A stretch of 64,000 nt of DNA, from positions 248,001 to 312,000 of the forward strand of contig NZ_SDWJ01000002.1 in assembly GCF_009769755.1 (NCBI RefSeq), written 5' to 3'. Shown here in pieces: positions 1-64,000 of this stretch (position 1 is its first letter; every line of letters starts with the position of its first letter). The translations under genes and the position numbers were made by a program. The stretch comes from Sphingorhabdus profundilacus. Lineage in GTDB: Bacteria > Pseudomonadota > Alphaproteobacteria > Sphingomonadales > Sphingomonadaceae. Under the pieces are notes generated by a model that saw only the letters and a program-made list of their open reading frames with translations, was not told where the DNA came from and made no database searches.

Positions 1-1
1 G

Positions 2-328
2 CCCGACGAAATGGGCATCGGCCCTGTTTTCGCCATTCCGAAACTGTTGCAGCGTTTTGGCCTGAAGATGGACGACATCGGCATCTGGGAACTGAACGAA
101 GCCTTCGCCGTGCAGGTGCTTTATTGCCGCGACAAGCTCGGCATTCCGGGTGAGCTGCTGAACGTCAATGGCGGCTCGATCTCCATCGGCCACCCCTATG
201 GCATGACCGGCGCACGCTGCACCGGCCACGCCCTGATCGAAGGCAAGCGCCGCGGTGCCAAATATGGCGTCGTTACCATGTGCGTCGGCGGCGGCATGGG
301 CGCAGCCGGATTGTTCGAGATTTTCTAA
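2..328 (+). CDS. Thiolase family acyltransferase (acetyl-CoA acetyltransferase type), C-terminal part
   Basis: This is the last 108 residues of a thiolase; the gene begins before the window. Visible family marks are NEAFAVQ, which carries the Asn and Glu of the active-site loop, [16 protein letters not shown], which contains the catalytic GHP histidine, and the C-terminal [15 protein letters not shown], which carries the second catalytic cysteine. Thiolases condense two acyl-CoA molecules or cleave 3-ketoacyl-CoA in the cytoplasm. The [10 protein letters not shown] form is usual for fatty-acid or steroid degradation thiolases, but the substrate cannot be set from the tail. The reading frame is open from base 2. 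Confidence 0.93.
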
Positions 329-522
329 AGCGATTTGGGGGACAGGCCAGATTGGGTCCGTCCCCCCTGAAGGCCCATTCCCGCCCGGGAAGTGACGAGC
401 CAAGCCGCGACGCGCGGATGCGTTTTCTTGTCCGCTTCGGGGGCTGCTGCACGATGGACCCTGGAACGACGTCACCGGAGGTGAACCGAGTTCAGCGTGA
501 CGGGAGTCTTGATGGAAGTTTT

Positions 523-1503
523 TTATTCCGAAACCATCCCGCTCGCAAAAACAAACCCGTCCGGTCGATCTTCGGCCAGCAACGCTGGGCCATCAAGGTC
601 GACCCAATTGGCCCCTTGCGCGGCCAGATAGGCAGGGGCGATGCCAAGGCTGGTCGACAGCATGCAGCCGACCATGATTTTCATCCCCGCCGCTTCGGCC
701 GCTTCGGCCAGCTTTAACGCCTCGGTCAGGCCGCCTGCCTTGTCGAGCTTGATATTGATGCCGTCATAATAAGGGGCAAGGCGCGCCACATCGGCGGCGC
801 TATGGCAGCTCTCGTCCGCGATGACCGGCAACGCGCAGGATATTCCCGCCAACATCGAATCTTGCCCTGCCGGAACCGGCTGTTCGATCATTTCAACGCC
901 CAACGTCGCCAGCAACGCGGCTTCGGCGGCAATGTCCAGATGTGCCCAGCTTTCATTGGCGTCGACGATAAGGCGCGCCTCAGGTGCACCCGCGCGCACC
1001 GCCGCGACACGGGCAAAGTCACCCTCGCCGGTCAGCTTCAGTTTCAGCACGGAATATCCCTTGGCCGTCGCCTTGGCGGCATTCGCCTCCATCACCGCCG
1101 GTTCACCGAGCGAGATGGTAAAGGCCGTGACCAGCGGCGCGGGCGCTGCTGTCAGACCGGCAAAGCGCCATAACGGCACCTCCGCCGCCTTGGCCGAAAC
1201 GTCCCAAAGTGCACAATCGAGCGCATTGCGCGCCGCGCCGGGTGGGAGCAGAAGCTGCACTGCGTCACGCGCCGCATTTGCGCCAAGTGGCTCCAGCTGC
1301 GGCAGCACAGCCTCCACCTCGGCAAGGCAACTTTCCGCCGTTTCCCCATTATAATAGATTGCCGTGCCCTCCCCAAGCCCGACATGCGTCCCGTCGCTGA
1401 CGGCGACAACAAGCACGTCAACATATGTCTTGGCACCACGTGAAATAATGAACTGCCCTGCAACCGGCCAGCGTTCAACGGCTGCACTTATACGTAATGC
1501 CAT
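523..1503 (-). CDS. L-Ala-D/L-Glu (dipeptide) epimerase, enolase superfamily
   Basis: A 326-residue member of the muconate lactonising enzyme subgroup of the enolase superfamily. The N-terminal capping domain is followed by a TIM barrel with the expected catalytic set: KLKL (the KxK base) near residue 155, VDANESW and IEQPV and ADES as the three metal ligand positions, and the opposite base lysine in KLDKAGG. Proteins of this kind epimerise L-Ala-D-Glu from recycled murein peptides in the cytoplasm; that substrate is inferred from family similarity. It is convergent with the thiolase gene, which leaves about 190 bases between them. ATG at 1503 gives the usual family length. Confidence 0.85.
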   Translation of the reverse strand: MALRISAAVERWPVAGQFIISRGAKTYVDVLVVAVSDGTHVGLGEGTAIYYNGETAESCLAEVEAVLPQLEPLGANAARDAVQLLLPPGAARNALDCALWDVSAKAAEVPLWRFAGLTAAPAPLVTAFTISLGEPAVMEANAAKATAKGYSVLKLKLTGEGDFARVAAVRAGAPEARLIVDANESWAHLDIAAEAALLATLGVEMIEQPVPAGQDSMLAGISCALPVIADESCHSAADVARLAPYYDGINIKLDKAGGLTEALKLAEAAEAAGMKIMVGCMLSTSLGIAPAYLAAQGANWVDLDGPALLAEDRPDGFVFASGMVSE

Positions 1504-1686
1504 GGCCCCACCCGACTGTTATCCGGGGGCAGACTGGCCAGTTAAGGCCCGCATTGCAAGCCGTGCTGCGGTATTTTTTGCCGGTTTTCCATTATTCAAG
1601 TCGGCACAACGCGGTTTGGACCACAAGAACAGAACGTCTTGCGGTTCAATCGCGCGAATTTTTCGAAAACAGGAATCCGGGCCCGA

Positions 1687-2031
1687 TTACCGGTCGTAAT
1701 CGCGTTGCATTCCTGCGCCGCGTGCCGGTGCAGCCGCCGTCAAACGGAGCGCCTCTGCCGACAGGCTGATCGAACCGATTTCATCGGCTTCTTCATCTTC
1801 ATCGACCTGAACCTTCTGCAACGACTGGACCAGTCCTTCTTGCAAATGATCGGGACGAACGGTTTCTTCCGCAATTTCGCGTAGCGCGACGACGGGATTT
1901 TTATCACGGTCGCGATCAACGGTCAGTTCGGCGCCACCGGAAATTTCGCGTGCGCGCTCGGCCGCCAGCAATACGAGGTCAAAACGGTTGGTGACCTTAT
2001 CAATACAATCTTCAACGGTTACGCGTGCCAT
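1687..2031 (-). CDS. rpoZ: DNA-directed RNA polymerase omega subunit
   Basis: A 114-residue protein beginning MARVTVEDC, with [16 protein letters not shown] and [12 protein letters not shown], the helical core that clamps the beta-prime subunit and is conserved in omega. The alphaproteobacterial form has an acidic linker, seen here as DEDEEADE, and a variable tail. It assists RNA polymerase assembly and is usually the site that lets ppGpp bind the core enzyme. It stands alone on the minus strand, with 183 bases to the epimerase start, so it is probably monocistronic. Confidence 0.96.
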
Positions 2032-2170
2032 GCTGGCTCCTGATTCTTCACAGATTTCGGAAAAGTTGAGCGCACCTAAGGTTTGCGCGACAAAATGTCA
2101 ATGAAAACGGCGCGTCGATTGCTTTGGGGTCAGGCTTGCCGATGCGGGACGGACAGGCTACCCCGGACAA

Positions 2171-3355
2171 ATGGCGGCCCATTCCACCACGCCCGGATTT
2201 CCCGGAAAGCAATTTGCGGTCGCAGGGCATGACCTGTTCGTCCTGCATTCTGCCGATGATCGCCTTTTGGCGATGCACGCTTTGATCGCAAACGCGCGGC
2301 AATCCGTTCAAATGTTTTTTTACATGATTGCCGATGATGCGACCGGCCGGGAAATATTGGACGCATTGGTTGTCGCGGCAAAGCGTGGCGTCGAGGTGCA
2401 GCTTATCATAGACAGCTTCGGTTCGGCCGATACCGACTACGGATTTTTCGATCCGTTGGTCAATGCCGGTGGTCATTATCATTTTTTCAGCACGCGCAAA
2501 GGGCTCGGCTACTTCATCCGCAACCACCAGAAAATGCTGATAATCGATGCACGCCATGCCCTTGTTGGCGGATTTAACATTACCGACCAATATTTCGGGC
2601 GCAAAGGTGATGACAGCTGGGAAGATTTGGGGATCATCATTTCAGGACCGCAGGTCATGCGCCTTGCCACCTATTTCGGTGATTTAGACCGAATTTCCCA
2701 AGACGGAAAAGTACGCTATCTTGGCATCCGCAACGTCATTCGCAACTGGCGGCCGGGTATTGGCGAAATCCAATGGCTGCTTGGCGGGCCGACCAATCGC
2801 ATCTCGCCATGGGCGCTGACGCTGAAACGGTCGTTACAGGTTGGCAAGCGTTTCGATATCGTATCGGCCTATTTTTCCCCATCTCAGACAATCCTTCGCC
2901 GCATTGCCGCAGTTGCCCGGCGCGGAGGAGGTTCACGCATGGTGATGGCCGGAAAGACCGACAATGGCGCAACCATTCCGGCGGCACGATTGCTCTATCG
3001 CTATTTGATAAAGCGCAAGGCGCGCCTGTACGAATTCCAGCCGCGCCCGTTGCACATGAAGCTGATGGTCATAGACGATGCAGTCTATATCGGTTCAGCC
3101 AATCTTGATATCCGCAGCCTGTTTATCAATCTGGAAATCATGGTGCGGATCAAAGACGCGGCCTTGGCGGCTTATATGCGCGAACTGGTCGACATCCTGA
3201 TCTCGCAATCCATCGAACAAACCGTCCCGCTCTTGAAAAATCGTGATCGATGGTGGAGCCGCCTCAAAGGCGGGCTTGCCTATTTCCTGGTGAATACCGT
3301 CGACTATTCAATCGGACGACGGATCAAATTCGGCCTGCTTGGAAACCGCCGGTAA
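2171..3355 (+). CDS. Phospholipase D-like / cardiolipin synthase family protein
   Basis: A 394-residue phospholipase D superfamily protein with two HKD motifs. The first is HQKMLIIDARHALVGG near residue 116 and the second is HMKLMVIDDAVYIGSANLD near residue 296, each with the HxKxxxxD core and a following Gly/Ser-Asn. Two motifs in one chain form one active site that works through a phospho-histidine intermediate. There is no clear N-terminal membrane segment, unlike ClsA of enterobacteria. Its role is probably phosphatidyl transfer in cardiolipin synthesis or phospholipid turnover at the inner membrane, inferred from the family. It is convergent with phaZ. Confidence 0.85.
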   Translation: MAAHSTTPGFPGKQFAVAGHDLFVLHSADDRLLAMHALIANARQSVQMFFYMIADDATGREILDALVVAAKRGVEVQLIIDSFGSADTDYGFFDPLVNAGGHYHFFSTRKGLGYFIRNHQKMLIIDARHALVGGFNITDQYFGRKGDDSWEDLGIIISGPQVMRLATYFGDLDRISQDGKVRYLGIRNVIRNWRPGIGEIQWLLGGPTNRISPWALTLKRSLQVGKRFDIVSAYFSPSQTILRRIAAVARRGGGSRMVMAGKTDNGATIPAARLLYRYLIKRKARLYEFQPRPLHMKLMVIDDAVYIGSANLDIRSLFINLEIMVRIKDAALAAYMRELVDILISQSIEQTVPLLKNRDRWWSRLKGGLAYFLVNTVDYSIGRRIKFGLLGNRR

Positions 3356-3359
3356 AGAT

Positions 3360-3373
3360 CCCCGGTTACGGGG
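3360..3373. terminator. Weak hairpin between convergent genes
   Basis: CCCCG-GTTA-CGGGG forms a short perfect stem in the 52-base gap between the convergent phospholipase D-like and phaZ genes. There is no T-tract on either side, so it is only a candidate bidirectional terminator. Confidence 0.3.
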
Positions 3374-3407
3374 CTACGTGGCACTTTAAGCAATAGGGTC
3401 AGGACGT

Positions 3408-4646
3408 TCAACCCTTATGCGTGTCGATCCATTCTTCGAGTATCGGGGCAATCCGTTCGCGCCATTTGCTGCCGTTGAAGATGCCATAATGGCCGACTTC
3501 GGGTGCCATATGGTATTTCTTGTGGCTGTCGGGCAGGCCGGTTGCGATGGTCAGCGCAGCTTTGGTCTGGCCAAGGCCGCTGATGTCGTCCCGCTCGCCT
3601 TCGATGGCGAGGATCGCGATGTCCTTGATCGCGCCGGGGTCGACCAGCTTACCGCGATAGTTGAACTCGCCCTTGGGCAGCAGGTGGCGCTGGAACACGG
3701 TGTCGACCGTCTGCAGATAGAATTCCGCCGTCATGTCGCAGACCGCGCGATATTCGTCGTAAAATTCCTTGTGCCGGTCCGCCCCCTCGCCATCGCCTTT
3801 GACGAGGTCGGAGAACATGGACCAATGGCTGATCATATGGTTGCCAAGGTTCATCGACATGAAACCCGACAGTTGCAGGAACCCGGGATATACGCGGCGG
3901 CCCGATCCCTTATAATAGGGCGGCACCGTCGCGATCACATTTTGCACGAACCAGTCGTGCGGGCGGCGCGTCGCATGGTCGTTAACGGCGGTGGGGGCTT
4001 CGCGGGTATCGATCGGGCCGCCCATCATGGTCAGCGTGCGTGGACGCAAGGGATGGTTATTCGCGCTCATAGTCGCGGCTGCGGCATAGGCGGGAACCGA
4101 CGGCTGGCACACGGCCAGCATATGCGCGCCGCGACCCCCTGCATCGGGGCCGATAAATTCGAGCCACTCGATCAGATAATCGATATAGCTTTCCAGATCG
4201 AAGCCACCGCCGGTCAATGGCACATCGCGCGCATCTTTCCAGTCGGTGATATAGACGTCATAAACGGGCAGCATCCGCTCCACCGTGCCGCGCAGCAGCG
4301 TGGCGAAATGCCCCGACATCGGCGCACAGATCAGCAGCCGTGGCTTTTCGCTGCTGCCTTCATAGGTAAAATGCTTGAGCTGGCCAAAGGGCTTGCGCGC
4401 TTCGTTGACTTCGGTGACCGGCAGATGCTTTCCGCCAATGTCGACAAAATCAAGGCCGAAGGCGGGCTTTCCACGCGGCATTACCGAATGGGCAAAGACG
4501 TCGAGCGCGGAGGCCGCAATCGGGGTCATGCCGCCATAGGTGAAGGGGCCTGACGCGAAATTGTTCAGAAAATCAGCCTGTTTCTGGGCAATCCAGCCCG
4601 CGCCCGCAAGCCAGCCGCGCTGAATATCATAACCGGTGTACAGCAT
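3408..4646 (-). CDS. phaZ: Intracellular polyhydroxybutyrate depolymerase
   Basis: A 412-residue protein that follows the intracellular (nPHB granule) depolymerase family from end to end, starting MLYTGYDIQRGWL and ending in an alpha/beta hydrolase region. The lipase-box-like segment AVCQPSVPA near residue 180 places a cysteine where these enzymes carry their nucleophile, and an EGERDD segment and a HYGIFNG histidine fit the Asp and His of the triad. It breaks down stored PHB to hydroxybutyrate when carbon is limiting. The gene is divergent from the ABC exporter gene, with a 151-base promoter region between them, and ends 52 bases from the phospholipase D stop. Confidence 0.92.
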   Translation of the reverse strand: MLYTGYDIQRGWLAGAGWIAQKQADFLNNFASGPFTYGGMTPIAASALDVFAHSVMPRGKPAFGLDFVDIGGKHLPVTEVNEARKPFGQLKHFTYEGSSEKPRLLICAPMSGHFATLLRGTVERMLPVYDVYITDWKDARDVPLTGGGFDLESYIDYLIEWLEFIGPDAGGRGAHMLAVCQPSVPAYAAAATMSANNHPLRPRTLTMMGGPIDTREAPTAVNDHATRRPHDWFVQNVIATVPPYYKGSGRRVYPGFLQLSGFMSMNLGNHMISHWSMFSDLVKGDGEGADRHKEFYDEYRAVCDMTAEFYLQTVDTVFQRHLLPKGEFNYRGKLVDPGAIKDIAILAIEGERDDISGLGQTKAALTIATGLPDSHKKYHMAPEVGHYGIFNGSKWRERIAPILEEWIDTHKG

Positions 4647-4797
4647 AGATGCTTCCCTAAATAATATAGGGGCATGAAAATATTGCCCCCGAAGTTGTCA
4701 CTGACATAAGCCTTTATTGTGCATTGCACCATAAAAAACTTAACAGTTTGCCCTCTCCGCAATTGTTTGGGTTCCCGCGCACTGCTAGGCGCGTGTC

Positions 4798-6606
4798 ATG
4801 ACCGAACCAGCGACAATCACCGACACCGCCTTACCCATCGCCGAGCCTGAAGAAACACCATCGCCGCCAGCGCGCAAATTGGGCCAGTTGCGGATGGTTG
4901 CCCATTTCGCCAGCCATTATCCGCGCCAGATATTCTATGCCGCCATCGCGTTGATTGTCGCGGCCAGCGCGACACTGGCGATTCCCGCCGGATTTCAGAG
5001 GATTATTGACAAGGGCTTTATTGCCGATGGCGGCGATATCGACCCTTATTTCCGCTATTTGCTGATGATTGTGGCCGTGCTGGCCGTTGCAACTGCGTCT
5101 CGCTTCTATTTTGTCAGCTGGCTGGGCGAACGGGTGGTCGCCGATGTCCGTGTGGCGGTGCAAAAAAACCTGCTCCGGCTCGCACCGCGCTTTTTCGAAG
5201 AAAACCGCCCCGCCGAAATCGCCAGCCGCATGACCGCCGACACCGCCGTCATTGAACAGATTGTCGGTACAACCGTGTCGGTCGCGGCGCGGAACTTTGT
5301 TATTGGCGTAGGCGGGATAGTCTATCTCTTTACCCTCGCCCCCAAATTGACGGCGGCGTTGCTGATCGGCATCCCGATCGTCATTCTGCCCATCGTGTTC
5401 ATTGGCCGACGGCTGGAAAAGGCGTCGCGTTCCTCACAGGACCGCGTCGCGGACATTGGCACCATCACTTCGGAAAGCCTGGGCGCGCTGAAAATTGTGC
5501 AGGCCTTTGGTCAGGAAGGGCGCGAGCATATCCGTTTTTCCGACGCCGTCGAAAGCACTTTTGCCGCGGCCAAGCGCCGCATCGGCCTGCGTGCCATGCT
5601 GACCGCCATTGTCATCGCCCTGATTTTCAGCGCGATCACCCTGCTGATGTGGGAAGGCGCACAGGGCGTGGCCGAGGGCACGATTTCGGGCGGCACCATC
5701 GCGGCCTTCGTCCTGACCGGCGGTCTGGTCGCCGGCGCATTTGGTGCGTTGACCGAAGTCTATGGCGATCTGGTGCGTGGTGCCGGGGCTTCCGGGCGGC
5801 TGGCTGAATTGCTGGCGGCGGAGCCTGACATCGCCCCGCCTGCCAAGCCCGTGGCCCTGCCGGTCCCGCCGCGCGGGCAGCTTGAATTCCAGAATGTGAA
5901 CTTCCGCTACCCCACCCGGCCCGAAGTATCGGCGCTCGACAATTTCAGCCTGAAGGTCAGCCCCGGCGAAACCGTCGCGGTGGTCGGCCCGTCGGGCGCA
6001 GGCAAGTCGACTTTGTTCCAATTGGCGCAGCGTTTCTACGATCCCGAAAGCGGGGCGATCCGCATCGACGGCGTCGCGCTGACCAGCGCCGACCCGGCCG
6101 AGATCCGCCTGCGTATGGCCTATGTGCCGCAGGATACCGTGCTGTTCGCCTCCTCGGCGCGCGACAATCTGCGCTATGGCAACTGGCTCGCCGATGACGA
6201 CGCCATCTGGCACGCCGCCGAACAGGCCAATGCCGCGACCTTCCTGCGCGAATTGCCGCAGGGGCTCGACACCTATCTGGGTGAAGGTGGCGCGCGGTTG
6301 TCGGGTGGGCAACGACAGCGCATCGCCATCGCCCGCGCCGTCCTGCGGCAGGCGCCGATCCTGCTGCTCGACGAGGCGACCAGCGCGCTTGACGCCGAAA
6401 GCGAACGGCTGGTGCAGGATGCGCTCGACCATCTGATGAAGGACCGCACGACCATCGTGATCGCGCACCGGCTGGCCACCGTTCGGTCCGCCGACCGCAT
6501 CATCGTGATGGATCAGGGCCACATCGTCGAAGAAGGCGACCATGCGAAGCTGAGCGCTGCCGGGGGCCTTTATGCCCGTCTGGCGAGCCTGCAGTTCGAC
6601 GCCTGA
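4798..6606 (+). CDS. ABC exporter, fused permease and ATPase (MsbA/LipidA-exporter-like)
   Basis: A 602-residue half-transporter. About six membrane helices lie between residues 40 and 320, followed by a nucleotide-binding domain with Walker A GPSGAGKST near residue 400, a Q-loop (AYVPQDTVLFASS), the signature LSGGQRQRIAIARA, Walker B ILLLDEATSALD and the switch histidine in IVIAHRLATVR. Such type-IV exporters work as dimers and move lipids or hydrophobic compounds out of the inner leaflet; the substrate is not set by sequence. ATG at 4798 follows a 151-base divergent region. The gene is 67 bases upstream of xseB and may share its transcript. Confidence 0.92.
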   Translation: MTEPATITDTALPIAEPEETPSPPARKLGQLRMVAHFASHYPRQIFYAAIALIVAASATLAIPAGFQRIIDKGFIADGGDIDPYFRYLLMIVAVLAVATASRFYFVSWLGERVVADVRVAVQKNLLRLAPRFFEENRPAEIASRMTADTAVIEQIVGTTVSVAARNFVIGVGGIVYLFTLAPKLTAALLIGIPIVILPIVFIGRRLEKASRSSQDRVADIGTITSESLGALKIVQAFGQEGREHIRFSDAVESTFAAAKRRIGLRAMLTAIVIALIFSAITLLMWEGAQGVAEGTISGGTIAAFVLTGGLVAGAFGALTEVYGDLVRGAGASGRLAELLAAEPDIAPPAKPVALPVPPRGQLEFQNVNFRYPTRPEVSALDNFSLKVSPGETVAVVGPSGAGKSTLFQLAQRFYDPESGAIRIDGVALTSADPAEIRLRMAYVPQDTVLFASSARDNLRYGNWLADDDAIWHAAEQANAATFLRELPQGLDTYLGEGGARLSGGQRQRIAIARAVLRQAPILLLDEATSALDAESERLVQDALDHLMKDRTTIVIAHRLATVRSADRIIVMDQGHIVEEGDHAKLSAAGGLYARLASLQFDA

Positions 6607-6673
6607 CTGACGCGCCGCGCGCAAACAATTCGAAGGGCTTGACCCGAACAGCGGCTAGCGCCATTGCAGGGGC

Positions 6674-6913
6674 ATGTCTTCAGAAGCACCCGAACTGAAT
6701 TTCGAACAGGCGCTGCGCGCGCTTGAGGATATTGTCCACAAGCTGGAAAGCGGGGAAGCGCCGCTCGACGAATCGATTGCGCTTTATGAACGCGGCAACC
6801 AGTTGCGCGCGCTGTGCCAGCAACGGCTGGACGCGGCCAAGGCGCGGATCGAGGCGATTACGCTGGGGCCCGACGGCACGCCCGCTGGCACCGCGCCTTT
6901 CGACGCCGGTTGA
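6674..6913 (+). CDS. xseB: Exodeoxyribonuclease VII small subunit
   Basis: A 79-residue protein with the complete XseB pattern: FEQALRALEDIVHKLESGEAPLDESIALYERG, followed by a CQQRLDAAKARIE helix that packs into the coiled coil with XseA. It forms the small subunit of exonuclease VII, which degrades single-stranded DNA in both directions. It heads the xseB-ispA-coaD run, with only six bases to ispA. That order is common in proteobacteria, where xseB precedes the farnesyl diphosphate synthase gene. Confidence 0.95.
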   Translation: MSSEAPELNFEQALRALEDIVHKLESGEAPLDESIALYERGNQLRALCQQRLDAAKARIEAITLGPDGTPAGTAPFDAG

Positions 6914-6919
6914 TCCGGC

Positions 6920-7801
6920 ATGTTGCATGACGCGCTGAACCAGATTGCCGCCGATGTAGACGTCGAATTTGACCGGCTGCTCGCGCTGCCCGGCGATGCG
7001 CGCGACCCGCTTTATGCCGCGATGCGCCATGCGGCGATTGGCGGGGGCAAAAGATTGCGGCCCTTGCTGGTCACCGCGACCGCGGCCCTGTTCCATGTCG
7101 ACCGCGATGTCGCGTTGCGCGTCGGGACGGCGGTGGAGGCGATCCATGTCTATTCGCTGATCCATGACGACCTGCCGTGCATGGACGATGACGATTTGCG
7201 CCGGGGCAAGCCCACCGTGCACCGCGCCTTTGGCGAGGCGACCGCCGTGCTCGCGGGCGACTCGCTGCATGCGCTGGCCTTTGAAATATTGGCAAGCTCG
7301 CGCACCCATACCGACCCTTTCATCCGCAGCGAGTTGATCGCCACCCTTGCGCTGGCGAGCGGCCCTGATGGCATGGCGGGCGGGCAGATGATGGATCTGG
7401 AGGCGGAAAAGACAACCTTTGACCTGCCCACGGTCACGCGGTTGCAGGCGCTGAAGACCGGTGCGCTGATTGCCGCCAGCGTCGAAATGGGCGCGATCCT
7501 CGGCCATATTCCACCCGAAGGCCGCGCGCATCTGAAAGGCTATGCCCGCGATATCGGCCTCGCTTTCCAGATTGCCGACGACATTTTGGACGTGGAGGGC
7601 GACCCTGCACTCGCTGGCAAGGCGCTGCAAAAGGATGCCGATGCGGGCAAGGGGACGTTCGTCTCGCTCATGGGCCTCGAGCGCGCCAAGCAACAGGCGG
7701 GCATGCTGGTGACGCAGGCGAACGAGCATCTGGCAGGCTATGGCAGCGAGGCCGACCTGCTGCGCGCCATTGCCAATTATATTACGGAGAGGGACCGTTA
7801 A
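6920..7801 (+). CDS. ispA: Farnesyl/geranyl diphosphate synthase (polyprenyl synthetase)
   Basis: A 293-residue all-helical prenyltransferase. The first aspartate-rich motif DDLPCMDDDD near residue 84 and the second DDILD near residue 223 bind the magnesium-diphosphate groups, and GGGKRLRP near residue 41 is the diphosphate-binding loop. The length and the DDxxxxD spacing fit short-chain bacterial IspA, which makes C15 diphosphate for quinones, undecaprenyl carriers and hopanoids or carotenoids. Its stop shares one base with the coaD start (TAATG), which suggests translational coupling. Confidence 0.94.
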   Translation: MLHDALNQIAADVDVEFDRLLALPGDARDPLYAAMRHAAIGGGKRLRPLLVTATAALFHVDRDVALRVGTAVEAIHVYSLIHDDLPCMDDDDLRRGKPTVHRAFGEATAVLAGDSLHALAFEILASSRTHTDPFIRSELIATLALASGPDGMAGGQMMDLEAEKTTFDLPTVTRLQALKTGALIAASVEMGAILGHIPPEGRAHLKGYARDIGLAFQIADDILDVEGDPALAGKALQKDADAGKGTFVSLMGLERAKQQAGMLVTQANEHLAGYGSEADLLRAIANYITERDR

Positions 7802-8301
7802 TGACACATCGCATCGGCGTATATCCCGGGACATTTGACCCCATCACACTGGGCCATATGGACATCATCCGGCGCGGGGCAAAGTTGGTGGATGAGCTGG
7901 TCATCGGCGTCACCACCAACGCCGCCAAAACGCCGATGTTTTCCGACGATGAACGCATCGCGATGGTGAAGCGCGAAGTGGCGAGCATCGGCGATGCGAC
8001 TATCCGCGTTGTCGGTTTTAACTCGCTGCTGATGGATTTTGCGGAATCGGTTGGCGCGACGACGGTGATCCGCGGCATTCGCGGCGTGACCGATTTCGAA
8101 TATGAATATCAGCTCACCGGCATGAACCGGCAGCTCAACACCCGCGTCGACACCGTGTTCCTGATGGCCGACGTCGCCCTGCAACCCATTGCCTCGCGCC
8201 TCGTCAAGGAAATCGCGCTCTATGGCGGGGAGATTGGGAAGTTCGTGACGCCCGCCATCCGCGACGAAGTGGTCGCGCGGGTCGCCAAGGCAAAAAGCTA
8301 A
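7801..8301 (+). CDS. coaD: Pantetheine-phosphate adenylyltransferase
   Basis: A 166-residue protein with the nucleotidyltransferase motif GTFDPITLGH at residues 8-17, the RGIRGVTDFEYE segment and the C-terminal SRLVKEIALYGG that corresponds to the ISSTxVR-type loop. It transfers AMP from ATP to 4'-phosphopantetheine, the fourth step of coenzyme A synthesis. It is the last gene of the xseB-ispA-coaD run and converges on the terminase gene, whose stop lies only nine bases beyond. Confidence 0.97.
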   Translation: MTHRIGVYPGTFDPITLGHMDIIRRGAKLVDELVIGVTTNAAKTPMFSDDERIAMVKREVASIGDATIRVVGFNSLLMDFAESVGATTVIRGIRGVTDFEYEYQLTGMNRQLNTRVDTVFLMADVALQPIASRLVKEIALYGGEIGKFVTPAIRDEVVARVAKAKS

Positions 8302-8310
8302 GGTCAGGGC

Positions 8311-9606
8311 CTAAAGCGCGCGGATCTGGGGTGTACGTGGCTGGCCACGCAGCATCAACGCCCATAGCGCCCAAACCATCGCATCGGCCCGGTCCGGGCT
8401 TTTGCCTTCACCGATATAGCCGCCGGGCACCAGCCCGGCCAGCTCTGCTTCCAGCTCGGCAAAATGCCCCGCAAACAGGGCGCGGCCATTTTCGAACAGG
8501 GCCGCCACCGGCTCTGCCCGCGCCGCCTTGCCCTTGGCCGCATGCACCAGTTCCAGCGGCAAGGTTGACGCCGCCGCCAGCAGGACCGAACGTACCATCG
8601 CCCCACCCTGATTGCGTTCAGCGACCACACGGTCGGCATCAAAGGCCATCGCTGCATCAGCCACCGCCCGCGCCCAGCCTTCGGGCGAGGCACCGCCAAC
8701 CGAACAGTCGGCCAGCACATAGGCGTTGCCATCGCGGCCGGTCGCACACACAATGATGCCGCATGTCCCATTGGCCGAGGCGGGCGGATCGACGCCGATG
8801 ACTGTGCGGGTGACGCCGATGTCGCGATCGGGCGCGCTGCGGCACCGGGCGATCAGTTCCAGCGGCCACAGACTGCCCTCGACATCGTCGAACAATCGCC
8901 CTTCCAATTCCTGTAGCGCGATGCGCGTGCCCCCATAATGGGCCTGCATCGCACCCACAAAGCTTTCCGGCAAATGCGGGTTTTCCCCCGTTGCGCCCCC
9001 GGTACGCACGCTGTCGGCGGCCTCTATTATCCGCCGCAGCAAGGGCAAGGCGCGCGGCGTGGTCGTGACCACTGCGCGCGGATGCGCCCCCATCCGCAGG
9101 CCCATCTGCAAATTGTCCCATGTATCGACCGGATGTTGCCATTTGGCCAGCTCGTCGGCCCAGGCAAAATGATGCTCCGGCCCGCGCAGGCTTTCTGGGC
9201 TGGCCCCGGAATAGACAATGGCCTCACTGCCATTTTTGAACCACAAGGTCCGCTGCGCCGCCGACCAAAGCTCGATCTCGTCCTCTTGCGCCAGCTTGAG
9301 CAGACCCGATGGCCCCTCCACCATCACCCGGCGCGCTTCGTCCAATGTGGCGGCAACCAGCGCGATCCGGGTACATGGTTGGGCGCGGACCTGTGCCAAC
9401 ACCCATTCCGCGCCAGCCCGCGTCTTGCCAAAGCCGCGTCCCGCCATGATCATCCAGGTGCGCCAGTCGCTGTCCGGCGGCAACTGGCCTTCATGGTGGA
9501 AGGTGGCGAAATCGGCATTCAGCCATTCCGCCGTGCGCCTGTCCAGCTTTTCGATCAGAGTCGCGCCATAATCGCCGATCACGGCATTAAAGAACCGCTT
9601 CCTCAT
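8311..9606 (-). CDS. Phage/GTA-type terminase large subunit (DNA packaging ATPase-nuclease)
   Basis: A 431-residue terminase. Walker A is AGRGFGKTRAGAEW near residue 53, Walker B is HHFAWADELAKW near residue 145, and the C-terminal half has a RNase H-like nuclease fold beginning at VIGVDPPASANG with acidic residues also in DADRVVAERN. The family pumps DNA into proheads and cuts it. It resembles the RcGTA-type large terminase of alphaproteobacteria more than a classic cos terminase, though this is judged by motif and length only. It begins inside the last codons of the small-subunit-like gene (4-base overlap). No portal, protease or capsid gene follows, because coaD starts the next block. Confidence 0.85.
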   Translation of the reverse strand: MRKRFFNAVIGDYGATLIEKLDRRTAEWLNADFATFHHEGQLPPDSDWRTWMIMAGRGFGKTRAGAEWVLAQVRAQPCTRIALVAATLDEARRVMVEGPSGLLKLAQEDEIELWSAAQRTLWFKNGSEAIVYSGASPESLRGPEHHFAWADELAKWQHPVDTWDNLQMGLRMGAHPRAVVTTTPRALPLLRRIIEAADSVRTGGATGENPHLPESFVGAMQAHYGGTRIALQELEGRLFDDVEGSLWPLELIARCRSAPDRDIGVTRTVIGVDPPASANGTCGIIVCATGRDGNAYVLADCSVGGASPEGWARAVADAAMAFDADRVVAERNQGGAMVRSVLLAAASTLPLELVHAAKGKAARAEPVAALFENGRALFAGHFAELEAELAGLVPGGYIGEGKSPDRADAMVWALWALMLRGQPRTPQIRAL

Positions 9607-10313
9607 CGGCGGCTCGCGCGCGAGAGCAGCTCTGCCTTGCGAATAATCTCCGCCTTGACGGCTTCGACATCGACCGGCGGGCGTTTCCTGTCATAGCGCC
9701 GCAAATCGCCGTTTTTCCGGCGCCGGGCTTCGTAAAGCTGGGCCACGCGGATTGCATTTTCGACCGACATGCCCTCCAGATCAGGCACGGGAAGATCGGG
9801 TGGTTCAAGCAGATTGCTGGCCGACATGAGCAATTGGACCGCCAGTCTTTCGGTCGCCAATGATATCACCTCATCCCAGCGCGCGTCGAATGCAGGCCAG
9901 ATTTTGCGGCGGTTATACAAGGTGCTGGCCGACATATCGATCTGTCGTGCCGCCTCTTTGACATTTCCGGTGGCCGCCAGAACGGTAAAGAATTTTTCCT
10001 CCACCTCTTCGCTCCATCGCCCCTTGCCGACTGCTATCACACGGGTCTTTCCATCTTTCGATGACCGGATGACGCGCGGGCGGGCGTCGGCAAAGGCCAG
10101 TTCTTCGGGTACCTGGCCTTGGACCATCGCCTGCCGCGCCGTACCCAACGCATCGTTCCACAATTTGGCAAAATGGGGATTATCGCGGCGATATCGATAG
10201 GCCGTCGAATGATGAATATCAGCGGCAAGGGCGGCCGCGCGGACATTGGCACCCTGGCCAAGCACACGCAAAAACACCCGCCGCCACGCATGTGGCACGG
10301 TTTTAGATGACAT
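9603..10313 (-). CDS. Terminase small subunit-like DNA-binding protein
   Basis: A 236-residue protein with two helix-turn-helix-like segments. One is around residues 20-45 (GANVRAAALAADIHHSTAYR) and one is around residues 125-150 (GNVKEAARQIDMSASTLYN). Repeated 'vraAA...vshsTvYr' helices are typical of small terminase subunits that recognise packaging sites. The overlap with the large terminase gene supports that role; the family assignment is otherwise inference. An AAGGA sits about nine bases before the ATG at 10313. No regulator or lysis gene lies upstream. Confidence 0.65.
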   Translation of the reverse strand: MSSKTVPHAWRRVFLRVLGQGANVRAAALAADIHHSTAYRYRRDNPHFAKLWNDALGTARQAMVQGQVPEELAFADARPRVIRSSKDGKTRVIAVGKGRWSEEVEEKFFTVLAATGNVKEAARQIDMSASTLYNRRKIWPAFDARWDEVISLATERLAVQLLMSASNLLEPPDLPVPDLEGMSVENAIRVAQLYEARRRKNGDLRRYDRKRPPVDVEAVKAEIIRKAELLSRASRR

Positions 10314-10568
10314 GATTATATCCTTTATGAAGGGGAATTGATGCCGGTTATGATATTTCCAGCCTACCCATATTTACCACAACAGCGTTACGATGTCAAT
10401 AAATATAACCTATTTGGTTTTCTTCTCGAACTGCCGGTTTGACACTATTTTGCACCGCAACACCGCATAATTGCACCCGAGAATGCACATGTCTCTTCCC
10501 CGATGCGCCAAAATAAGTTGCGAAATGCGGGGGGCATTGTATTGCTATCTATCATTCAATGCAGAGTT

Positions 10569-11183
10569 ATGGAGCGAAAGCCGGTGCAGCAATCTGGAGT
10601 GGATAATCATCACTGGCGGCCCTTTGGATCGGTTATTTTGTCCGTAATGCTGGCTTGGGCTGGCTTTACAGCGCCCGCCACTGCACAAGATCAACAACAA
10701 TTGCCGCAATCTGTTGCACCGCAAAACACCCTTTCACCCGCACCCATCCCAGGGGAGCTGGAGCTTGCCAAGCTGATTTGGGGGACGATGGCGGCGGTGG
10801 ATAATGCCAACCAGTCCGGAAATTATTCGGTATTGCGCGATTTGTCGGCGACCGGGTTTCAAATCAACAATAATGCTGCGCGCCTATCCGAGATTTTTGC
10901 TGGTTTACGAAGCAGCAAAATCGACTTGTCCAATGCGTTGCTGGTGGCCCCTTCCTACACAGCGCCGCCGCAAATGGTGCAACCCGATGTGCTCTATCTG
11001 CGCGGCTATTTTGGCATCCGGCCTACCTCGGTCGAGTTTGAACTTTATTATCAGTGGATGGCGGGCAAATGGCGTCTGTACGGCGTTTCCATTGTCCCGT
11101 TGCAAGTGGCAGGCGTGTCCCAAAACCAAAATCGCCCCACGCCTGCGCCCACCCCTGCGCCTGAAAAGAAACGAGATCGCTGA
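10569..11183 (+). CDS. Exported protein of unknown function
   Basis: About 204 residues from ATG at 10569; an ATG at 10503 would add 22 residues that do not look like a signal peptide start. A hydrophobic stretch (GSVILSVMLAWAGF) ends in APATAQ-DQ, a good signal peptidase I site, so the mature protein is probably periplasmic. The mature part has a Gln/Pro-rich linker, a folded alpha/beta segment around SATGFQINNNAARLSEIF and LYYQWMAGKWRLYGVSIVPL, and a Pro/Ala-rich basic tail ending KKRDR. The YQW...W.LYGVS ending resembles the NTF2-like fold of small secreted proteins, which is inference. No operon partner is evident. Confidence 0.7.
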   Translation: MERKPVQQSGVDNHHWRPFGSVILSVMLAWAGFTAPATAQDQQQLPQSVAPQNTLSPAPIPGELELAKLIWGTMAAVDNANQSGNYSVLRDLSATGFQINNNAARLSEIFAGLRSSKIDLSNALLVAPSYTAPPQMVQPDVLYLRGYFGIRPTSVEFELYYQWMAGKWRLYGVSIVPLQVAGVSQNQNRPTPAPTPAPEKKRDR

Positions 11184-11198
11184 ACCTGGCGCCGCAAA

Positions 11199-12662
11199 CT
11201 ACCCCGGTGAGCGTAACCGTTTGACGCGGGAAAACAGACCGGGGCTCGAAAAAGGTTCGAACATCTGGTCGGCACTTTCGGGGTCTAGCGCCGCATTCTC
11301 TGCAATCGCCTTTTCCGCATCCGTAAGTTCCGGAATATCCAGCCGCACCAGACGGCGGCCATTGCCTTTGACCGTGTCGATGATGTGCCGCATGGTTTTT
11401 CCCTGTTCGAGAAGCTCGAGCACCTTTTCTTCGGACAGTCCGCAATGTTCGGCCAAAAGCGAAGCGCGCATCGACCGGATCGTCGGGCTGGCACTTTCAT
11501 TGCCGGGGCGGGTCGTATCGATGAAAATGTCGCATTCGCTGTCCAATCCCAGCGAACGGTTGTTCATATTGGCGGAACCGATACGCAATATTTCGTCATC
11601 CACAATCATCAGCTTGGCATGGACATAGATCGGCTCACCCTGCTTGGTGTGCGGAACATAGATGCAGAAACGGTCCTTGGGGTCGTGCTTCCCTATGGCG
11701 CGCAGCAGCTGCGCGCGGGCACCATCCATGGCCTTTTGCTCCAGCCATCCGTCCGCGGCCTCGGGGTTGACGACGATAATTTCGGGCGGGTCGGGTTCCG
11801 CCATACGCTTGGCGATGGCATCGGCGATTTTGGGCGAGGCAAAATACTGGTTTTCTGCGTAAATGAACTTCTTGGCGCGGGCGATCTGTTCCAGAAATAA
11901 GTGCTGGATTTCGCGGATTTCGGTGGCATCCTTATATTCCGCGCGGGTGCGCGCGATCCCCATTTCGACAAATTGATATTCGGCCTCCAGAAATTCGGGC
12001 CAGGGCGAAGCAGCATCTGTTGGACAGGGGTCCATGGGGTCGCCACCGGCCAATTCCCAACGCGCCCGGCTAAGGACGGCGAGTGCACCGGCGGCGTCGC
12101 CTTCGACCAGCATGGTCGTGTCATGCCAAGGGCCATACAGCTTCCCGTTCGGGCGCTTGCGCCGTAGGTCGCCGTCGACATGTTCGGGGGTGTCCCAGCG
12201 GTCTGCCGTCATGTCGATCCCACCGCATGCGGCCATCTTGTCGTCAATGACGACGATTTTCTGGTGGTGGCTGCATCCAGCAGGATGGGCACTGTCGAGC
12301 TTGAACTGGATCTGTTTGTGCATCGCCCATTTGGCGACATCCACCATGGCCGATCCGCGCGTGACCAGCTTAAGCGCACCGAAATTCCATTTGAGCAGCT
12401 TGATTTCCAGCCCCGGCGTCCGGTCGGCCAGCCACAATATGAAATCACCGAGCCGCTTGGGCGGGTCACCTTTTTTCCGGCGGCTCCGGCTTAAATCAAT
12501 GCGTGTGTCGAAATCCCAGCCGATCAGCATGATGCGGTGCTTGGCATTCATCATGGCGGCCTGGATGATTTCATAATAGGGCGCCGCGTCGACGACAGCA
12601 TGCGCTCGCGTCGCTTTCGCATGGCACCAGATGCCCGGGCTTTCCGAAATGTCGGGGTTCAT
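11199..12662 (-). CDS. Phospholipase D family protein
   Basis: A 487-residue phospholipase D superfamily protein with two HKD motifs: HHQKIVVIDDKMAACGGIDM near residue 165 and HAKLMIVDDEILRIGSANMN near residue 365. The layout, with VLIGWDFDTRI-like and ENQYF segments, matches bacterial PLDs related to eukaryotic PLD1. ATG at 12662 is preferred over longer in-frame starts because AGGAG lies eight bases before it. The enzyme would hydrolyse or transphosphatidylate phospholipids; no secretion signal is seen. It is divergent from the imuA operon, so the LexA box between them could also affect it, but that is not shown. Confidence 0.88.
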   Translation of the reverse strand: MNPDISESPGIWCHAKATRAHAVVDAAPYYEIIQAAMMNAKHRIMLIGWDFDTRIDLSRSRRKKGDPPKRLGDFILWLADRTPGLEIKLLKWNFGALKLVTRGSAMVDVAKWAMHKQIQFKLDSAHPAGCSHHQKIVVIDDKMAACGGIDMTADRWDTPEHVDGDLRRKRPNGKLYGPWHDTTMLVEGDAAGALAVLSRARWELAGGDPMDPCPTDAASPWPEFLEAEYQFVEMGIARTRAEYKDATEIREIQHLFLEQIARAKKFIYAENQYFASPKIADAIAKRMAEPDPPEIIVVNPEAADGWLEQKAMDGARAQLLRAIGKHDPKDRFCIYVPHTKQGEPIYVHAKLMIVDDEILRIGSANMNNRSLGLDSECDIFIDTTRPGNESASPTIRSMRASLLAEHCGLSEEKVLELLEQGKTMRHIIDTVKGNGRRLVRLDIPELTDAEKAIAENAALDPESADQMFEPFSSPGLFSRVKRLRSPG

Positions 12663-12759
12663 TTGGTCTCCTGCATCTTTCTTTATAACAGCATCTAACA
12701 GGTCCTGCCGCAATTTAACGAGAAAAAGCTGACTCCACATTCTGGAAAAAGAAGGTATA

Positions 12760-12774
12760 GAACAAATCATGAAC
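12760..12774 (+). promoter_or_regulatory. LexA (SOS) box of the imuA operon
   Basis: GAAC (12760-12763), seven bases, then GAAC (12771-12774) is a perfect match to the alphaproteobacterial LexA direct repeat GAAC-N7-GAAC (the complement of GTTC-N7-GTTC). It lies at the head of imuA-imuB-dnaE2, the operon known to be LexA-controlled in this class. The second GAAC overlaps the ATG at 12769. Confidence 0.85.
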
Positions 12775-13548
12775 ATAAAGGCGATTCTATCTGCACCCCC
12801 ATCCAACAGGATGTGGCAGCAATATCAGTCGGAGAAGCCGCAAAGGCTTCTGCCGGTCGGCGCGCCTTTGGTGGACCAGCGGCTGCATGGGGGAATCGCG
12901 CAGGACGGTTTGCATGAATTTTTCGGGGCGGACCATAGCGATGGAACTGCGGCGGGCGCCTTTGCCATGCTTATGGCACTGCGCTTGCCTGACGCAGAGA
13001 CGCATATTTTGTGGGTTTCGGGGGACAAGGAACGGCAGGTCTCGGGCCGGCTCCATGCGGCGGGCCTTGCACAAATGGGGGCAGATCCTGCCCGCCTGGT
13101 GCTGGTTCAGGCGGCGGATATGCGCGATGCCTTGCGCGCCGCAGCCGATGGAATCCGTTCAAAAGCCGCAGGTGCCGTCATCTTGGAGGTACAGGGCCAT
13201 GCCCGGTTGATCGACCTCACATCGACACGGCGGCTGGTGCTGGCCGCGCGCGAAGCCGGGGTTCTGGCACTGCTGGTGCGGGGTGATGCGGCCCCGATGC
13301 CCAGCGCGGCCACCACCCGCTGGCAGGTCCGGTCCGCGCCATCGCTGCCTCTACCAGGCAACGTGCCGGGATTTGCAACATTCGACATCAATTTGCTGCG
13401 CCACCGCGCCGGCATTGCGCCTTTTGCGGCGAGAGTGACCTGGGATCATGGAGACAGAATTTTTCACGACGCGCCGTTATCTGGCGGTCTTTCTGCCGGT
13501 TCTGCCGGCGGAAAGACTGATCCGGAGTTGCGGAGACAGAGCGCCTGA
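12769..13548 (+). CDS. imuA: ImuA, SOS mutasome accessory protein
   Basis: A RecA/SulA-like protein of up to 259 residues, with GGIAQDGLHEFFG, HILWVSGDKERQVSGRLHAAGL and FDINLLRHRAG segments typical of alphaproteobacterial ImuA. It recruits the ImuB and DnaE2 polymerases during translesion synthesis after DNA damage. The ATG at 12769 overlaps the LexA box, so translation may really begin at the next ATG (12811, residue 15), where an AGGATG context is seen. The 3' end overlaps imuB by 101 bases in another frame. Confidence 0.88.
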   Translation: MNIKAILSAPPSNRMWQQYQSEKPQRLLPVGAPLVDQRLHGGIAQDGLHEFFGADHSDGTAAGAFAMLMALRLPDAETHILWVSGDKERQVSGRLHAAGLAQMGADPARLVLVQAADMRDALRAAADGIRSKAAGAVILEVQGHARLIDLTSTRRLVLAAREAGVLALLVRGDAAPMPSAATTRWQVRSAPSLPLPGNVPGFATFDINLLRHRAGIAPFAARVTWDHGDRIFHDAPLSGGLSAGSAGGKTDPELRRQSA

Positions 13549-14986
13549 CGTTCCTTTTGCGCTGATTGAAAAGCAGCGCGGGGCCATGCGGCTTGTCGCC
13601 TGCGATATGGCTGCGCTTGGGCTGGGCATGACGCCCGGCATGGCGCTTGCCGATGCGCGGGCGCGCGTCCCTGATCTGGCGGTATTTGACCATGATCCGC
13701 AGGCGGACAGGCAATTGCTCGAATGGATTGCCGACGGATGCGAACGCTATACCCCCAGTTGTGCTTTGGATCCGCCGCAGGGTCTGATTCTGGATATTAG
13801 CGGCTGCGCGCATATATTTGGCGGCACCGAAGCGGCCCTTGCCCGGGATTTGAAAATGTGGCTGCGGCGTCATGGCCTGACCGCGCGTATCGCCTTGGGT
13901 GCGACACCGGACAGCGCGCGGGCCAAGGCCAGATTTGGTGTGCGGGTGATAAACGCATTGCCGGTGCACGCGCTGGATTGCGACGCAAAGGTGCATGCCG
14001 CGTTGCAGCGGGCCGGTTTGAAAACTGTCGGCGACCTTGCCGCGCGTCCACGTGCCGCCTTTGCCGCGCGCTTCGGTAAGGATTATGGCCGCACACTTGC
14101 GCGTCTGTTGGAGGAAGAAGATCCCCGCATTACGCCGCGCCGGGCCGCCCCGGTTATCCAGGTGGCGCTCAATTTTGCAGAGCCGGTGGCGCGCACGCAG
14201 GATGTTATGGCGGCGATTACCCATCTGGCACAGCAAAGCGCCATTCTGTTGCAGGAACGTGGCGAAGGTGGCCGGCGGTTCGAAATATCCCTGTTCCGCA
14301 GTGACGGTCATGTCGCGCGGCTTGCCGTGGATACCGGCACCCCGACGCGTGATGCCGCGTTGCTCGACCGGTTGTTCGGGGAGCGGATTGATACATTGTC
14401 CGATCCGCTCGACCCGGGATTTGGCTATGACATGATCCATATGGCTGTTCCGTGCAGCGAACATTTGGCCCTTGTGCAGGCAGGTCTTGAATCCAAGGTC
14501 AATGTAAAGGCGGAAAAGGCGGCGCTGATCGACCGGTTGAGCGTGCGCCTGGGGCCGGAGCGTGTCCGTCATTTTCACATGGGCAACAGCCATATTCCCG
14601 AACGTGCAACCTTTGAACGTCCCGCGCAGGCTGGACCGCCATCGGCTTTCCGGATCACACCCCAGATGCAGGAACCGCAAATGCGGCCTTTCCGTCTGTT
14701 CGACCCGCCGCAGCCTGTGGAGGTGACGGCGCTGCTGCCCGATGGACCGCCACGCCAGTTCCGGTGGCGGCGTCATGTCCATCTGGTCCACTTTGTGGAG
14801 GGGCCCGAACGGATCGCCGCCGAATGGTGGCGGCGTCCGGCGGGGCATGAACCGGGAAAGGGCGGACCGACCCGCGACTATTACCGTGTGGAGGACAGTG
14901 AAGGCCGGCGTTTCTGGCTGTTCCGGCATGGGCTATATGCGGAAGGGGGTGACCCGCGCTGGTATCTGCACGGGCTGTTCGCATGA
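13448..14986 (+). CDS. imuB: ImuB, inactive Y-family polymerase-like mutasome protein
   Basis: A 512-residue Y-family polymerase homologue. It has RRYLAVFLPVLPAERL at the N-terminus, the VACDMAALGLGMTPGMALADARARVP segment and a C-terminal region rich in WRR motifs. ImuB lacks the catalytic acidic residues of true Y-family polymerases: the first strand here has PVLPAERL, without the usual DxD. It acts as the bridge that binds the beta clamp, ImuA and DnaE2. It starts inside imuA and shares four bases with dnaE2 (ATGA), which implies coupled translation of the three proteins. Confidence 0.93.
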   Translation: METEFFTTRRYLAVFLPVLPAERLIRSCGDRAPDVPFALIEKQRGAMRLVACDMAALGLGMTPGMALADARARVPDLAVFDHDPQADRQLLEWIADGCERYTPSCALDPPQGLILDISGCAHIFGGTEAALARDLKMWLRRHGLTARIALGATPDSARAKARFGVRVINALPVHALDCDAKVHAALQRAGLKTVGDLAARPRAAFAARFGKDYGRTLARLLEEEDPRITPRRAAPVIQVALNFAEPVARTQDVMAAITHLAQQSAILLQERGEGGRRFEISLFRSDGHVARLAVDTGTPTRDAALLDRLFGERIDTLSDPLDPGFGYDMIHMAVPCSEHLALVQAGLESKVNVKAEKAALIDRLSVRLGPERVRHFHMGNSHIPERATFERPAQAGPPSAFRITPQMQEPQMRPFRLFDPPQPVEVTALLPDGPPRQFRWRRHVHLVHFVEGPERIAAEWWRRPAGHEPGKGGPTRDYYRVEDSEGRRFWLFRHGLYAEGGDPRWYLHGLFA

Positions 14987-17900
14987 TTGCCTATGCTGAA
15001 CTGGTCGCTGCGACCTATTATTCCTTTTTGCGCGGCGCATCCTCTCCGGCGGAAATGGTGATGCAGGCGGCCACACTTGGTATGAACGCGCTTGGCATAG
15101 CCGACCGCAACAGTGTGGCAGGTGTCGTGCGGGCATGGAGTGCAGTCAAGGCCGCCCGCGCCCAATCCCTATTGCCCCAAGGTTTCCGGCTTGTCACCGG
15201 CGCGCGGCTGGTCTTTGCCGACGGGACGCCGGATATTGTCGCCTATCCCCGCACCCGTCTGGGGTGGGGACGGCTGACCCGGCTTTTGACAACCGGGAAT
15301 ATGCGGTCGAAAAAGGGGGGCTGCATCCTTTATTTCGACGATCTGGCGGCGCACGCGCAGGATATACTCTTCATCCTTTTGCCTGTGTCCACGGCGCAGG
15401 AAAATACGCCGCAGGGCAAGCCTGTCCCCTATGACCATCATGACGGCAGCGAGGGGTTGCGCCTGGTGGAGCCAACGCCGCAGGGGATCGAGAATATCTT
15501 GCTGCGCCTGAAAAAATGCGCGCCCGACCGCGTCTGGCTGGGGGTGTCCATGCATCTTCAGGGCAGCGACAGGCGCCAGTTTGAACAATCCCGCCTTTTG
15601 GCCCAGCATCTGGATGTTCCCCTGCTTGCCACGAACGACGCCCTTTATGCAGAGTGCCGGAACCGGCCCTTGCACGATGTCCTGACGGCAATATCCCTCG
15701 GCGTCCCTGTGGCACAGGCTGGTGCCCGACTGGACAGCAATGCGGAGCGGTATCTCAAATCACCCGGCCAGATGGCCGATCTTTTCGCACATTGTCCCGA
15801 CGCCATTGCCGAAACGTCCCGCCTGTTGCGGCAGATCACTTTTGATCTGGCGGACCTGGGTTACGAATATCCGCATGAGCCCGTGCCGGAAGGCTGGGAT
15901 GCACAAGGCTGGCTGGAACATTTGGTCATGACCGAGGCGCAGCGTCGCCATCCCGATGGGTTGCCGCCCAAATTGGTGAAGATACTGAAGGAGGAATTCC
16001 AGCTTGTCCGGCTGAAAAATTATGCACCTTATTTCCTGACCGTGCACGACATCGTCCAATTTGCCCGCACGCAAGAACCGCCCATCTTGTGTCAGGGAAG
16101 AGGCTCTGCCGCCAATTCGGTGATCTGCTATCTGTTGGGGATTACCTCGGTCGATCCTGTTGCCAACAATCTGCTCTTCTCGCGCTTTTTGTCGAAAGAG
16201 CGGGACGAGCCGCCCGACATCGATGTGGATTTCGAGCATGAGCGCCGCGAGGAGGTCATGCAATATATCTACCAGCGGTACAAACGCCACCGTGCCGCCA
16301 TCGCCGCCACCGTGATCCATTACCGTCCGCGCAGCGCGGTGCGCGAGGTTGGCAAGGCGCTGGGGCTGACCGAGGATGTGACGGCGCGGCTGGCGGGAAC
16401 GATCTGGGGCAGTTTCGGGCGGGAGTTGCCCGAAGAGCGGCTGGTGGAGGCAGGCTTTGATCCGGCCAATCCGCAGATTGCCCAACTGCATGCGCTGGTC
16501 GGCCAGTTGCTCGATTTCCCGCGCCATCTGTCGCAACATGTCGGCGGTTTTGTGCTCACCGAAAACCGTCTGGATGAAACCGTGCCCATCCATAATGGCG
16601 CCATGGAAGATCGCACTTTCATCGAATGGGACAAGGACGATATCGCCGCGCTCAACCTGTTAAAGGTCGATATATTGGCGCTGGGGATGCTGACCTGCAT
16701 CCGCAAAAGCCTCGACCTCATCCGGGAAAACGGATTGGGTGACTATCGCCTGGACAGCATACCGGCAGAGGATCCGGCGGTGTACCAGATGCTGCAAAAA
16801 GGCGACAGCATCGGCACCTTCCAGGTGGAAAGCCGCGCGCAGATCAACATGCTCCCCCGCCTGAAGCCCAAGGAGTTTTACGATCTGGTCATCCAGGTCG
16901 CGATTGTCCGCCCCGGGCCTATCGAGGGGGATATGGTCCACCCCTATCTGCGTCGCCGCAACAAGGAAGAGCCCGTCGATTTCCCCGCGCCCGCCCCGCC
17001 GCATGACCCGCGGGAACTGTACGACATTCTTCACCGCACCTTTGGCGTGCCGCTGTTTCAGGAACAGGCCATGAAGCTTGCCATGGTTGCGGCGGCTTTC
17101 ACCTCGGACGAGGCCAATGGATTACGCCGTGCAATGGCCACATTCCGCAATGTGGGGACAATGCCGGATTATCGCGACAAGATGATCGAGGGCATGGTGC
17201 GCCGTGGTTATGAGCGTGATTTTGCCGAGCGATGCTACAAGCAAATCGAAGGCTTTGGCAGCTATGGCTTTCCCGAAAGCCATGCACAGGCCTTTGCCCA
17301 TCTGGTCTATGTGTCGTCCTGGCTCAAATGCCATCACCCCGCCATTTTTACCGCTGCCCTGCTCAATTCCCAGCCCATGGGTTTCTATGCGCCCGCGCAA
17401 TTGGTGCAGGATGCGCGGGCGCATGGGGTCGAGGTCCGGCCGATCGACATTAACTTCAGCCAATGGGACAACAGCATCGAAGCGGGGGCCTTGCGGCTGG
17501 GATTCCGGCAGGTCGATCATTTCCGGCAGGATTGGGCCAGGGCGGTTGTTGCCGCACGGCCCTTTGCCTCCATGGAGGAGCTCGCGCACAAGGCGTCTTT
17601 GCCGTCGCGCGACCTGCATCTTTTGGCCGATGCCGATGCGCTGCGGTCCCTCGGCTTCGACCGCCGCGCCGCCGGATGGGAGGCACGGCGGACGCCGTCG
17701 GACCAGCTTCCGCTTTTTGCCGCAGCGGATGCGCGCGAGCTGGCCGAAGAGCTGGACGCCCGCCTGCCCGCCATGCCGATGTGCGAGCATGTGGCTGCGG
17801 ATTACCAGATGACGCGGCTGTCGCTGAAAGGGCATCCGATGCAGTTCCTGCGTTCGGTATTTGCGCGTGAGGGGATATTGAGCTGTGCCGAGACCGACAA

Positions 17901-18291
17901 GGCGCGGCACGGTTCTCGGGTGAAGACTGCCGGGGTCGTGCTGACACGGCAGCGCCCGGGGAAGGGCAACGCCATTTTCATCACCATCGAGGATGAGACG
18001 GGCATAATCAACGCCCTTTTATGGGCACGCATGTTCGAGCGGCAAAGGCGCGCTGTCATGGGCGCGCGCCTGATGGTGATCGAAGGGGAGGTGCAGCGCA
18101 GCAAGGAAGGCGTTGTGCACCTGATGGCGACGACGATTACGGACCGGACGCATGAGCTGGACCGGCTATCCGAAAGCCATGATCCCAATGTTCCGCTCAG
18201 CCGGTCGGACGAATTTGCACGCCCCGTCGCGCCCCGTCATGGCTACCCGCGCGACGTCCGCATCCTGCCGAGATCGCGCGATTTTCATTAG
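14983..18291 (+). CDS. dnaE2: Error-prone DNA polymerase III alpha subunit DnaE2
   Basis: A 1102-residue C-family polymerase. It begins with a PHP domain (ELVAATYYSFLRGASSPAEM), followed by the palm with PDIDVDFEHERREEV near residue 412, which carries the catalytic aspartates. Next come a finger domain, the helix-hairpin-helix region and an OB domain near residue 985 (FITIEDETGIINALLW). It lacks the longer C-terminus of DnaE1. It extends mismatched or lesion-containing primers under SOS control, together with ImuA and ImuB encoded just upstream. The start overlaps the imuB stop. Palindromic repeats follow its stop. Confidence 0.96.
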   Translation: MIAYAELVAATYYSFLRGASSPAEMVMQAATLGMNALGIADRNSVAGVVRAWSAVKAARAQSLLPQGFRLVTGARLVFADGTPDIVAYPRTRLGWGRLTRLLTTGNMRSKKGGCILYFDDLAAHAQDILFILLPVSTAQENTPQGKPVPYDHHDGSEGLRLVEPTPQGIENILLRLKKCAPDRVWLGVSMHLQGSDRRQFEQSRLLAQHLDVPLLATNDALYAECRNRPLHDVLTAISLGVPVAQAGARLDSNAERYLKSPGQMADLFAHCPDAIAETSRLLRQITFDLADLGYEYPHEPVPEGWDAQGWLEHLVMTEAQRRHPDGLPPKLVKILKEEFQLVRLKNYAPYFLTVHDIVQFARTQEPPILCQGRGSAANSVICYLLGITSVDPVANNLLFSRFLSKERDEPPDIDVDFEHERREEVMQYIYQRYKRHRAAIAATVIHYRPRSAVREVGKALGLTEDVTARLAGTIWGSFGRELPEERLVEAGFDPANPQIAQLHALVGQLLDFPRHLSQHVGGFVLTENRLDETVPIHNGAMEDRTFIEWDKDDIAALNLLKVDILALGMLTCIRKSLDLIRENGLGDYRLDSIPAEDPAVYQMLQKGDSIGTFQVESRAQINMLPRLKPKEFYDLVIQVAIVRPGPIEGDMVHPYLRRRNKEEPVDFPAPAPPHDPRELYDILHRTFGVPLFQEQAMKLAMVAAAFTSDEANGLRRAMATFRNVGTMPDYRDKMIEGMVRRGYERDFAERCYKQIEGFGSYGFPESHAQAFAHLVYVSSWLKCHHPAIFTAALLNSQPMGFYAPAQLVQDARAHGVEVRPIDINFSQWDNSIEAGALRLGFRQVDHFRQDWARAVVAARPFASMEELAHKASLPSRDLHLLADADALRSLGFDRRAAGWEARRTPSDQLPLFAAADARELAEELDARLPAMPMCEHVAADYQMTRLSLKGHPMQFLRSVFAREGILSCAETDKARHGSRVKTAGVVLTRQRPGKGNAIFITIEDETGIINALLWARMFERQRRAVMGARLMVIEGEVQRSKEGVVHLMATTITDRTHELDRLSESHDPNVPLSRSDEFARPVAPRHGYPRDVRILPRSRDFH

Positions 18292-18310
18292 GCCGCGACC
18301 CATCTCTACT

Positions 18311-18417
18311 CCCCTCCCGCTTGCGGGAGGGGCCGGGGGAGGTTGGGTCGGTGAAGGCGCAAGGCGGACCTGCGGTCCGCCCCCTCCCCTAACCCCTCCT
18401 GCAAGCGGGAGGGGGAT
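18311..18417. repeat. Palindromic intergenic repeat element (CCCCTCCCGC type)
   Basis: An imperfect inverted repeat of about 107 bases. The left end is CCCCTCCCGCTTGCGGGAGG and the right end is its near complement (CCTCCTGCAAGCGGGAGGGG). The centre holds a perfect small hairpin GGCGGACC-TGC-GGTCCGCC at 18363-18381. It lies directly after dnaE2 and could also act as a transcription terminator or mRNA stabiliser. Such GC-rich palindromes are dispersed in many sphingomonad genomes. Confidence 0.75.
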
Positions 18418-18444
18418 TGGTGCCTTCATTGACTGGCCCAATTC

Positions 18445-18535
18445 CTACCTCCGCGTACTCTGCGGTCTCCGCGTGAACCCATTAGCGCCGTGTTTCTGGT
18501 TCACGCAGAGTTCGCGGAGTGCGCGGAGTAGGTAG
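18445..18535. repeat. Long inverted repeat (CTACCTCCGCG...CGCGGAGTAGGTAG)
   Basis: The two ends of this 91-base element are nearly complementary for about 35 bases. The left arm is 18445-18479 and the right arm is 18498-18535, with GGTTCACGC and its complement next to the loop. Together with the repeat at 18311-18417 it fills the 303-base gap between dnaE2 and gloB. No coding sequence is seen in that gap. Confidence 0.75.
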
Positions 18536-18594
18536 ACTTCATCCTGAAACTTAGTTTCCTTCTTCTTGAATACTACTCCCCGTTGAGTCCCAAC

Positions 18595-19320
18595 TTACGC
18601 GGCATCCTTCGTAGCCCGCCGTGCGGCGAGCTCGGCCACGGATGCGGCACGCATGAAGGGGTTGGTCGCCTTTTCAAGCGCGATGGTGGTCGGCACCGTC
18701 GGCTCCCCCCGATCGCGCAAGGCGATAACCTCTGCCATGCGCTGCACCAAAGCCCTGTTGTCCGGCTCGACGGTGAGGGCGAAGCGGCCGTTGCTCAAGG
18801 TATATTCATGGGCGCAGTAGATGGCGGTGTCGTCGCCCAGCGCCTCTAGCGCGCGCATATTGCCAAACATCTGCTCCGCCGTGCCCTCGAACAACCGCCC
18901 GCAGCCCATCGCGAACAGCGTGTCGCCGACAAAAGCGGCCTTATCTTCGGCGAAGTGAAAGGCGATATGGCCTGCCGTATGCGCCGGGACATCAAGGACA
19001 TCAGCGGTCACATCGCCCAGCCGCACAACATCGGCGCCCTTCACCTGCACATCCAATGTCGGGATACGCCCTGCTTCGGCGGCGGGTCCTGTGATCGTGC
19101 AGCCGGTGGCCTGCCTTATCTCGACATTGCCGCCGGTGTGGTCGGGATGCCAGTGGGTGTTCCAGATCTGCGAAATCTTCCAGCCGAGCTCTTCCGCCTT
19201 TTCCAGAACGGGGGGTGCTACGGCAGGGTCGATCACCATGGTCTCGCCGCTCACCGGTTCGTGGACCAGCCAGACATAATTATCGGACAAGACCGGAATG
19301 CGGACAATTTCCAGCGCCAT
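18595..19320 (-). CDS. gloB: Hydroxyacylglutathione hydrolase (glyoxalase II)
   Basis: A 241-residue metallo-beta-lactamase-fold hydrolase. The THWHPDHTGG motif near residue 55 is the THxHxDH dinuclear metal site, and further ligands appear in PAHTAGHIAFH, FVGDTLFAMGCGRLFEG and CAHEYTLSN, all as in glyoxalase II. It hydrolyses S-lactoylglutathione to D-lactate and glutathione. ATG at 19320 is chosen because MALEIVRIPVLSDNY matches the family start; it shares one base with the gloA stop (TAATG). The two genes thus form a compact methylglyoxal detoxification operon. Confidence 0.93.
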   Translation of the reverse strand: MALEIVRIPVLSDNYVWLVHEPVSGETMVIDPAVAPPVLEKAEELGWKISQIWNTHWHPDHTGGNVEIRQATGCTITGPAAEAGRIPTLDVQVKGADVVRLGDVTADVLDVPAHTAGHIAFHFAEDKAAFVGDTLFAMGCGRLFEGTAEQMFGNMRALEALGDDTAIYCAHEYTLSNGRFALTVEPDNRALVQRMAEVIALRDRGEPTVPTTIALEKATNPFMRAASVAELAARRATKDAA

Positions 19321-19760
19321 TACCAGCTCCCGACATTGGGCATGCTTGCCCAAGGCTCCGCAGGCTCCATATGGCCTACTTGCAAAAGTTCGATCGAGAT
19401 GCCGTCCGGCGTGCGGACAAAGGCCATATGGCCATCGCGCGGCGGACGGTTGATGGTGACGCCCGCGTCCATCAGCCGCTGGCAGGTCGCGTAAATATCG
19501 TCGACCCGATAGGCCAGGTGCCCGAAATTCCGGCCGCCGCTATAATTTTCCGCAGGGCTGCCATCGGCGGGCGGCCAGTTATAGGTCAGTTCGACTTCCG
19601 CAACCCCGTCCTGGCCGGGCGCGGCGAGAAAGATGAGCGTGAATCGTCCCGCCTCGCTGTCGAAACGCCGCACTTCCTCCAGCCCGATCAGCTTAAAAAA
19701 GGCGACAGTCGCGTCGGGGTCGGTCACGCGGATCATCGTGTGCAGATATTTCGTCGCCAT
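19320..19760 (-). CDS. gloA: Lactoylglutathione lyase (glyoxalase I family, VOC fold)
   Basis: A 146-residue VOC protein with paired beta-alpha-beta modules. TMIRVTDPDATVAFFKLIGLEEVRR opens the first, carrying the His/Gln-type metal ligand region, and GHLAYRVDDIYATCQRLMDAG opens the second; RTPDGISIELLQ carries the C-terminal Glu ligand. It isomerises the methylglyoxal-glutathione hemithioacetal. ATG at 19760 is chosen because GGAG lies seven bases upstream; a longer in-frame ORF upstream has no family similarity. It is the first gene of the gloA-gloB operon. Confidence 0.9.
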   Translation of the reverse strand: MATKYLHTMIRVTDPDATVAFFKLIGLEEVRRFDSEAGRFTLIFLAAPGQDGVAEVELTYNWPPADGSPAENYSGGRNFGHLAYRVDDIYATCQRLMDAGVTINRPPRDGHMAFVRTPDGISIELLQVGHMEPAEPWASMPNVGSW

Positions 19761-19907
19761 AATAACTCCATTCATCTCTGTTAAGGCACGGTTCATCGCC
19801 GATGCATTAGCGGACCGTGCAGTGGGTCGACGCAACAAATGGACCCGGACAGCATCCGGCGCAAGGGGCGCACAGGGCTGCGGGGTGGAATTTTCTAGGA
19901 TCAGATA

Positions 19908-20663
19908 ATGGGTGATGACAGTGAAACACAAGGGGCAAGCTGGCTCGGTAAGCTAACCGCCAATCAGGGCAAGGCGTGGCTCGCGGGCACGGCGCTATTG
20001 GCGACCGGTCTGGTAGCGGGCGGCTATCTGATGGGCGACGGGCTGGTGCGCATGAAACAGTCCGACCGCGCAGTGACCGTCCGCGGGCTAGCAGAGCGCG
20101 ATGTGACCGCGGACCTTGCCACATGGACGATCGCCTATTCGGCAAAGGCGGGTGATTTGCAATCGGCTCAGGCCAAAGTCGACGGCGACACAAAGGCTAT
20201 CCGCAGCTTCTTCAATAGCCTCGGTTTTGATGCCGATGCCCTGCAGCCAACCGGCGCCAATGTCTCGCAATATAATGAAAACGGCATTCCCACCTATACG
20301 GTAAAGCAGCGCCTGTCGCTGCGTACCACCGACATCAAAAAGGCCGAAGCCGCCGTGAAGCGGCAGTTTGATCTCGTCAAAAGCGGTGTAGAGCTGGAGG
20401 AGGGATCCGGCATGGCCTATACCTTCACAAAACTGAATGATATCAAGCCGGAGATGATTGCCCAAGCCACAAAAGATGCCCGCAAATCAGCCGAGCAGTT
20501 CGCAAAGGACAGCGGCACCGGCGTCGGCAGAATCAAATCGGCAACCCAAGGCTATTTCGAAGTCACCGCCCGCGACGGCGACACCGCCGGCGGTTGGGGC
20601 GTGTCGGATTCGCCCTATAAAAAGGTCCGGGTTGTCACCACGGTCGAATATTACCTGGATTAG
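19908..20663 (+). CDS. SIMPL domain (DUF541) membrane-anchored protein
   Basis: A 251-residue protein with one N-terminal membrane segment at about residues 24-43 (AWLAGTALLATGLVAGGYLM), which probably anchors it facing the periplasm. The SIMPL domain follows: VTVRGLAERDVTADLATWTIAYSA, then a long helix-strand region and VRVVTTVEYYLD at the end. SIMPL proteins form ring-like or signalling-associated assemblies of unclear function and have been linked to stress tolerance. AGGA precedes the ATG at 19908. It is transcribed divergently from gloA. Confidence 0.88.
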   Translation: MGDDSETQGASWLGKLTANQGKAWLAGTALLATGLVAGGYLMGDGLVRMKQSDRAVTVRGLAERDVTADLATWTIAYSAKAGDLQSAQAKVDGDTKAIRSFFNSLGFDADALQPTGANVSQYNENGIPTYTVKQRLSLRTTDIKKAEAAVKRQFDLVKSGVELEEGSGMAYTFTKLNDIKPEMIAQATKDARKSAEQFAKDSGTGVGRIKSATQGYFEVTARDGDTAGGWGVSDSPYKKVRVVTTVEYYLD

Positions 20664-20744
20664 GCTTTGGACCAAGCGGCAGGAGCATTTAAATGCGTTT
20701 GTCGGCGTCTAAATGGTGCAGAAATCGGACCAAAATGCGCGCCG

Positions 20745-21392
20745 TCAGTCGAACGCCATCAACTGGCTGGGAAACGGCGCGACCAACGGCGCGGCATCAT
20801 CCCATTCCGCCGTCAGCCAGATCTGGTAATCAGCCTCCTGCAGGATCACCGGCATCGCTTTGGGATGCAGCGGTGCGACCAGCGGGTTGGGCTCGCAGGT
20901 CAGGAAGGCGAACGTCTTTTTCCCCTCGGGCGGCGACACCCCTCCCGTCGTCGCCCCACCCGCCCAGCGCCAGATACCCGCGAAAGCTGCAACCGGACGG
21001 TCGGTGATCGTAAACCAATGCTCCGCCCGCCCCTGCCCCATTTTCGGTTCGGCAAAGCGGGTGAAGGGCACAAGGCAGCGTTGCTCGGGCTTTATCAGCA
21101 TCGCGCGCCAAAAGGGGCTGGCAAGATTGCGGACATTGGTGACATGCTTCGTCACCGTCGTCTTCGGCCGCTTGCCCGGCAACGACAACGGCACGCCCCA
21201 TGTCATCAGGTCGATCGCCCCATCCAGCGCACCATCCTGCCGCACCACCGCCGCTTCGCGCCGGGGCCAGATTTCTTCCTCCAGCTCGATAGGGGCGGGC
21301 GGAACATGATCGGTCAGGCTCCACGAAATATATTCGCGCCACGTTTGCAACAGCGCCTGTGCGTCGGGGTTATTTGCATAATGGTTACACAT
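20745..21392 (-). CDS. SOS response-associated peptidase / abasic-site DNA-protein crosslink protein (SRAP, HMCES/YedK family)
   Basis: A 215-residue SRAP protein. ATG at 21392 makes cysteine residue 2 (MCNHY), the residue that is unmasked by methionine removal and crosslinks to abasic sites in single-stranded DNA; the longer ORF would hide it. The other active-site parts are present: the asparagine in NVRN, the glutamate in FTRFAEP and the histidine in PLHPKAMPVIL. It protects abasic sites during replication. No LexA box was noticed near it. It is divergent from the DUF1294 gene, 56 bases away. Confidence 0.92.
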   Translation of the reverse strand: MCNHYANNPDAQALLQTWREYISWSLTDHVPPAPIELEEEIWPRREAAVVRQDGALDGAIDLMTWGVPLSLPGKRPKTTVTKHVTNVRNLASPFWRAMLIKPEQRCLVPFTRFAEPKMGQGRAEHWFTITDRPVAAFAGIWRWAGGATTGGVSPPEGKKTFAFLTCEPNPLVAPLHPKAMPVILQEADYQIWLTAEWDDAAPLVAPFPSQLMAFD

Positions 21393-21448
21393 TATGTGCA
21401 GATTAGGGTCAGCACCTGCTAAAGCAACCATAGCAAACGAGCCTTGAT

Positions 21449-21748
21449 ATGAATTTTGTCCCATTTCTGACGCCGACCAATCTGGCTACCGCATATATTG
21501 CCGTCAATTTTTGTGCCTTTGCCGCCTTTGGTATCGACAAGATGAAAGCCGAGGCGGGCAAGTGGCGCATTGCTGAATCCACGCTGCTCATGCTCGCATT
21601 TTTGGGTGGGTCACCCGGGGCCTATGCCGGCCGTTCGCTATTTCGGCACAAGACACGCAAGCAGCCCTTTTCCAATATGCTGCACAGCATCGCCGCGTTT
21701 CAAGGCCTGTTGATTGCGGGGGGTAGCGGCTGGTTGCTGGCCGGATAG
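21449..21748 (+). CDS. DUF1294 small membrane protein
   Basis: A 99-residue protein with about three hydrophobic segments, and the DUF1294 hallmark segments AFGIDKMKAEAGKWRIAESTLL and GGSPGAYAGRSLFRHKTRKQPF. This family is widespread in bacteria as a small inner membrane protein of unknown function, sometimes fused to a cold-shock domain. Here it stands alone. Its start lies in the divergent region shared with the SRAP gene. Confidence 0.9.
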   Translation: MNFVPFLTPTNLATAYIAVNFCAFAAFGIDKMKAEAGKWRIAESTLLMLAFLGGSPGAYAGRSLFRHKTRKQPFSNMLHSIAAFQGLLIAGGSGWLLAG

Positions 21749-21829
21749 CCTTTGCCAGGCCCCCTTGTCATGACGGGCATTTGCTGAAAAAGGGATGGGC
21801 TGTTGCACATCATATCATCAGGATTCCCG

Positions 21830-22138
21830 ATGCCCGAAACCGCATTCAAGATTTTCACCGTTGACCAATGGGCGCAATTTCAAGCCGACGGTATATTTTA
21901 CGGCGCGCCGGTCGATCTGGCCGATGGCTATATCCATCTGTCCGCCGCCGACCAGCTTCAGGGCACGCTCGACAAACATTTTGCAGGGCAGACCGGACTC
22001 GTCATTGCCAAAGTGGATCTCTCGGTCCTGGGTAATCTGGTAAAATGGGAAGAATCACGCGGCGGTGCGCTGTTTCCACATATTTACGGGGCGCTGCCGG
22101 TGGACGCGGTGATTGACGAACCAGCATTTACGTCCTGA
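21830..22138 (+). CDS. DUF952 family protein
   Basis: A 102-residue protein with the DUF952 pattern: an N-terminal FKIFTVDQWAQFQADG, then DGYIHLSAADQLQGTLDKHF, and the late FPHIYGALPVDAV. The family is a small conserved cytoplasmic protein related in fold to the ADP-ribosyl/RNA 2'-phosphotransferase-like group; its role is not known. ATG at 21830 has AGGA eight bases upstream and is preferred over the ATG at 21803. A 51-codon ORF follows 23 bases downstream. Confidence 0.85.
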   Translation: MPETAFKIFTVDQWAQFQADGIFYGAPVDLADGYIHLSAADQLQGTLDKHFAGQTGLVIAKVDLSVLGNLVKWEESRGGALFPHIYGALPVDAVIDEPAFTS

Positions 22139-22161
22139 GCTTTACCGCATAGGGAGAGCTC

Positions 22162-22317
22162 ATGGCCGATCTCTATCTCAAAGCCCTCGAATCTGAACGC
22201 CGCAGCCTCTGGGCGACCGCGCGGCTGAAAGGATTGCCCAAAGATTCCCCGGAACGCCTCCGGATTGCGGCGCTTGACGCCGATATTGCGGCCCACAAGG
22301 CAAAACAAAAGGGATAA
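22162..22317 (+). CDS. Small charged protein, 51 residues
   Basis: A short ORF beginning MADLYLKALESERRSLW and ending HKAKQKG, with GGGAGAG-type ribosome binding sequence just before the ATG. The sequence is helical and rich in Lys, Arg, Ala and Glu, without cysteines or membrane segments. It lies 23 bases after the DUF952 gene on the same strand and is probably co-transcribed with it. No function is recognised. Confidence 0.7.
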   Translation: MADLYLKALESERRSLWATARLKGLPKDSPERLRIAALDADIAAHKAKQKG

Positions 22318-22330
22318 GGGCAGTTACCGC

Positions 22331-23488
22331 CTAAAGCTGCTTTTCGTAAATCCGGTAAACTTTATTGACGGTGCCACCCACAGCCTCCCCCACCGAACGC
22401 ATGGGGCCGTTGCTGGCAAGTACCCACCCAAAGTCGCCGCGAACGGCACCGAATTTGGAAACTGAATCGCGACGGATATATTCAACCAGCATGAATGCCA
22501 ACTGGCTCGCCATCCGCGTGGACTGCAGCTTTTTGACGACACCCATCAGCGGTACACGCATTGTACGCACTTTTGGCTTGCGTAACCACCATAGCAATTT
22601 TGCCCAATTAAAGGGCCATAAACTGCCCCCAAAATCCTTCAGCTTTTCATTTAGATCTGGAATCGTCATCATGAACGCGACCGGCTCTCCGTCAACTTCT
22701 GCGACGCGGATGAGATCTTCAAAAACGATCGGTTTCAGTTTTTTGCCGGCATAGGCGATTTCGGAATCGGTAAATGGCACAAAGCCCCAATTGTCGCTCC
22801 AGGCATCATTTAGGATGCTGAGCAGAAGCGCGGCTTCTTCGTCGAATCTGCTTTTGTCAACGCGCCTTATCCGGATCTTGTCCGACCGTTCGCCCATGGC
22901 GACGATCCGGCTCGACAATTCAGGAAGACCCTTATCGATCGGCAGGTCGTATGTCAGCAGATCCTGCACTCCGACATATCCGGCAGCCAACACCCAATCG
23001 GCGTAGGCTGGGTGGTTATAGCCCATCATGACCACAGGTGACTCGTCAAATCCTTCGACAAGCAAACCCGGTTCGTCCCACATCGCAAGGCTGATTGGTC
23101 CCAAGGACCGCGTCATGCCCTTTGCGCGCAAGGCGGCCTCCGCCCTTTCAATCAGCAAGGCGGCGACATCACCATTTTCGGCCTCGAACAAGCCCCAATT
23201 GCCACAGCCTAGGCCCATTCCCTGTTCAGCGGGTTGCTGCAATGCCAGATGATCGATGTGCGCTGAGATACGTCCCACAATCTGGCCACCGCGTTCGGCC
23301 AGAAAAAACTCTGCCTCGCCATGTTCGAACCAAGGGTTTTTCCCCGGCGTAATCAGGCCGTAAACCTCGTCCTTTAAAGGCGGCACCCAATGGGGATTGT
23401 CGGCATATAAGCGGTAAGGAAGGTCCACAAAGGCTTTCATGTCAGCCTTTGTCAGCACGGGTCGGATGATAATTTCTGTCATAACCAT
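22331..23488 (-). CDS. bcerS: GNAT-fold N-acyltransferase, probable bacterial ceramide synthase
   Basis: About 385 residues with a GNAT-like layout: IIIRPVLTKADMKAFVDLPYRLY at the start, a substrate region around NPHWVPPLKDE, a core with MTRSLGPISLAMWDEPGLLVEGFD, and a second domain with VAEVDGEPVAFMMTIPDLNE. This architecture matches the large GNAT-related proteins encoded next to serine palmitoyltransferase loci, one of which is the characterised Caulobacter bCerS that acylates the long-chain base in the cytoplasm. The assignment rests on context as well as sequence. The start is ambiguous between 23488 and 23482; a longer ORF would overlap the flippase gene. It ends the lptF-lptG-flippase-bcerS arm. 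Confidence 0.75.
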   Translation of the reverse strand: MVMTEIIIRPVLTKADMKAFVDLPYRLYADNPHWVPPLKDEVYGLITPGKNPWFEHGEAEFFLAERGGQIVGRISAHIDHLALQQPAEQGMGLGCGNWGLFEAENGDVAALLIERAEAALRAKGMTRSLGPISLAMWDEPGLLVEGFDESPVVMMGYNHPAYADWVLAAGYVGVQDLLTYDLPIDKGLPELSSRIVAMGERSDKIRIRRVDKSRFDEEAALLLSILNDAWSDNWGFVPFTDSEIAYAGKKLKPIVFEDLIRVAEVDGEPVAFMMTIPDLNEKLKDFGGSLWPFNWAKLLWWLRKPKVRTMRVPLMGVVKKLQSTRMASQLAFMLVEYIRRDSVSKFGAVRGDFGWVLASNGPMRSVGEAVGGTVNKVYRIYEKQL

Positions 23489-23537
23489 TTTTTGAGTCCG
23501 CCTCTGCCAACTGTCAATATACTTAGGATAACTGACC

Positions 23538-25079
23538 CTAAATACGAATCCGTTTTCGGAACGAACCCAGCGCGGCCTTGTCCGATTCATCCAATCCATA
23601 ACGCAGTCCAAGCCATAGCGAAGGCCAAAATGATGCGAAAAGCGTCAACGCACGGACGCGGGCGCCAAATGGCATTAAAACCTCGCCGGCAGCCCACAGA
23701 AAAATGATGATCGCGGTGCCCGCCGCAAGGGCGCGGAAAAACCCTGCGCCAAATGGGCTGAGCCCGTCGCTGATTTGCAATTCCACCACCGCGGCCCATG
23801 CAGTGGCGACCACCGCGAAAGAAACGGAAATTGCCATGCCCAATGCGCCATAAGCAGGTACGAGGAAAAGGGCGAGCAGCAGCCACAGAGCAAGGCCGAT
23901 GATTGAGTTCAGCAATGGGAGCCCGCGGTGGCCGACCATTTCCACAATTGGCGTTGCCGGACCTATTACGGCCTCGCCGGCCCTAGCCGCCAACAGGATA
24001 ACCAACACCGGAAGCGCAGCCGCAGTCCCGGGCGCAAAAGCGGTCAACATATCCGATGCGATCAGTATCATGAAACCCGTCAATGGCACCGCAAGTAGCA
24101 GCGACATATGCGTCGAAAATCGATACATTGGTAGCAACGCACCACGATCAACCGACGCCTGAGCCGATGCAAGGGGCGACAGGACATAGAGGAATGATTG
24201 CCGGACGATCAGGGGAATCGATGCGATTTTTCGCGCTATGCCATATAATCCGGCTGCTGCAGCGCCCGCCGTACCTGGAACCATCAGATTAAGCAAAATC
24301 GGCGGCAGGTCATTATATGCCCGCCGTGCAATTGCAGGGGGCAGCATTGCGGCGCCGCCTTTCAACACCGCAGCACGGACCGTTAATGTCATCGGCGCCC
24401 GGATCAGCATTCGCATGTTATAATAGCGACCCAGCAATTGGGCCGACATTATTGCGGTAACCGCCAGTGACAGCATATGCCCCAGCAGCAAACCCAACAA
24501 ATCAAATCCGGCAAAGAAGAAACCTCCCGCGAATAACAGGCGCGCAACCTGTTCCCAGAAAATACGTAGCCGAATTTCCGGACCAAATGCACGCTTTGCG
24601 CGGGCCGCCGCTGTCGCAATTTCGACGAAAATCCATAACGGAAGACTCCATGCGAAGAGCGCGATGGCACGCGGCATCTGCGCCACATCTTCCGGTGCGG
24701 TCGCCAAAAACCCGGCCAGCCACTCTGCCGACAAGGACATCGCCAATGCTGCCAAAACGCCAAGGCCGGTGCCCGTTACCAGTGCGAATTTGACTGCCGC
24801 ATGTTGGCTAGGCCGATCCGCTTCTGCTGGAACAACACGTTGCAGCGCCTGTCCCATCGCCAGATCCAGGATATTCGCCAATATATTGATCGCAGCCCAC
24901 AGGACCACATAAATGCCATAGCCGGACAAGCCGAACATCCAGGTATAGGCAGGCTGCGCGACAACCTCGATAAGTGCCCCCAGCCGCGACAGGGCGGCCA
25001 GCCCGGCGCCCTTGGCGACCTCTGTATTACTCACGGCGGGCGCTGGCGGAACCAGCGCGTCTTCGATAGGCCCGCTCAC
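23538..25079 (-). CDS. MOP/Wzx-type lipid flippase
   Basis: About 513 residues with roughly 12-14 hydrophobic segments. The N-terminal helix region (AALSRLGALIEVVAQPAY) and internal duplication fit the MOP (MATE/Wzx/MurJ) exporter superfamily. The position between lptG and the ceramide synthase-like gene suggests that it flips ceramide or a glycosylated precursor across the inner membrane. This is inference; O-antigen or exopolysaccharide flippases look similar. The reading frame stays open to 25124, overlapping lptG by 35 bases. No ATG is available, and GTG at 25079 or 25121, or TTG at 25124, are possible starts. Confidence 0.82.
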   Translation of the reverse strand: MSGPIEDALVPPAPAVSNTEVAKGAGLAALSRLGALIEVVAQPAYTWMFGLSGYGIYVVLWAAINILANILDLAMGQALQRVVPAEADRPSQHAAVKFALVTGTGLGVLAALAMSLSAEWLAGFLATAPEDVAQMPRAIALFAWSLPLWIFVEIATAAARAKRAFGPEIRLRIFWEQVARLLFAGGFFFAGFDLLGLLLGHMLSLAVTAIMSAQLLGRYYNMRMLIRAPMTLTVRAAVLKGGAAMLPPAIARRAYNDLPPILLNLMVPGTAGAAAAGLYGIARKIASIPLIVRQSFLYVLSPLASAQASVDRGALLPMYRFSTHMSLLLAVPLTGFMILIASDMLTAFAPGTAAALPVLVILLAARAGEAVIGPATPIVEMVGHRGLPLLNSIIGLALWLLLALFLVPAYGALGMAISVSFAVVATAWAAVVELQISDGLSPFGAGFFRALAAGTAIIIFLWAAGEVLMPFGARVRALTLFASFWPSLWLGLRYGLDESDKAALGSFRKRIRI

Positions 25080-25089
25080 TTCGAAATGC

Positions 25090-26178
25090 TCATTCTTCGG
25101 TTCGGACCAGCACGGTTTCACCAATCAGAAAGAAAAGCAAAAACGGACCCCAAGCGGCAATTATCGGCGGGTAGGCACCCAAATTGCCCATTGCGAGTGC
25201 AAAATTATCTGCCACAAAATACGCAAAACCCAGCGCCATGCCGATAACCACACGCAGGAAAAGCGCACCTGAACGCGCCAATCCGAAGGCGGCAACCGCC
25301 GCAAGCAAAGGCATCAGCAGCGTTGACAGCGGCCCTGATAATTTGTGCCATAAAATGCCTTCAAGACTGTCCGTGCGCCGACCTGCAGCCTTCAGATCAC
25401 TGATCGCATTCATCAAAGGGAAAAAACCGAGACTATCGCCGTCCACTTTTACATAATTGAATCGATCCGGTTTGATATCGCTGCCAACGTCGAGCGTATC
25501 GAACTTTTCTTCTTCGGTTGTGGCAACATTAAAACTTGTTACATCTTCAAGTTTCCAAGCCTTGCCCGTGAAACGGGCTTCGCGCGCGCGGACGACCTGA
25601 CGAAGGCTCCCATTGGTGCGAAGATAAAGGCTGACATCCCCCAGCACCGTCTGATCGCCTGCGCCGGTAACGGTTCCGGCATTTATCAAATCCGGACCTT
25701 CGCGGACCCAGACATTGGTTTTGATACCGGTATCCAATGGCACAGGACCATAATCTTCGGCCTGCCATATTTTCAGGCGGGCGGTATTGGGTGCCACCAC
25801 AATATCATTGAAAGCAAATGATATCCCGGCCACCGCAAGACTGGCGACAAACATGGGGGCGAGTATCTGGTGGGCCGACAATCCCGCCGCTTTCATGGCG
25901 ACTACTTCGCTATTCTGGCTAAGGGCTGCAAATGCGATAAGCGTCCCGAGCAGAACGGAAAATGGTAAAAAACGTGCAATAATCTGCGGTGCGCGCATCA
26001 TGACATAGCGCATGACATCGCCTTGATCATTGCCCGGAACAGAGAGTATCTTGCCACTCTCCCCCAAAAGATCGAGCGTCATCAAGATGAGGACCAGCAT
26101 GGCCAGAACCGCAAAGGTTCGGACCACGAACAGCTTCGCCATATAGATTGTGATGTTACGGGACGGAAAGAAATGCAT
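25090..26178 (-). CDS. lptG: LptG-type permease of the lipid-export ABC bridge
   Basis: A 362-residue LptF/LptG family permease. Three N-terminal membrane helices (IYMAKLFVVRTFAVLAML; ARFLPFSVLLGTLIAFAAL; SLAVAGISFAFND) are followed by a periplasmic beta-jellyroll of about 160 residues, then three C-terminal helices. SQNSEVVAMKAAGLSAHQI is the coupling-helix region that contacts the LptB ATPase. The pair LptF/LptG extracts lipid from the inner membrane and hands it to LptC. It starts three bases after the lptF stop. No lptA, lptB or lptC lies in this window. Confidence 0.88.
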   Translation of the reverse strand: MHFFPSRNITIYMAKLFVVRTFAVLAMLVLILMTLDLLGESGKILSVPGNDQGDVMRYVMMRAPQIIARFLPFSVLLGTLIAFAALSQNSEVVAMKAAGLSAHQILAPMFVASLAVAGISFAFNDIVVAPNTARLKIWQAEDYGPVPLDTGIKTNVWVREGPDLINAGTVTGAGDQTVLGDVSLYLRTNGSLRQVVRAREARFTGKAWKLEDVTSFNVATTEEEKFDTLDVGSDIKPDRFNYVKVDGDSLGFFPLMNAISDLKAAGRRTDSLEGILWHKLSGPLSTLLMPLLAAVAAFGLARSGALFLRVVIGMALGFAYFVADNFALAMGNLGAYPPIIAAWGPFLLFFLIGETVLVRTEE

Positions 26179-26181
26179 TAT

Positions 26182-27414
26182 TTAGTCCCCGGATTCTGGC
26201 ATGCCGATGGTTGCCAGGCGTGATTTTCGACCGAAATCGAATGCTTTGCGAATGGATTTGCCGATCCGGTCTGCAAAAACCTCCAGCGCACCGATCGGTT
26301 GACCGCCGGGGACATGGGCAATCACATGATACATCCACAAGATCAGCGCAGCAAAAAATGCAAATGGCACCCATAGGGCAATGAACGGATCCACGACACC
26401 CATGCCGCCCACGCCTTCTGCATATTCGTTAATTTTGTGGTAGGTCACAACCATGATGATCGACAGAAAAACGCCAAGTGCCGATGTCGACCGCTTGGGT
26501 GGAATCGCCAAAGCTACCGCTAGAAAAGGCAGCAACAGCATCATCGCCACTTCAACCAAGCGGAAATGGAAATTTGCCCAAGCCTTGTTGCGTTCACCGA
26601 CAGGCTTGCTCGCATCCCCACCGATATTCATCAATTCGGTGATGATGTATTCACGATCCTTGCCGCCGCGCGCACGGAAACTCTCGATCTTTGGCAATGG
26701 TATCGGCACATCGTGACTACTGAAACTCAATACGCGGGGCGTTTTATAATTGGGAGCATCATGGACAAGCGTACCTTTTTCCAAACGCAACAAAATTGTG
26801 TCCGGATCATCAGTCCTGAGAAACTGGCCTTTTTCCGCAGAAACCGCAATTGACTGCCCATTTTTGCTTTTGGCGTACACAAACATTCCGGTTAGCCGGT
26901 TGCCATTATCGCGGCTTTCTTCGATCCGCATGGTCAAATTTTCGCCAACATTGTTAAATTCGCCGACCCTGACCTTCGCGCCAAAAGCACCGGACCTTAA
27001 TTCAAAGCGCAACTCTTCATACAAGTAGCGCGCGCTTGGCTGGATGAAACCGACAATGGCAAAATTCAATGCTGCCAGGGCAATGGCGAGCATGAAAGGG
27101 ACACGCAAAAGGCGGAAATAGCTCATCCCCACGGCACGAAATATGTCGAGTTCAGAAGAGGTTGCAAGCTTTCGGAACGCCAGCAAAATGCCCAGCAAAA
27201 GCCCGATTGGAATTCCCAAAGAGAGATATTCGGGAATGAGATTGGCCAGCATGCGCCATACAACACTGACCGGACCACCTTCTGCCGCGACGAAGTCAAA
27301 CAGGCTCAGCATTTTTTCGAGAAGCAATAATGACGCCGCAATCGCCAGTGTGGCAAGCAGAGGCAACATTACAAGCCGGAAGACATAGCGGTCAGTGGCG
27401 GTGATAAATTTCAA
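26182..27414 (-). CDS. lptF: LptF-type permease of the lipid-export ABC bridge
   Basis: A 410-residue partner of LptG: an N-terminal RYVFRLVMLPLLATLAIA helix, a coupling segment KLATSSELDIFRAVGMSY, a periplasmic jellyroll from about residue 130 to 260, and C-terminal helices around PFLAVALAIPPKRSTSALGV. The order lptF-lptG-flippase-acyltransferase puts it at the head of a sphingolipid export arm. Whether it is the cell's only LptF, serving lipopolysaccharide or glycosphingolipid, cannot be told here. A 126-base divergent region separates it from the DUF2141 gene. Confidence 0.9.
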   Translation of the reverse strand: MKFITATDRYVFRLVMLPLLATLAIAASLLLLEKMLSLFDFVAAEGGPVSVVWRMLANLIPEYLSLGIPIGLLLGILLAFRKLATSSELDIFRAVGMSYFRLLRVPFMLAIALAALNFAIVGFIQPSARYLYEELRFELRSGAFGAKVRVGEFNNVGENLTMRIEESRDNGNRLTGMFVYAKSKNGQSIAVSAEKGQFLRTDDPDTILLRLEKGTLVHDAPNYKTPRVLSFSSHDVPIPLPKIESFRARGGKDREYIITELMNIGGDASKPVGERNKAWANFHFRLVEVAMMLLLPFLAVALAIPPKRSTSALGVFLSIIMVVTYHKINEYAEGVGGMGVVDPFIALWVPFAFFAALILWMYHVIAHVPGGQPIGALEVFADRIGKSIRKAFDFGRKSRLATIGMPESGD

Positions 27415-27540
27415 CTTATGGTCGCCCTATTACCCTAATTTGGCCGCAAACTCACCCGATAGACCGTAACAGGTTCAGGGGCAATATAGATGGCGTTTTG
27501 TCAACAAAAACGCCGGGAATACTGTTCCAGGAGTTCTATG
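27415..27540. promoter_or_regulatory. Divergent intergenic region of the sphingolipid locus
   Basis: These 126 bases separate the starts of lptF (minus) and the DUF2141 gene (plus), so promoters for both arms must lie here or be shared. The stretch is more AT-rich than its surroundings. AGGAG precedes the DUF2141 ATG. I could not identify clear -35/-10 pairs. Confidence 0.45.
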
Positions 27541-28017
27541 ATGAATAAGTTTGTTGCTATTTTTACAATCTCTACCTTCATTTTTGGGGCGGGAACCGCG
27601 GTTGCCGGTCAAGAAATCAACAACGACATGTCACGGTGCACGGCCGGCAATGGCCCCGCTATTTTGATAAATGTACGCGGGGTGAAAGAATCTGCGGGCA
27701 AAGTGCGTGTCCAGTCCTACCCGGCAACCAACAGTGCATGGTTGGCTAAAGGTCGTTGGCTGCATCGTATCGAAAGCCGAGCAAATGCGGGTAACATGAC
27801 CTTCTGCGTGCCGGTTCCGGCAGAGGGTCGTTACGGTATAGCCGTGCGCCATGATCGAAACGGCAATGGGCAAACCGATATCAGCAAAGATGGCGGCGGT
27901 TTTTCAAACAACCCCAGCATCAGCATTTTGAACCTTGGCAAGCCTTCGTTCAGCAAGGTCGCCTTCCAAGCCGGGCCGGGCGTAACCAAGATCACTATCA
28001 ACCTGAAATATTTGTAA
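27541..28017 (+). CDS. DUF2141 exported protein
   Basis: A 158-residue protein with a signal peptide (MNKFVAIFTISTFIFGAGTAVAG-QE) and a DUF2141 body: ILINVRGVKESAGKVRVQSY, the YGIAVRHDRNGNGQTDISKDG loop and the ending VTKITINLKYL. The loop with alternating Asp, Asn and Gly could bind calcium. ATG at 27541 is used because AGGAG lies seven bases upstream. It is the first gene of the plus arm of the sphingolipid locus. A transport or lipid-binding role in the periplasm is inferred from this location. Confidence 0.87.
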   Translation: MNKFVAIFTISTFIFGAGTAVAGQEINNDMSRCTAGNGPAILINVRGVKESAGKVRVQSYPATNSAWLAKGRWLHRIESRANAGNMTFCVPVPAEGRYGIAVRHDRNGNGQTDISKDGGGFSNNPSISILNLGKPSFSKVAFQAGPGVTKITINLKYL

Positions 28018-28027
28018 CGGAAATTAT

Positions 28028-28996
28028 TTGGCACTTGTCGCACTTCTTTCGAATCCCAATTCCACCGGCAACAAATCGCTGTTGCCGGCAATCCGAAGCT
28101 ATTGCGCCCGGAATCCCGATATATTCCATTATGAAGTCGAAGAAATTGGGCAAATTGCCAAAGCGTTAGAGATGATCGCACGGGTGAAACCCAAAGTATT
28201 GGTGGTCAATGGCGGGGATGGCACGGTCCAGTCCGCTTTAACCGAATTATACCATGGCGGCCATTTCGAAGGCACGCCTCCGCCGGTCGCAGTCCTGCCC
28301 AATGGCAAAACTAACCTCATCGCGCTGGATCTTGGTACAGAGGGGGATCCGCTAATTGCGTTAAGCCGTATTGTCGAAGTCGCCAAAGGGGACTTGACCG
28401 ACCATATAGTCGTGCGTGAACTTATTGCCTTAAGCGATGGCAGCGAAGGTGCGCGACCTGTGCTCGGCATGTTCCTTGGTGGTGCCGGTCTGGCCGAAAC
28501 CATTCTCTATTGCCGGAATAAAATTTATCCTCTCGGCTTGCCAAATGGCTTGAGCCACTTTCTTGCGGCCATAGCGGTTTTTCTCTCGACTATTTTCAGG
28601 CTGAAGGCCGATTTTCTTCCAGCCCGGGCCAATCCAATCAGTGTATCTTTCATCCGGCAGGGCGAATTGCAGGGCATATTTTCAGTCCTGATTGTTACGA
28701 CTCTCGACAAATTGCTACTCGGCGCGCAAGCCGGCGGGGCGCGCAAAGGCTTGATGAAGTTTCTCGCGGTCGATCAAAGGCCTTGGTCAATGCTGAAAAT
28801 GATTGTCGCATCACTGGGCGGGAAATTGGGGCAGCGTAAAATGACGGGCGTCCATTTTCAAGAAGGTGATACCATCCGTATCGATAGCGACGACAGCAGC
28901 GTTGTTCTGGACGGCGAAGTATTCGAAGCCAGCCGGGGAAGCCCGATTGTGCTAAGGTCTACGCCGCCTGTGCCATTCTTGAAACTCGCAGCCTGA
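28028..28996 (+). CDS. DAG-kinase-fold lipid kinase, probable ceramide kinase
   Basis: A 322-residue protein of the diacylglycerol/sphingosine kinase catalytic family. SNPNSTGNK starts the nucleotide-binding fold, VVNGGDGTVQSAL near residue 58 carries the GGDGT ATP-phosphate loop, and AVLPNGKTNLIALDLG corresponds to the LPxGTxND motif. The C-terminal IDSDDSSVVLDGEVFE fits the DGE-type second domain. The gene appears to start with TTG at 28028, just after GGAAA; no ATG is available. Caulobacter has a characterised ceramide kinase of this fold (CpgB) in its sphingolipid locus, and the context here supports the same substrate. Confidence 0.8.
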   Translation: MALVALLSNPNSTGNKSLLPAIRSYCARNPDIFHYEVEEIGQIAKALEMIARVKPKVLVVNGGDGTVQSALTELYHGGHFEGTPPPVAVLPNGKTNLIALDLGTEGDPLIALSRIVEVAKGDLTDHIVVRELIALSDGSEGARPVLGMFLGGAGLAETILYCRNKIYPLGLPNGLSHFLAAIAVFLSTIFRLKADFLPARANPISVSFIRQGELQGIFSVLIVTTLDKLLLGAQAGGARKGLMKFLAVDQRPWSMLKMIVASLGGKLGQRKMTGVHFQEGDTIRIDSDDSSVVLDGEVFEASRGSPIVLRSTPPVPFLKLAA

Positions 28997-29042
28997 TCTT
29001 CCCGCTTAACAAGCATAGGTGAAAGTCGCTAAGGTGGTATCT

Positions 29043-29966
29043 GTGCCTTCGCTGTTACAACTTGTCGCTGAGGAACTGGCGGTTCCCGCCCTGCCGCAGG
29101 TGCAGGCTTTTGCGCGCTATATTGCAGGCCAATATCCGGATGCGGCGCGCGGCGTGCTCTTTTACGGATCCTGCCTTCGGTCCGAACGGCTGGAAGGCCA
29201 GATGCTTGATTTTTACGTGATCGTGTCGGACTATGACGCCGCGTACAGCCGGAAATGGATGGCCACGTGGAACCGGCGGTTGCCACCCAATGTCTTTCCG
29301 TTCCAGCATGAAGGTCTGATGGCCAAGGTTGCGATATTGAGCTTGGAAGATTTTCACGATTTGAACCGCCCTTCGGCGTCGGCTGTTTCGGTCTGGGCGC
29401 GCTTTGCCCAGCCATCACGGCTTTTATGGGTGGCCGATGATCATAGCCGGGCCCTGATTTGCACGGCAGTTTCAGGCGCTGCGCCGACCTTGCTCAACGC
29501 TGCATTGGCATTTACCGAACGCGAGGTCGACGTGCTCGATCTTTGGCAGACCGGGTTTCAAATGACCTATGACGCAGAATTGCGCGCAGAGCGGAAGGAC
29601 CGGCCTTCGTCAGTGATTGAATTCGATCCCAACCGCTATGTGCGTTTGGGTCTGGCTGCGCTTCGGCATACCCCTATTGCCAATGCGTATCGCGGCGACA
29701 AGATCCATATTTTGCCTGACCCACAAGGCAGGATCGTGCAGGAGAGAGAACGTTGGCCCGCCTTACGCCGAAACGGCAAGCTATTGACTATTGCCCGCCT
29801 CGCCAAGGCAGCCTTTACCTACGCGGACGGCATTGATTATCTGGCATGGAAAATTAACCGCCACGCCGGAACCAAGATTGAAATCAAGCCGTGGCAGCGA
29901 CGCTGGCCCCTTGTCGCGGCGCTGTTTCTGGTACCCAAATTATGGGCGAAGGGCGCAGTCCGTTAA
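29043..29966 (+). CDS. Nucleotidyltransferase-like protein of the sphingolipid locus
   Basis: About 307 residues. GVLFYGSCLRSE followed by MLDFYVIVSDYD resembles the GS-x-R and Dx-hydrophobic pattern of polymerase-beta/Tam41-type nucleotidyltransferases, with the Asp of LDFYVIV as a likely metal ligand. It is basic at the C-terminus, which has a hydrophobic stretch (RWPLVAALFLVPKLWA) that may attach it to the membrane. GTG at 29043 is favoured because AAGGTGG lies five bases upstream; GTG at 29019 is the longer alternative. Its position after the kinase suggests that it uses phosphorylated ceramide or an activated headgroup, perhaps as in Caulobacter ceramide-phosphoglycerate synthesis. That is inference. 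Confidence 0.6.
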   Translation: MPSLLQLVAEELAVPALPQVQAFARYIAGQYPDAARGVLFYGSCLRSERLEGQMLDFYVIVSDYDAAYSRKWMATWNRRLPPNVFPFQHEGLMAKVAILSLEDFHDLNRPSASAVSVWARFAQPSRLLWVADDHSRALICTAVSGAAPTLLNAALAFTEREVDVLDLWQTGFQMTYDAELRAERKDRPSSVIEFDPNRYVRLGLAALRHTPIANAYRGDKIHILPDPQGRIVQERERWPALRRNGKLLTIARLAKAAFTYADGIDYLAWKINRHAGTKIEIKPWQRRWPLVAALFLVPKLWAKGAVR

Positions 29967-30616
29967 GGCTTTGCAGTCCTGTCTGCAAAAAGTAGCGCCA
30001 AAGCAAAACTTGCCGCCAGCGCGGACGGCAGCCACAGACTTGCAATTCCGAATGCGTTGAACAATGCAGCTCCGATTGCCGCGCCGCTAACGAGACCAAG
30101 CCATAAAATCAGATAAGGCACCCACACCAGACGCTCCCCACCGCTGATAAGCGTCGCCATACCCTGGCCAATCTTCACCAGCGCACCGGTCATATAGGTC
30201 AGCCCAAATGACACCGAACCGTCGCGTTCAAAGAGTGTGTTTTCCGCGCCCATGCAAAATGCCGCCAGACACAGGCCCAGCAGCGGCACATCACGGGCAA
30301 CTAATAATGGGGCAAGGAATAGCAATGCGGACATGACCGCCAGAATGAGCGCCTGACGCTTTGCGGCCGAGATTATTCCTTTTCGGCCGATCAACGAACC
30401 GCCGGTGACACCCAGCACAAAGCTTATCAGTAAGGAAGCAACCATGCCCACATAAGGCGCGCCGGAAGCGATGCCAACACTTAATCGGGTCGAATTACCG
30501 CTCATGAAAGAGAGGAAAAACCCGCCGCTGGACAGAAATCCGATTGCATCTACCATTCCGGCCATCGCGGCAAAACCAATCGCCAGCAGGCGCGCGTTCC
30601 GGTCGAGCCTGGTCAC
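29963..30616 (-). CDS. DUF1275 (YoaK-like) membrane protein
   Basis: About 217 residues with six hydrophobic segments. The DUF1275 marks FAAMAGMVDAIGFLSSGGFFLSFMSGNSTRL and FCMGAENTLFERDGSVSFGLTYMTGALVKIG are present. The family is widespread and without a defined transport substrate. The ORF stays open to 30706, overlapping spt by 80 bases. GTG at 30616 removes the overlap and is preferred, though its ribosome binding site is weak. It is on the spt strand eleven bases after spt, so it is likely co-transcribed, and it converges on the nucleotidyltransferase-like gene. Confidence 0.85.
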   Translation of the reverse strand: MTRLDRNARLLAIGFAAMAGMVDAIGFLSSGGFFLSFMSGNSTRLSVGIASGAPYVGMVASLLISFVLGVTGGSLIGRKGIISAAKRQALILAVMSALLFLAPLLVARDVPLLGLCLAAFCMGAENTLFERDGSVSFGLTYMTGALVKIGQGMATLISGGERLVWVPYLILWLGLVSGAAIGAALFNAFGIASLWLPSALAASFALALLFADRTAKP

Positions 30617-30626
30617 AACCGGACGA

Positions 30627-31826
30627 TCAGATGATCCCCACGGCTTTTCCTGCCCGTTCGAAACGGTCAAGAATATCCGCAACCTGATCGCTCGTATGCT
30701 CGGCACAGAGTGAACACCGCAATAGGGTCATGCCCGCAGGAGTTGCAGGTGGGCGCGCCAGGTTCACGTAAAGGCCATTTTCCAGCAATGCCTGCCACAT
30801 CGCCGCGCCTCTTTCGAGATCTGGCATGATAACAGCGATAATCGCGCTTTGTGCCTCGGGCGTACCCAGCTGGAATCCCAGATCGCGCAAGCCTTTGTGC
30901 AATGTCTTCGAATTCTCCCAAAGATGCGCCCGCTTGTTGCTGTTGTGCATCAATTTGCGAATACTCGTGGCCGAGCAAGCGACCACGGCGGGGGGCAGCG
31001 ACGCCGTAAATACATAAGGACGGCACACCAGCCGCATGATTTCAAATTTGGGATGGTTGGAAACGCAGAAACCGCCCACGGTGCCGACGCTTTTACTGAA
31101 GGTTCCGATGACAAAATCGACATCATCGAGTACGCCCTGTTCCTCGGCAACCCCGCGGCCGTTTTCGCCGATAAAGCCCATCGAATGCGCCTCATCCACC
31201 AGCACCATGGCGCCCGCTTCTTTGGAAATGCGGATCATCTCCTTCAGCGGCGCAACATCGCCAAGCATCGAATAAACACCTTCAAGCACGACCAGTTTAC
31301 CGGCGTCAGCAGGCAATCGTTTCAGACGTTTCTCCAATGCCTCCACGTCATTATGGCGAAATGCCACAATCTCGGCATCACCCATTTTGCACCCATCATA
31401 GATGGAGGCGTGGCTGTCGATATCGAGGATAATATAATCACCCTTGCCCGCAATCGTGCTGATAATCCCCAAATTGGCCTGATAGCCGGTAGAGAATACC
31501 ATCGCATGTTTCATGTCGTAAAATTCACGAAGCGCGTCTTCGCATTCTTTATGGCCTTGAAACGTGCCGTTCAGAACGCGGCTGCCCGTCGTACCAGCGC
31601 CAAATTCGTCTAGTGCCTGTTTACCCGCCGCAATGACATCATCATCAAATGTCATGCCCATATAATTATAGGTGCCAAGCAAGATGGTTTCTTTGCCATT
31701 GCAGACCGCAACGGTTGGTGATTTCACTTCTTCCATCACAAGGCTGAACGGGTCTTTCACGCCCGTGGCGAGCAAGCCTTCACGTTGGGCGATCAGGGCG
31801 TCGAATTTGGAAAACAGGTCGTTCAT
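30627..31826 (-). CDS. spt: Serine palmitoyltransferase (soluble, sphingomonad type)
   Basis: A 399-residue PLP enzyme of the alpha-oxoamine synthase family. The PLP lysine lies in GTFSKSVGTVGGF, a form characteristic of serine palmitoyltransferase; AGTTGSRVLNGTFQGH, the stacking histidine region DSHASIYDG and VDEAHSMGFIG are all present. It condenses serine with palmitoyl-CoA or palmitoyl-ACP to 3-ketosphinganine, the first committed step of sphingolipid synthesis. The soluble homodimeric enzyme was described in Sphingomonas. It follows the acp gene after four bases, so the ACP is a likely acyl donor partner. Aminolevulinate synthase and KBL homologues are excluded by the lysine motif and context. 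Confidence 0.93.
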   Translation of the reverse strand: MNDLFSKFDALIAQREGLLATGVKDPFSLVMEEVKSPTVAVCNGKETILLGTYNYMGMTFDDDVIAAGKQALDEFGAGTTGSRVLNGTFQGHKECEDALREFYDMKHAMVFSTGYQANLGIISTIAGKGDYIILDIDSHASIYDGCKMGDAEIVAFRHNDVEALEKRLKRLPADAGKLVVLEGVYSMLGDVAPLKEMIRISKEAGAMVLVDEAHSMGFIGENGRGVAEEQGVLDDVDFVIGTFSKSVGTVGGFCVSNHPKFEIMRLVCRPYVFTASLPPAVVACSATSIRKLMHNSNKRAHLWENSKTLHKGLRDLGFQLGTPEAQSAIIAVIMPDLERGAAMWQALLENGLYVNLARPPATPAGMTLLRCSLCAEHTSDQVADILDRFERAGKAVGII

Positions 31827-31830
31827 GGGG

Positions 31831-32073
31831 TCAATCCGTCAGCTTCTTCACCGCGTCGACAAGATGGCCGACATTTTCAATTTCTGCCTGCAAATTCATG
31901 CTTATGACGATATCGAAATCATCCTCGACTTCGGCAACAAAATCCATCACGGTCAGGCTGTCCCATTCAAGATCACCCGCAAAAGTCGTTACTTCGGATA
32001 TTTCAACACCCTTTTTATTGAAGGGCGCGATCAGGCCCTTCAGCCGATCAAACATTTCGCTACGGTCGGTCAT
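31831..32073 (-). CDS. Acyl carrier protein of sphingolipid synthesis
   Basis: An 80-residue acidic helical protein. WDSLTVMDFVAEVEDDFDI contains the DSL serine that receives phosphopantetheine; flanking helices fit the ACP fold. It is not the fatty-acid synthesis ACP, whose gene normally sits by fabF. Here it lies between cerR and spt and probably delivers the acyl chain to serine palmitoyltransferase, as ACPs in such loci do. No separate phosphopantetheinyl transferase gene is seen in the window. Confidence 0.9.
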   Translation of the reverse strand: MTDRSEMFDRLKGLIAPFNKKGVEISEVTTFAGDLEWDSLTVMDFVAEVEDDFDIVISMNLQAEIENVGHLVDAVKKLTD

Positions 32074-32131
32074 ATCACATCCTTTTGTTTTGCCGGGCTA
32101 TGGCAAGCGATTAAGGCGGCAAGAGGGCAAT

Positions 32132-33058
32132 TTATAGCCAGCCATGCGCCTTGTACCAGCGCACCGTCTCTTTCAATCCTTGTCGCGTTGCAATCTGTGG
32201 TGCCCATAAAGCAGTGGGAGGGATGGCGCGTCTGTCGATCGTCCAGTCCGGATGCGACAGATAGCTCACTCTGTCCGGTGTCAACTTGGCTTTATTCCCG
32301 CGAAAAAAGCGGTCGGCGTACGCAGCGAGTTTGAGCAACAGCCGCGGTGCATGCAGCGTCGTTACCCGCCGTCCGACGGCCCAGCCAATCGCCCGCGCAA
32401 AGGCTTCATGACTCCAGCCCCGCTCGAACCCGTCATCCACCTCGAATATCTGGGTCGTGGCGTCATCGAGGGAAGGCAGCAACGCGACCAGCAGACGCGC
32501 CAGATCATCAACATGGATGATCGACACACGCCCGCGCGGTGGCAAAAGAGCCCATCCCTTTTTCGCGAGGCGGAACATGTCGAACATTTCGGTATCGCCC
32601 GGTCCAAATATGCCCGGTGGGCGGACAATGGTCCAATCCAGCATACTGGTGCCGACAATTTTCTCTGCGCGATATTTACTTGCCCCATATAGTGACAATT
32701 GTGGCTGCTTGGCCGCCAACGACGACACATGCACAAAACGCTTTATTCCGCAGTCTTTGGCCGCAGCAATTATCGATGCCGTACCCGTGACATTTCCAGC
32801 TTCAAAACCTGCGGCATCAGGTGCGTTTACGACCCCGGCAATATGCAGCACAGCATCAGCGCCCGCACATAATTTTTGAAGGCTTTGTGCATCATCCAAA
32901 GCGCCTGGAACCCATATCACGCCGGACTTTTTAGGTTGGTCACGCCGGGTAAGAGCGCGCACTTTCCATCCGGCTTCGACCAGTCGGTCCAGCGTCACGC
33001 GCCCGACAAATCCCGTCGCTCCGGTAACCGCAACGATGTTTCCCGCACCATGTTTCAA
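32132..33058 (-). CDS. cerR: NAD-dependent epimerase/dehydrogenase family, probable ceramide reductase
   Basis: A 308-residue extended short-chain dehydrogenase. The nucleotide-binding GATGFVGR is at residues 14-21, the active-site YGASK is near residue 125, and VSSLAAKQ carries the catalytic serine. Family members next to spt reduce the 3-keto group; in Caulobacter the corresponding CerR was reported as periplasmic and acts after N-acylation. No clear signal peptide is seen in this ORF. It overlaps proB by four bases (ATGA) and lies 58 bases upstream of acp, so it connects the obgE-proB operon with the sphingolipid genes. Confidence 0.83.
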   Translation of the reverse strand: MKHGAGNIVAVTGATGFVGRVTLDRLVEAGWKVRALTRRDQPKKSGVIWVPGALDDAQSLQKLCAGADAVLHIAGVVNAPDAAGFEAGNVTGTASIIAAAKDCGIKRFVHVSSLAAKQPQLSLYGASKYRAEKIVGTSMLDWTIVRPPGIFGPGDTEMFDMFRLAKKGWALLPPRGRVSIIHVDDLARLLVALLPSLDDATTQIFEVDDGFERGWSHEAFARAIGWAVGRRVTTLHAPRLLLKLAAYADRFFRGNKAKLTPDRVSYLSHPDWTIDRRAIPPTALWAPQIATRQGLKETVRWYKAHGWL

Positions 33059-34188
33059 AGCAGCACCAGTTGATCGCGATGGACCAGGACCGAACGGGGG
33101 ACGGTGCCTAAAATCGCCTCAAGTTCCGCCGAACGATGGCCGCAAATGCGGGCGGCATCTGAGGCATCATATTCGGAAAGGCCGCGCGCAAAGGCAATCC
33201 CGTCATCCGCGGTGATGTCAATGACATCACCGCGTTTGAACTCCCCTTCCACGCGGGTTGCGCCGGCCGGAAGCAGGCTGTTTCCCGTGTGCAGCGCCCG
33301 GATTGCGCCCTCATCCACATAAATGCGCCCTTTTACGGTAAGCCGTCCGCCCAGCCACGTCTTGCGTGCCGATCCGCCCATCCGGGGCGCAAAATATGTC
33401 GCGCGCCCACCATTTGCGAGCGCCGCAAGCGGATGGTCGGTCAAACCCGATGTGATCGCAAGACCTATGCCCGCACGCGTGGCAATATCAGCGGCATCCA
33501 ATTTGGAGGCCATCCCGCCCGACCCCATGCCTGACGACGAACCCTGCGCTACCATGATGCGGATGCGACCATCGATCTTATCAACCTGAGGTAACAGAAC
33601 GGCGCCGGGCAAATGCGGTGCGCGGTCATAAAGACCATCGACGTCGGACAGAAGAATAACACCAGAGGCCCCGGCGGCCTGCGCCACGCGCGCAGCGAGC
33701 CGGTCATTGTCGCCAAAACGGATTTCCTCTGTGGCGACACTGTCATTTTCGTTGATGACGGGAATGGCATCAGCGCCAATCAACCGGTCCAAAGTCGCCG
33801 CGATATTCAAATAGCGCCGCCGCTCCTCAAGATCGTCCAACGTCACCAGCATTTGCGCCGCAACAAGATTGCGCGCGCCGAGCAGATCGGCCCAGATTCC
33901 GGACAACAGAATTTGTCCAACCGACGCCGAAGCCTGTGCGTCGGCAAGGCTTGCCCTTCCGCCTTTGTCAAATCCCAACCGGCGCGCACCCAGCGCAATG
34001 GCACCGGACGTCACGATGATGATCTTTTGCCCTGACCGATGGCGAACGCTGATATCGGCAACCAATGTTTCCAGCCATTCACGGCGCACACCGCCATCAG
34101 GTTTCACCAACAGGGACGACCCGACCTTGACCACCAGCAGCGGGCACGCGCTTTTCGAAAAGGCGACGGGGTTCAAATCGGCGACCAT
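33055..34188 (-). CDS. proB: Glutamate 5-kinase
   Basis: A 377-residue protein with an amino acid kinase domain (LLVVKVGSSLLVKPDGG, TSGAIALGARRLGF, VINENDSVATEEIRFGDND) and a C-terminal PUA domain from about residue 280. It phosphorylates glutamate in the first step of proline synthesis. It overlaps obgE by 16 bases upstream and cerR by four bases downstream. Thus obgE, proB and the cerR-acp-spt group are arranged as one directional run. Confidence 0.96.
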   Translation of the reverse strand: MVADLNPVAFSKSACPLLVVKVGSSLLVKPDGGVRREWLETLVADISVRHRSGQKIIIVTSGAIALGARRLGFDKGGRASLADAQASASVGQILLSGIWADLLGARNLVAAQMLVTLDDLEERRRYLNIAATLDRLIGADAIPVINENDSVATEEIRFGDNDRLAARVAQAAGASGVILLSDVDGLYDRAPHLPGAVLLPQVDKIDGRIRIMVAQGSSSGMGSGGMASKLDAADIATRAGIGLAITSGLTDHPLAALANGGRATYFAPRMGGSARKTWLGGRLTVKGRIYVDEGAIRALHTGNSLLPAGATRVEGEFKRGDVIDITADDGIAFARGLSEYDASDAARICGHRSAELEAILGTVPRSVLVHRDQLVLL

Positions 34189-35225
34189 GTCCCATCCTCG
34201 GCTATGCCGTCGGCTTTTGCGCCTTCAAGGCCGCTTTTCGCGGGCAAAGCCTCAAGAATGCGATCCAGCACGAGATCGACACCCTGTCCCGTGGCACCGG
34301 AAATTGCGACAACATCAATTGCCCCTGCTTCCTGCAATTGGGCCGAAATATCGGCCATCAATTCAGGATCGAGCAAATCACCCTTGTTGAGCGCCACGAT
34401 CTGCGGCTTTTCATTCAGGCCTGCGCCATATTCGCCCAATTCTTCGCACACAATATGCCATGCTTCGACAGGATCATCCTGCGTCGCGTCGATCAAGTGA
34501 ATCAATATCTGACAGCGTTCAATATGCCCCAGAAAACGGTCGCCAATGCCCACGCCATCCGCAGCACCGGCGATCAGACCTGGAATGTCAGCCAGCACAA
34601 ATTCACGGCTTTTATGCTCGACAACACCCAATTGGGGACGCGTCGTGGTAAATGGATAGGCGCCGACCTTTGCTTTGGTATTCGACACCTGATTGATGAA
34701 GGTCGATTTGCCCGCATTGGGCATTCCGACCAATCCCGCATCGGCCAGCAGTTTAAGCCGCAACCAGACATACATTTCTTCGCCCGGCCAACCCGGACCA
34801 TGTTGCCGCGGGGCGCGGTTTGTCGAGCTTTTATACGATGCGTTGCCGCGCCCGCCGTCACCACCGCGCAAGAAGACAACGCGCTGCCCAACTTCGGTTA
34901 GATCAAGAAGAAGGCTACGTTCCTCGTCATCCGCCAAAACCTGTGTCCCCACGGGTAGCTGAATGACCAGATCATCGCCATAGGCGCCATGCCGGTCACG
35001 ACCCATACCCTGAATGCCGCGCATGGCCTTGAAATGCTGGGCATAGCGAAAATCGATCAAGGTGTTCAGACCAGCAACCGCTTCAAAGATGATATCCCCG
35101 CCCTTGCCGCCATTACCGCCATCGGGACCGCCATATTGGACATATTTTTCGCGGCGGAAACTGACAGCCCCAGGCCCGCCTGCGCCCGAGCGAATAAAAA
35201 TTTTGGCTTGATCGAGAAAATGCAT
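34173..35225 (-). CDS. obgE: GTPase Obg/CgtA
   Basis: A 350-residue GTPase. It begins MHFLDQAKIFIRSGAGGPG and has the glycine-rich Obg domain (YGGPDGGNGGKGGD). G1 GMPNAGKST is near residue 167, with ADIPGL (G3), ALNKGD (G4) and an ISGATGQG (G5) following. It acts in 50S ribosome assembly and the stringent response. ATG at 35225 is chosen over an ORF start 35 codons upstream because the Obg fold begins at MHFLDQ. Upstream lie only 137 bases before the island's left repeat; the usual rplU-rpmA genes are absent from this side. Confidence 0.96.
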   Translation of the reverse strand: MHFLDQAKIFIRSGAGGPGAVSFRREKYVQYGGPDGGNGGKGGDIIFEAVAGLNTLIDFRYAQHFKAMRGIQGMGRDRHGAYGDDLVIQLPVGTQVLADDEERSLLLDLTEVGQRVVFLRGGDGGRGNASYKSSTNRAPRQHGPGWPGEEMYVWLRLKLLADAGLVGMPNAGKSTFINQVSNTKAKVGAYPFTTTRPQLGVVEHKSREFVLADIPGLIAGAADGVGIGDRFLGHIERCQILIHLIDATQDDPVEAWHIVCEELGEYGAGLNEKPQIVALNKGDLLDPELMADISAQLQEAGAIDVVAISGATGQGVDLVLDRILEALPAKSGLEGAKADGIAEDGTWSPI

Positions 35226-35362
35226 GGGGTCGCCTTTAGGGGAGGATGGCGGCTTTGGCCAGTGGCGCGCGATTTGGTCGCACATAGCCGCGAAATGGGG
35301 ACCGCGAAATGGGGCGGTGGCGGTATCCAATTCACCAGTCCCGACCGGTTACCGCGGAAAAC

Positions 35363-35381
35363 TGGTGGAGCCTAGGGGAGT
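35363..35381. repeat. Left attachment repeat of the tRNA-Ala island
   Basis: TGGTGGAGCCTAGGGGAGT matches the tRNA-Ala 3' end at 42953-42971 base for base and then diverges on both sides. It is the duplicated att core left by site-specific integration and not a functional tRNA. Confidence 0.9.
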
Positions 35382-35531
35382 GGGCCAATGGGAGATTAAA
35401 TTACTGTAATATATTGCTATTTTATTAGTGACTGTAGCGCACGTAATAGACGGATGTAACAGGAAAGCAAGTTCATTGAGTTCACTCGTCACCTACTTGG
35501 TTATTTTTGGGCATATATGTCTTTTGCAAAC

Positions 35532-35711
35532 CTACTGGCTGGCAGGTAAAGTGATTGTCACCTTGTAGGTTACAGGAATGGTGCCAAGGGCGATGGCACA
35601 TAATACCAAGGTAACAGCCCACCATCTTCTGCCTTGCTTCCAATGGTAGATGGCTCGGACAACCACGATGATAAATGTAGCTAAGATGATTAGCGCCCAG
35701 ATTTGGCTCAC
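35532..35711 (-). CDS. Small two-helix membrane protein (59 residues)
   Basis: Begins GTG (VSQIWALIILATFIIVVV) and ends ITLPASQ. Two hydrophobic stretches flank a basic loop (RAIYHWKQGRRWW), as in a hairpin membrane protein. Its GTG overlaps the stop of the next small gene upstream on the same strand in a GTGA arrangement, a common sign of coupled translation. No family is recognised; small coupled membrane pairs of this kind occur in phages (holin-like or spanin-like) and in toxin systems, but no specific match is claimed. Confidence 0.6.
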   Translation of the reverse strand: MSQIWALIILATFIIVVVRAIYHWKQGRRWWAVTLVLCAIALGTIPVTYKVTITLPASQ

Positions 35712-35845
35712 GCCGTCTTCTCCACCGGCTTAATGATAATGTCGCGCTTGGAAACCACAACCCACGGCCCAACAACCACTAAACCAACTGCCATCCCGAA
35801 TAAGGCGCGTTCATACCACGGCCAGTCTTTGATTAGCTCCCACAT
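35708..35845 (-). CDS. Small single-helix membrane protein (45 residues)
   Basis: MWELIKDWPWYERALFGM leads into one membrane segment (MAVGLVVVGPWVVV), followed by a charged tail SKRDIIIKPVEKTA. Its TGA is embedded in the GTG of the next ORF, so the two are probably translated together. The ATG at 35845 has no strong ribosome binding site. It lies 38 bases after the stop of the 193-residue protein gene upstream. Confidence 0.6.
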   Translation of the reverse strand: MWELIKDWPWYERALFGMAVGLVVVGPWVVVSKRDIIIKPVEKTA

Positions 35846-35883
35846 TTTTCTACGCCAGTTTTAGTCGAGCAATTGTATTGCGG

Positions 35884-36465
35884 TTATGGTTTACGAGGTT
35901 GCTTAGCGGTCATTGCGTTTGGGCGCGATTTTTGTTCAGCAACTTGAACTGGCGTAATTATATCGGTCTGTGCTTCCAAAGCATTTGCAATCCGAGGCCA
36001 TGCGCGCCAAGCGTCCATCATCAAGTTGTCTCGTGCTACAAAGCCACCAGCAGCATACGCGCTGGTTTGAATGTCTGTTTCGGACAAATCATACCCAAGG
36101 CACTTCATTATCTCAAAAATCAGTTTGGTCTGATTGGTATATATCTTTGTCTCATGTGAAGCGGCATTCTCAGCCGACGGCTGAAACATAATCGTTTCGA
36201 TATAGGTTTTCCAAGCCGCCATGACCTTGCGATTGCGATTGAAATCTATCGGTATCATATTGATTGCTGTTGAATACGCCGGGTCGCTGGGCATGTGACG
36301 GGTGCTGACTAGCATTCTCATCGTCTGAGTTTGCTGCTCTTTTGTCCTACGCCTTGTTTCACTGGTTAGCTGAATAGCTACCGCCGCAAGCGGACCAATT
36401 AAGATGGCGGCGATGGTTATAAGCTCATAAAGCTGCATTCCCATATATAGCTTTTCGCCCGCCAT
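35884..36465 (-). CDS. Membrane-anchored protein of unknown function (DUF6680-like)
   Basis: 193 residues. An N-terminal segment MGMQLYELITIAAILIGPLAAVAIQL is a single membrane helix. It is followed by a cytoplasmic alpha-helical part beginning TKEQQTQTMRMLVSTRHM and INMIPIDFNRNRKVMAAWKTY, a pattern I associate with the DUF6680 group, with moderate confidence. GGGAGAAAAAT precedes the ATG at 36465. It stands first in a minus-strand group with the two small membrane ORFs. Function is unknown. Confidence 0.7.
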   Translation of the reverse strand: MAGEKLYMGMQLYELITIAAILIGPLAAVAIQLTSETRRRTKEQQTQTMRMLVSTRHMPSDPAYSTAINMIPIDFNRNRKVMAAWKTYIETIMFQPSAENAASHETKIYTNQTKLIFEIMKCLGYDLSETDIQTSAYAAGGFVARDNLMMDAWRAWPRIANALEAQTDIITPVQVAEQKSRPNAMTAKQPRKP

Positions 36466-36798
36466 ATTTTTCTCCCATCATCCCCGGAAATTCTTAAACT
36501 GATAGCGTCTGTCCTGCCAAACAAGATCAGGTCAACAACGGCTACCATGAAACTGAAAGGCCCCGAGGGCAAGGAGTTCAATAAACTCTCAAAAGCAAAA
36601 ATCGCCATAGAAATGCGAGGGGGCAACTCCGATCAAACGTAAGGCCATATCTCCCCCATAGGGGATGCCCTGCCCCGCACCGGATTACATAGGCTCATAA
36701 CTTATAAGCTACGGGCTAGGCTCACAACATATCTTGACAGCTTCAAAGAGCTAGCTTATGAGCCAGCTTATCAGTAACCCTAACTTGTGAGCCATCCC
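36466..36798. other. Intergenic region between two divergent island genes
   Basis: A 333-base region between the DUF6680-like gene (minus) and the serine recombinase (plus). It holds the GGCTCAYAA motif cluster at 36692-36793. A 31-codon ORF at 36547 is too short and lacks a ribosome binding site, so it is not called. Confidence 0.5.
36692..36793. promoter_or_regulatory. Cluster of four GGCTCAYAA sites upstream of the serine recombinase
   Basis: GGCTCATAA (36692-36700) and GGCTCACAA (36719-36727) are direct repeats. TTATGAGCC (36756-36764) and TTGTGAGCC (36785-36793) are the same motif inverted. The direct pair is 27 bases apart and the inverted pair 29 bases apart, about 2.7 DNA turns. CTTATAAGCT adjoins the first copy. 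Multiple inverted motifs immediately before a resolvase gene are typical of a res recombination site that doubles as an autoregulatory operator. Confidence 0.55.
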
Positions 36799-37413
36799 AT
36801 GACAAAGCACCGCATAGCGTACTACCGCGTATCCACCGGGGACCAATCAATTGACGCCCAACGAGCAGCTATGGGCGGAGGCTTCGATACTGAATACAGT
36901 GACGAGGGGATAAGCGGGGCAACGCTGGCTGCGGAACGACCGGGCTTTGCCAAGCTAATAGCCAGTGTCCGCAAAGGGGATACAGTATGCGTCTATGCCG
37001 TTGACCGCTTAGGACGTGATGCACTTGACGTACAAAGCACAGTGAAGCGCCTAATTGATGGCGGGGTGATTGTGGACATTCACGGCCTAGGCCAGATCAC
37101 AGGGGACATAGGCAAGCTAATCCTAGCCGTGCTGGCACAGGTTGCTGAAATGGAACGCAACAGGATAACGGAACGGTGCAACAATGGCAGGAAGGCAGCC
37201 CGAGAGGCATTGGCGGCAACGGGCAAGACACACAAGGGCAAGCATGGGCTTGGGAGGCAGCCGCTCTATCTTCAGAAAGACAGCAAGGTTAAAGGTAAGG
37301 ATGACATAGCTGCGTGGCGTAAGGCGCAGGGTGCCAGCATATCGGCAACAGCCCAGCACTTCGGCATCTCACCAGCCAGCGTTAAGAGGTATTGTGCCGG
37401 GGCATTAGGGTGA
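36799..37413 (+). CDS. Serine recombinase / resolvase-invertase family
   Basis: A 204-residue small serine recombinase. IAYYRVSTGDQSIDAQR carries the nucleophilic Ser near residue 10, VYAVDRLGRDALDV carries the conserved D-RLGR motif, and AEMERNRITERCNNGRKAA is the long E helix. A C-terminal helix-turn-helix is seen in ISATAQHFGISPASVKRY. ATG at 36799 follows a GTG at 36787; MTKHRIAYYRVST is the usual start. It probably acts on the repeats just upstream, for resolution or inversion. Whether it contributes to island mobility is not known. Confidence 0.9.
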   Translation: MTKHRIAYYRVSTGDQSIDAQRAAMGGGFDTEYSDEGISGATLAAERPGFAKLIASVRKGDTVCVYAVDRLGRDALDVQSTVKRLIDGGVIVDIHGLGQITGDIGKLILAVLAQVAEMERNRITERCNNGRKAAREALAATGKTHKGKHGLGRQPLYLQKDSKVKGKDDIAAWRKAQGASISATAQHFGISPASVKRYCAGALG

Positions 37414-37472
37414 ACTAGGCGGACTGCACACTGAACGAACGTCCGCTTTTATCGAACCAGAAATCTATCGGT

Positions 37473-37502
37473 AATGTCTGGAATGTTGTGGAAAACGGAC
37501 AT
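37473..37502 (+). repeat. Island repeat, type I copy 1
   Basis: The core GGAATGTTGTGGAAA (37480-37494) is flanked by the palindromic ends ATGTCTG and CGGACAT. It lies immediately before the lipoprotein gene at 37509. The same core recurs at 38596-38610. Confidence 0.75.
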
Positions 37503-37508
37503 CGAGTG

Positions 37509-37973
37509 ATGTATCACCGCAAGGTGGCCGAGCAGCAACTTTCATACCTTATCGTGGGTTTGCTGGCGTTATACGGCTGCGCGGACAAGGTCACACCGCC
37601 AACACCTCCATTGCTTCAGAACGTCAGTGCGGCGGGAGGATGGTGGAACGCCGGCTGTCCACCACGAGACGCGACAGAAGCAGAATTTTTCGAACCATCG
37701 CAAGAAGCGTTGTCGCCCGAGCTCATGGAGCGGCTGTCGCGCGAGTTTCCGGTGGGTAGCGACGCAAGCCGACTGGAGCGCAATCTTAAAGAACAGGGCT
37801 TTAGTTTTAGCCTTCCTTGCGACGGTCTATCAGCCATCCACCTTGGCGAATTTAGTCAGAATGGCGGCGGCTTTAACGGCCCTTATCCAATCTTCGCCCA
37901 GATCGTGTGGGAGCAGGATGACGCGGGGAAAATACTTTGGACTAAAGCGACTGTGTCTTTCACAGGTCCGTGA
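37509..37973 (+). CDS. Putative lipoprotein, unknown function
   Basis: 154 residues from ATG at 37509. The N-terminus MYHRKVAEQQLSYLIVGLLALYGC-AD is a hydrophobic segment ending in a cysteine in a lipobox-like LYGC context, so a lipoprotein is likely, though Tyr is unusual there. The mature part is rich in Pro, Glu and Ser, with CPPRDATEAEFF and the ending IVWEQDDAGKILWTKATVSF. Type I and type II repeats lie directly on either side. No homologue family was recognised. Confidence 0.6.
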   Translation: MYHRKVAEQQLSYLIVGLLALYGCADKVTPPTPPLLQNVSAAGGWWNAGCPPRDATEAEFFEPSQEALSPELMERLSREFPVGSDASRLERNLKEQGFSFSLPCDGLSAIHLGEFSQNGGGFNGPYPIFAQIVWEQDDAGKILWTKATVSFTGP

Positions 37974-37977
37974 GCAT

Positions 37978-38011
37978 AATGTCCGCAATGTTGTCGTGTC
38001 CGGAACGGCAG
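37978..38011 (+). repeat. Island repeat, type II copy 1
   Basis: The core GTCCGCAATGTTGTCG (37981-37996) follows the lipoprotein stop after a few bases. The core recurs at 39390-39405. It resembles type I in AATGTTGT but has different flanks. Confidence 0.7.
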
Positions 38012-38170
38012 CTTTTGTTGTATATTGTCGGAAAGCTGCCCTAAAAATGCCGAAAAGCCCGTGTCACTTTCGCCGCTAGGAGTTTCTGCGGCCTTGAAGG
38101 GGTTGCTTGCAATACCCGATCCGGACGCCACAAAGTTAAAGGCCAAGGGAAAAAAGAAGGAAATAATGAA

Positions 38171-38431
38171 ATGATTTTGCGTTACGCGCTCGGCTTGCTT
38201 GTGGTTTTGTCATTGCTCACACCGTTGGTGATGCTTCCTGAAAACGGCGACAGGCTTATGGAATTTTATATGACACTGCCAGCGGTCGTCCTTGCGACAG
38301 TTGCTGCGACAGGCTCAGCTTTTTTTATCCCGAAAGATAAGAGGAACCAACCTAAGATGTATTTATTGCCCACGCTGATGGCCGTCGTAATTCTTGCGCT
38401 TATTGGATGGGCGTCAGTTTCAATGACATAA
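38171..38431 (+). CDS. Small membrane protein (86 residues)
   Basis: MILRYALGLLVVLSLLTPLVM, VVLATVAATGSAFFIP and LLPTLMAVVILALIGW form three membrane segments. AAGGA about ten bases upstream of the ATG supports the start. It is bracketed by type II repeat copy 1 on the left and type I copy 2 on the right, so it occupies one unit of the island's repeat array. Function unknown. Confidence 0.65.
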   Translation: MILRYALGLLVVLSLLTPLVMLPENGDRLMEFYMTLPAVVLATVAATGSAFFIPKDKRNQPKMYLLPTLMAVVILALIGWASVSMT

Positions 38432-38589
38432 GTTGGTCCAAACAACTATATTATCGCTGAAAATCGCGCCAGCAACCGACCTTTAATACACTTACGACTG
38501 CAAGGTTGGTCACCGAGTGCGGTGCAAGGTGCCCTATTTTGTGCCGATGAACAAATGGCAGATAACGATTGCTTCAGCCTGCCGCCTGT

Positions 38590-38619
38590 ATGACCGGAAT
38601 GTTGTGGAAAGCTGACATT
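38590..38619 (+). repeat. Island repeat, type I copy 2
   Basis: The core GGAATGTTGTGGAAA (38596-38610) and a GCTGACAT end reach the stop codon of the minus-strand lipoprotein gene at 38618. Sequence identity with type I copy 1 is complete across the 15-base core. Confidence 0.75.
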
Positions 38620-39361
38620 AGTTCTTCATCGTGCGAGCGACGGCAGCTATTTGCTTTTTAGCGTCTGCCAAAGCAGCAGCGCTTATTAAGTTTGGCGGCT
38701 GATTGGTCCGTTCTGCGCATTCCACGCTAGTTATCGACTGCTTATACGCCACATCCTCCTTCGCAATCGCATAATGCGCGGCGTAAGACGTGCCCGCCAA
38801 AGTCTGCTCAAAACGATCGACCTCCCTTTTTGCGGGTGTGAGGAGTTCGTCATTCTTCTGTTCAATATGTAAGTCACACATAGGACTCACCATCTGCACT
38901 AAAAGGCTTACATGATAGCGAAACGCTGACTGGTCGTCCGATCCAGTCAATGGACTATCTGACCCGTTGCCTAAATCAGGGCGGAGGCTCCGCAATGTGC
39001 CCAACCCATTCCGCACAGTTTTTTTCGTCATATCAACATGCAATTTGGCGAATGTAAGATCGTCGTCATTCCAGCATCCCTTACCGGTCCGCTGACTGTA
39101 TTGAAAATCCTGCAAGGCAATCGCTAGTTGGTTACCCGGCTCTGTTCCTTTCACTTGCCGCTCAAATTTGCTCACCGCTTCAAGTTCCGAACCAAGCAGT
39201 TCGTGTCTGCTAAAGCCAGATGGAGCGTCGCACGAAGGACTGAGCAGGTCAGTATAAATGTCGCGCGCCACGAAGCGGAACTCAGCACTGTTCGCGGGAT
39301 CAACCTTTTCGATTGAACAACCCGAGCAAGCTAGGACCGACAGGAAGAAAAGGACGCGCAT
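38618..39361 (-). CDS. Putative lipoprotein, unknown function
   Basis: 247 residues from ATG at 39361. MRVLFFLSVLACSGC-SIEK is a short lipoprotein signal sequence ending in a Cys; LAC or SGC could supply the lipidated residue. The rest is hydrophilic and largely helical, with CDAPSGFSRHELLGSELEAVSKFERQV and VAYKQSITSVECAERTN. It has several cysteines (SPSCDAP, KGCWND, SPMCDL, VECAE), which suggests disulfides in the periplasm. It is flanked by type I and type II repeats like the first lipoprotein gene, but reads in the opposite direction. No family recognised. Confidence 0.65.
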   Translation of the reverse strand: MRVLFFLSVLACSGCSIEKVDPANSAEFRFVARDIYTDLLSPSCDAPSGFSRHELLGSELEAVSKFERQVKGTEPGNQLAIALQDFQYSQRTGKGCWNDDDLTFAKLHVDMTKKTVRNGLGTLRSLRPDLGNGSDSPLTGSDDQSAFRYHVSLLVQMVSPMCDLHIEQKNDELLTPAKREVDRFEQTLAGTSYAAHYAIAKEDVAYKQSITSVECAERTNQPPNLISAAALADAKKQIAAVARTMKN

Positions 39362-39387
39362 TAACGTCGTCGTAAGCGATGTTCCCA

Positions 39388-39420
39388 ACGTCCGCAATGT
39401 TGTCGTTTGCTGACTGTCGG
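39388..39420 (+). repeat. Island repeat, type II copy 2
   Basis: The core GTCCGCAATGTTGTCG (39390-39405) is identical to 37981-37996. It lies 29 bases upstream of the minus-strand lipoprotein start, so it could also be part of that gene's promoter. Confidence 0.7.
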
Positions 39421-39691
39421 CTTTTGTCGGTATATGCACCCGTAGCTGTCATAGCAGCCGCACTCAACGACCGTCACACTCAAACCCTACGCGGAGGCAA
39501 ATGGCACCCGACAAGTGTTAAGAACTTGTTGGATAGGATTTCAGGCGACGTACCCCAACCCCTCCTACCCGCGCACTCAACGACTGCTAACTAGGCCCAA
39601 TGTGAGAGCGCACCGAGGCTTGATCGGATTGCCATTGTTTAAAGGTTGCGAGTTACATGCATTCTACTAGCTGTCATCAAACCTTTGGAGA
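39421..39691. other. Intergenic stretch of the island
   Basis: About 270 bases between the second lipoprotein gene and the 258-codon gene. I see no ORF with a ribosome binding site and no clear promoter. The stretch is GC-poor towards its right end. Confidence 0.4.
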
Positions 39692-40468
39692 ATGCGGGAC
39701 ATTATGCACATTTTAAATATTGTTACAAATGACGAGCGCCCCGAAACAATCAGAAAACCTATCATTATTCCCGAACTTGAGTTAGATGATTTGAAGGCCC
39801 TTGTGGAAGCGCCCACGATAAAATCGCGTGACTTTTCCGCTGAAATTGCGTTGGCAGCAGCAGACGGGGCTATTTCAGAACAGAAGGCGCAATCGAGTGC
39901 GAAAGTTCAAGCTGCACAAACGCTTGCCAAGGACTTGTTCAAGACAGCTGCTGACAGCGTGAAGGAACAAACCGGGATGTCGATTGGCTACCTCGAACCG
40001 TGGGCATACGAGCCAAAACCCAAGGCAGCCTATAAATTGTGGAAGACAGTTGTAACGATGTACATAGATCAGCCCGACACTTTGGACATTGGGTCGACGG
40101 CTATGGCCCTAAAGCTAAACCAGAGGGACAACGGATATGTGGTCACCCGCGACATGTTCTATGACAAGCTCAATCGTTATGCGAAAAAAGACCTTGAGAG
40201 GCTTTTGAAGTTGTTGGGGGTAACTCTACAATTGCGCGGTCCAGTGACGATCCGATCCGTGCGTAAGGCACTGATAGAGCGGCGGGAGACTTCGGCTGGA
40301 GTGCCTATCGAGGAGTTTGCAGGTCGCTTCGTAATCCGTGGTAATGCTATTACCCTCAATGGTGTTGAGTACAAAATCCAGCTAGGAAAATCTGGCAAGC
40401 GTCGGATAAGACATCGCGGCGAGTGGCTCCCGCTAGACGTTCTTAAATCAATTTGTTTGGGAACTTAG
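39692..40468 (+). CDS. Hypothetical protein, 258 residues
   Basis: Starts MRDIMHILNIV with a GGAG one base before ATG 39692, an unusually short distance; the in-frame ATG at 39704 is an alternative with a more distant GGAG. The N-terminal half has an Ala/Gln-rich helix (EIALAAADGAISEQKAQSSAKVQAAQ). A region of short helices follows (DKLNRYAKKDLERLLKLLGV). The end is basic: IQLGKSGKRRIRHRGEWLPLDVLKSICLG. This tail looks capable of nucleic acid binding. No domain was recognised. Confidence 0.65.
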   Translation: MRDIMHILNIVTNDERPETIRKPIIIPELELDDLKALVEAPTIKSRDFSAEIALAAADGAISEQKAQSSAKVQAAQTLAKDLFKTAADSVKEQTGMSIGYLEPWAYEPKPKAAYKLWKTVVTMYIDQPDTLDIGSTAMALKLNQRDNGYVVTRDMFYDKLNRYAKKDLERLLKLLGVTLQLRGPVTIRSVRKALIERRETSAGVPIEEFAGRFVIRGNAITLNGVEYKIQLGKSGKRRIRHRGEWLPLDVLKSICLGT

Positions 40469-40799
40469 ATATGTGAGTGTTTTATTGTATATGTATATAC
40501 ATAAGCACAACGTACCTCCGTGTATCGTCTATGCAACACAGCTTTGCAGTAGCGCGTTGCCTTTTATATCACTCAGCGGCTTCCATTGTTGTCGTCGACG
40601 GCCTCCCCCAACCATGCACCATGGGGCGAAGTTTTTCATTTAGGAACATATCATCTCTCGCAAAGCTCTTGTAGTTGGACCTCAATCCGACCCACGATTT
40701 GCCCTCCACCAGCGCCAACCACGCGCCAACAAACTAGACACAAAGCAACGGGCCATTTGCCAGATCGACAATGCCTACTCAGAGGCGCTCAGGGCGCGT
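40469..40799. other. Gap upstream of the zinc-ribbon ORF
   Basis: 331 bases without a gene called. From 40644 to 40799 the frame of the downstream zinc-ribbon ORF is open and its codons look coding-like, but there is no ATG, GTG or TTG in that frame before GTG at 40800. It may be the lost 5' part of that gene. Confidence 0.4.
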
Positions 40800-41231
40800 G
40801 TGAGGCACGCTGGCAGATTTTCGGCGTTCATGGACCGGGCAGCCTATTATATCGATCTGGAGGCTCCATGCCCCAAGTGCGGTGCATTTAAGCGCCGGAC
40901 CCGTGATCGATCTTGTTACGTATGCCATCTCAACAGAGGCGGCTCTAACTTCGAACGGATGAAGGCTGGGATAGCTCCCATGGTCAATAGGAGCAAGGCT
41001 GGGCACCTAGACATCCTTGAACGTAAGAAGCGCGAGAAAGATGGGGAGTGTCTGGTCCGGAAGTTTGGGGAACTTACCGCGATACGTTGGCCAACCGGGC
41101 GGCTAGAGATTTACTTTCCAAATGGTGCCCATGAAGCCGACCTTAGCCTACTTCATCCAACCTTCATGCAACATGCATTGGATAATGTGCCCGAACTCAC
41201 CGAGGCACTTGTTTGGGCGGGTTGGTACTAA
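40800..41231 (+). CDS. Zinc-ribbon protein, probably 5'-truncated
   Basis: 143 residues from GTG at 40800, with a second possible start at ATG 40830. CPKCGAFKRRTRDRSCYVC forms a likely four-cysteine zinc site at about residues 24-42. The remainder is a compact mixed fold with WPTGRLEIYFPNG and a final VWAGWY. It resembles phage and island zinc-ribbon proteins, but the HNH-nuclease histidines were not found. The open frame upstream (40644-40799) lacks a start codon, so the natural start may be lost. It reads towards the integrase gene, which is on the other strand. Confidence 0.6.
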   Translation: MRHAGRFSAFMDRAAYYIDLEAPCPKCGAFKRRTRDRSCYVCHLNRGGSNFERMKAGIAPMVNRSKAGHLDILERKKREKDGECLVRKFGELTAIRWPTGRLEIYFPNGAHEADLSLLHPTFMQHALDNVPELTEALVWAGWY

Positions 41232-41306
41232 AATCCTCGCTATAGTCGGCCTGTAAGGTTGTTGGTGGGCAGCAGAAGCTGCAAACGCATAATCTCGGAC
41301 CCTCAC

Positions 41307-42860
41307 TTAACGCCAAGCCTTCGGCAACTTGAGGCCGGGTATCTTGTACATGGCCATACCTTCAACAACCGGATGCATATAGAAACCCGACCCATAGTCA
41401 TCTGCGACGCTATCACCGCTATGACCCATGATTTGTGTTTGGATACCTTCGACCACGCCGACTTGCCGGGCATATTGTTTGAATGTGTGACGGAAGGAAT
41501 GGAACGTCATACGGCTATCAGTGACGCCGCATATCTCCCGTTTGTATTTGCCGAACCACTCGCCCCATTTAGAGGTGAGCGTGCCGAACTTGTTTGGTTT
41601 AAGTTCCGGGAACAACCGCAAGTGACCTTGCCGCCGCATTTCATCGCAGTATGCCAGAAAGCCTAGCCGCTTTAGTTCGGGATGGACCGGAACCTTGCGT
41701 ATGCTATGTTCGTTCTTAACGGATTGCCCGGTTTCATCATCTTCTTTAATTGAAATGAAATCAGCCGTCCGGTCTTCACCGTCAAGATCGGAATAGGTCA
41801 ATGCCATTATATCTGTAAGGTGAAGCTGGCCTAGTTCCTCTAATCTGGCTCCGGTAAACAAGGCTAGTAGCGGCAACCAATATGCCGCCTCTCCTCTGCC
41901 CTGTGTCGGCCTAGACCCGGTGGCATAAACAGGACTTTCAAAGATGGCCTTTAGGGCTTCTAGGCTAAATTCAGTCCGCTTGTTCTTAGCCGCGTTCCTA
42001 TCAATCACCTTGATACCAGCCGCCGCATTCGTGGCAGCGTAATCATTATCAGCCGCCCATTGCAGCAAAGTTCGCAGACGGCTTAGCTTTACCTTGATAT
42101 TGCCTAGGGTCTGCCCCTCACTGACAAGAGCATTCTTGAACGCCAGTACATCTGCACGAGTTATATCGGCAACGGCCTTCTTACCGACCCGCTCGTAAAA
42201 CCAGCGCGCCACAGCCCTATGGGCTTCAACGCCCCTTAGTTTAACCGCCCGTTCGACAGCCCATCGGTGAATTATATCACCGTCTAGCATAATGCCGGGG
42301 GCAAACGCCGCTAGACTGGCTGGCACTATCGCCGCTGGCTGGGCTAGTAAATCCGGGTCATCCTGCCTTGATGCTGCCCGAATATCATGCCGGTAAATCC
42401 GCAGCCGTTCCATTGCTACCACGTGGTCATAATCCTTGGCAGCAAATAGGTCTTTGATCGCGGCTTCCTCTGGCGATAGTTCCTGCGTGGTAAGGGCCAT
42501 CCGTTTTTCTAATGTACGGCGGTAGTCTTCCCGGCCCTCGTACCGCTCCTCTTGCTCGAAACGCTGGCGCTCCTCGTAATCTGTTTGTTCTATTTCAGCC
42601 GGGGTAACGGGACGCCCAGCAAGCGAGTTACTAGCCCCGCCAGCGGCCTGCCCGGACCCTTTGGCTAGGTGTAGTGCTTGCTCAATGAGGCCGTCTGTGT
42701 GCGTCCCAGCCAGTCGAGCGAGCCGCTTACCTTCGGCGAGGTCTTTGGTCCCGAGACTGTGCATCCATTGTTTCTTGTTATCGAAATAGGATTGCAGATT
42801 TACAGGGATGACGCGCCGGAAATAATAGACGGATTGGCGCTTGGTTAGGTGGGTACACAT
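41307..42860 (-). CDS. Tyrosine-type site-specific integrase
   Basis: A 517-residue integrase. The N-terminal domain begins CTHLTKRQSVYYFRRVIP (DUF6538-like, seen in island integrases), with a core-binding domain around residues 190-290. The catalytic domain has TGARLEELGQLHL (first Arg) near 340, HSFRHTFKQYA (His-x-x-Arg) near 454 and GHSGDSVADDYG, with a Tyr in the nucleophile region, near 480. It starts 93 bases from the tRNA-Ala gene. It would catalyse insertion and excision at the 19-base core. Confidence 0.93.
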   Translation of the reverse strand: MCTHLTKRQSVYYFRRVIPVNLQSYFDNKKQWMHSLGTKDLAEGKRLARLAGTHTDGLIEQALHLAKGSGQAAGGASNSLAGRPVTPAEIEQTDYEERQRFEQEERYEGREDYRRTLEKRMALTTQELSPEEAAIKDLFAAKDYDHVVAMERLRIYRHDIRAASRQDDPDLLAQPAAIVPASLAAFAPGIMLDGDIIHRWAVERAVKLRGVEAHRAVARWFYERVGKKAVADITRADVLAFKNALVSEGQTLGNIKVKLSRLRTLLQWAADNDYAATNAAAGIKVIDRNAAKNKRTEFSLEALKAIFESPVYATGSRPTQGRGEAAYWLPLLALFTGARLEELGQLHLTDIMALTYSDLDGEDRTADFISIKEDDETGQSVKNEHSIRKVPVHPELKRLGFLAYCDEMRRQGHLRLFPELKPNKFGTLTSKWGEWFGKYKREICGVTDSRMTFHSFRHTFKQYARQVGVVEGIQTQIMGHSGDSVADDYGSGFYMHPVVEGMAMYKIPGLKLPKAWR

Positions 42861-42952
42861 GGGCTGTCCTCGCTGCTACGGCTGTAACAGTCAACCGACA
42901 AAAACCCATTATATTTCAGTAACTCCCCGCAAATCTGCGGTTTGTATGACAT

Positions 42953-42971
42953 TGGTGGAGCCTAGGGGAGT
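42953..42971. repeat. Right attachment repeat within tRNA-Ala
   Basis: TGGTGGAGCCTAGGGGAGT is the complement of the tRNA-Ala 3' end including CCA and the acceptor and T-arm bases. It is identical to 35363-35381. Confidence 0.9.
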
Positions 42972-43028
42972 CGAACCCCTGACCTCTACACTGCCAGTGT
43001 AGCGCTCTACCAGCTGAGCTAAGGCCCC
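42953..43028 (-). tRNA. tRNA-Ala, anticodon GGC
   Basis: A 76-base tRNA with CCA encoded. The acceptor strands are GGGGCCT and AGGCTCC, the D-arm is GCTC...GAGC, the anticodon stem is CTACA/TGTAG with loop CTGGCAG, and the T-arm loop is GGTTCGACTCC. The loop sets anticodon GGC for alanine GCC/GCU codons. Its 3' half serves as the island's integration target, and the island insertion restores the gene. It is transcribed towards the integrase. Confidence 0.97.
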
Positions 43029-43109
43029 ATCATGCCGCAATCAAGGCGGCTATTTGGTGAGGAGCGCCACTAGCGGGCGCTCCATCATATATCAAGCACG
43101 AAGTTCGAC

Positions 43110-43427
43110 TTAAATATCGTCGGGTTCGTCTTCGCCGCTGGCCACGCCAAGATCATCATCACCGCCAAGATCGACGTCATTGTCAGGCGACACGTCACCA
43201 TCAACCGCATCGACATCAATGTCGAGATCGTCGTCGGCCAAATCCGCGTCATCCTTTTTCTTTTCAACTTCTTCAAAGGGAAGCGGTTGTTTAGATTTCA
43301 GGACAGGTTCCGGCGTCCACTGGTTGCCACACTCAATGCACTCAACCGGTTCGTCCTTGGTGAGATCGTAAAAGCGAGTACCGCATTTCGGGCAAGTGCG
43401 CTTGGTTCCCCATTCAGCCTTAATCAT
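43110..43427 (-). CDS. TIGR02300 family zinc-ribbon protein
   Basis: 105 residues. KAEWGTKRTCPKCGTRFYDLTKDEP and VECIECGNQW form a four-cysteine zinc ribbon, the mark of TIGR02300; the C-terminal half is strongly acidic (DADLADDDLDIDVDAVDG). This small protein is found almost only in alphaproteobacteria, often beside aroA, and its function is unknown. ATG at 43427 is chosen because the family starts at MIKAEWGTKR. It is divergent from aroA. Confidence 0.9.
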   Translation of the reverse strand: MIKAEWGTKRTCPKCGTRFYDLTKDEPVECIECGNQWTPEPVLKSKQPLPFEEVEKKKDDADLADDDLDIDVDAVDGDVSPDNDVDLGGDDDLGVASGEDEPDDI

Positions 43428-43609
43428 GGCAGGCTCAAATCCTTTATAAAATAGCTTGAAACGGGCGATGCACGTCGGTGAATCGCCGTCAGTTGGCGCG
43501 GCCTTTGCCACAGCATGGCGATGCTGTCAAAAACTTCTCCCCTCTTGATAGCGGCTGAGGGGACAAGGTGCGTTGACTTCCTGAACCCGGGAAAGCAAAG
43601 CAGCGCCCT

Positions 43610-44974
43610 ATGCACGAAGCCCATCCACGCCCCGCCACATTTTGCCATTCCGGCCCGTTGTGCGGAACCTTCAGGGTTCCCGGTGACAAGTCGATTTCGC
43701 ACCGCGCCCTGATGCTGAGCGCGCTTGCGGTTGGCGAAAGCCGCATAACCGGCCTGCTGGAAGGCGAAGACGTCCTGTCGACTGCGGCCGCAATGCGGGC
43801 CATGGGGGCCACGATCCATCAAACCGGTGAGGGATGCTGGACCGTTTATGGTGTCGGTGTTGGCGGGCTCATGCAGCCTGCGGGCGCGCTCGACATGGGG
43901 AATAGTGGCACATCCACACGGTTGCTGATGGGTCTGGTGGCAAGCCACCGGCTGACCGCCACTTTCATTGGTGATGCAAGCCTGTCGAAGCGGCCTATGG
44001 GTCGGGTGATCGACCCGCTTAGTCTTATGGGCGCGGAATTCAATGCAAGCCCCGGCGGAACACTGCCTTTGATGGTTCATGGCCTTGTCCCTGCAATACC
44101 AATCCAGTACCGCCTTCCTGTCGCGTCGGCGCAAGTAAAAAGCGCCATTCTGCTCGCCGGGCTCAATACTCCGGGCATAACCGAGATCATTGAACCGGTT
44201 CCCACCCGCGACCATAGCGAACGGATGCTGCACGGTTTTGGGGCGGATCTGACCGTTGAAGTGGACGGCAACGGCACACGCACCATCCGCCTTATTGGTG
44301 AGGCTGAATTGAAGCCCCAGATAATTGACGTACCCGGCGACCCATCGTCTGCGGCCTTCCCGATCGTCGCTGCACTGATCACACCGGGTAGTGAAGTGAC
44401 GATAACCCATGTCGGAATGAATCCGACCCGCACCGGCATATACCGGATGCTCGAAGCAATGGGTGCAGACCTGACCTATGCAAATCAGCGCGAAGTGGGT
44501 GGGGAGCCTGTGGCTGATATCACCGCACGGCATTCGATTCTGCGCGGAATTGAAGTACCGCCCGATATCGCACCGAGCATGATCGACGAATTTCCAATCT
44601 TCTTCGTTGCCGCCAGTGTCGCCCAAGGGCGGACGATAACCAGCGGACTTGAAGAATTGCGCGTCAAGGAGAGCGACCGGCTGGCGTTGATGGCGGCGGG
44701 TTTGACGGCCGTTGGTGCACAGGTGGAAGAACGCGCCGATGGCCTGATTATCAACGGGACCGGCGGCGAAAATCTGGCTGGCGGCGTGACCATCAAAAGC
44801 GCGCTGGACCACCGCATCGCCATGAGTTTTGCCGTCGCAGGCCAACGCTGCACTCATAACGTAACCATCGATGATGTGTCACCGATAGCGACAAGTTTCC
44901 CGAACTTTGAAGCGATGCTCTCGGCGATGACCACCCCGTTATCTGCCCCAGCGAAGGCCGTTGTTGACCTATGA
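43610..44974 (+). CDS. aroA: 3-phosphoshikimate 1-carboxyvinyltransferase (EPSP synthase)
   Basis: A 454-residue protein with both globular halves. GDKSISHRALML near residue 26 binds PEP and shikimate-3-phosphate, and GNSGTSTRLLMG near 98, SLSKRPMGRVIDPL near 125 and KESDRL near 353 are the other conserved stretches. The GDKSISHR and RPMGRV forms are typical of class II, glyphosate-tolerant EPSP synthases. It adds enolpyruvyl to shikimate-3-phosphate in chorismate synthesis. The stop overlaps the cmk start by four bases (ATGA), as in many alphaproteobacteria. Confidence 0.96.
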   Translation: MHEAHPRPATFCHSGPLCGTFRVPGDKSISHRALMLSALAVGESRITGLLEGEDVLSTAAAMRAMGATIHQTGEGCWTVYGVGVGGLMQPAGALDMGNSGTSTRLLMGLVASHRLTATFIGDASLSKRPMGRVIDPLSLMGAEFNASPGGTLPLMVHGLVPAIPIQYRLPVASAQVKSAILLAGLNTPGITEIIEPVPTRDHSERMLHGFGADLTVEVDGNGTRTIRLIGEAELKPQIIDVPGDPSSAAFPIVAALITPGSEVTITHVGMNPTRTGIYRMLEAMGADLTYANQREVGGEPVADITARHSILRGIEVPPDIAPSMIDEFPIFFVAASVAQGRTITSGLEELRVKESDRLALMAAGLTAVGAQVEERADGLIINGTGGENLAGGVTIKSALDHRIAMSFAVAGQRCTHNVTIDDVSPIATSFPNFEAMLSAMTTPLSAPAKAVVDL

Positions 44975-45597
44975 TAATCGCAGTCGACGGCCCCACTGCT
45001 TCTGGCAAAGGCACCATCGCAAAGGCGCTGGCCTTGCATTATGATTTGCCGTTTCTGGATACCGGCCTTTTGTACCGGGCGGTGGGATATCAGATCCTCC
45101 AAAATGGAGGCGACCCGGATCACGCGCCGGATGCTGCGAAGGCTTGCGAATTTGCCGATTCGATACTGGACGACCCCATTTTGCGAAGCGAAGAAATCGG
45201 AGGATTGGCCAGCCGTGTCTCGGTTCATCCTCAAGTGCGGGCTGCATTGAACCGGCGTCAGGTCGATTTCGCGCACCAGATCGGTGGCGCGCTGCTTGAT
45301 GGACGAGATATTGGAACGGTGATTGCGCCGGATGCCGATGTTAAAATCTTCGTGACTGCGCCTGCACCGATCCGGGCGGCGCGGCGTCATGAAGAGATGC
45401 GGAAATATGGAATAGATGCCACCTTGTCCGAAATTCTGGCAGATATCGAGGCGCGCGATGTTCGTGACATGAGCCGCACTGATTCGCCGTTGAAACCTGC
45501 CAAAGACGCGCTCTTGCTTGATACGGGCGATTTGACTATAGGCGACGCCGTTCAAGCCGCGATTGCGCTGGTGGAGCGTAAACTCCACAAGGGCTGA
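44971..45597 (+). CDS. cmk: Cytidylate kinase
   Basis: A 208-residue P-loop nucleoside monophosphate kinase. IAVDGPTASGKGT is the Walker A loop at residues 3-15, GLLYRAVGY contacts CMP, and RDIGTVIAPDADVKIFVTA and RAARRHEE carry the conserved Arg residues. It phosphorylates CMP and dCMP. The aroA-cmk-rpsA order is conserved in proteobacteria. Confidence 0.97.
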   Translation: MIIAVDGPTASGKGTIAKALALHYDLPFLDTGLLYRAVGYQILQNGGDPDHAPDAAKACEFADSILDDPILRSEEIGGLASRVSVHPQVRAALNRRQVDFAHQIGGALLDGRDIGTVIAPDADVKIFVTAPAPIRAARRHEEMRKYGIDATLSEILADIEARDVRDMSRTDSPLKPAKDALLLDTGDLTIGDAVQAAIALVERKLHKG

Positions 45598-45631
45598 CCG
45601 GCGGGTGTGTTGCAATTTCAGACACACGTCA

Positions 45632-45650
45632 TGCTGAACCTGTTTCAGCA
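45632..45650. repeat. TGCTGAA-TTCAGCA hairpin repeat
   Basis: A 19-base inverted repeat with seven-base arms follows cmk. It is a form of the short palindrome (CATGCTGAA...TTCAGCATCC) that is dispersed in sphingomonad intergenic regions. It could also act as a weak terminator before rpsA. Confidence 0.5.
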
Positions 45651-45845
45651 TCCATTCCGCCTAACAGACCGATGGTCGAGACGGAGAAATGGACCCTGAC
45701 TCAAGGTCGGGGGGACGGCTTTTGATGTTGCAACCCTCTTAAAACGAACGCCTTTTCGGCATGGGGCCGCAGGGGCAACTCTGGTCAAAGACCATCGGAA
45801 CCAACCGATTGGCCGGATAAAAAGTAAGCAAGGAAACTCTAACCT

Positions 45846-47552
45846 ATGGCAACTTCGCCAAACCCGACCCGCGACGATTTCGCGGCACTTCTCGACGAAT
45901 CGCTTGGTGGCGCCGATGGTGGCTTTGAAGGCCGCGTCGTAAAAGGCACCGTAACCGCAATCGACAATGACCATGCCGTCATCGATGTCGGTCTGAAATC
46001 CGAAGGCCGTGTGGCTCTGCGTGAATTCGCAATGCCCGGCCAGAAAGCCGACCTGAAAGTCGGTGACGAAGTCGAAGTTTATGTCGACCGCGTAGAAAAT
46101 ATGAACGGCGAAGCGATGCTGAGCCGGGACCGTGCCCGCCGCGAAGCTGCATGGGACGTTCTGGAAGGCGAATTCGAAGCTGGCAACCGCGTTGACGGCG
46201 TCATCTTTGGCCGCGTCAAGGGCGGTTTCACCGTCGATCTTGGCGGCGCCGTTGCATTCTTGCCCGGCAGCCAGGTAGACGTCCGTCCGGTACGCGACGT
46301 TGCACCGCTGATGGATATCGCCCAGCCTTTCGTCATCCTGAAAATGGACCGCAAGCGTGGCAACATCGTTGTTTCGCGTCGCGCCATTTTGGAAGAAACC
46401 CGTGCCGAACAGCGCACCGGTCTCATTCAGAATCTTGCTGAAGGCCAGATCATTGACGGCGTCGTCAAGAACATCACCGACTATGGTGCATTCGTTGATC
46501 TGGGCGGCATTGACGGCCTGCTCCATGTCACCGACATCAGCTACAAGCGCATCAACCACCCGAGCGAAGTCATCAACATCGGTGATACCGTCAAAGTCCA
46601 GATCGTCCGTATCAACAAGGATACACAACGCATCAGCCTTGGCATGAAGCAGCTTGAAAGCGATCCTTGGGATGCCGCCGTAAAGAACTATCCGGTTGGG
46701 ACCAAGCTTAAGGGTGCTGTCACGAATATTACTGAGTATGGCGCATTCATCGAACTTGAACCCGGCATCGAAGGTCTGGTGCACGTTTCTGAAATGAGCT
46801 GGACCAAGAAGAATGTCCATCCTGGCAAGATCGTTTCGACAAGCCAGGAAGTCGACGTCATCGTGCTCGACATCGACATGGAAAAGCGCCGCATCTCGCT
46901 TGGCCTCAAGCAAGCCCAGGACAATCCTTGGGCCAGCTTTGCCGAGAAATTCCCTGTTGGTTCGACCGTCGAAGGCGAAGTCAAGAATGCGACCGAATTT
47001 GGTCTGTTTATCGGCCTCGACGGCGACGTCGATGGCATGGTGCATATGTCGGATATCGCTTGGGGCATTTCGGGCGAAGAAGCACTCCATCTTCATCGCA
47101 AGGGCGAAACCGTCAAAGCCATCGTGCTCGACATTGATGCAGAGAAGGAGCGTATTTCGCTCGGCATCAAGCAGATCGAAAAGGGTGCGCCATCGGCAGC
47201 CGGAGCCACGTCGGCTGGCGGTCTGAAAAAGGGTGCGACCACCACGGTCACTGTACTTGAAGTTCGCGATGGCGGCCTTGAAGTGCAGGCGGGTGAAGAC
47301 GGTGCGACAGGCTTTATCAAGCGCGCGGACCTTGGCCGTGACCGCGACGAACAACGTCCTGACCGCTTCCAGGTCGGGCAGAAGTTCGATGCCATGATCA
47401 CCGGTTTTGACCGCTCGAAAAAGCCGAACTTCTCCGTCAAGGCACTTCAGCTGGCCGAAGAAAAGCAGGCTGTCGAGCAATATGGTTCGTCCGACTCGGG
47501 CGCATCGCTTGGCGACATTCTCGGCGAAGCGCTGAAGGGTGTGAAGAAGTAA
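45846..47552 (+). CDS. rpsA: 30S ribosomal protein S1
   Basis: A 568-residue protein with six S1 RNA-binding repeats. Repeat signatures are seen at VKGTVTAIDNDHAVIDVGLKSEG, GVVKNITDYGAFVDLGGIDG, GAVTNITEYGAFIELEPGIEG and GEVKNATEFGLFIGLDGDVDG, each followed by HVS(D/E)-type ends. It binds mRNA and helps translation start at weak ribosome binding sites. The 248-base leader holds AAGGA shortly before the ATG and may contain an autoregulatory structure; this was not resolved. A strong terminator follows. Confidence 0.97.
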   Translation: MATSPNPTRDDFAALLDESLGGADGGFEGRVVKGTVTAIDNDHAVIDVGLKSEGRVALREFAMPGQKADLKVGDEVEVYVDRVENMNGEAMLSRDRARREAAWDVLEGEFEAGNRVDGVIFGRVKGGFTVDLGGAVAFLPGSQVDVRPVRDVAPLMDIAQPFVILKMDRKRGNIVVSRRAILEETRAEQRTGLIQNLAEGQIIDGVVKNITDYGAFVDLGGIDGLLHVTDISYKRINHPSEVINIGDTVKVQIVRINKDTQRISLGMKQLESDPWDAAVKNYPVGTKLKGAVTNITEYGAFIELEPGIEGLVHVSEMSWTKKNVHPGKIVSTSQEVDVIVLDIDMEKRRISLGLKQAQDNPWASFAEKFPVGSTVEGEVKNATEFGLFIGLDGDVDGMVHMSDIAWGISGEEALHLHRKGETVKAIVLDIDAEKERISLGIKQIEKGAPSAAGATSAGGLKKGATTTVTVLEVRDGGLEVQAGEDGATGFIKRADLGRDRDEQRPDRFQVGQKFDAMITGFDRSKKPNFSVKALQLAEEKQAVEQYGSSDSGASLGDILGEALKGVKK

Positions 47553-47595
47553 GCCACGGCTTTCTAACAAAAGTTCTATTTTTGGGACAGAAAAG

Positions 47596-47626
47596 CCCGC
47601 TCTTGGAAACGAGAGCGGGTTTTTTA
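47596..47626 (+). terminator. Rho-independent terminator of rpsA
   Basis: The perfect stem CCCGCTCT/AGAGCGGG encloses the eight-base loop TGGAAACG and is followed by a run of six T. It lies 43 bases after the rpsA stop. Confidence 0.93.
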
Positions 47627-47774
47627 TGCTTTTGAACGGGCGTTCCTGCAGCAAAAGCGTTGTAAAATAAAATATAATCTGGCAGCTTTGCGACGCTCCC
47701 GAGCCGGATCCCTTTGGTCGCATGGCTTCTATAAACTCGGGTATCGACTTGAAAATAAATGAAGGACTTTGCCC

Positions 47775-48053
47775 ATGATCCGGTCCGAGTTGATTAAAAA
47801 ACTGGAGAGCGAGAATCCCGAGCTCAAAACCGAAGAAATCGAAAAAATTGTCGATGTATTCTTTAACCAGATTATCCAGCGTTTGGCCGATGGCGGTCGT
47901 GTAGAGCTGCGCGGTTTTGGAGCATTTTCGACGCGCGAACGCAGCCCTCGCAAAGGCCGCAATCCACGGACCGGCGCGTCGGTGGAAGTGCCGTCAAAAC
48001 GCGTTCCATATTTCAAGCCCGGTAAGGAAGTGCGCGAACAGCTTAACAAATAA
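47775..48053 (+). CDS. ihfB: Integration host factor subunit beta
   Basis: 92 residues, starting MIRSELIKKLESENPEL. It has the HU/IHF fold with GGRVELRGFGAFSTRERSPRKGRNPRTG, whose arm (NPRTG) inserts in the minor groove. IhfB with IhfA bends DNA at promoters and recombination sites. GAAGGA about eight bases upstream supports the ATG at 47775 over the in-frame TTG at 47769. Confidence 0.95.
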   Translation: MIRSELIKKLESENPELKTEEIEKIVDVFFNQIIQRLADGGRVELRGFGAFSTRERSPRKGRNPRTGASVEVPSKRVPYFKPGKEVREQLNK

Positions 48054-48111
48054 GCTGTTTTACCAAAGCGACTTGACCGCAATGTAATTATGTTGTCTGC
48101 GCTATCGGCAC

Positions 48112-48197
48112 GCGGATGTGGCGGAATGGTAGACGCTACAGACTTAAAATCTGTTGTCCTTTTGGGCGTGCGGGTTCGAGTCCCGCCATCCGCACCA
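48112..48197 (+). tRNA. tRNA-Leu, anticodon TAA
   Basis: An 86-base tRNA with CCA encoded: acceptor GCGGATG/CATCCGC, D-arm GGCGGAATGGTAGACGC, anticodon stem ACAGA/TCTGT with loop CTTAAAA, and a long variable arm (TGTCCTTTTGGGCGT). The loop reads TAA and decodes UUA leucine codons. It is 58 bases after ihfB. Confidence 0.97.
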
Positions 48198-48247
48198 TTG
48201 TCGTTATACGCCGCGTTTGCGTCAAGGTTCCGGCTATTGCCCATCGG

Positions 48248-49756
48248 TCAGTTCCGGGGCGCCTGTCGGCGATAGCTCAGCGCTTCGGCAATATGAATGC
48301 GTCCGGTTTGTTCGGCATGGGCCAGGTCGGCAATGGTTCGGGCAACGCGTAAAATCCGCGTATAGCCCCTTGCCGACAGGCGCATCGCCTCGGCCGCCTG
48401 TGCCAGTAGCTTTCGCCCCGCCTCATCAGGCGTAGCAAAGGCCGCCAAGGCATCGCCATCCAGTTCCGCATTGGTCCGCAGCCCGGTGCCGGCCAACCGT
48501 TGCGTCTGGATATTGCGCGCGCCGCAAATGCGGGCTGCAACCTCTGCCGACCCTTCGGCGGGTGGGGGCAAGACCAGATCGGCGGCGCTGACCGCCTGCA
48601 CTTCAACATGCAAGTCGATGCGATCCAGCAACGGTCCCGAAATCTTGGCCTGATAATCTGCGGCGCACCGCGGTGCCCGGCTGCAGGCCAAAGCGGCGTC
48701 GCCCAAATGGCCGCACCGGCACGGGTTCATCGCCGCAACCAGTTGAAAATTCGCCGGGAAAGTGACGTGATTATTTGCGCGCGCAACGCTGACTTCGCCC
48801 GTTTCCAAGGGTTGACGCAAACTGTCCAGAACGACACGCTGAAATTCGGGCAGCTCGTCCAGGAACAGGATGCCCAGATGCGCCAAGCTGACCTCCCCCG
48901 GCCGCACGCGCGCACCGCCACCCACCAAAGCGGGCATTGACGCACTGTGATGCGGGCTTCGGAATGGCCTTGTTCGGACCAGACGTCCCCCATCCAGACC
49001 GCCTGCGACCGACATGATCATCGAAACCTCAAGCGCCTCTGCCGGGGTGAGCTCGGGCAGAATTCCGGGCATACAGGATGCCAGCAACGACTTGCCCGCA
49101 CCCGGTGGTCCGACCATGCACAGATTATGTCCGCCCGCTGCGGCTATTTCCAACGCCCGCTTTGCCGTTTCCTGCCCCTTCACCATTTTCATATCCGGCC
49201 CCCCTTTGGGAGGATCGGCGACGCCCGGCTCTGGTGCGCGCAGCAGGGCCTGGCCTTTCAGATGGTTGAGCAAGGCCAGTAAATCGGGCGCTGCGACAAC
49301 CTCTATTTGTCCGGCCCACGCCGCCTCTGGCCCCTGCACCGCCGGGCAAATAAGGCCCATATTGCGGGATGATGCATGCAGCGCGGCAAGCAATACCCCC
49401 GGCGAACCGGCAACTTTGCCATCCAGTCCCAGCTCCCCGACCACGACATAATGCGCCAAGGCTTCGGTATCGACCAGCCCCATTGCCGAAAGCAGGGCCA
49501 GCGCAATGGGAAGGTCATAATGCGACCCTTCCTTGGGCAGATCTGCTGGCGACAAATTGATCGTGATCCGCTTGGGTGGCAGCGCGAGGCCCAGCGCCGA
49601 TATGGCGGCGCGCACCCGTTCCCGGCTTTCGGCAACCGCCTTGTCGGGCAGACCGACGACGGCAAAGCCCACCATTCCCGGGGCAATCTGGCACTGCACT
49701 TCGACACTGCGTGCTTCCAGCCCCAGATAGGCGACGGTCGAGACTGTCGACACCAT
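48248..49756 (-). CDS. comM: YifB family Mg-chelatase-like AAA ATPase
   Basis: A 502-residue protein. The N-terminal ChlI/YifB domain (FAVVGLPDKAVAESRERVRAA, INLSPADLPKEGSHYDL) is followed by an AAA domain with Walker A VGPPGAGKS near residue 220 and Walker B ILFLDELPEF near 305. The C-terminal domain ends with ARGYTRILRVARTIADL. ComM is a helicase that promotes branch migration during natural transformation, and its homologues are widespread in proteobacteria. ATG at 49756 is used because GGGGG precedes it by seven bases. Confidence 0.93.
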   Translation of the reverse strand: MVSTVSTVAYLGLEARSVEVQCQIAPGMVGFAVVGLPDKAVAESRERVRAAISALGLALPPKRITINLSPADLPKEGSHYDLPIALALLSAMGLVDTEALAHYVVVGELGLDGKVAGSPGVLLAALHASSRNMGLICPAVQGPEAAWAGQIEVVAAPDLLALLNHLKGQALLRAPEPGVADPPKGGPDMKMVKGQETAKRALEIAAAGGHNLCMVGPPGAGKSLLASCMPGILPELTPAEALEVSMIMSVAGGLDGGRLVRTRPFRSPHHSASMPALVGGGARVRPGEVSLAHLGILFLDELPEFQRVVLDSLRQPLETGEVSVARANNHVTFPANFQLVAAMNPCRCGHLGDAALACSRAPRCAADYQAKISGPLLDRIDLHVEVQAVSAADLVLPPPAEGSAEVAARICGARNIQTQRLAGTGLRTNAELDGDALAAFATPDEAGRKLLAQAAEAMRLSARGYTRILRVARTIADLAHAEQTGRIHIAEALSYRRQAPRN

Positions 49757-50125
49757 TTCTTTTCCCCCGATCATTGAAAGATTGTTACGCGGGGCTGTTA
49801 CATCAGGGCTAATATCCCCTTAACCCTGCCCACACATTCTTTGGAAATTCCTTGCAAGGCATGATTGGGGCGCGAAGCAAGCCGTCGCATCATGCATGCC
49901 TGCCCTTGGCGATTTCACCCTTTCTCCAATGGGCAGGTATGTTTTTACCGATTTTTGGCGTCATGCCGCATTTACCGCCACTTCACCAAAATATATCTTT
50001 CGATATAGCTCAAACCAACTGAATTTGCAAGCTAAATTCGGCAATATCCAGTGCCGTTTGTTAACTCGGCTTAAGCTTGGGGCAGCTATTGTTGACACAT
50101 ACCAACTGGTTGGTATGTTACCTCT
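49757..50125. other. Intergenic region between comM and tetR
   Basis: 369 bases between two divergent genes. The right end holds the tetR promoter and operator (50092-50119). In the rest I see no ORF or repeat that I can name. Confidence 0.5.
50092..50119 (+). promoter_or_regulatory. tetR promoter with embedded palindromic operator
   Basis: TTGACA (50092-50097) and TATGTT (50114-50119) lie 16 bases apart as -35 and -10 boxes. Between and over them is the perfect 9-base inverted repeat CATACCAAC-TG-GTTGGTATG (50098-50117), a typical TetR-family operator. Binding here would block RNA polymerase and autorepress the whole operon. The ATG of tetR is only six bases beyond the -10 box, so translation may be almost leaderless. 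Confidence 0.85.
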
Positions 50126-50770
50126 ATGCCCCCGAGTCGCCCTTCAAAAGTCGCCACCCCGTCGCCCGCCACAGGCACGGTTTCTGCGCGCGAAAAGCTG
50201 ATCGCCGCGGCCATTGCGACCGTGCGCTACAAGGGCTTTTCCGCCACCTCGGTCGATGAAATCTGTCAGGCCGCGGGCGTCACCAAGGGCGCCTTTTTCC
50301 ACCATTTCGCCTCGAAAGAAGCGCTTGCCGTCGCGGCGGCAGGGGCGTGGACCGATATTGCCGAGCAGCGCATCTTCACCTTGCCCGACTGGACCCGCCT
50401 TGCCGACCCGCTCGACCGCCTACTGGGCCATATCGACTTCCGGCTTTCCATGCTCGACGGTCCGGCGGAGGATTTCACCTGCTTCGTCGGCACGATGGTG
50501 CAGGAAAGCTATAATAGCAGCGACCCCATCCGTGCCGCCTGCGACGCCAGCCTGCGCGCCTATGCCGTGCGGCTGGCCGAGGATATCCAACGGGCCATCG
50601 ACACCCACGGGATTGCGGAAGGCGTCTCCGCATTCAGCCTTGCCTACCATATTCAGGCCGTCCTGCAGGGCGCGTTCATTTTGGCCAAGGCCAATGGCCA
50701 TCCGGTAATTGCCCGCGACAGCGTCATCCACCTGAAACGCTACGTCGCCATGCTGTTCAAAAAAGAGTGA
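50126..50770 (+). CDS. TetR family transcriptional regulator
   Basis: A 214-residue regulator. The N-terminal helix-turn-helix is AREKLIAAAIATVRYKGFSATSVDEICQAAGVTKGAFFHHFASKEAL, about residues 21-67; the C-terminal ligand-binding domain is mostly helical. A perfect palindromic operator covers its own promoter. It heads an operon of glutathione- and glyoxalase-type detoxification genes, so it probably senses an electrophile or reactive aldehyde. The ligand is not known. Confidence 0.92.
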   Translation: MPPSRPSKVATPSPATGTVSAREKLIAAAIATVRYKGFSATSVDEICQAAGVTKGAFFHHFASKEALAVAAAGAWTDIAEQRIFTLPDWTRLADPLDRLLGHIDFRLSMLDGPAEDFTCFVGTMVQESYNSSDPIRAACDASLRAYAVRLAEDIQRAIDTHGIAEGVSAFSLAYHIQAVLQGAFILAKANGHPVIARDSVIHLKRYVAMLFKKE

Positions 50771-50790
50771 CAGAGAAGAGGAGAAGAAAA

Positions 50791-51213
50791 ATGGCAGAAG
50801 AACACGCACCAACAGGCGGGCTGACCCCGCACATCCAGATCGGCGACAACCGTGCCGCCGAAGCGATCGATTTCTACATCAAGGCCTTTGGCGCGATCGA
50901 GATTCGCCGGATGCCCGCCGAAGATGGCAAGCGTCTGATGCACGCGCATGTGCACATCAACGGCGCATCGCTGATGCTGCACGATGAATTTCCCGAATAT
51001 GTCGACCCGTCCGAAGCCGATGTCGCCGGCGGCAGCGGCCTGACCCTGCATCTTCAGGTCGACGACGCCGACGCATGGTTCGCCCGCGCTGTTGCGGCAG
51101 GGGCCACGGCCACCATGCCGCCCGCCGATATGTTCTGGGGCGACCGTTACGGGCAGATCAAGGACCCGTTTGGTTACCGCTGGTCCATCGGCCATCCGCT
51201 GAACGGGGAATAG
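50791..51213 (+). CDS. VOC family protein (PhnB/glyoxalase-like)
   Basis: 140 residues. MAEEHAPTGGLTPHIQIGDN opens the fold, EAIDFYIKAFGAIE and AHVHINGASLMLHDE form the first beta-alpha-beta module, and the second ends in MFWGDRYGQIKDPFGYRWSIG, typical of PhnB-like proteins. The likely role is metal-dependent handling of a small electrophilic or glutathione-linked compound; the substrate is unknown. GGAG seven bases before ATG 50791 sets the start. It is the second gene of the tetR operon. Confidence 0.88.
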   Translation: MAEEHAPTGGLTPHIQIGDNRAAEAIDFYIKAFGAIEIRRMPAEDGKRLMHAHVHINGASLMLHDEFPEYVDPSEADVAGGSGLTLHLQVDDADAWFARAVAAGATATMPPADMFWGDRYGQIKDPFGYRWSIGHPLNGE

Positions 51214-51256
51214 CGCAGCCTGACAATTTCGGGGGCAAAACCGAAGGAGAGACGAC

Positions 51257-51622
51257 ATGTATATTGAAGGATTTGTGTTGGCGGTTCCCACCGCAAATAA
51301 GGAGAAATACCGGCAGCATGCCGAAAGTGCCGTGGAGTTGTTCAAGGAATTCGGCATGACCCGCATGGTCGAATGTTGGGGCGACGATATCCCCGATGGC
51401 ACAGTCACCGATTTCAAGCGCGCCGTAAACGCCAAGGAGGACGAGACGGTCGTGTTCAGCTGGTGCGAATATCCGGACAAGCAAACGCGCGACGAAGCCT
51501 TTCAGAAAATGATGAGTGACCCCCGTATGGCCGAACTGGGCGTGATGCCGTTCGATGGCAAAAGGATGATCATGGGCGGCTTCGTACCGATCGTCGATAC
51601 CACACAGGCTTTGGATAGATAG
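51257..51622 (+). CDS. DUF1428 family protein
   Basis: 121 residues that match DUF1428 (MYIEGFVLAVPTANKEKYR, VEFFREFG-type ECWGDDIPDGTVTDFKRAV, FSWCEYPDKQTRDEAFQKMM and FDGKRMIMGGF). It is a dimeric alpha/beta-barrel fold (ferredoxin-like) of unknown enzymatic role. GAAGGAGA precedes the ATG. It lies between two VOC genes in the TetR-controlled operon. Confidence 0.9.
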   Translation: MYIEGFVLAVPTANKEKYRQHAESAVELFKEFGMTRMVECWGDDIPDGTVTDFKRAVNAKEDETVVFSWCEYPDKQTRDEAFQKMMSDPRMAELGVMPFDGKRMIMGGFVPIVDTTQALDR

Positions 51623-51631
51623 GAGCGCGAT

Positions 51632-52105
51632 ATGAACAAGAACACAATCTGTATCTGGTACGACACGCAAGCCGTGGAAGCCGCGCATTTCTATGCGGCT
51701 ACATTCCCCGACAGCCATGTGGGCATGGTCCACCATTCGCCACTCGACAATCCGGGCAACAAGGCGGGCGATGTGCTGATGGTCGAATTCACCGTGTGCG
51801 GCATCCCCTGCATCGGGTTGAACGGAGGACCGAAATTCCCGCACAGCGAAGCCTTTTCCTTCCAGATCGCCACCGAGGATCAGGAAGAAACCGACCGTTA
51901 CTGGAACGCCATTGTCGGCAATGGCGGGGCGGAAAGCGAATGTGGGTGGTGCAAGGACAAATGGGGCATCAACTGGCAAATCACCCCGCGCGTTCTGATC
52001 GACGCAATGAAGCAAGGCGGCGATGTCGCACGCCGTGCTTTTGAGGCCATGATTGACATGCAGAAACTGGATGTCGCCGTCATTGAAGCCGCGGTGAAGG
52101 GATAG
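51632..52105 (+). CDS. VOC family protein (PhnB-like, 3-demethylubiquinone methyltransferase-type fold)
   Basis: 157 residues. The start NTICIWYDTQAVEAAHFYAATF, the VEFTVCGIPCIGLNGGPKFPHSEAFSFQI stretch, the CGWCKDKWGINWQITP segment and the tail are typical of the PhnB group that is often misannotated as 3-demethylubiquinone-9 3-methyltransferase. The true activity is unknown. GGAG precedes the ATG. The gene ends four bases before the GST gene starts. Confidence 0.88.
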   Translation: MNKNTICIWYDTQAVEAAHFYAATFPDSHVGMVHHSPLDNPGNKAGDVLMVEFTVCGIPCIGLNGGPKFPHSEAFSFQIATEDQEETDRYWNAIVGNGGAESECGWCKDKWGINWQITPRVLIDAMKQGGDVARRAFEAMIDMQKLDVAVIEAAVKG

Positions 52106-52109
52106 CGAC

Positions 52110-52772
52110 ATGACCCTGACGCTCTATGGTCATCCCTTTTCTTCCTACACATGGAAAGCGTTGATTGCGCTCTATGAAAAGGACCTGCCCTTCACCTTTG
52201 CAATGCTGGATGGCGAACATCCCGAATATGGCGAGCGGTTGACGGCATTGTCGCCTGTCGGCAAATTTCCGATGCTGGACGACGGGGGAAATATCTACAC
52301 CGAAGCCTCCATCATCATCGAGTATCTGGACCGCGCCACGCCGGACAAACCCCCTCTGGTCGGGGACGCATCCGATGCCACGCTCTACATCCGCTTTCTG
52401 GACCGGTTATTTGATAATTATGTGATGGGTCCGACGCAGGAAATTGTCGGGCAGCATATTCCTTTCCTGACGCCCGTTCCCGACGAAGCCCGCATTGCCC
52501 GCGAAAAAGCGGCTCTGGATAAAATATACGCATGGCTGGAATCGCATTTGCCTGAACAGGGCTGGGCCGCGGGTGACCGCTTCACCTTGGCCGATTGCGC
52601 TGCGGCGCCGTCGCTCTTCTATGCGGATTGGGTGCACCCGATAGCGGCGGAATATCCACGCCTTGCCGCCTACCGCGCCCGCTTGCTCGCCCGCCCGTCC
52701 ATCGCCCGCGCGGTCGATGGCGCGCGGCCCTATCGTCACCTGTTTCCCTTGGGGGCACCCGACAAGGACTGA
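52110..52772 (+). CDS. Glutathione S-transferase family protein
   Basis: 220 residues. The thioredoxin-like N-terminal domain has LYGHPFSSYTWKALIAL, with Ser in the expected catalytic region, and LSPVGKFPMLDDGG and TEASIIIEYLD for glutathione binding. The helical C-terminal domain carries ERLTLADCAAAPSLFYADWV-type residues. It is the last gene of the TetR operon and likely conjugates glutathione to the compound handled by the VOC proteins. It is followed by repeats. Confidence 0.9.
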   Translation: MTLTLYGHPFSSYTWKALIALYEKDLPFTFAMLDGEHPEYGERLTALSPVGKFPMLDDGGNIYTEASIIIEYLDRATPDKPPLVGDASDATLYIRFLDRLFDNYVMGPTQEIVGQHIPFLTPVPDEARIAREKAALDKIYAWLESHLPEQGWAAGDRFTLADCAAAPSLFYADWVHPIAAEYPRLAAYRARLLARPSIARAVDGARPYRHLFPLGAPDKD

Positions 52773-52860
52773 AAAGGAATTTGGAATATGACCGCAACGC
52801 GAGAAAATGGCGGAGGGTTGAGGGGGTGTTGGGGACAGCCCTCAACACCTAGCTTCTCCA

Positions 52861-53021
52861 CCTCTCCCCTTTAGGGGAGAGGTACGCAGTCTTACGGCTT
52901 TAGCCGTTAGACGAAGTGGAGAGGGGGAGTTGGCGCGCTAACCTCACCGTCGAAGCCCCTCACCAACTGCGCCTAGGCCTGTCGGCCAAGGCTTCGTATC
53001 CTCTCCCCTAAAGGGGAGAGG
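52861..53021. repeat. Palindromic repeat element with CCTCTCCCCT ends
   Basis: Both ends are self-palindromic: CCTCTCCCCTTTAGGGGAGA at 52861 onwards and CCTCTCCCCTAAAGGGGAGA at 53000 onwards, so the 161-base unit is bounded by inverted repeats. The interior has a smaller hairpin around CGGCTTTAGCCG. It fills part of the 422-base gap between the two GST genes. Confidence 0.75.
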
Positions 53022-53027
53022 GTAATC

Positions 53028-53169
53028 TCACGCGAAGACGCAAAGGCACAAAGGGAAGTGTACAAGAGCGAAGCGCTTATAAAATCTCTTGCCTGCCAAC
53101 CAAATAGCGGCCGAATTTAAAGGCTACGCCTTCGTGCCTTCTTCTTCGCGTCTTTGTGTCTTTGCGTGA
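53028..53169. mobile_element. MITE-like 142-base palindromic element, copy 1
   Basis: The left end TCACGCGAAGACGCAAAGG and the right end (53144-53169) are inverted complements over about 26 bases. The centre has GAGCGAAGC and AAGGCTACGCCTT. A closely related unit lies at 53941-54080. No transposase is encoded inside, as for a non-autonomous element. Confidence 0.65.
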
Positions 53170-53194
53170 TAAAAATAGACACAACGTTGCAGGC

Positions 53195-53866
53195 CTAAAA
53201 ATCCACCTGCTCATAATGCTTGGGCGGCGTGATGACTTCCATGCGTTCGGACAATAGCGGGCGGAAGCTGGGGCGGGATTTGAACATTGCGTACCAGGCC
53301 TTGGTCTGCTCATGTCCGGTCCAGTCAATACCGCCCAGATAGTCGGCGACCGAAATCTGCGCCGCGGCGGCAAGGTCAGCCATGCTCATCACCGATCCCG
53401 CCATCCACGCGCGGTGGTCGATCAGATAGTCGACATATTCCAGATGGCCATTGGCAAGCTTCATCGCCTCGCGCAGCACGCGGCTGTCGGGGGGCTGGCG
53501 GTCGATCAGGCGCTTTTTCATGCGCTCATGCAGCAGCGGCTGGGTTACGTCGCCGTAAAATTGTTCGTCAAACCAGGCGACCAGACGGCGGATTTCGGCG
53601 CGATATTGCGCGCTGCCGCTGACCATCGGATTGGCGGACACGGTCTCGTCAATATATTCGGAAATGGCCACGGAATCGACCAGCGTGATGTTCCGTTCCG
53701 CATCGCGCATGACAGGTGTACGGCCCGCGGGGTTCATCTGCAGAAAATCGTCGCGCTGCTCCCACGGATTTTCCCGCACCAAACTATAGGGCACGCCCTT
53801 TTCCCCCAACAGCAAACGCACTTTGCGCGAGAACGGACAAAGCGGATATTGATGAAGGTGCCACAT
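53195..53866 (-). CDS. Glutathione S-transferase family protein
   Basis: 223 residues. HQYPLCPFSRKVRLLLGEKG carries the CPFS thiol motif, unlike the Ser-type GST in the operon. NPAGRTPVM, TLVDSVAISEYIDE and the C-terminal VMSMADLAAAAQISVADYLGGIDW complete the fold. The CPxS pattern suggests that it may resemble glutaredoxin-like or stringent starvation type GSTs. Both ends of the gene are flanked by copies of the 140-base palindromic element. It reads opposite to the TetR operon. Confidence 0.9.
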   Translation of the reverse strand: MWHLHQYPLCPFSRKVRLLLGEKGVPYSLVRENPWEQRDDFLQMNPAGRTPVMRDAERNITLVDSVAISEYIDETVSANPMVSGSAQYRAEIRRLVAWFDEQFYGDVTQPLLHERMKKRLIDRQPPDSRVLREAMKLANGHLEYVDYLIDHRAWMAGSVMSMADLAAAAQISVADYLGGIDWTGHEQTKAWYAMFKSRPSFRPLLSERMEVITPPKHYEQVDF

Positions 53867-53940
53867 AAAGGTCCTGTTAGGGTTGATTGCCGCGAATGGG
53901 AAGGGGGCGAGGCGGTATTTTCTTTAAGCCGAGAGAAATC

Positions 53941-54080
53941 TCACACAAAGACGCAAAGGCACAAAGAAGGTCTAAAGAGCGAAGCTCCTAATTTCGTCAG
54001 CAGCGCATCTTATATCATACAGGAATACATAAAGGCTTCGCCTTGTCATCTTTCCTTTGTGCCTTTGTGTCTTTGTGTGA
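53941..54080. mobile_element. MITE-like 140-base palindromic element, copy 2
   Basis: The left end TCACACAAAGACGCAAAGGC (53941 on) and its near complement at 54054-54080 form terminal inverted repeats of about 27 bases. The interior shares GAGCGAAGC and an AAGGCTTCGCCTT-like motif with copy 1. It lies upstream of the CPFS GST. Confidence 0.65.
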
Positions 54081-54100
54081 GACCAAAAAAACACAACCCC

Positions 54101-54256
54101 TCAACGCTCCTCCCCCGCCTCCTGCTTTTCCTGCTTCGCCCGGGCGGCGTCGATCTTTGCCTCTGCCGCCTTCACCTTTTTCTCGGTCTCGGCATATTGG
54201 CTGTCGAAATCCTGCTGGCAGGCGCCGAGCAGCAGGAGAAGGCAGAGCGCGCGCAT
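54101..54256 (-). CDS. Small lipoprotein coupled to tamB (51 residues)
   Basis: MRALCLLLLLGAC is a lipoprotein signal with the LGAC lipobox, so the mature protein would begin at CQQDFDSQ. The rest, AETEKKVKAAEAKIDAARAKQEKQEAGEER, is a charged helix that may form a coiled coil. Its ATG shares one base with the tamB stop (TGATG), so translation is probably coupled to TamB. No family recognised; it may be an accessory of the translocation and assembly module. Confidence 0.7.
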   Translation of the reverse strand: MRALCLLLLLGACQQDFDSQYAETEKKVKAAEAKIDAARAKQEKQEAGEER

Positions 54257-57200
54257 CAATAATCCTTTTTGTAACGGACGTTGACGTTGGATGTACCGGT
54301 GGTGCCGATCTGGCTCAACACCGAAAGCGCGGGCGTCAGGCTGATCTCCAGCTGCGTTGCGGTATAGCCGCGCGCATCGGTGACGATTTCGACATAGACA
54401 TCGTTGGTGATATATTGGCCGAACGCCACGGCCATTTCGCGGCCCGTCGCCTGATCCGCGCCCAAAATCCGCAGGCGGTTGAGGCCGGTGGCCGATTGCA
54501 GTACGCCAAGCGGGTTGAGCCCGCCCGACCCGCCGCGCAAATTGTTGAGCGATGCGGCAAGCTGCACCGCCTGTATCGCGCTCAATTCGCCAATCGAGTT
54601 TCCGAACAGGATGCGCGCCATGATCTCGTCCTGCGGCAAAGCAGGGGTGGAGCTGAAGCTGATATCGGGGTTCTGACCGGTGCCGCGAATATTGACGCGC
54701 ACCGTTGTGCCGTCGACTTCGCTCGCCGCCGCGATGCGGATGGATGGGTTGGTGGCGGGGCCGCCGTTGAAGCTGATCCGGCCATTTTCCAGTTCGAACG
54801 AGCGTCCGGCAAAGCCGAGTGTGCCGCGCACCAGTTCCATTTCGCCTGCGATACGCGGCGCGTTGCTGGTGCCCGTGACGCGCAGGTCAGCGCCCCATTC
54901 GGATTCCAGACCCATGCCGCTCACATACAGTTCGTCCGGCGCGGTCAGTTTGATGTCGAGTTTCCAGTTGCTCGGCAGCGTGCTGATCGGGTCGGCATCG
55001 CCCGACACACGCGGACGGCCCGACACCGCCTTGCGCCGCACGCCGGTCAGGGTGGCGACCGAGGCTGCGCCCTGGCGGATGATCTTGAAACGGGTTTCGG
55101 GCAGGCGCAATGTCCCGCTGATCAGCGCGTCGCCGTCGGGGGTGTTGGTGACGCTGATCTGCCCCGTGGCGGTGGTGGAGATCAGCTCGCTGCGCGCGAC
55201 GCGGGCCTGATTGAGGTCGAGGTCGAGCTGCAGCGGGAAGCCCTTTTCAGAGCTGAGATTGACAAAGCCCTTGCCGGTGACGGTCCCCTTGCCCGCCACA
55301 GCGGACAGTTCGGTCACCTCCAGCTGGTCGTTGGTGAACACGCCCCGCACGCGCAGCTTGGTCAGGCGCGTGCCGTAGACGTCATTTTCGTAAATCAGGT
55401 CGTTGGCGCGCACGACGCCGGTCAGGCGCGGGGTCTGCACGCGGCCGGAGAAATCCGCCGCGACGCCGATATTGCCCTCAAGGCTCTGGTCCGCCAGCGC
55501 GGCGAGGGAAAATAGCGTGTCGGCCGGGCCGTTATAGCGGATGCCGCCTGACAGCGGCGCGGCGAGCAGGCGCTCGGTCCAGCTTGCATTGCCAGGCGGC
55601 AAGGGGGTGAGGTCGATCTGCAACCGGCCCACGGCGGCACCCAGACGGCGGATGATCGCGCGGGCGTTGCCGCCATCGGGCAGCAGGCGGCCAACAAGGC
55701 TGATGTCCACCGGCTGCGACCGCGACCCCAGATTGCTGCGGACAAAGCGCCGGATTTCCAGCCGCGCATCGGCGCGGGGGAAGGCGGCGAAGGAGGCTTG
55801 CGACCAGTCGATGCTGCCCGTCGCGCGGCCCCGGATGCCGAGCCCCGGCAGGAAGGGATTGATGACCGCGATGTTCACATTGTCGAGCCGCGATTGCAGT
55901 TCCAGCCCGTCGCCATAGCTGCCCGCAAGCTTCACCGTGCCATTGGCGACACGGATGGTGGACAGCTTGATCTCATATTCGTCGCCCTTGGGCACGATGC
56001 GTAAGGGGCTTTCGGTCGAAAAGTCGATGCTGTTGGCCCGGCCCTTCGCCGCGATGCGCCATAGTTCGGGCGTAAGGTCCGCGTTGGCGGCGATGCGGAA
56101 GGGCACCTGGCTGCGCCCCTCGGCAAGGATCTTGGCGGTACCGGTGCCGCCGCGATAGTCGACCTTCGCCCGCGCTGCGGCCAGTTCGATATCGTTGAGC
56201 AACGCATTTTCCACCTGCACATCGGCGACAATTTGCGGGCTGTTATAGAGTATGACGTCCGCCTTCACGATACCCCGCCCGATGGCGAGCGTCTGCTCCC
56301 CGCCGGTCAGCTTGGCATTGTTCGCGACCGCATCGACGACCGCGCGCTGATATTTGCCCTCAGCCGACAGCGCGATGGTGCCGTCAAAGCCTGCGCCCAC
56401 GCCGTTCAGCGTTCCCAGGAACGGACCCGACGCCGCCTGCTGCACCCGTCCGGTCAGGCCGATCCCGGCAAAGTCACCGCGCAAAATGTCGATGGTGAGC
56501 GGCCCGTTGCCCGACAGCATATCGATATCCCCGCTGATCGGCCCATAGTCGGTCGCGCCGGTCAACGTGATCGCATAGCCTTTCGCGCTGCGTGTCACCA
56601 GCCCGACCACATTGGACAGGCCGACGCCAAAGCCCGGCCGCGACGCGGTGACGCGGGCGACGGGGCGATCGAACGTGCCGGTCAGCTGCACCGCCACCGG
56701 ACCATATTGGTTGGAATAGCCCGCGCCGTTGAACACAACGCGGCCACCCTCGGTCACATAGGTTCCGTTGCCGCTGTTCAGCCGGAATTGCGGCGCGACC
56801 ACGCTTGCCCGTGTGATACGCAGCACGCCGTCGGTGCCGTAGCGGATGCCCGCATTGACGAACATCTGCCCGCCAAGGAATTTCTGCACACCGGGGCTGA
56901 ACAATTTGGTCGACCGCGCCTTGACCGTCCCGACCAGCGCATAGCCGCGCCCCAAGGTGGTTTCGAGGTCAACATCGGCGACCACGTTGAACAGCCCGAC
57001 AGAGCTCACTTCGAACCCGTCCACCTTGCCGTTCAGCGCGCCGGTGTAAAAACCCTTGCCTATGTCCCCGACGATCAGCGCCGTCGCATTGATCCGGTCG
57101 GACCGGATTTTCATATTGTCGGACAGCAGGCGTCCATTAGCGATGGCCAGATCGCCGTTCATTTTGACATTGGTCAGCAGCCCGCCCGCAATCTGGTTGA

Positions 57201-58422
57201 TGCCCGTCACGCGCCGCGCAACGGCATTGACCGGAATAAGGAAGCGGTCTTCGCTGCCCTGCGCCTCGCCGGTGACGCGCACATCTTCAAAGGTCGTCCG
57301 GTCAAAGGCGAGCCGTGTCGCCGTCGCCGAATAGGCCACCGTCGGCGCGGCAAAGGCCCCGTTCAGCAGGGCTTTCCCCCGCAATTTGGTGCCGCTGACA
57401 TTGCGGCCGATAATTGCGGGACGCAGCAACTGGATATCCAGCGCCAGATCGTCAAACGCCCCCTGCCCCAAATCCACCAGCCCGCTGGCACCGAGCACGG
57501 CGGAGGCCGAGCGCACGCTGCCTTTGATATTCGCAACGCGCTGGTCGAAGGACGCCGACAGGTCGACCAGGGCAACGGGCGACAACCCGCGCACGATCAG
57601 GCTGTCCGCCATTACCTTGGCCGGGGCGGTTTTGCCCTTGGCCGTGAAGGTCCCGTCCCGCGCAGTCAACGCCACATCGGCCACCTGTGCTGCACCCATG
57701 CTGGCGGTCAGGCGTCCATCCCATTTCTGCCAGCTTCCGCGCCCTTGCAGCGCGGCCTGCACAGGCACCTGGCGCCCCATCAGTCCGGCAACCAGACCCT
57801 TGGCCGGGGCATCAATTTTCAGATCGACATCAAAGCGGTTATCGTCCGGCACGGCATCGAGCTTGAGCGCCAACCGGTCGCCCTGCTCCGACCCTGCGGT
57901 CGCCTCGACCACCGCACGCCGGTCGGCGATTCGCGCCTTGCCGTCAAAGGTCGCGACCTGTTCTTCGCCGGTAATGGCCTTGGCAAAGACGATGCGGTCC
58001 ACCCGCAACCGGTCGATCCGGATATCGAGATCGGGCAGCAACGGATCGCCCCGGTCCGGCACGACATTGAACGCCGGCATCCGCGCCACATTCAGGTCGC
58101 GCGCGGTCAGCGCATCGACATCAACGACGCCCGTCAGATAGGCGAAGGGATGCCAATCGAGCCGGATTTCGGGCGACCGAGCAAAAGCACCCTTGGGGTC
58201 GCGAAACTGCACATCGCGCAGCACCGCGCCGCCATAGATCGATCCGTCGATCTTCCCGATCCGGATGTTCAGACCATTCTCCAGCGCCACCGCTGCGACT
58301 TGCCGTGCCACAAAAGCACGGCCCGACTGCGTATCCAGCCAGACATAGGCGCCCAAGAGCACGGCCAGCAGCACGCCCAACAGAGCCACTCCGCCTATGG
58401 CCAGGCGACGGCCGAGCGTCAA
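54256..58422 (-). CDS. tamB: Translocation and assembly module subunit TamB
   Basis: A 1388-residue protein. An N-terminal membrane helix (RLAIGGVALLGVLLAVLLGAYVWL) is followed by a long beta-rich periplasmic body of repeating LRVDRIVFAK/LRVRGVFTND-type elements. The C-terminal DUF490 domain (about residues 1180-1388) has SGTGQNPDISFSSTPALPQDEIMARILFG-like segments and an aromatic end, VNVRYKKDY. TamB spans the periplasm as a lipid or protein conduit and works with the outer membrane protein TamA. Its ATG overlaps the tamA stop by four bases (ATGA). Confidence 0.94.
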   Translation of the reverse strand: MTLGRRLAIGGVALLGVLLAVLLGAYVWLDTQSGRAFVARQVAAVALENGLNIRIGKIDGSIYGGAVLRDVQFRDPKGAFARSPEIRLDWHPFAYLTGVVDVDALTARDLNVARMPAFNVVPDRGDPLLPDLDIRIDRLRVDRIVFAKAITGEEQVATFDGKARIADRRAVVEATAGSEQGDRLALKLDAVPDDNRFDVDLKIDAPAKGLVAGLMGRQVPVQAALQGRGSWQKWDGRLTASMGAAQVADVALTARDGTFTAKGKTAPAKVMADSLIVRGLSPVALVDLSASFDQRVANIKGSVRSASAVLGASGLVDLGQGAFDDLALDIQLLRPAIIGRNVSGTKLRGKALLNGAFAAPTVAYSATATRLAFDRTTFEDVRVTGEAQGSEDRFLIPVNAVARRVTGINQIAGGLLTNVKMNGDLAIANGRLLSDNMKIRSDRINATALIVGDIGKGFYTGALNGKVDGFEVSSVGLFNVVADVDLETTLGRGYALVGTVKARSTKLFSPGVQKFLGGQMFVNAGIRYGTDGVLRITRASVVAPQFRLNSGNGTYVTEGGRVVFNGAGYSNQYGPVAVQLTGTFDRPVARVTASRPGFGVGLSNVVGLVTRSAKGYAITLTGATDYGPISGDIDMLSGNGPLTIDILRGDFAGIGLTGRVQQAASGPFLGTLNGVGAGFDGTIALSAEGKYQRAVVDAVANNAKLTGGEQTLAIGRGIVKADVILYNSPQIVADVQVENALLNDIELAAARAKVDYRGGTGTAKILAEGRSQVPFRIAANADLTPELWRIAAKGRANSIDFSTESPLRIVPKGDEYEIKLSTIRVANGTVKLAGSYGDGLELQSRLDNVNIAVINPFLPGLGIRGRATGSIDWSQASFAAFPRADARLEIRRFVRSNLGSRSQPVDISLVGRLLPDGGNARAIIRRLGAAVGRLQIDLTPLPPGNASWTERLLAAPLSGGIRYNGPADTLFSLAALADQSLEGNIGVAADFSGRVQTPRLTGVVRANDLIYENDVYGTRLTKLRVRGVFTNDQLEVTELSAVAGKGTVTGKGFVNLSSEKGFPLQLDLDLNQARVARSELISTTATGQISVTNTPDGDALISGTLRLPETRFKIIRQGAASVATLTGVRRKAVSGRPRVSGDADPISTLPSNWKLDIKLTAPDELYVSGMGLESEWGADLRVTGTSNAPRIAGEMELVRGTLGFAGRSFELENGRISFNGGPATNPSIRIAAASEVDGTTVRVNIRGTGQNPDISFSSTPALPQDEIMARILFGNSIGELSAIQAVQLAASLNNLRGGSGGLNPLGVLQSATGLNRLRILGADQATGREMAVAFGQYITNDVYVEIVTDARGYTATQLEISLTPALSVLSQIGTTGTSNVNVRYKKDY

Positions 58423-60605
58423 AACGCCTGCCCGATCGAGACATAGACGCTGATCTTGGATTCGCCCTGTTTGCGGTTCAGCGGCGTCGCCAGGTCCAGC
58501 CGGACCGGCCCGAAATTGGTGTAGAAACGCCCACCAATGCCAAGGCCGAAGCGCCAGTCGTCAAATTTGGGGATGCTGCTTTCATAAACCTGCCCGGCGT
58601 CGACAAAACCCGCGACGCCGAAATTGCCGAAACGGTATCGTGCCTCCAGCGCGGCTTCGTTCATGCTGCGCCCGCCAATGGGGTCGCCGTTAATGTCCTT
58701 TGGCCCCAATTGCTGGAAACCAAAGCCGCGCACCGACCCGCCGCCGCCGCCATAGAATCGCCGCGACGGGGCTAGATCATCGCGTCCGGTTCCACTGATC
58801 GTGCCGACGCGCCCGCGGGCCGCGAGTACCATATTGTCGGTAGGCGCATAGTAAAACGACCCGTCGACTATGGCGCGCGCATAAACCCGCGTCCCTCCGC
58901 CCAGCGATGCTTCGGGTGACAGGCGCACATTCAGGCGATACCCCTTGGTCGGGTTCAGCAAATCGTCGGACCGGTCAAAGCCCAATTGGCCCGGAACGGC
59001 GGCGACATAAAAGGTTTGGCGGTTGCGAAGGCCGCGCGCCACGTCAAACTGGTCTTCCGATGTGGCCAATATTTCGAGGCCCGCCGACCATGTGAATTTC
59101 TTTTGCCAGATCGGCGTCGAGGCATAGCTGTAAAAGGCCGCGACCCGTCCGGTATAGGCCTCGAACGCGTCATAATTGCTGTGCAGTGCCGACAACGACA
59201 TTTCAAAGGTGCGGTCGCGCTTTCCGGCATTGGCACGGGAAAAACTGACGCTCGCGGCCTGTTCCTGCGTGCCGAGCACACCCGCTGCGGTCAACGCCCC
59301 TTCGGGCGGGAACAGGTTGCGATGGGTCCAGCTACCCTCGACCCGCGGACCCTGGCCGGTGCCATAACCAGCGCTGATGGCAAGGGTGCGCGCAGGCCCT
59401 GCCTCTTGCCGGACAAGCAAATCGGCATAGGGCGTGCCATCGGGTGCGGTGCCCTCGCCGGGTACAGGTTCGACCGACACGGTCGAGAGCAATCCGGTGG
59501 CGACCAATGCGGCGCGCAGATCATCGACCTTGCGGCTGTCGTACAGATCACCTGTCCTGAACCGCCGCAATATCGCGACATGTTCGGCATCAAAGGCTTC
59601 TTTCCCCTCGCTCTTGATCTGCCCGAAAACGCTGCGCGCACCGGGATCGACCGGCAGGGTATAATCCCCCAACCCCTTTTCGCTATCGAGCAATATGTCG
59701 CGCTGTCCCACGGTTGCGAAGGGATAGCCATTTTCCGGCAGCTTGATCGAGATATTGGCTTCGGCGGCCAATATCGTGTCGGCAACAATCGGATCGCCGC
59801 TTTTCGGAACGAAGTTGCTGGTGATCAGGTCAGCAGGTTCAACCGGCTTGGTTTCGAAGCGGATTTCGCCCAGATAATAACGTCGTCCGGGAACGACATT
59901 CAGCACGACGCTCAAAGGCTCGGCGGTCGCAGGGGTGCCCTCGGTGGCCGCCGCATTGGTCCGCTCGGTCGCCACACGCACGGTGGCATCGTAAAAACCT
60001 TCGCTGGTCAGGATATCGAGCAGCAACTGACGGTCGGCCCGCGCGCGCTGGCTGACCACGGCGCGTGTATCTGCCTTTCCGCCATTTTTGCCCAGCACCG
60101 ACAGATCGTAAAAGCGGCGCAGGCTGGTGCGGTAGATGTTTCCGTCGGCGTCCACCGCAATGTCGGCGCTGGCTTCCGGATCAAGCCCGTTGATCTTGGC
60201 CAGATAGCGCACCGACTGGCTATCTTCATTTTCTGCGGCCTGGGTCGGTTGCGGCGGGGGCTCGGCATCGAAACTGTCAATCGGCGGCAATGGCTGGTCT
60301 AGCAACGGGTCCACAACCGGCGCGTCGGCCAGAATTTCGACCAGATCCCCATCGCGCAAGGCAGGGTTTGACCGCTCTTGCCCGGCCTGCTCCGTCTGCT
60401 GCCGCACCTCTTCGCTGGAGGTCGTTTCATCCCTGACGTCTTGCTCACGCTGCCATTCTTCGACCGATTCCAGCGGTGCATCGTCGAGGCTGGGGATCGC
60501 GGTGTCAAATTCTTCGTCGCTGATGATATCGACGCCCGCCGCCGTTCCAGAAGGATTTTGGGCAAGCAAGGGTGCACATATAAAAACGAGAGTTAACAGG
60601 GCCAT
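58419..60605 (-). CDS. tamA: Translocation and assembly module subunit TamA (BamA family)
   Basis: 728 residues from ATG at 60605. MALLTLVFICAPLLAQ-NPSG is a signal peptide, followed by an acidic linker rich in Glu, Asp and Gln, then POTRA-like domains (about residues 130-400) and a C-terminal Omp85 beta-barrel from about residue 420. Barrel marks are the RFYGGGGGSVRGFGFQQLGP loop with the conserved RGF, and the end KISVYVSIGQAF with the final aromatic residue. The ORF continues to 60692 without a good start. It forms the outer membrane half of the TAM with tamB. Confidence 0.94.
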   Translation of the reverse strand: MALLTLVFICAPLLAQNPSGTAAGVDIISDEEFDTAIPSLDDAPLESVEEWQREQDVRDETTSSEEVRQQTEQAGQERSNPALRDGDLVEILADAPVVDPLLDQPLPPIDSFDAEPPPQPTQAAENEDSQSVRYLAKINGLDPEASADIAVDADGNIYRTSLRRFYDLSVLGKNGGKADTRAVVSQRARADRQLLLDILTSEGFYDATVRVATERTNAAATEGTPATAEPLSVVLNVVPGRRYYLGEIRFETKPVEPADLITSNFVPKSGDPIVADTILAAEANISIKLPENGYPFATVGQRDILLDSEKGLGDYTLPVDPGARSVFGQIKSEGKEAFDAEHVAILRRFRTGDLYDSRKVDDLRAALVATGLLSTVSVEPVPGEGTAPDGTPYADLLVRQEAGPARTLAISAGYGTGQGPRVEGSWTHRNLFPPEGALTAAGVLGTQEQAASVSFSRANAGKRDRTFEMSLSALHSNYDAFEAYTGRVAAFYSYASTPIWQKKFTWSAGLEILATSEDQFDVARGLRNRQTFYVAAVPGQLGFDRSDDLLNPTKGYRLNVRLSPEASLGGGTRVYARAIVDGSFYYAPTDNMVLAARGRVGTISGTGRDDLAPSRRFYGGGGGSVRGFGFQQLGPKDINGDPIGGRSMNEAALEARYRFGNFGVAGFVDAGQVYESSIPKFDDWRFGLGIGGRFYTNFGPVRLDLATPLNRKQGESKISVYVSIGQAF

Positions 60606-60925
60606 TGTCCGAATCAAAAACGCAACTCCAGCCACCCGAACGCACACACACAGCCCCGCCGCCCCCGATAGCCTGGACATCGGCAGATGCAACCGCCAAC
60701 GGCATTTCTTCTGTTAAAGAACGCGTGAACCGCTATTTGGTTCACGCAAAGACGCAAAAGCCTGTATTTTGGGAACGCGGCCTAGGGTCAGGACCACTTA
60801 AATACACGTGCGAGGTTTGATGTGTGCAAGAAACCCCAACCCGCGCGCTGCTATCTGGCGTGTCCCTGCGGGGCGGGCTTGGTGATGCGGTGTTCCGGTT
60901 GATACCCGAACACCGCACCCCATTC
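60606..60925. other. Intergenic region between tamA and the M3 peptidase
   Basis: 320 bases. It contains a half copy of the intergenic repeat (GTTCACGCAAAGACGCAAAAG, 60741-60761), with the partly complementary GCGTGAACC at 60723-60731. A hairpin GCGGTGTTC...GAACACCGC (60886-60915) lies just beyond the peptidase stop; it has no T-tract. I see no gene. Confidence 0.5.
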
Positions 60926-63058
60926 TTATTCCCCGGTCGGGAAACCGCGCTTTTTCATGATGTATTTCACGTCCGGATCACGCCCGCGAAAGGCGCGGTA
61001 GGCTTCGATCCGGTCGGTTTCATTGCCTGTGGCCAGCAACATCGACCGGAAACGCTCTGCCGTTGTCTTATCCCAGACATCCCCCTTTTCGGTAAAGGCC
61101 GCCCAAGTGTCTGCGTCCATCGTTTCGGACCAGAGATAGCTGTAATAGCCCGCCGAATAGCCGTCGTCCGCAAACAGATGATTAAACTGCGGCAGGCGGT
61201 GGCGCATGACCATTTCTTTCGGCATACCGATTTGCGCCAAGGTGTCGCGTTCAAAGGCGGCGGGGTCGGTCACTGGCGTTGCCCGGTTGTGCAGTTTCAT
61301 GTCGAGAATGGCGCTGGACAGATATTCCACCGTGGCAAAGCCCTGGTTGAAGGTATCGCTGGCCTTGATCTTGTCCACCAGCGCCGCCGGTATCGGCTCT
61401 CCGGTCTTGTAATGCTTGGCATAGGTGTTGAGGATATAGGGCGTCAGCAACCAATTTTCGTTCACCTGACTTGGATATTCCACGAAATCGCGAGGCGTTC
61501 CGCCAAGACCCGGCCATGTAATGTCTGAATTGAGATAATGGATCGCATGGCCAAATTCGTGAAATAGGGTCGACGCATCGTCGATACTGATGAGCGTGGG
61601 TACGCCGTCGGCCCCGGGAACGAAATTGTTATTGTTCGACGCAAGCACAATATCATTTTTGCCGCCCAGCTTATGCTGGCTGCGATAGGTCGTCATCCAC
61701 GCCCCTGACCGTTTGCCCGCACGGGCGAAATTGTCGAGATAGAATAATCCGATCAGCTTGCCGTCGCGCTTGACCTCGAACGTCCGCACCTTGGGTTCAA
61801 ACACGGGCACGGTGCCGGTATTTTCGGTAAAGCTCATACCGTAAAGCTTGCCCGCCGCATCGAACATGGCAGCCACCATATTATCGAGCTGGAAATAAGG
61901 CTTGATGGCTTCCTGATCGAGGTCATATTTCGCCTTGCGGACCTTTTCGGCATAGAAGCGATAGTCCCATGGCGCGATTGTAATGCCATCGGCATTGGCG
62001 ATAGCCTGCATATCGGCCACCTCTTCCTTGACGCGCGCAACGGCGGCTGGCCATACTTTCATCATCAGATCCATCGCCTTGTCCGGATCTTTCGCCATGG
62101 TATCGGCCATCCGGTAATGGGCATGGGTCGGAAAGCCGAGGATTTCAGCCCGGTCCTGACGCAGTTTCAATATCTCGGCAATGGTTGCATTGGTGTCATT
62201 GGCATCACCATTGTCACCGCGCTTGGTAAAGGCGCGCCACACTTTTTCGCGCAAGTCGCGCCGCGTCGAATTTTCGAGGAAAGGCTGCACCGCCGACCGT
62301 GTGTTGACAACGGCCCATCCGGTTTTGCCTTTCGCCTTGGCTGCCGCGCTGAGCGCAGCAACAAAAGTGTCCGGCAGCCCTGCCAGATCGGCATCCTTAT
62401 CGATCAGGATGAAGCTCTCTTCATCGGCCAGAACCTTTTCCGAAAATGCCGAGAATTTCTTCGACAAATTGGTCTCAATAGCGATGACCTTCGCCTTTTG
62501 TGCTGCATCAAGCAGTGCGCCATTACGCACCAGGCCGTCATAGGTCCGTTCGAGCAAGCGCATTTGCTTGGCATCCAGATTCAGGGAAGCACGCTGGTCA
62601 TAAAGATATTTCACCCGCTGGAAATATCGCGCATCCAGCGTCAGTTCCGAGAAAAAGGCGCTGACCTTTGGTTCCCATTCGCCCTGGATTTTGCGGATCT
62701 CGGGTGTGGACAGGTTGGATGAGTAGACACCCCAGATCGAAAATAGCCGTCCCATTTTTTCGCCGGACAATTCGCTGGCGGTGATGGTGTTATCAAAACT
62801 GATTGGACCTGGCGTTTCCAACATTGCCTCAAACTCGGCCTTGGATGCAGCCATCGCGGCTTCAAAAGCGGCAGGAAATTGGGCCGTCTTTACCTGATCC
62901 CATGGCGGGACGCCGCCATAAGGTCCGGTCCATTCCTGCAACAAGGCAGGTTCGGCGGTCGGCGCGGCTTTCATTTCCTTGGCATCAGCAACCACAGTCA
63001 TCGCCGTTCCCGACAGTGCAAGCGCCGCGACGCTGGCCAGCATTTTCCCTATTTTCAC
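60926..63058 (-). CDS. M3 family metallopeptidase (oligopeptidase/dipeptidyl carboxypeptidase)
   Basis: A 710-residue zinc peptidase. A signal-like N-terminus (MKIGKMLASVAALALSGTAMTVVADA) suggests export to the periplasm. LFHEFGHAIHYLNSD near residue 500 has the HEFGH zinc site, and the downstream FVEYPSQVNENWL carries the third ligand Glu. The size and the last residues (YRAFRGRDPDVKYIMKKRGF) match Dcp-type peptidyl-dipeptidases, which cleave dipeptides from oligopeptide C-termini. It is divergent from the winged-helix gene. Confidence 0.92.
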   Translation of the reverse strand: MKIGKMLASVAALALSGTAMTVVADAKEMKAAPTAEPALLQEWTGPYGGVPPWDQVKTAQFPAAFEAAMAASKAEFEAMLETPGPISFDNTITASELSGEKMGRLFSIWGVYSSNLSTPEIRKIQGEWEPKVSAFFSELTLDARYFQRVKYLYDQRASLNLDAKQMRLLERTYDGLVRNGALLDAAQKAKVIAIETNLSKKFSAFSEKVLADEESFILIDKDADLAGLPDTFVAALSAAAKAKGKTGWAVVNTRSAVQPFLENSTRRDLREKVWRAFTKRGDNGDANDTNATIAEILKLRQDRAEILGFPTHAHYRMADTMAKDPDKAMDLMMKVWPAAVARVKEEVADMQAIANADGITIAPWDYRFYAEKVRKAKYDLDQEAIKPYFQLDNMVAAMFDAAGKLYGMSFTENTGTVPVFEPKVRTFEVKRDGKLIGLFYLDNFARAGKRSGAWMTTYRSQHKLGGKNDIVLASNNNNFVPGADGVPTLISIDDASTLFHEFGHAIHYLNSDITWPGLGGTPRDFVEYPSQVNENWLLTPYILNTYAKHYKTGEPIPAALVDKIKASDTFNQGFATVEYLSSAILDMKLHNRATPVTDPAAFERDTLAQIGMPKEMVMRHRLPQFNHLFADDGYSAGYYSYLWSETMDADTWAAFTEKGDVWDKTTAERFRSMLLATGNETDRIEAYRAFRGRDPDVKYIMKKRGFPTGE

Positions 63059-63273
63059 GCATAATACTCCTTAACAACGCAGATGCAGGCGGTGACAAAA
63101 GGGCAGGCCTGCAGAACATGGAAGGAGTAGCGACTGTACCGGCGTCATGCAAATGGCAGATTGACCGCAATTTATTCCTCCAGATTGGAGGAAAATATTT
63201 TCCCCTTTACGCCTTGAAATATTGATATTTTCAGTCCCTAAGACGCCCGAATTTGATGGCAGGAGTAAATCGG

Positions 63274-64000
63274 GTGATGGAAAATTATGGCAAAGTAATC
63301 GGCCGCAAGACGGCTATGATCTTTGCAGACAGCATCCGGCGCCATGGCGAGTTGGAGCAGTTGGCGCATGCATCGGGCTATGTGACACTGGCAAGGGATC
63401 CCAGCTTTGCAGCCGACTATATTCTGGTCGATATTTCCTCCGAAACGGAGCCACTGGCAGATTCCCTTACGGCAATAGTGCGATATCTCGAACAACATCG
63501 CAGTACAGCGGTGGTGTGGATAAATCTCGATGGCCTAGAAGACGCCCTTGCTGTGTTGCCGCAGGGGCAATGCCACTTTCTTATCGATGCCAATGATGTC
63601 GAAGCGATGCCGATATTGGCAGGGGCATTAGGAACAGGCAGAATGGACCGATTGCACGACAGGGATCATCCAGTGGAATTCGGTTCGCTGCACCGGATCA
63701 GCGATGAACTGGCGCAATTTGCACGGACATTGGCCAGAATTGCCGATACTGACCGTCCCAAGGGACTATCGGACAAGCCGGTGTCGTTCAGACCTGCGCC
63801 TATTGGCGGCTTTCAACCCTTTGCAGACTTGGCCGCGCCTTCAAACCGCCGCCTGACCTCAGCCCAGATTCGCGAGATCATAAGGTTGCGCCGTCATCGG
63901 GAACGGTTTTTTGATTCGGAATTATTTGCCGACCCTGCCTGGGATATTCTGCTCGATCTCAAGGCGGCGCAGCTGGAAAACCAGAATGTATCCGTGTCCA
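63274..64000 (+). CDS. Winged-helix/MarR-like regulatory protein, N-terminal part
   Basis: The frame is open to the window end, so only the first 242 or so residues are visible. GTG at 63274 with AGGAG eight bases upstream is the likely start; ATG 63277 and 63256 are also in frame. The first 120 residues have a receiver-like alternation of strands and helices (ADYILVDISSETEPLADSL, TAVVWINLDG). A helical linker then leads to LTSAQIREIIRLRRHRERFF and FADPAWDILLDLKAAQLENQNVSVS, the start of a winged-helix domain seen in sphingomonad regulators. The partner or signal is unknown. Confidence 0.7.
   Translation, partial: MMENYGKVIGRKTAMIFADSIRRHGELEQLAHASGYVTLARDPSFAADYILVDISSETEPLADSLTAIVRYLEQHRSTAVVWINLDGLEDALAVLPQGQCHFLIDANDVEAMPILAGALGTGRMDRLHDRDHPVEFGSLHRISDELAQFARTLARIADTDRPKGLSDKPVSFRPAPIGGFQPFADLAAPSNRRLTSAQIREIIRLRRHRERFFDSELFADPAWDILLDLKAAQLENQNVSVS

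Follow-up and report, generated by a model that had tools for sequence, protein, structure and literature searches.

A sphingolipid locus carrying the only LptF/LptG pair of a sphingomonad that appears to make no lipopolysaccharide

Introduction

The closest described system is the sphingolipid cluster of Caulobacter crescentus (CC_1168 to CC_1152), which, in the accessible text of PMC11324152, includes genes for LptC2, LptF2 (CC_1156), LptG2 (CC_1155) and a potential flippase, CC_1166; a sphingolipid transport role for the LptF2/G2 system was put forward there in 2024, as a proposal. In the same account, the fitness profiles of lptF2 and lptC2 mutants resemble that of the head-group gene CC_1159 (0.60 and 0.78), and CC_1161 is required for ceramide phosphoglycerate. 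In sphingomonads, sphingolipids replace lipopolysaccharide (LPS), according to the accessible portions of PMC11165598 and PMC11087976. Here we describe a locus in the sphingomonad Sphingorhabdus profundilacus in which sphingolipid genes adjoin an LptF/LptG (LptFG) pair.

Results

The window, i.e. the whole stretch of DNA analysed, comprises 64,000 nucleotides, of which positions 22331 to 33058 form the locus studied. All the genes named in a sequence-only reading of this DNA are found within it, together with a DUF1275 gene that the reading did not list:

22331-23611, minus strand: bacterial ceramide synthase (bCerS)-like protein, with relatives in many serine palmitoyltransferase (SPT) loci
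23538-25124, minus strand: MOP-type (Polysacc_synt) flippase, a candidate for flipping lipids in the inner membrane; PF01943, 33.1 bits, cut-off 28.2
25090-26178, minus strand: lptG, sphingolipid-type (LptG2-like); TIGR04408, 316.3 bits, cut-off 240; SPT-linked clade
26182-27414, minus strand: lptF, sphingolipid-type (LptF2-like); PF03739, 205.5 bits, cut-off 27.9; SPT-linked clade
27490-28017, plus strand: DUF2141 protein; PF09912; recurs in other SPT loci
28028-28996, plus strand: ceramide-kinase-like DAG-kinase-fold protein (CC_1160 type); PF00781, 52.2 bits
29019-29966, plus strand: CC_1161-type protein, assigned to CC_1161 by gene order
29963-30706, minus strand: DUF1275 membrane protein; PF06912
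30627-31826, minus strand: SPT; equivalog NF047603, 799.6 bits, cut-off 670
31831-32073, minus strand: dedicated acyl carrier protein (ACP); PF00550; adjoins SPT in most loci compared
32132-33058, minus strand: ceramide-reductase-like (CerR) NAD-binding protein; PF01370, 87.6 bits; beside ACP-SPT in many loci

The closest solved relatives of the SPT are SPT structures (2x8u and 2jg2). Both permeases exceed the PF03739 cut-off (254.4 and 205.5 bits), and LptF falls just below that of TIGR04407 (227.1 bits, cut-off 230). Neither the bCerS-like protein, the true start of which may lie downstream of the first ~40 codons, nor the protein encoded at 29019-29966 has a hit in Pfam or NCBIfam, so that the label 'nucleotidyltransferase' previously attached to the latter is tentative; they are, respectively, 43% and 34% identical to the syntenic genes of Caulobacter sp. 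AP07 (locus L214), where the DAG-kinase-fold and CC_1161-type genes adjoin in the same arrangement. The locus includes relatives of the ceramide phosphoglycerate genes CC_1160 and CC_1161, and its head group may or may not be of that kind; no glycosyltransferase was identified within the locus, and no CC_1159-type CDP-alcohol transferase in the window, to which that search was confined. The DUF1275 gene was found in none of the other loci scanned for it, and its product is probably outside the sphingolipid pathway.

The locus pair is the sole LptF/LptG pair in the genome (assembly 99.97% complete), and the suggestion that it might be a second copy was accordingly rejected. The genome also encodes LptB, LptC, LptA and LptD, the other bridge components covered by the search: LptD is present as one copy, as is LptC, in an lptC-lptA-lptB cluster away from the sphingolipid locus. 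LptB exceeds the TIGR04406 cut-off, and LptA and LptC are above the Pfam but below the NCBIfam cut-offs. LpxC, taken as the marker of the lipid A synthesis that an LPS exporter should accompany, was found neither in this genome nor in any of 119 genomes of its family, with E. coli and Caulobacter as positive controls; the search for lipid A genes covered LpxC. The bacterium appears to make no LPS. In the same 119 genomes, LptF/G genes are retained in 118 (exactly two in 107) and LptD in 117; one genome (G256) has LptD and no LptF/G match.

The number of pairs was compared across 48 chosen alphaproteobacteria, of which 13 have both SPT and LpxC, 19 SPT only and 16 LpxC only, the last being hand-picked from complete genomes; these three classes make up the whole set. 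SPT was called at 430 bits, a threshold chosen in the analysis (next best score 262.7), the curated cut-off being passed by only 3 of 240 genomes. Two pairs (at least four LptF/G genes) are present in 12/13 genomes with both markers, and one pair (two genes) in 17/19 of those with SPT only and 14/16 of those with LpxC only, the Fisher tests on these counts treating genomes as independent and ignoring kinship. Irrespective of pair number, 46 of the 48 have a single LptD. Two families, f28 and f93, each contain one SPT-negative, LpxC-positive genome, its pair LPS-type, and one SPT-positive, LpxC-negative genome, its pair sphingolipid-type, and four LptF/G genes occur in 19 of the 26 genomes behind named SPT loci. 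Exceptions include a genome with SPT and LpxC that has only the LPS-type pair (G079), a genome only 82% complete without LptF/G (G071), and an SPT-negative genome with a second, very divergent pair (G022). A complete, SPT-positive genome (G066) has no LpxC, LptF/G or LptD; sphingolipids can therefore exist without Lpt.

In a tree of 134 rows, sphingolipid-linked and LPS-type copies separate (SH 99 and 99 for LptF, 88 and 99 for LptG), a split upheld when the named loci, including that of Caulobacter sp. AP07, were added, and all 50 rows from LpxC-negative genomes are of the sphingolipid type. The window LptF and LptG lie outside the alphaproteobacterial LPS-type clades and group with SPT-linked copies from genomes in which an LPS-type pair is kept as well, as expected of LptF2/LptG2. 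A second SPT-linked branch holds copies from gammaproteobacteria as well as other phyla. That SPT-linked LptF arose only once was rejected (AU test, p 0.0006, on LptF only, with 42 of 96 rows and after the trees had been inspected). Two pairs classed as 'other' (G369 and G371, one LptG being fragmentary) have long branches outside the LPS-type clades, with their LptF beside the alphaproteobacterial sphingolipid clade; one SPT-linked LptG, that of L216, is placed apart from the SPT-linked clade.

The clustering of SPT with LptFG exceeds chance. At least one LptF/G gene is present in 48 of 80 named SPT loci, and two in 44, in the flanking DNA retrieved, which reached 10 kb at most. Among 29 SPT-bearing genomes having a sphingolipid-type pair, this pair is within 15 kb of SPT in 19; in 8 of the remaining 10 the two are on different contigs. 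SPT and lptFG share the same ~20 kb in 7 of 10 other fetched loci of the window's own family. The synteny is thus conserved among relatives, the lack of which had been named beforehand as grounds for abandoning the export reading. Whole sphingolipid modules, with SPT and LptFG together, also occur on plasmids, one of them conjugative (IncP), pairing LptFG with SPT in other classes; on a Roseomonas plasmid, a DUF2141 protein is annotated.

The MOP flippase was not borne out as a conserved neighbour, its type being present in only four loci: the window, two of family f39 and one from another sphingomonad. In four other loci tested, the interval between lptG and bCerS holds a desaturase (two) or a hydroxylase (two). 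A broader version, in which SPT loci carry flippase-like transporters of differing kinds, stands: among 115 SPT-bearing loci, of which some are incomplete and at least two duplicated, a pPNP1-like ABC exporter (>350 bits) is found in 18 and a relative of the Roseomonas-plasmid MOP protein (>100 bits) in 13, without overlap, both thresholds having been set in the analysis. The earlier proposal that LptFG and the flippase export (glyco)ceramide therefore divides: its LptFG half is well supported, if indirectly, by the SPT-linked clade, the lack of LpxC and the synteny, and its flippase half is weak, given the four-locus distribution, leaving the MOP protein a weak candidate for a sphingolipid flippase.

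A residue signature of cargo was sought in LptF and LptG and none was found. LptG positions K40 and K41 are basic in 29/32 and 27/32 alphaproteobacterial LPS-type proteins, and in only 2/57 and 11/57 of the sphingolipid type. Loss of these basic residues in both SPT-linked clades was dropped as a signature, as the LPS-type pairs of the same gammaproteobacterial genomes are also without them; on the gammaproteobacterial side, E. coli included, LPS-type LptG is basic at each position in 1/12. K40E/K41E left growth unaffected in a published assay (PMC5548808). Convergent columns between the clades did not exceed those of a control pairing (threshold 0.6: LptF 2 against 1, LptG 0 against 2).

Discussion

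Because LPS is not apparent, the bridge is kept, and LptFG lies among sphingolipid genes and on an SPT-linked branch, sphingolipids are most probably the cargo that the bridge takes to the outer membrane. We consider it highly likely, from gene content, copy number, clade and linkage, that the locus is a sphingolipid factory joined to the export head of an LPS-less sphingomonad, with LptFG specific for its cargo. LptF and LptG would be the cargo-specific part, the SPT-linked paralogue pair being distinct from LPS-type LptFG. In this lineage, both lipid A synthesis and the LPS-type pair would have disappeared and the sphingolipid-type pair stayed, the Lpt bridge thus surviving with a new cargo. 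The possibility raised previously, of sphingolipid specificity in place of LPS, gains from the SPT-linked clade and the lack of LpxC; the transport steps, the head group and the flippase we infer.

It may be that the sphingomonad bridge exports another cargo, whether a lipid-linked polysaccharide, a different anionic lipid or more than one lipid at a time, the linkage reflecting a shared outer-membrane programme. Cargo identity is here deduced from genes, and the divergent pair of the SPT-negative genome G022 lies among aminotransferase, inositol-phosphate synthase, CTP transferase and glycosyltransferase genes, so that Lpt-type pairs may serve other lipids. By contrast, pair number tracks SPT and LpxC, SPT-linked copies form their own clades, and plasmid modules couple LptFG to SPT in other classes; we regard a different cargo as unlikely.

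That the pair is a general-purpose exporter from the days of LPS, reused without specialisation, is very improbable given that both window proteins fall among SPT-linked copies, outside the alphaproteobacterial LPS-type clades, and that such copies coexist with LPS-type ones in nearly all genomes having both SPT and LpxC (12/13), even though the NCBIfam names are those of LPS exporters, TIGR04408 is passed and one LptD serves all. The locus would be an ordinary LPS exporter, near SPT by accident, if LPS were made by a route without recognisable LpxC, the sole lipid A marker searched; with LpxC in 0/119 family genomes, positive controls, and sphingomonads described as bearing sphingolipids instead of LPS (in the accessible text of PMC11165598 and PMC11087976), this is scarcely credible.

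It is on balance probable, more generally, that Lpt is an outer-leaflet lipid conveyor the cargo of which is set by LptF/LptG. On this view, extractors dedicated to sphingolipids would have two or more origins, would work with the one LptB-C-A-D of their host, and would move together with the entire pathway, in mobile modules that can sit even on a conjugative IncP plasmid; lineages such as sphingomonads could thereby drop LPS and keep the bridge. Were this true, Lpt would be a machine for lipids, with cargo heads that can be swapped, rather than one for LPS; this would explain LptD retention in LPS-less diderms and have a bearing on the ways in which LPS is lost. The clade split and the rule on pair number single out the candidate, predict its partner (the single LptD) and offer ready tests. 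Relative to the accessible text of PMC11324152, in which the Caulobacter transport role is an earlier proposal, the new elements are the division of LptFG into clades, the rule linking pair number to SPT and LpxC, the swap in sphingomonads lacking LPS, and the mobile modules.

The S. profundilacus system resembles the E. coli LptB2FG-C-A-DE exporter in having PF03739 permeases and, in the genome, LptB, LptC, LptA and LptD. By contrast with E. coli, LpxC is absent, and the classical Lpt cargo therefore with it, and LptF and LptG are from a separate clade. Caulobacter differs in making LPS and having a second pair (four LptF/G genes in Caulobacter sp. AP07), whereas the window pair is the sole one; lptC2 is in the Caulobacter cluster, whereas the single LptC is here encoded elsewhere; and the window flippase is of another MOP type than the potential flippase CC_1166. 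Orthologues of the putative transport genes are reported in Sphingomonas wittichii and Zymomonas mobilis, and the Sphingomonadales genes are called scattered over the genome, in the accessible text of PMC11324152, whereas SPT and lptFG lie close together in the window and in most of the family loci fetched. As in the Caulobacter cluster, SPT, ACP, CerR, bCerS, CC_1160- and CC_1161-type genes and an LptF-LptG pair share one region, and the Caulobacter sp. AP07 copy is in the same clade as the window pair.

Gene content of the locus

The gene set that the sequence-only reading had assigned to this region was borne out, every gene named there being present.

22331-33058, minus strand: CerR-like (ceramide reductase), acyl carrier protein (ACP), serine palmitoyltransferase (SPT), DUF1275, lptF, lptG, MOP flippase and bCerS-like (bacterial ceramide synthase) genes
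22331-33058, plus strand: DUF2141, DAG-kinase-fold protein and a protein without a named family

The window SPT matches the solved SPT structures 2x8u and 2jg2, both sphingomonad proteins. The CerR-proB flank matches the arrangement in Sphingomonas parapaucimobilis YK209, where the series bCerS (annotated as an N-acetyltransferase), desaturase, lptG, lptF, ATP-binding protein, SPT, ACP, CerR, proB, obgE lies on a 385-kb replicon; six proteins common to the two are 57-72% identical.

In two sphingomonad loci (L165, 4317-6287; L171, 14066-16096) SPT is separated from lptF by the gene of a possible regulator, a hybrid sensor kinase with CHASE3, HisKA and receiver domains, and the S. parapaucimobilis ATP-binding protein (L346, 9852-11810) is annotated at that position. 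Between lptG and bCerS there can be a fatty acid desaturase (L165, 11409-12515; L093, 13924-15063) or a fatty acid hydroxylase (L095, 3531-4334; L172, 11124-11939), which are likely sphingolipid-tailoring enzymes. Elsewhere in the window, about 21 kb from the locus, lie TamB (PF04357) and a TamA-like Omp85/POTRA protein (54256-58422 and 58419-60692, minus strand); proteins of the TamB type form another candidate lipid bridge. The region 36787-43028 encodes a resolvase (PF00239) and an integrase-like DUF6538 protein, whose gene ends beside tRNA-Ala (42953-43028), and looks like an integrated element adjoining the sphingolipid locus.

Number and lineage of LptF/LptG

The sequence-only reading had allowed that this LptF/LptG pair might be a second copy; profile searches of the 2.9-Mb genome (99.97% complete) gave two PF03739 matches, both inside the locus. 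LpxC, the lipid A marker, gave no match in this genome; the positive controls, Escherichia coli and Caulobacter vibrioides, did match. LptD and LptC are each present once, the latter clustered with LptA and LptB. Across a Sphingomonadaceae sample, LpxC was found in 0/119 genomes, LptF/G in 118/119 (all except G256; exactly two matches in 107/119) and LptD in 117/119 (all except G251 and G261, which are 91% and 67% complete), so lipid A seems to have been lost, and the Lpt bridge retained, throughout the family.

Of 240 genomes sampled across the class, 32 have a clear SPT (>430 bits; next best 262.7), and these, together with 16 complete genomes without SPT, were searched for LptF/G, LpxC and LptD. 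Genomes with both SPT and LpxC have at least four LptF/G genes in 12 of 13 cases, the exception being G079 with two; those with SPT and no LpxC have two in 17 of 19 (none in G066 and G071); and those with LpxC and no SPT have two in 14 of 16, with four in G022 and three, the third below cut-off, in G197. Fisher tests, both of which ignore relatedness, gave p 3e-6 for SPT among LpxC-positive genomes and p 6e-8 for LpxC among SPT-positive genomes. A single LptD was found in 46 of the 48 genomes (G066 has none; the fragmented G227 has two partial matches), thus the outer-membrane end is not doubled alongside the doubled extractor.

The two types separate in a 134-row tree, in which the LptF/LptG of fetched stretches were typed by neighbouring genes, not by their own sequence. 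For LptF, 37 sphingolipid-linked rows (one from a 3.6-kb contig without neighbours) stand against 29 LPS-type rows, with SH support of 99 each; LptG splits similarly (SH 88 for sphingolipid-linked, 99 for LPS-type). All rows from LpxC-negative genomes are sphingolipid-type, and 12/12 four-gene genomes with SPT and LpxC carry one pair of each type. The extra pair of G022, which has no SPT, is separate from both types; it is very divergent and lies (L138, G022:C2:494000-508000, at 5728-7997) among genes for a class I/II aminotransferase, myo-inositol-1-phosphate synthase, a CTP transferase, a short-chain dehydrogenase and a glycosyltransferase, and may be an Lpt extractor that serves a further lipid.

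Addition of 80 named SPT loci, 43 with a usable LptF/G pair, placed the window pair in an alpha sphingolipid clade with copies from Caulobacter sp. AP07, Azospirillum, Niveispirillum, Emcibacter and Acetobacter. A second clade, beside E. coli LptF/LptG, is made up of SPT-linked pairs from gammaproteobacteria, Nitrospirota and Calditrichota, from one Thermodesulfobacterium and from a few alphaproteobacteria. Twenty-six genomes behind named SPT loci of this kind have four LptF/G genes in 19 cases, six in one, three in two and two in four; with 16 further pairs from them added, the resulting 96-row trees require two (LptF) and three (LptG) changes of the sphingolipid label. A single grouping of all SPT-linked LptF was rejected (AU p 0.0006), so sphingolipid-tied extractors seem, from these trees, to have arisen at least twice. 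One SPT-LptFG locus (L217) is on a metagenome-assembled contig labelled Klebsiella pneumoniae, a doubtful label for a genome of just 2.2 Mb.

Mobile modules

The window LptF matched 17 plasmid records, 13 of them from the skin-associated genus Roseomonas, and the 15 records listed for SPT include 12 of the Roseomonas ones; the Roseomonas plasmids with SPT and LptF/G are 320-441 kb. Roseomonas mucosa p1-AD2 (L345) encodes ACP, SPT, a DAG-kinase-family protein, a CDP-alcohol transferase, DUF2141, LptF and LptG, with relatives of bCerS and of the 29019-29966 protein at 39-42% identity or less. Pseudomonas pPNP1 carries lptG, lptF, kinase, acyl-AMP ligase, CerR-like, ACP, SPT and ABC exporter genes near IS5 and Tn3 transposases, its LptF/G falling inside the second clade. 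The conjugative IncP plasmid pDCB2 of the betaproteobacterium Diaphorobacter (NZ_CP065408.1; L350, L351) has an SPT (582.3 bits versus NF047599, cut-off 500), ACP, acyl-AMP ligase, CerR-, bCerS- and kinase-like genes, two CDP-alcohol transferases, an ABC exporter, and LptF and LptG of the alpha sphingolipid clade, the module lying beside a Tn3-family transposase; no other lpt gene is annotated on the plasmid record. A module bringing LptF and LptG without annotated LptA/B/C/D is as expected if the pair is the cargo-specific head of a shared bridge.

Discussion

Gene content and linkage are shown, as are copy number and descent; we infer every transport step of sphingolipid export. Oxidised ceramide would be made by SPT-ACP and bCerS, turned over by a flippase and then reduced by CerR; an anionic head group would be built with help from the kinase and the 29019-29966 protein, and the product may be extracted by LptF/LptG with LptB and carried outward via LptC-LptA-LptD. 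The window-type MOP flippase occurs in four loci only, other SPT loci having an ABC exporter (18/115) or a different MOP protein (13/115, including Caulobacter sp. AP07), which fits, without proving, a flippase slot occupied by unrelated proteins.

Some observations count against a role for Lpt in sphingolipid export. The complete alphaproteobacterial genome G066 (L156) has SPT and bCerS and, in profile searches, no match for LpxC, LptF/G or LptD, so that it apparently has sphingolipids without LPS and without the Lpt bridge. G079 has SPT and LpxC with an LPS-type pair only, and no residue signature sought in LptF/G outlasted its control comparison.

In Caulobacter, according to PMC11087976, CerR is periplasmic whereas Spt and bCerS reside in the cytoplasm, which requires flipping of the lipid ahead of its reduction; neither a flippase nor a transporter was known. 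LptC2-LptF2-LptG2 and CC_1166 have been put forward as sphingolipid transporters, as a proposal only, in PMC11324152, the one paper found to make it in a search that left subscription papers and preprints mostly outside; the paper reports published cofitness with CC_1159 of 0.60 for lptF2 and 0.78 for lptC2 mutants. It also identifies CC_1160 as a ceramide kinase and CC_1161 as required for ceramide phosphoglycerate, and relatives of both are present in the window locus.
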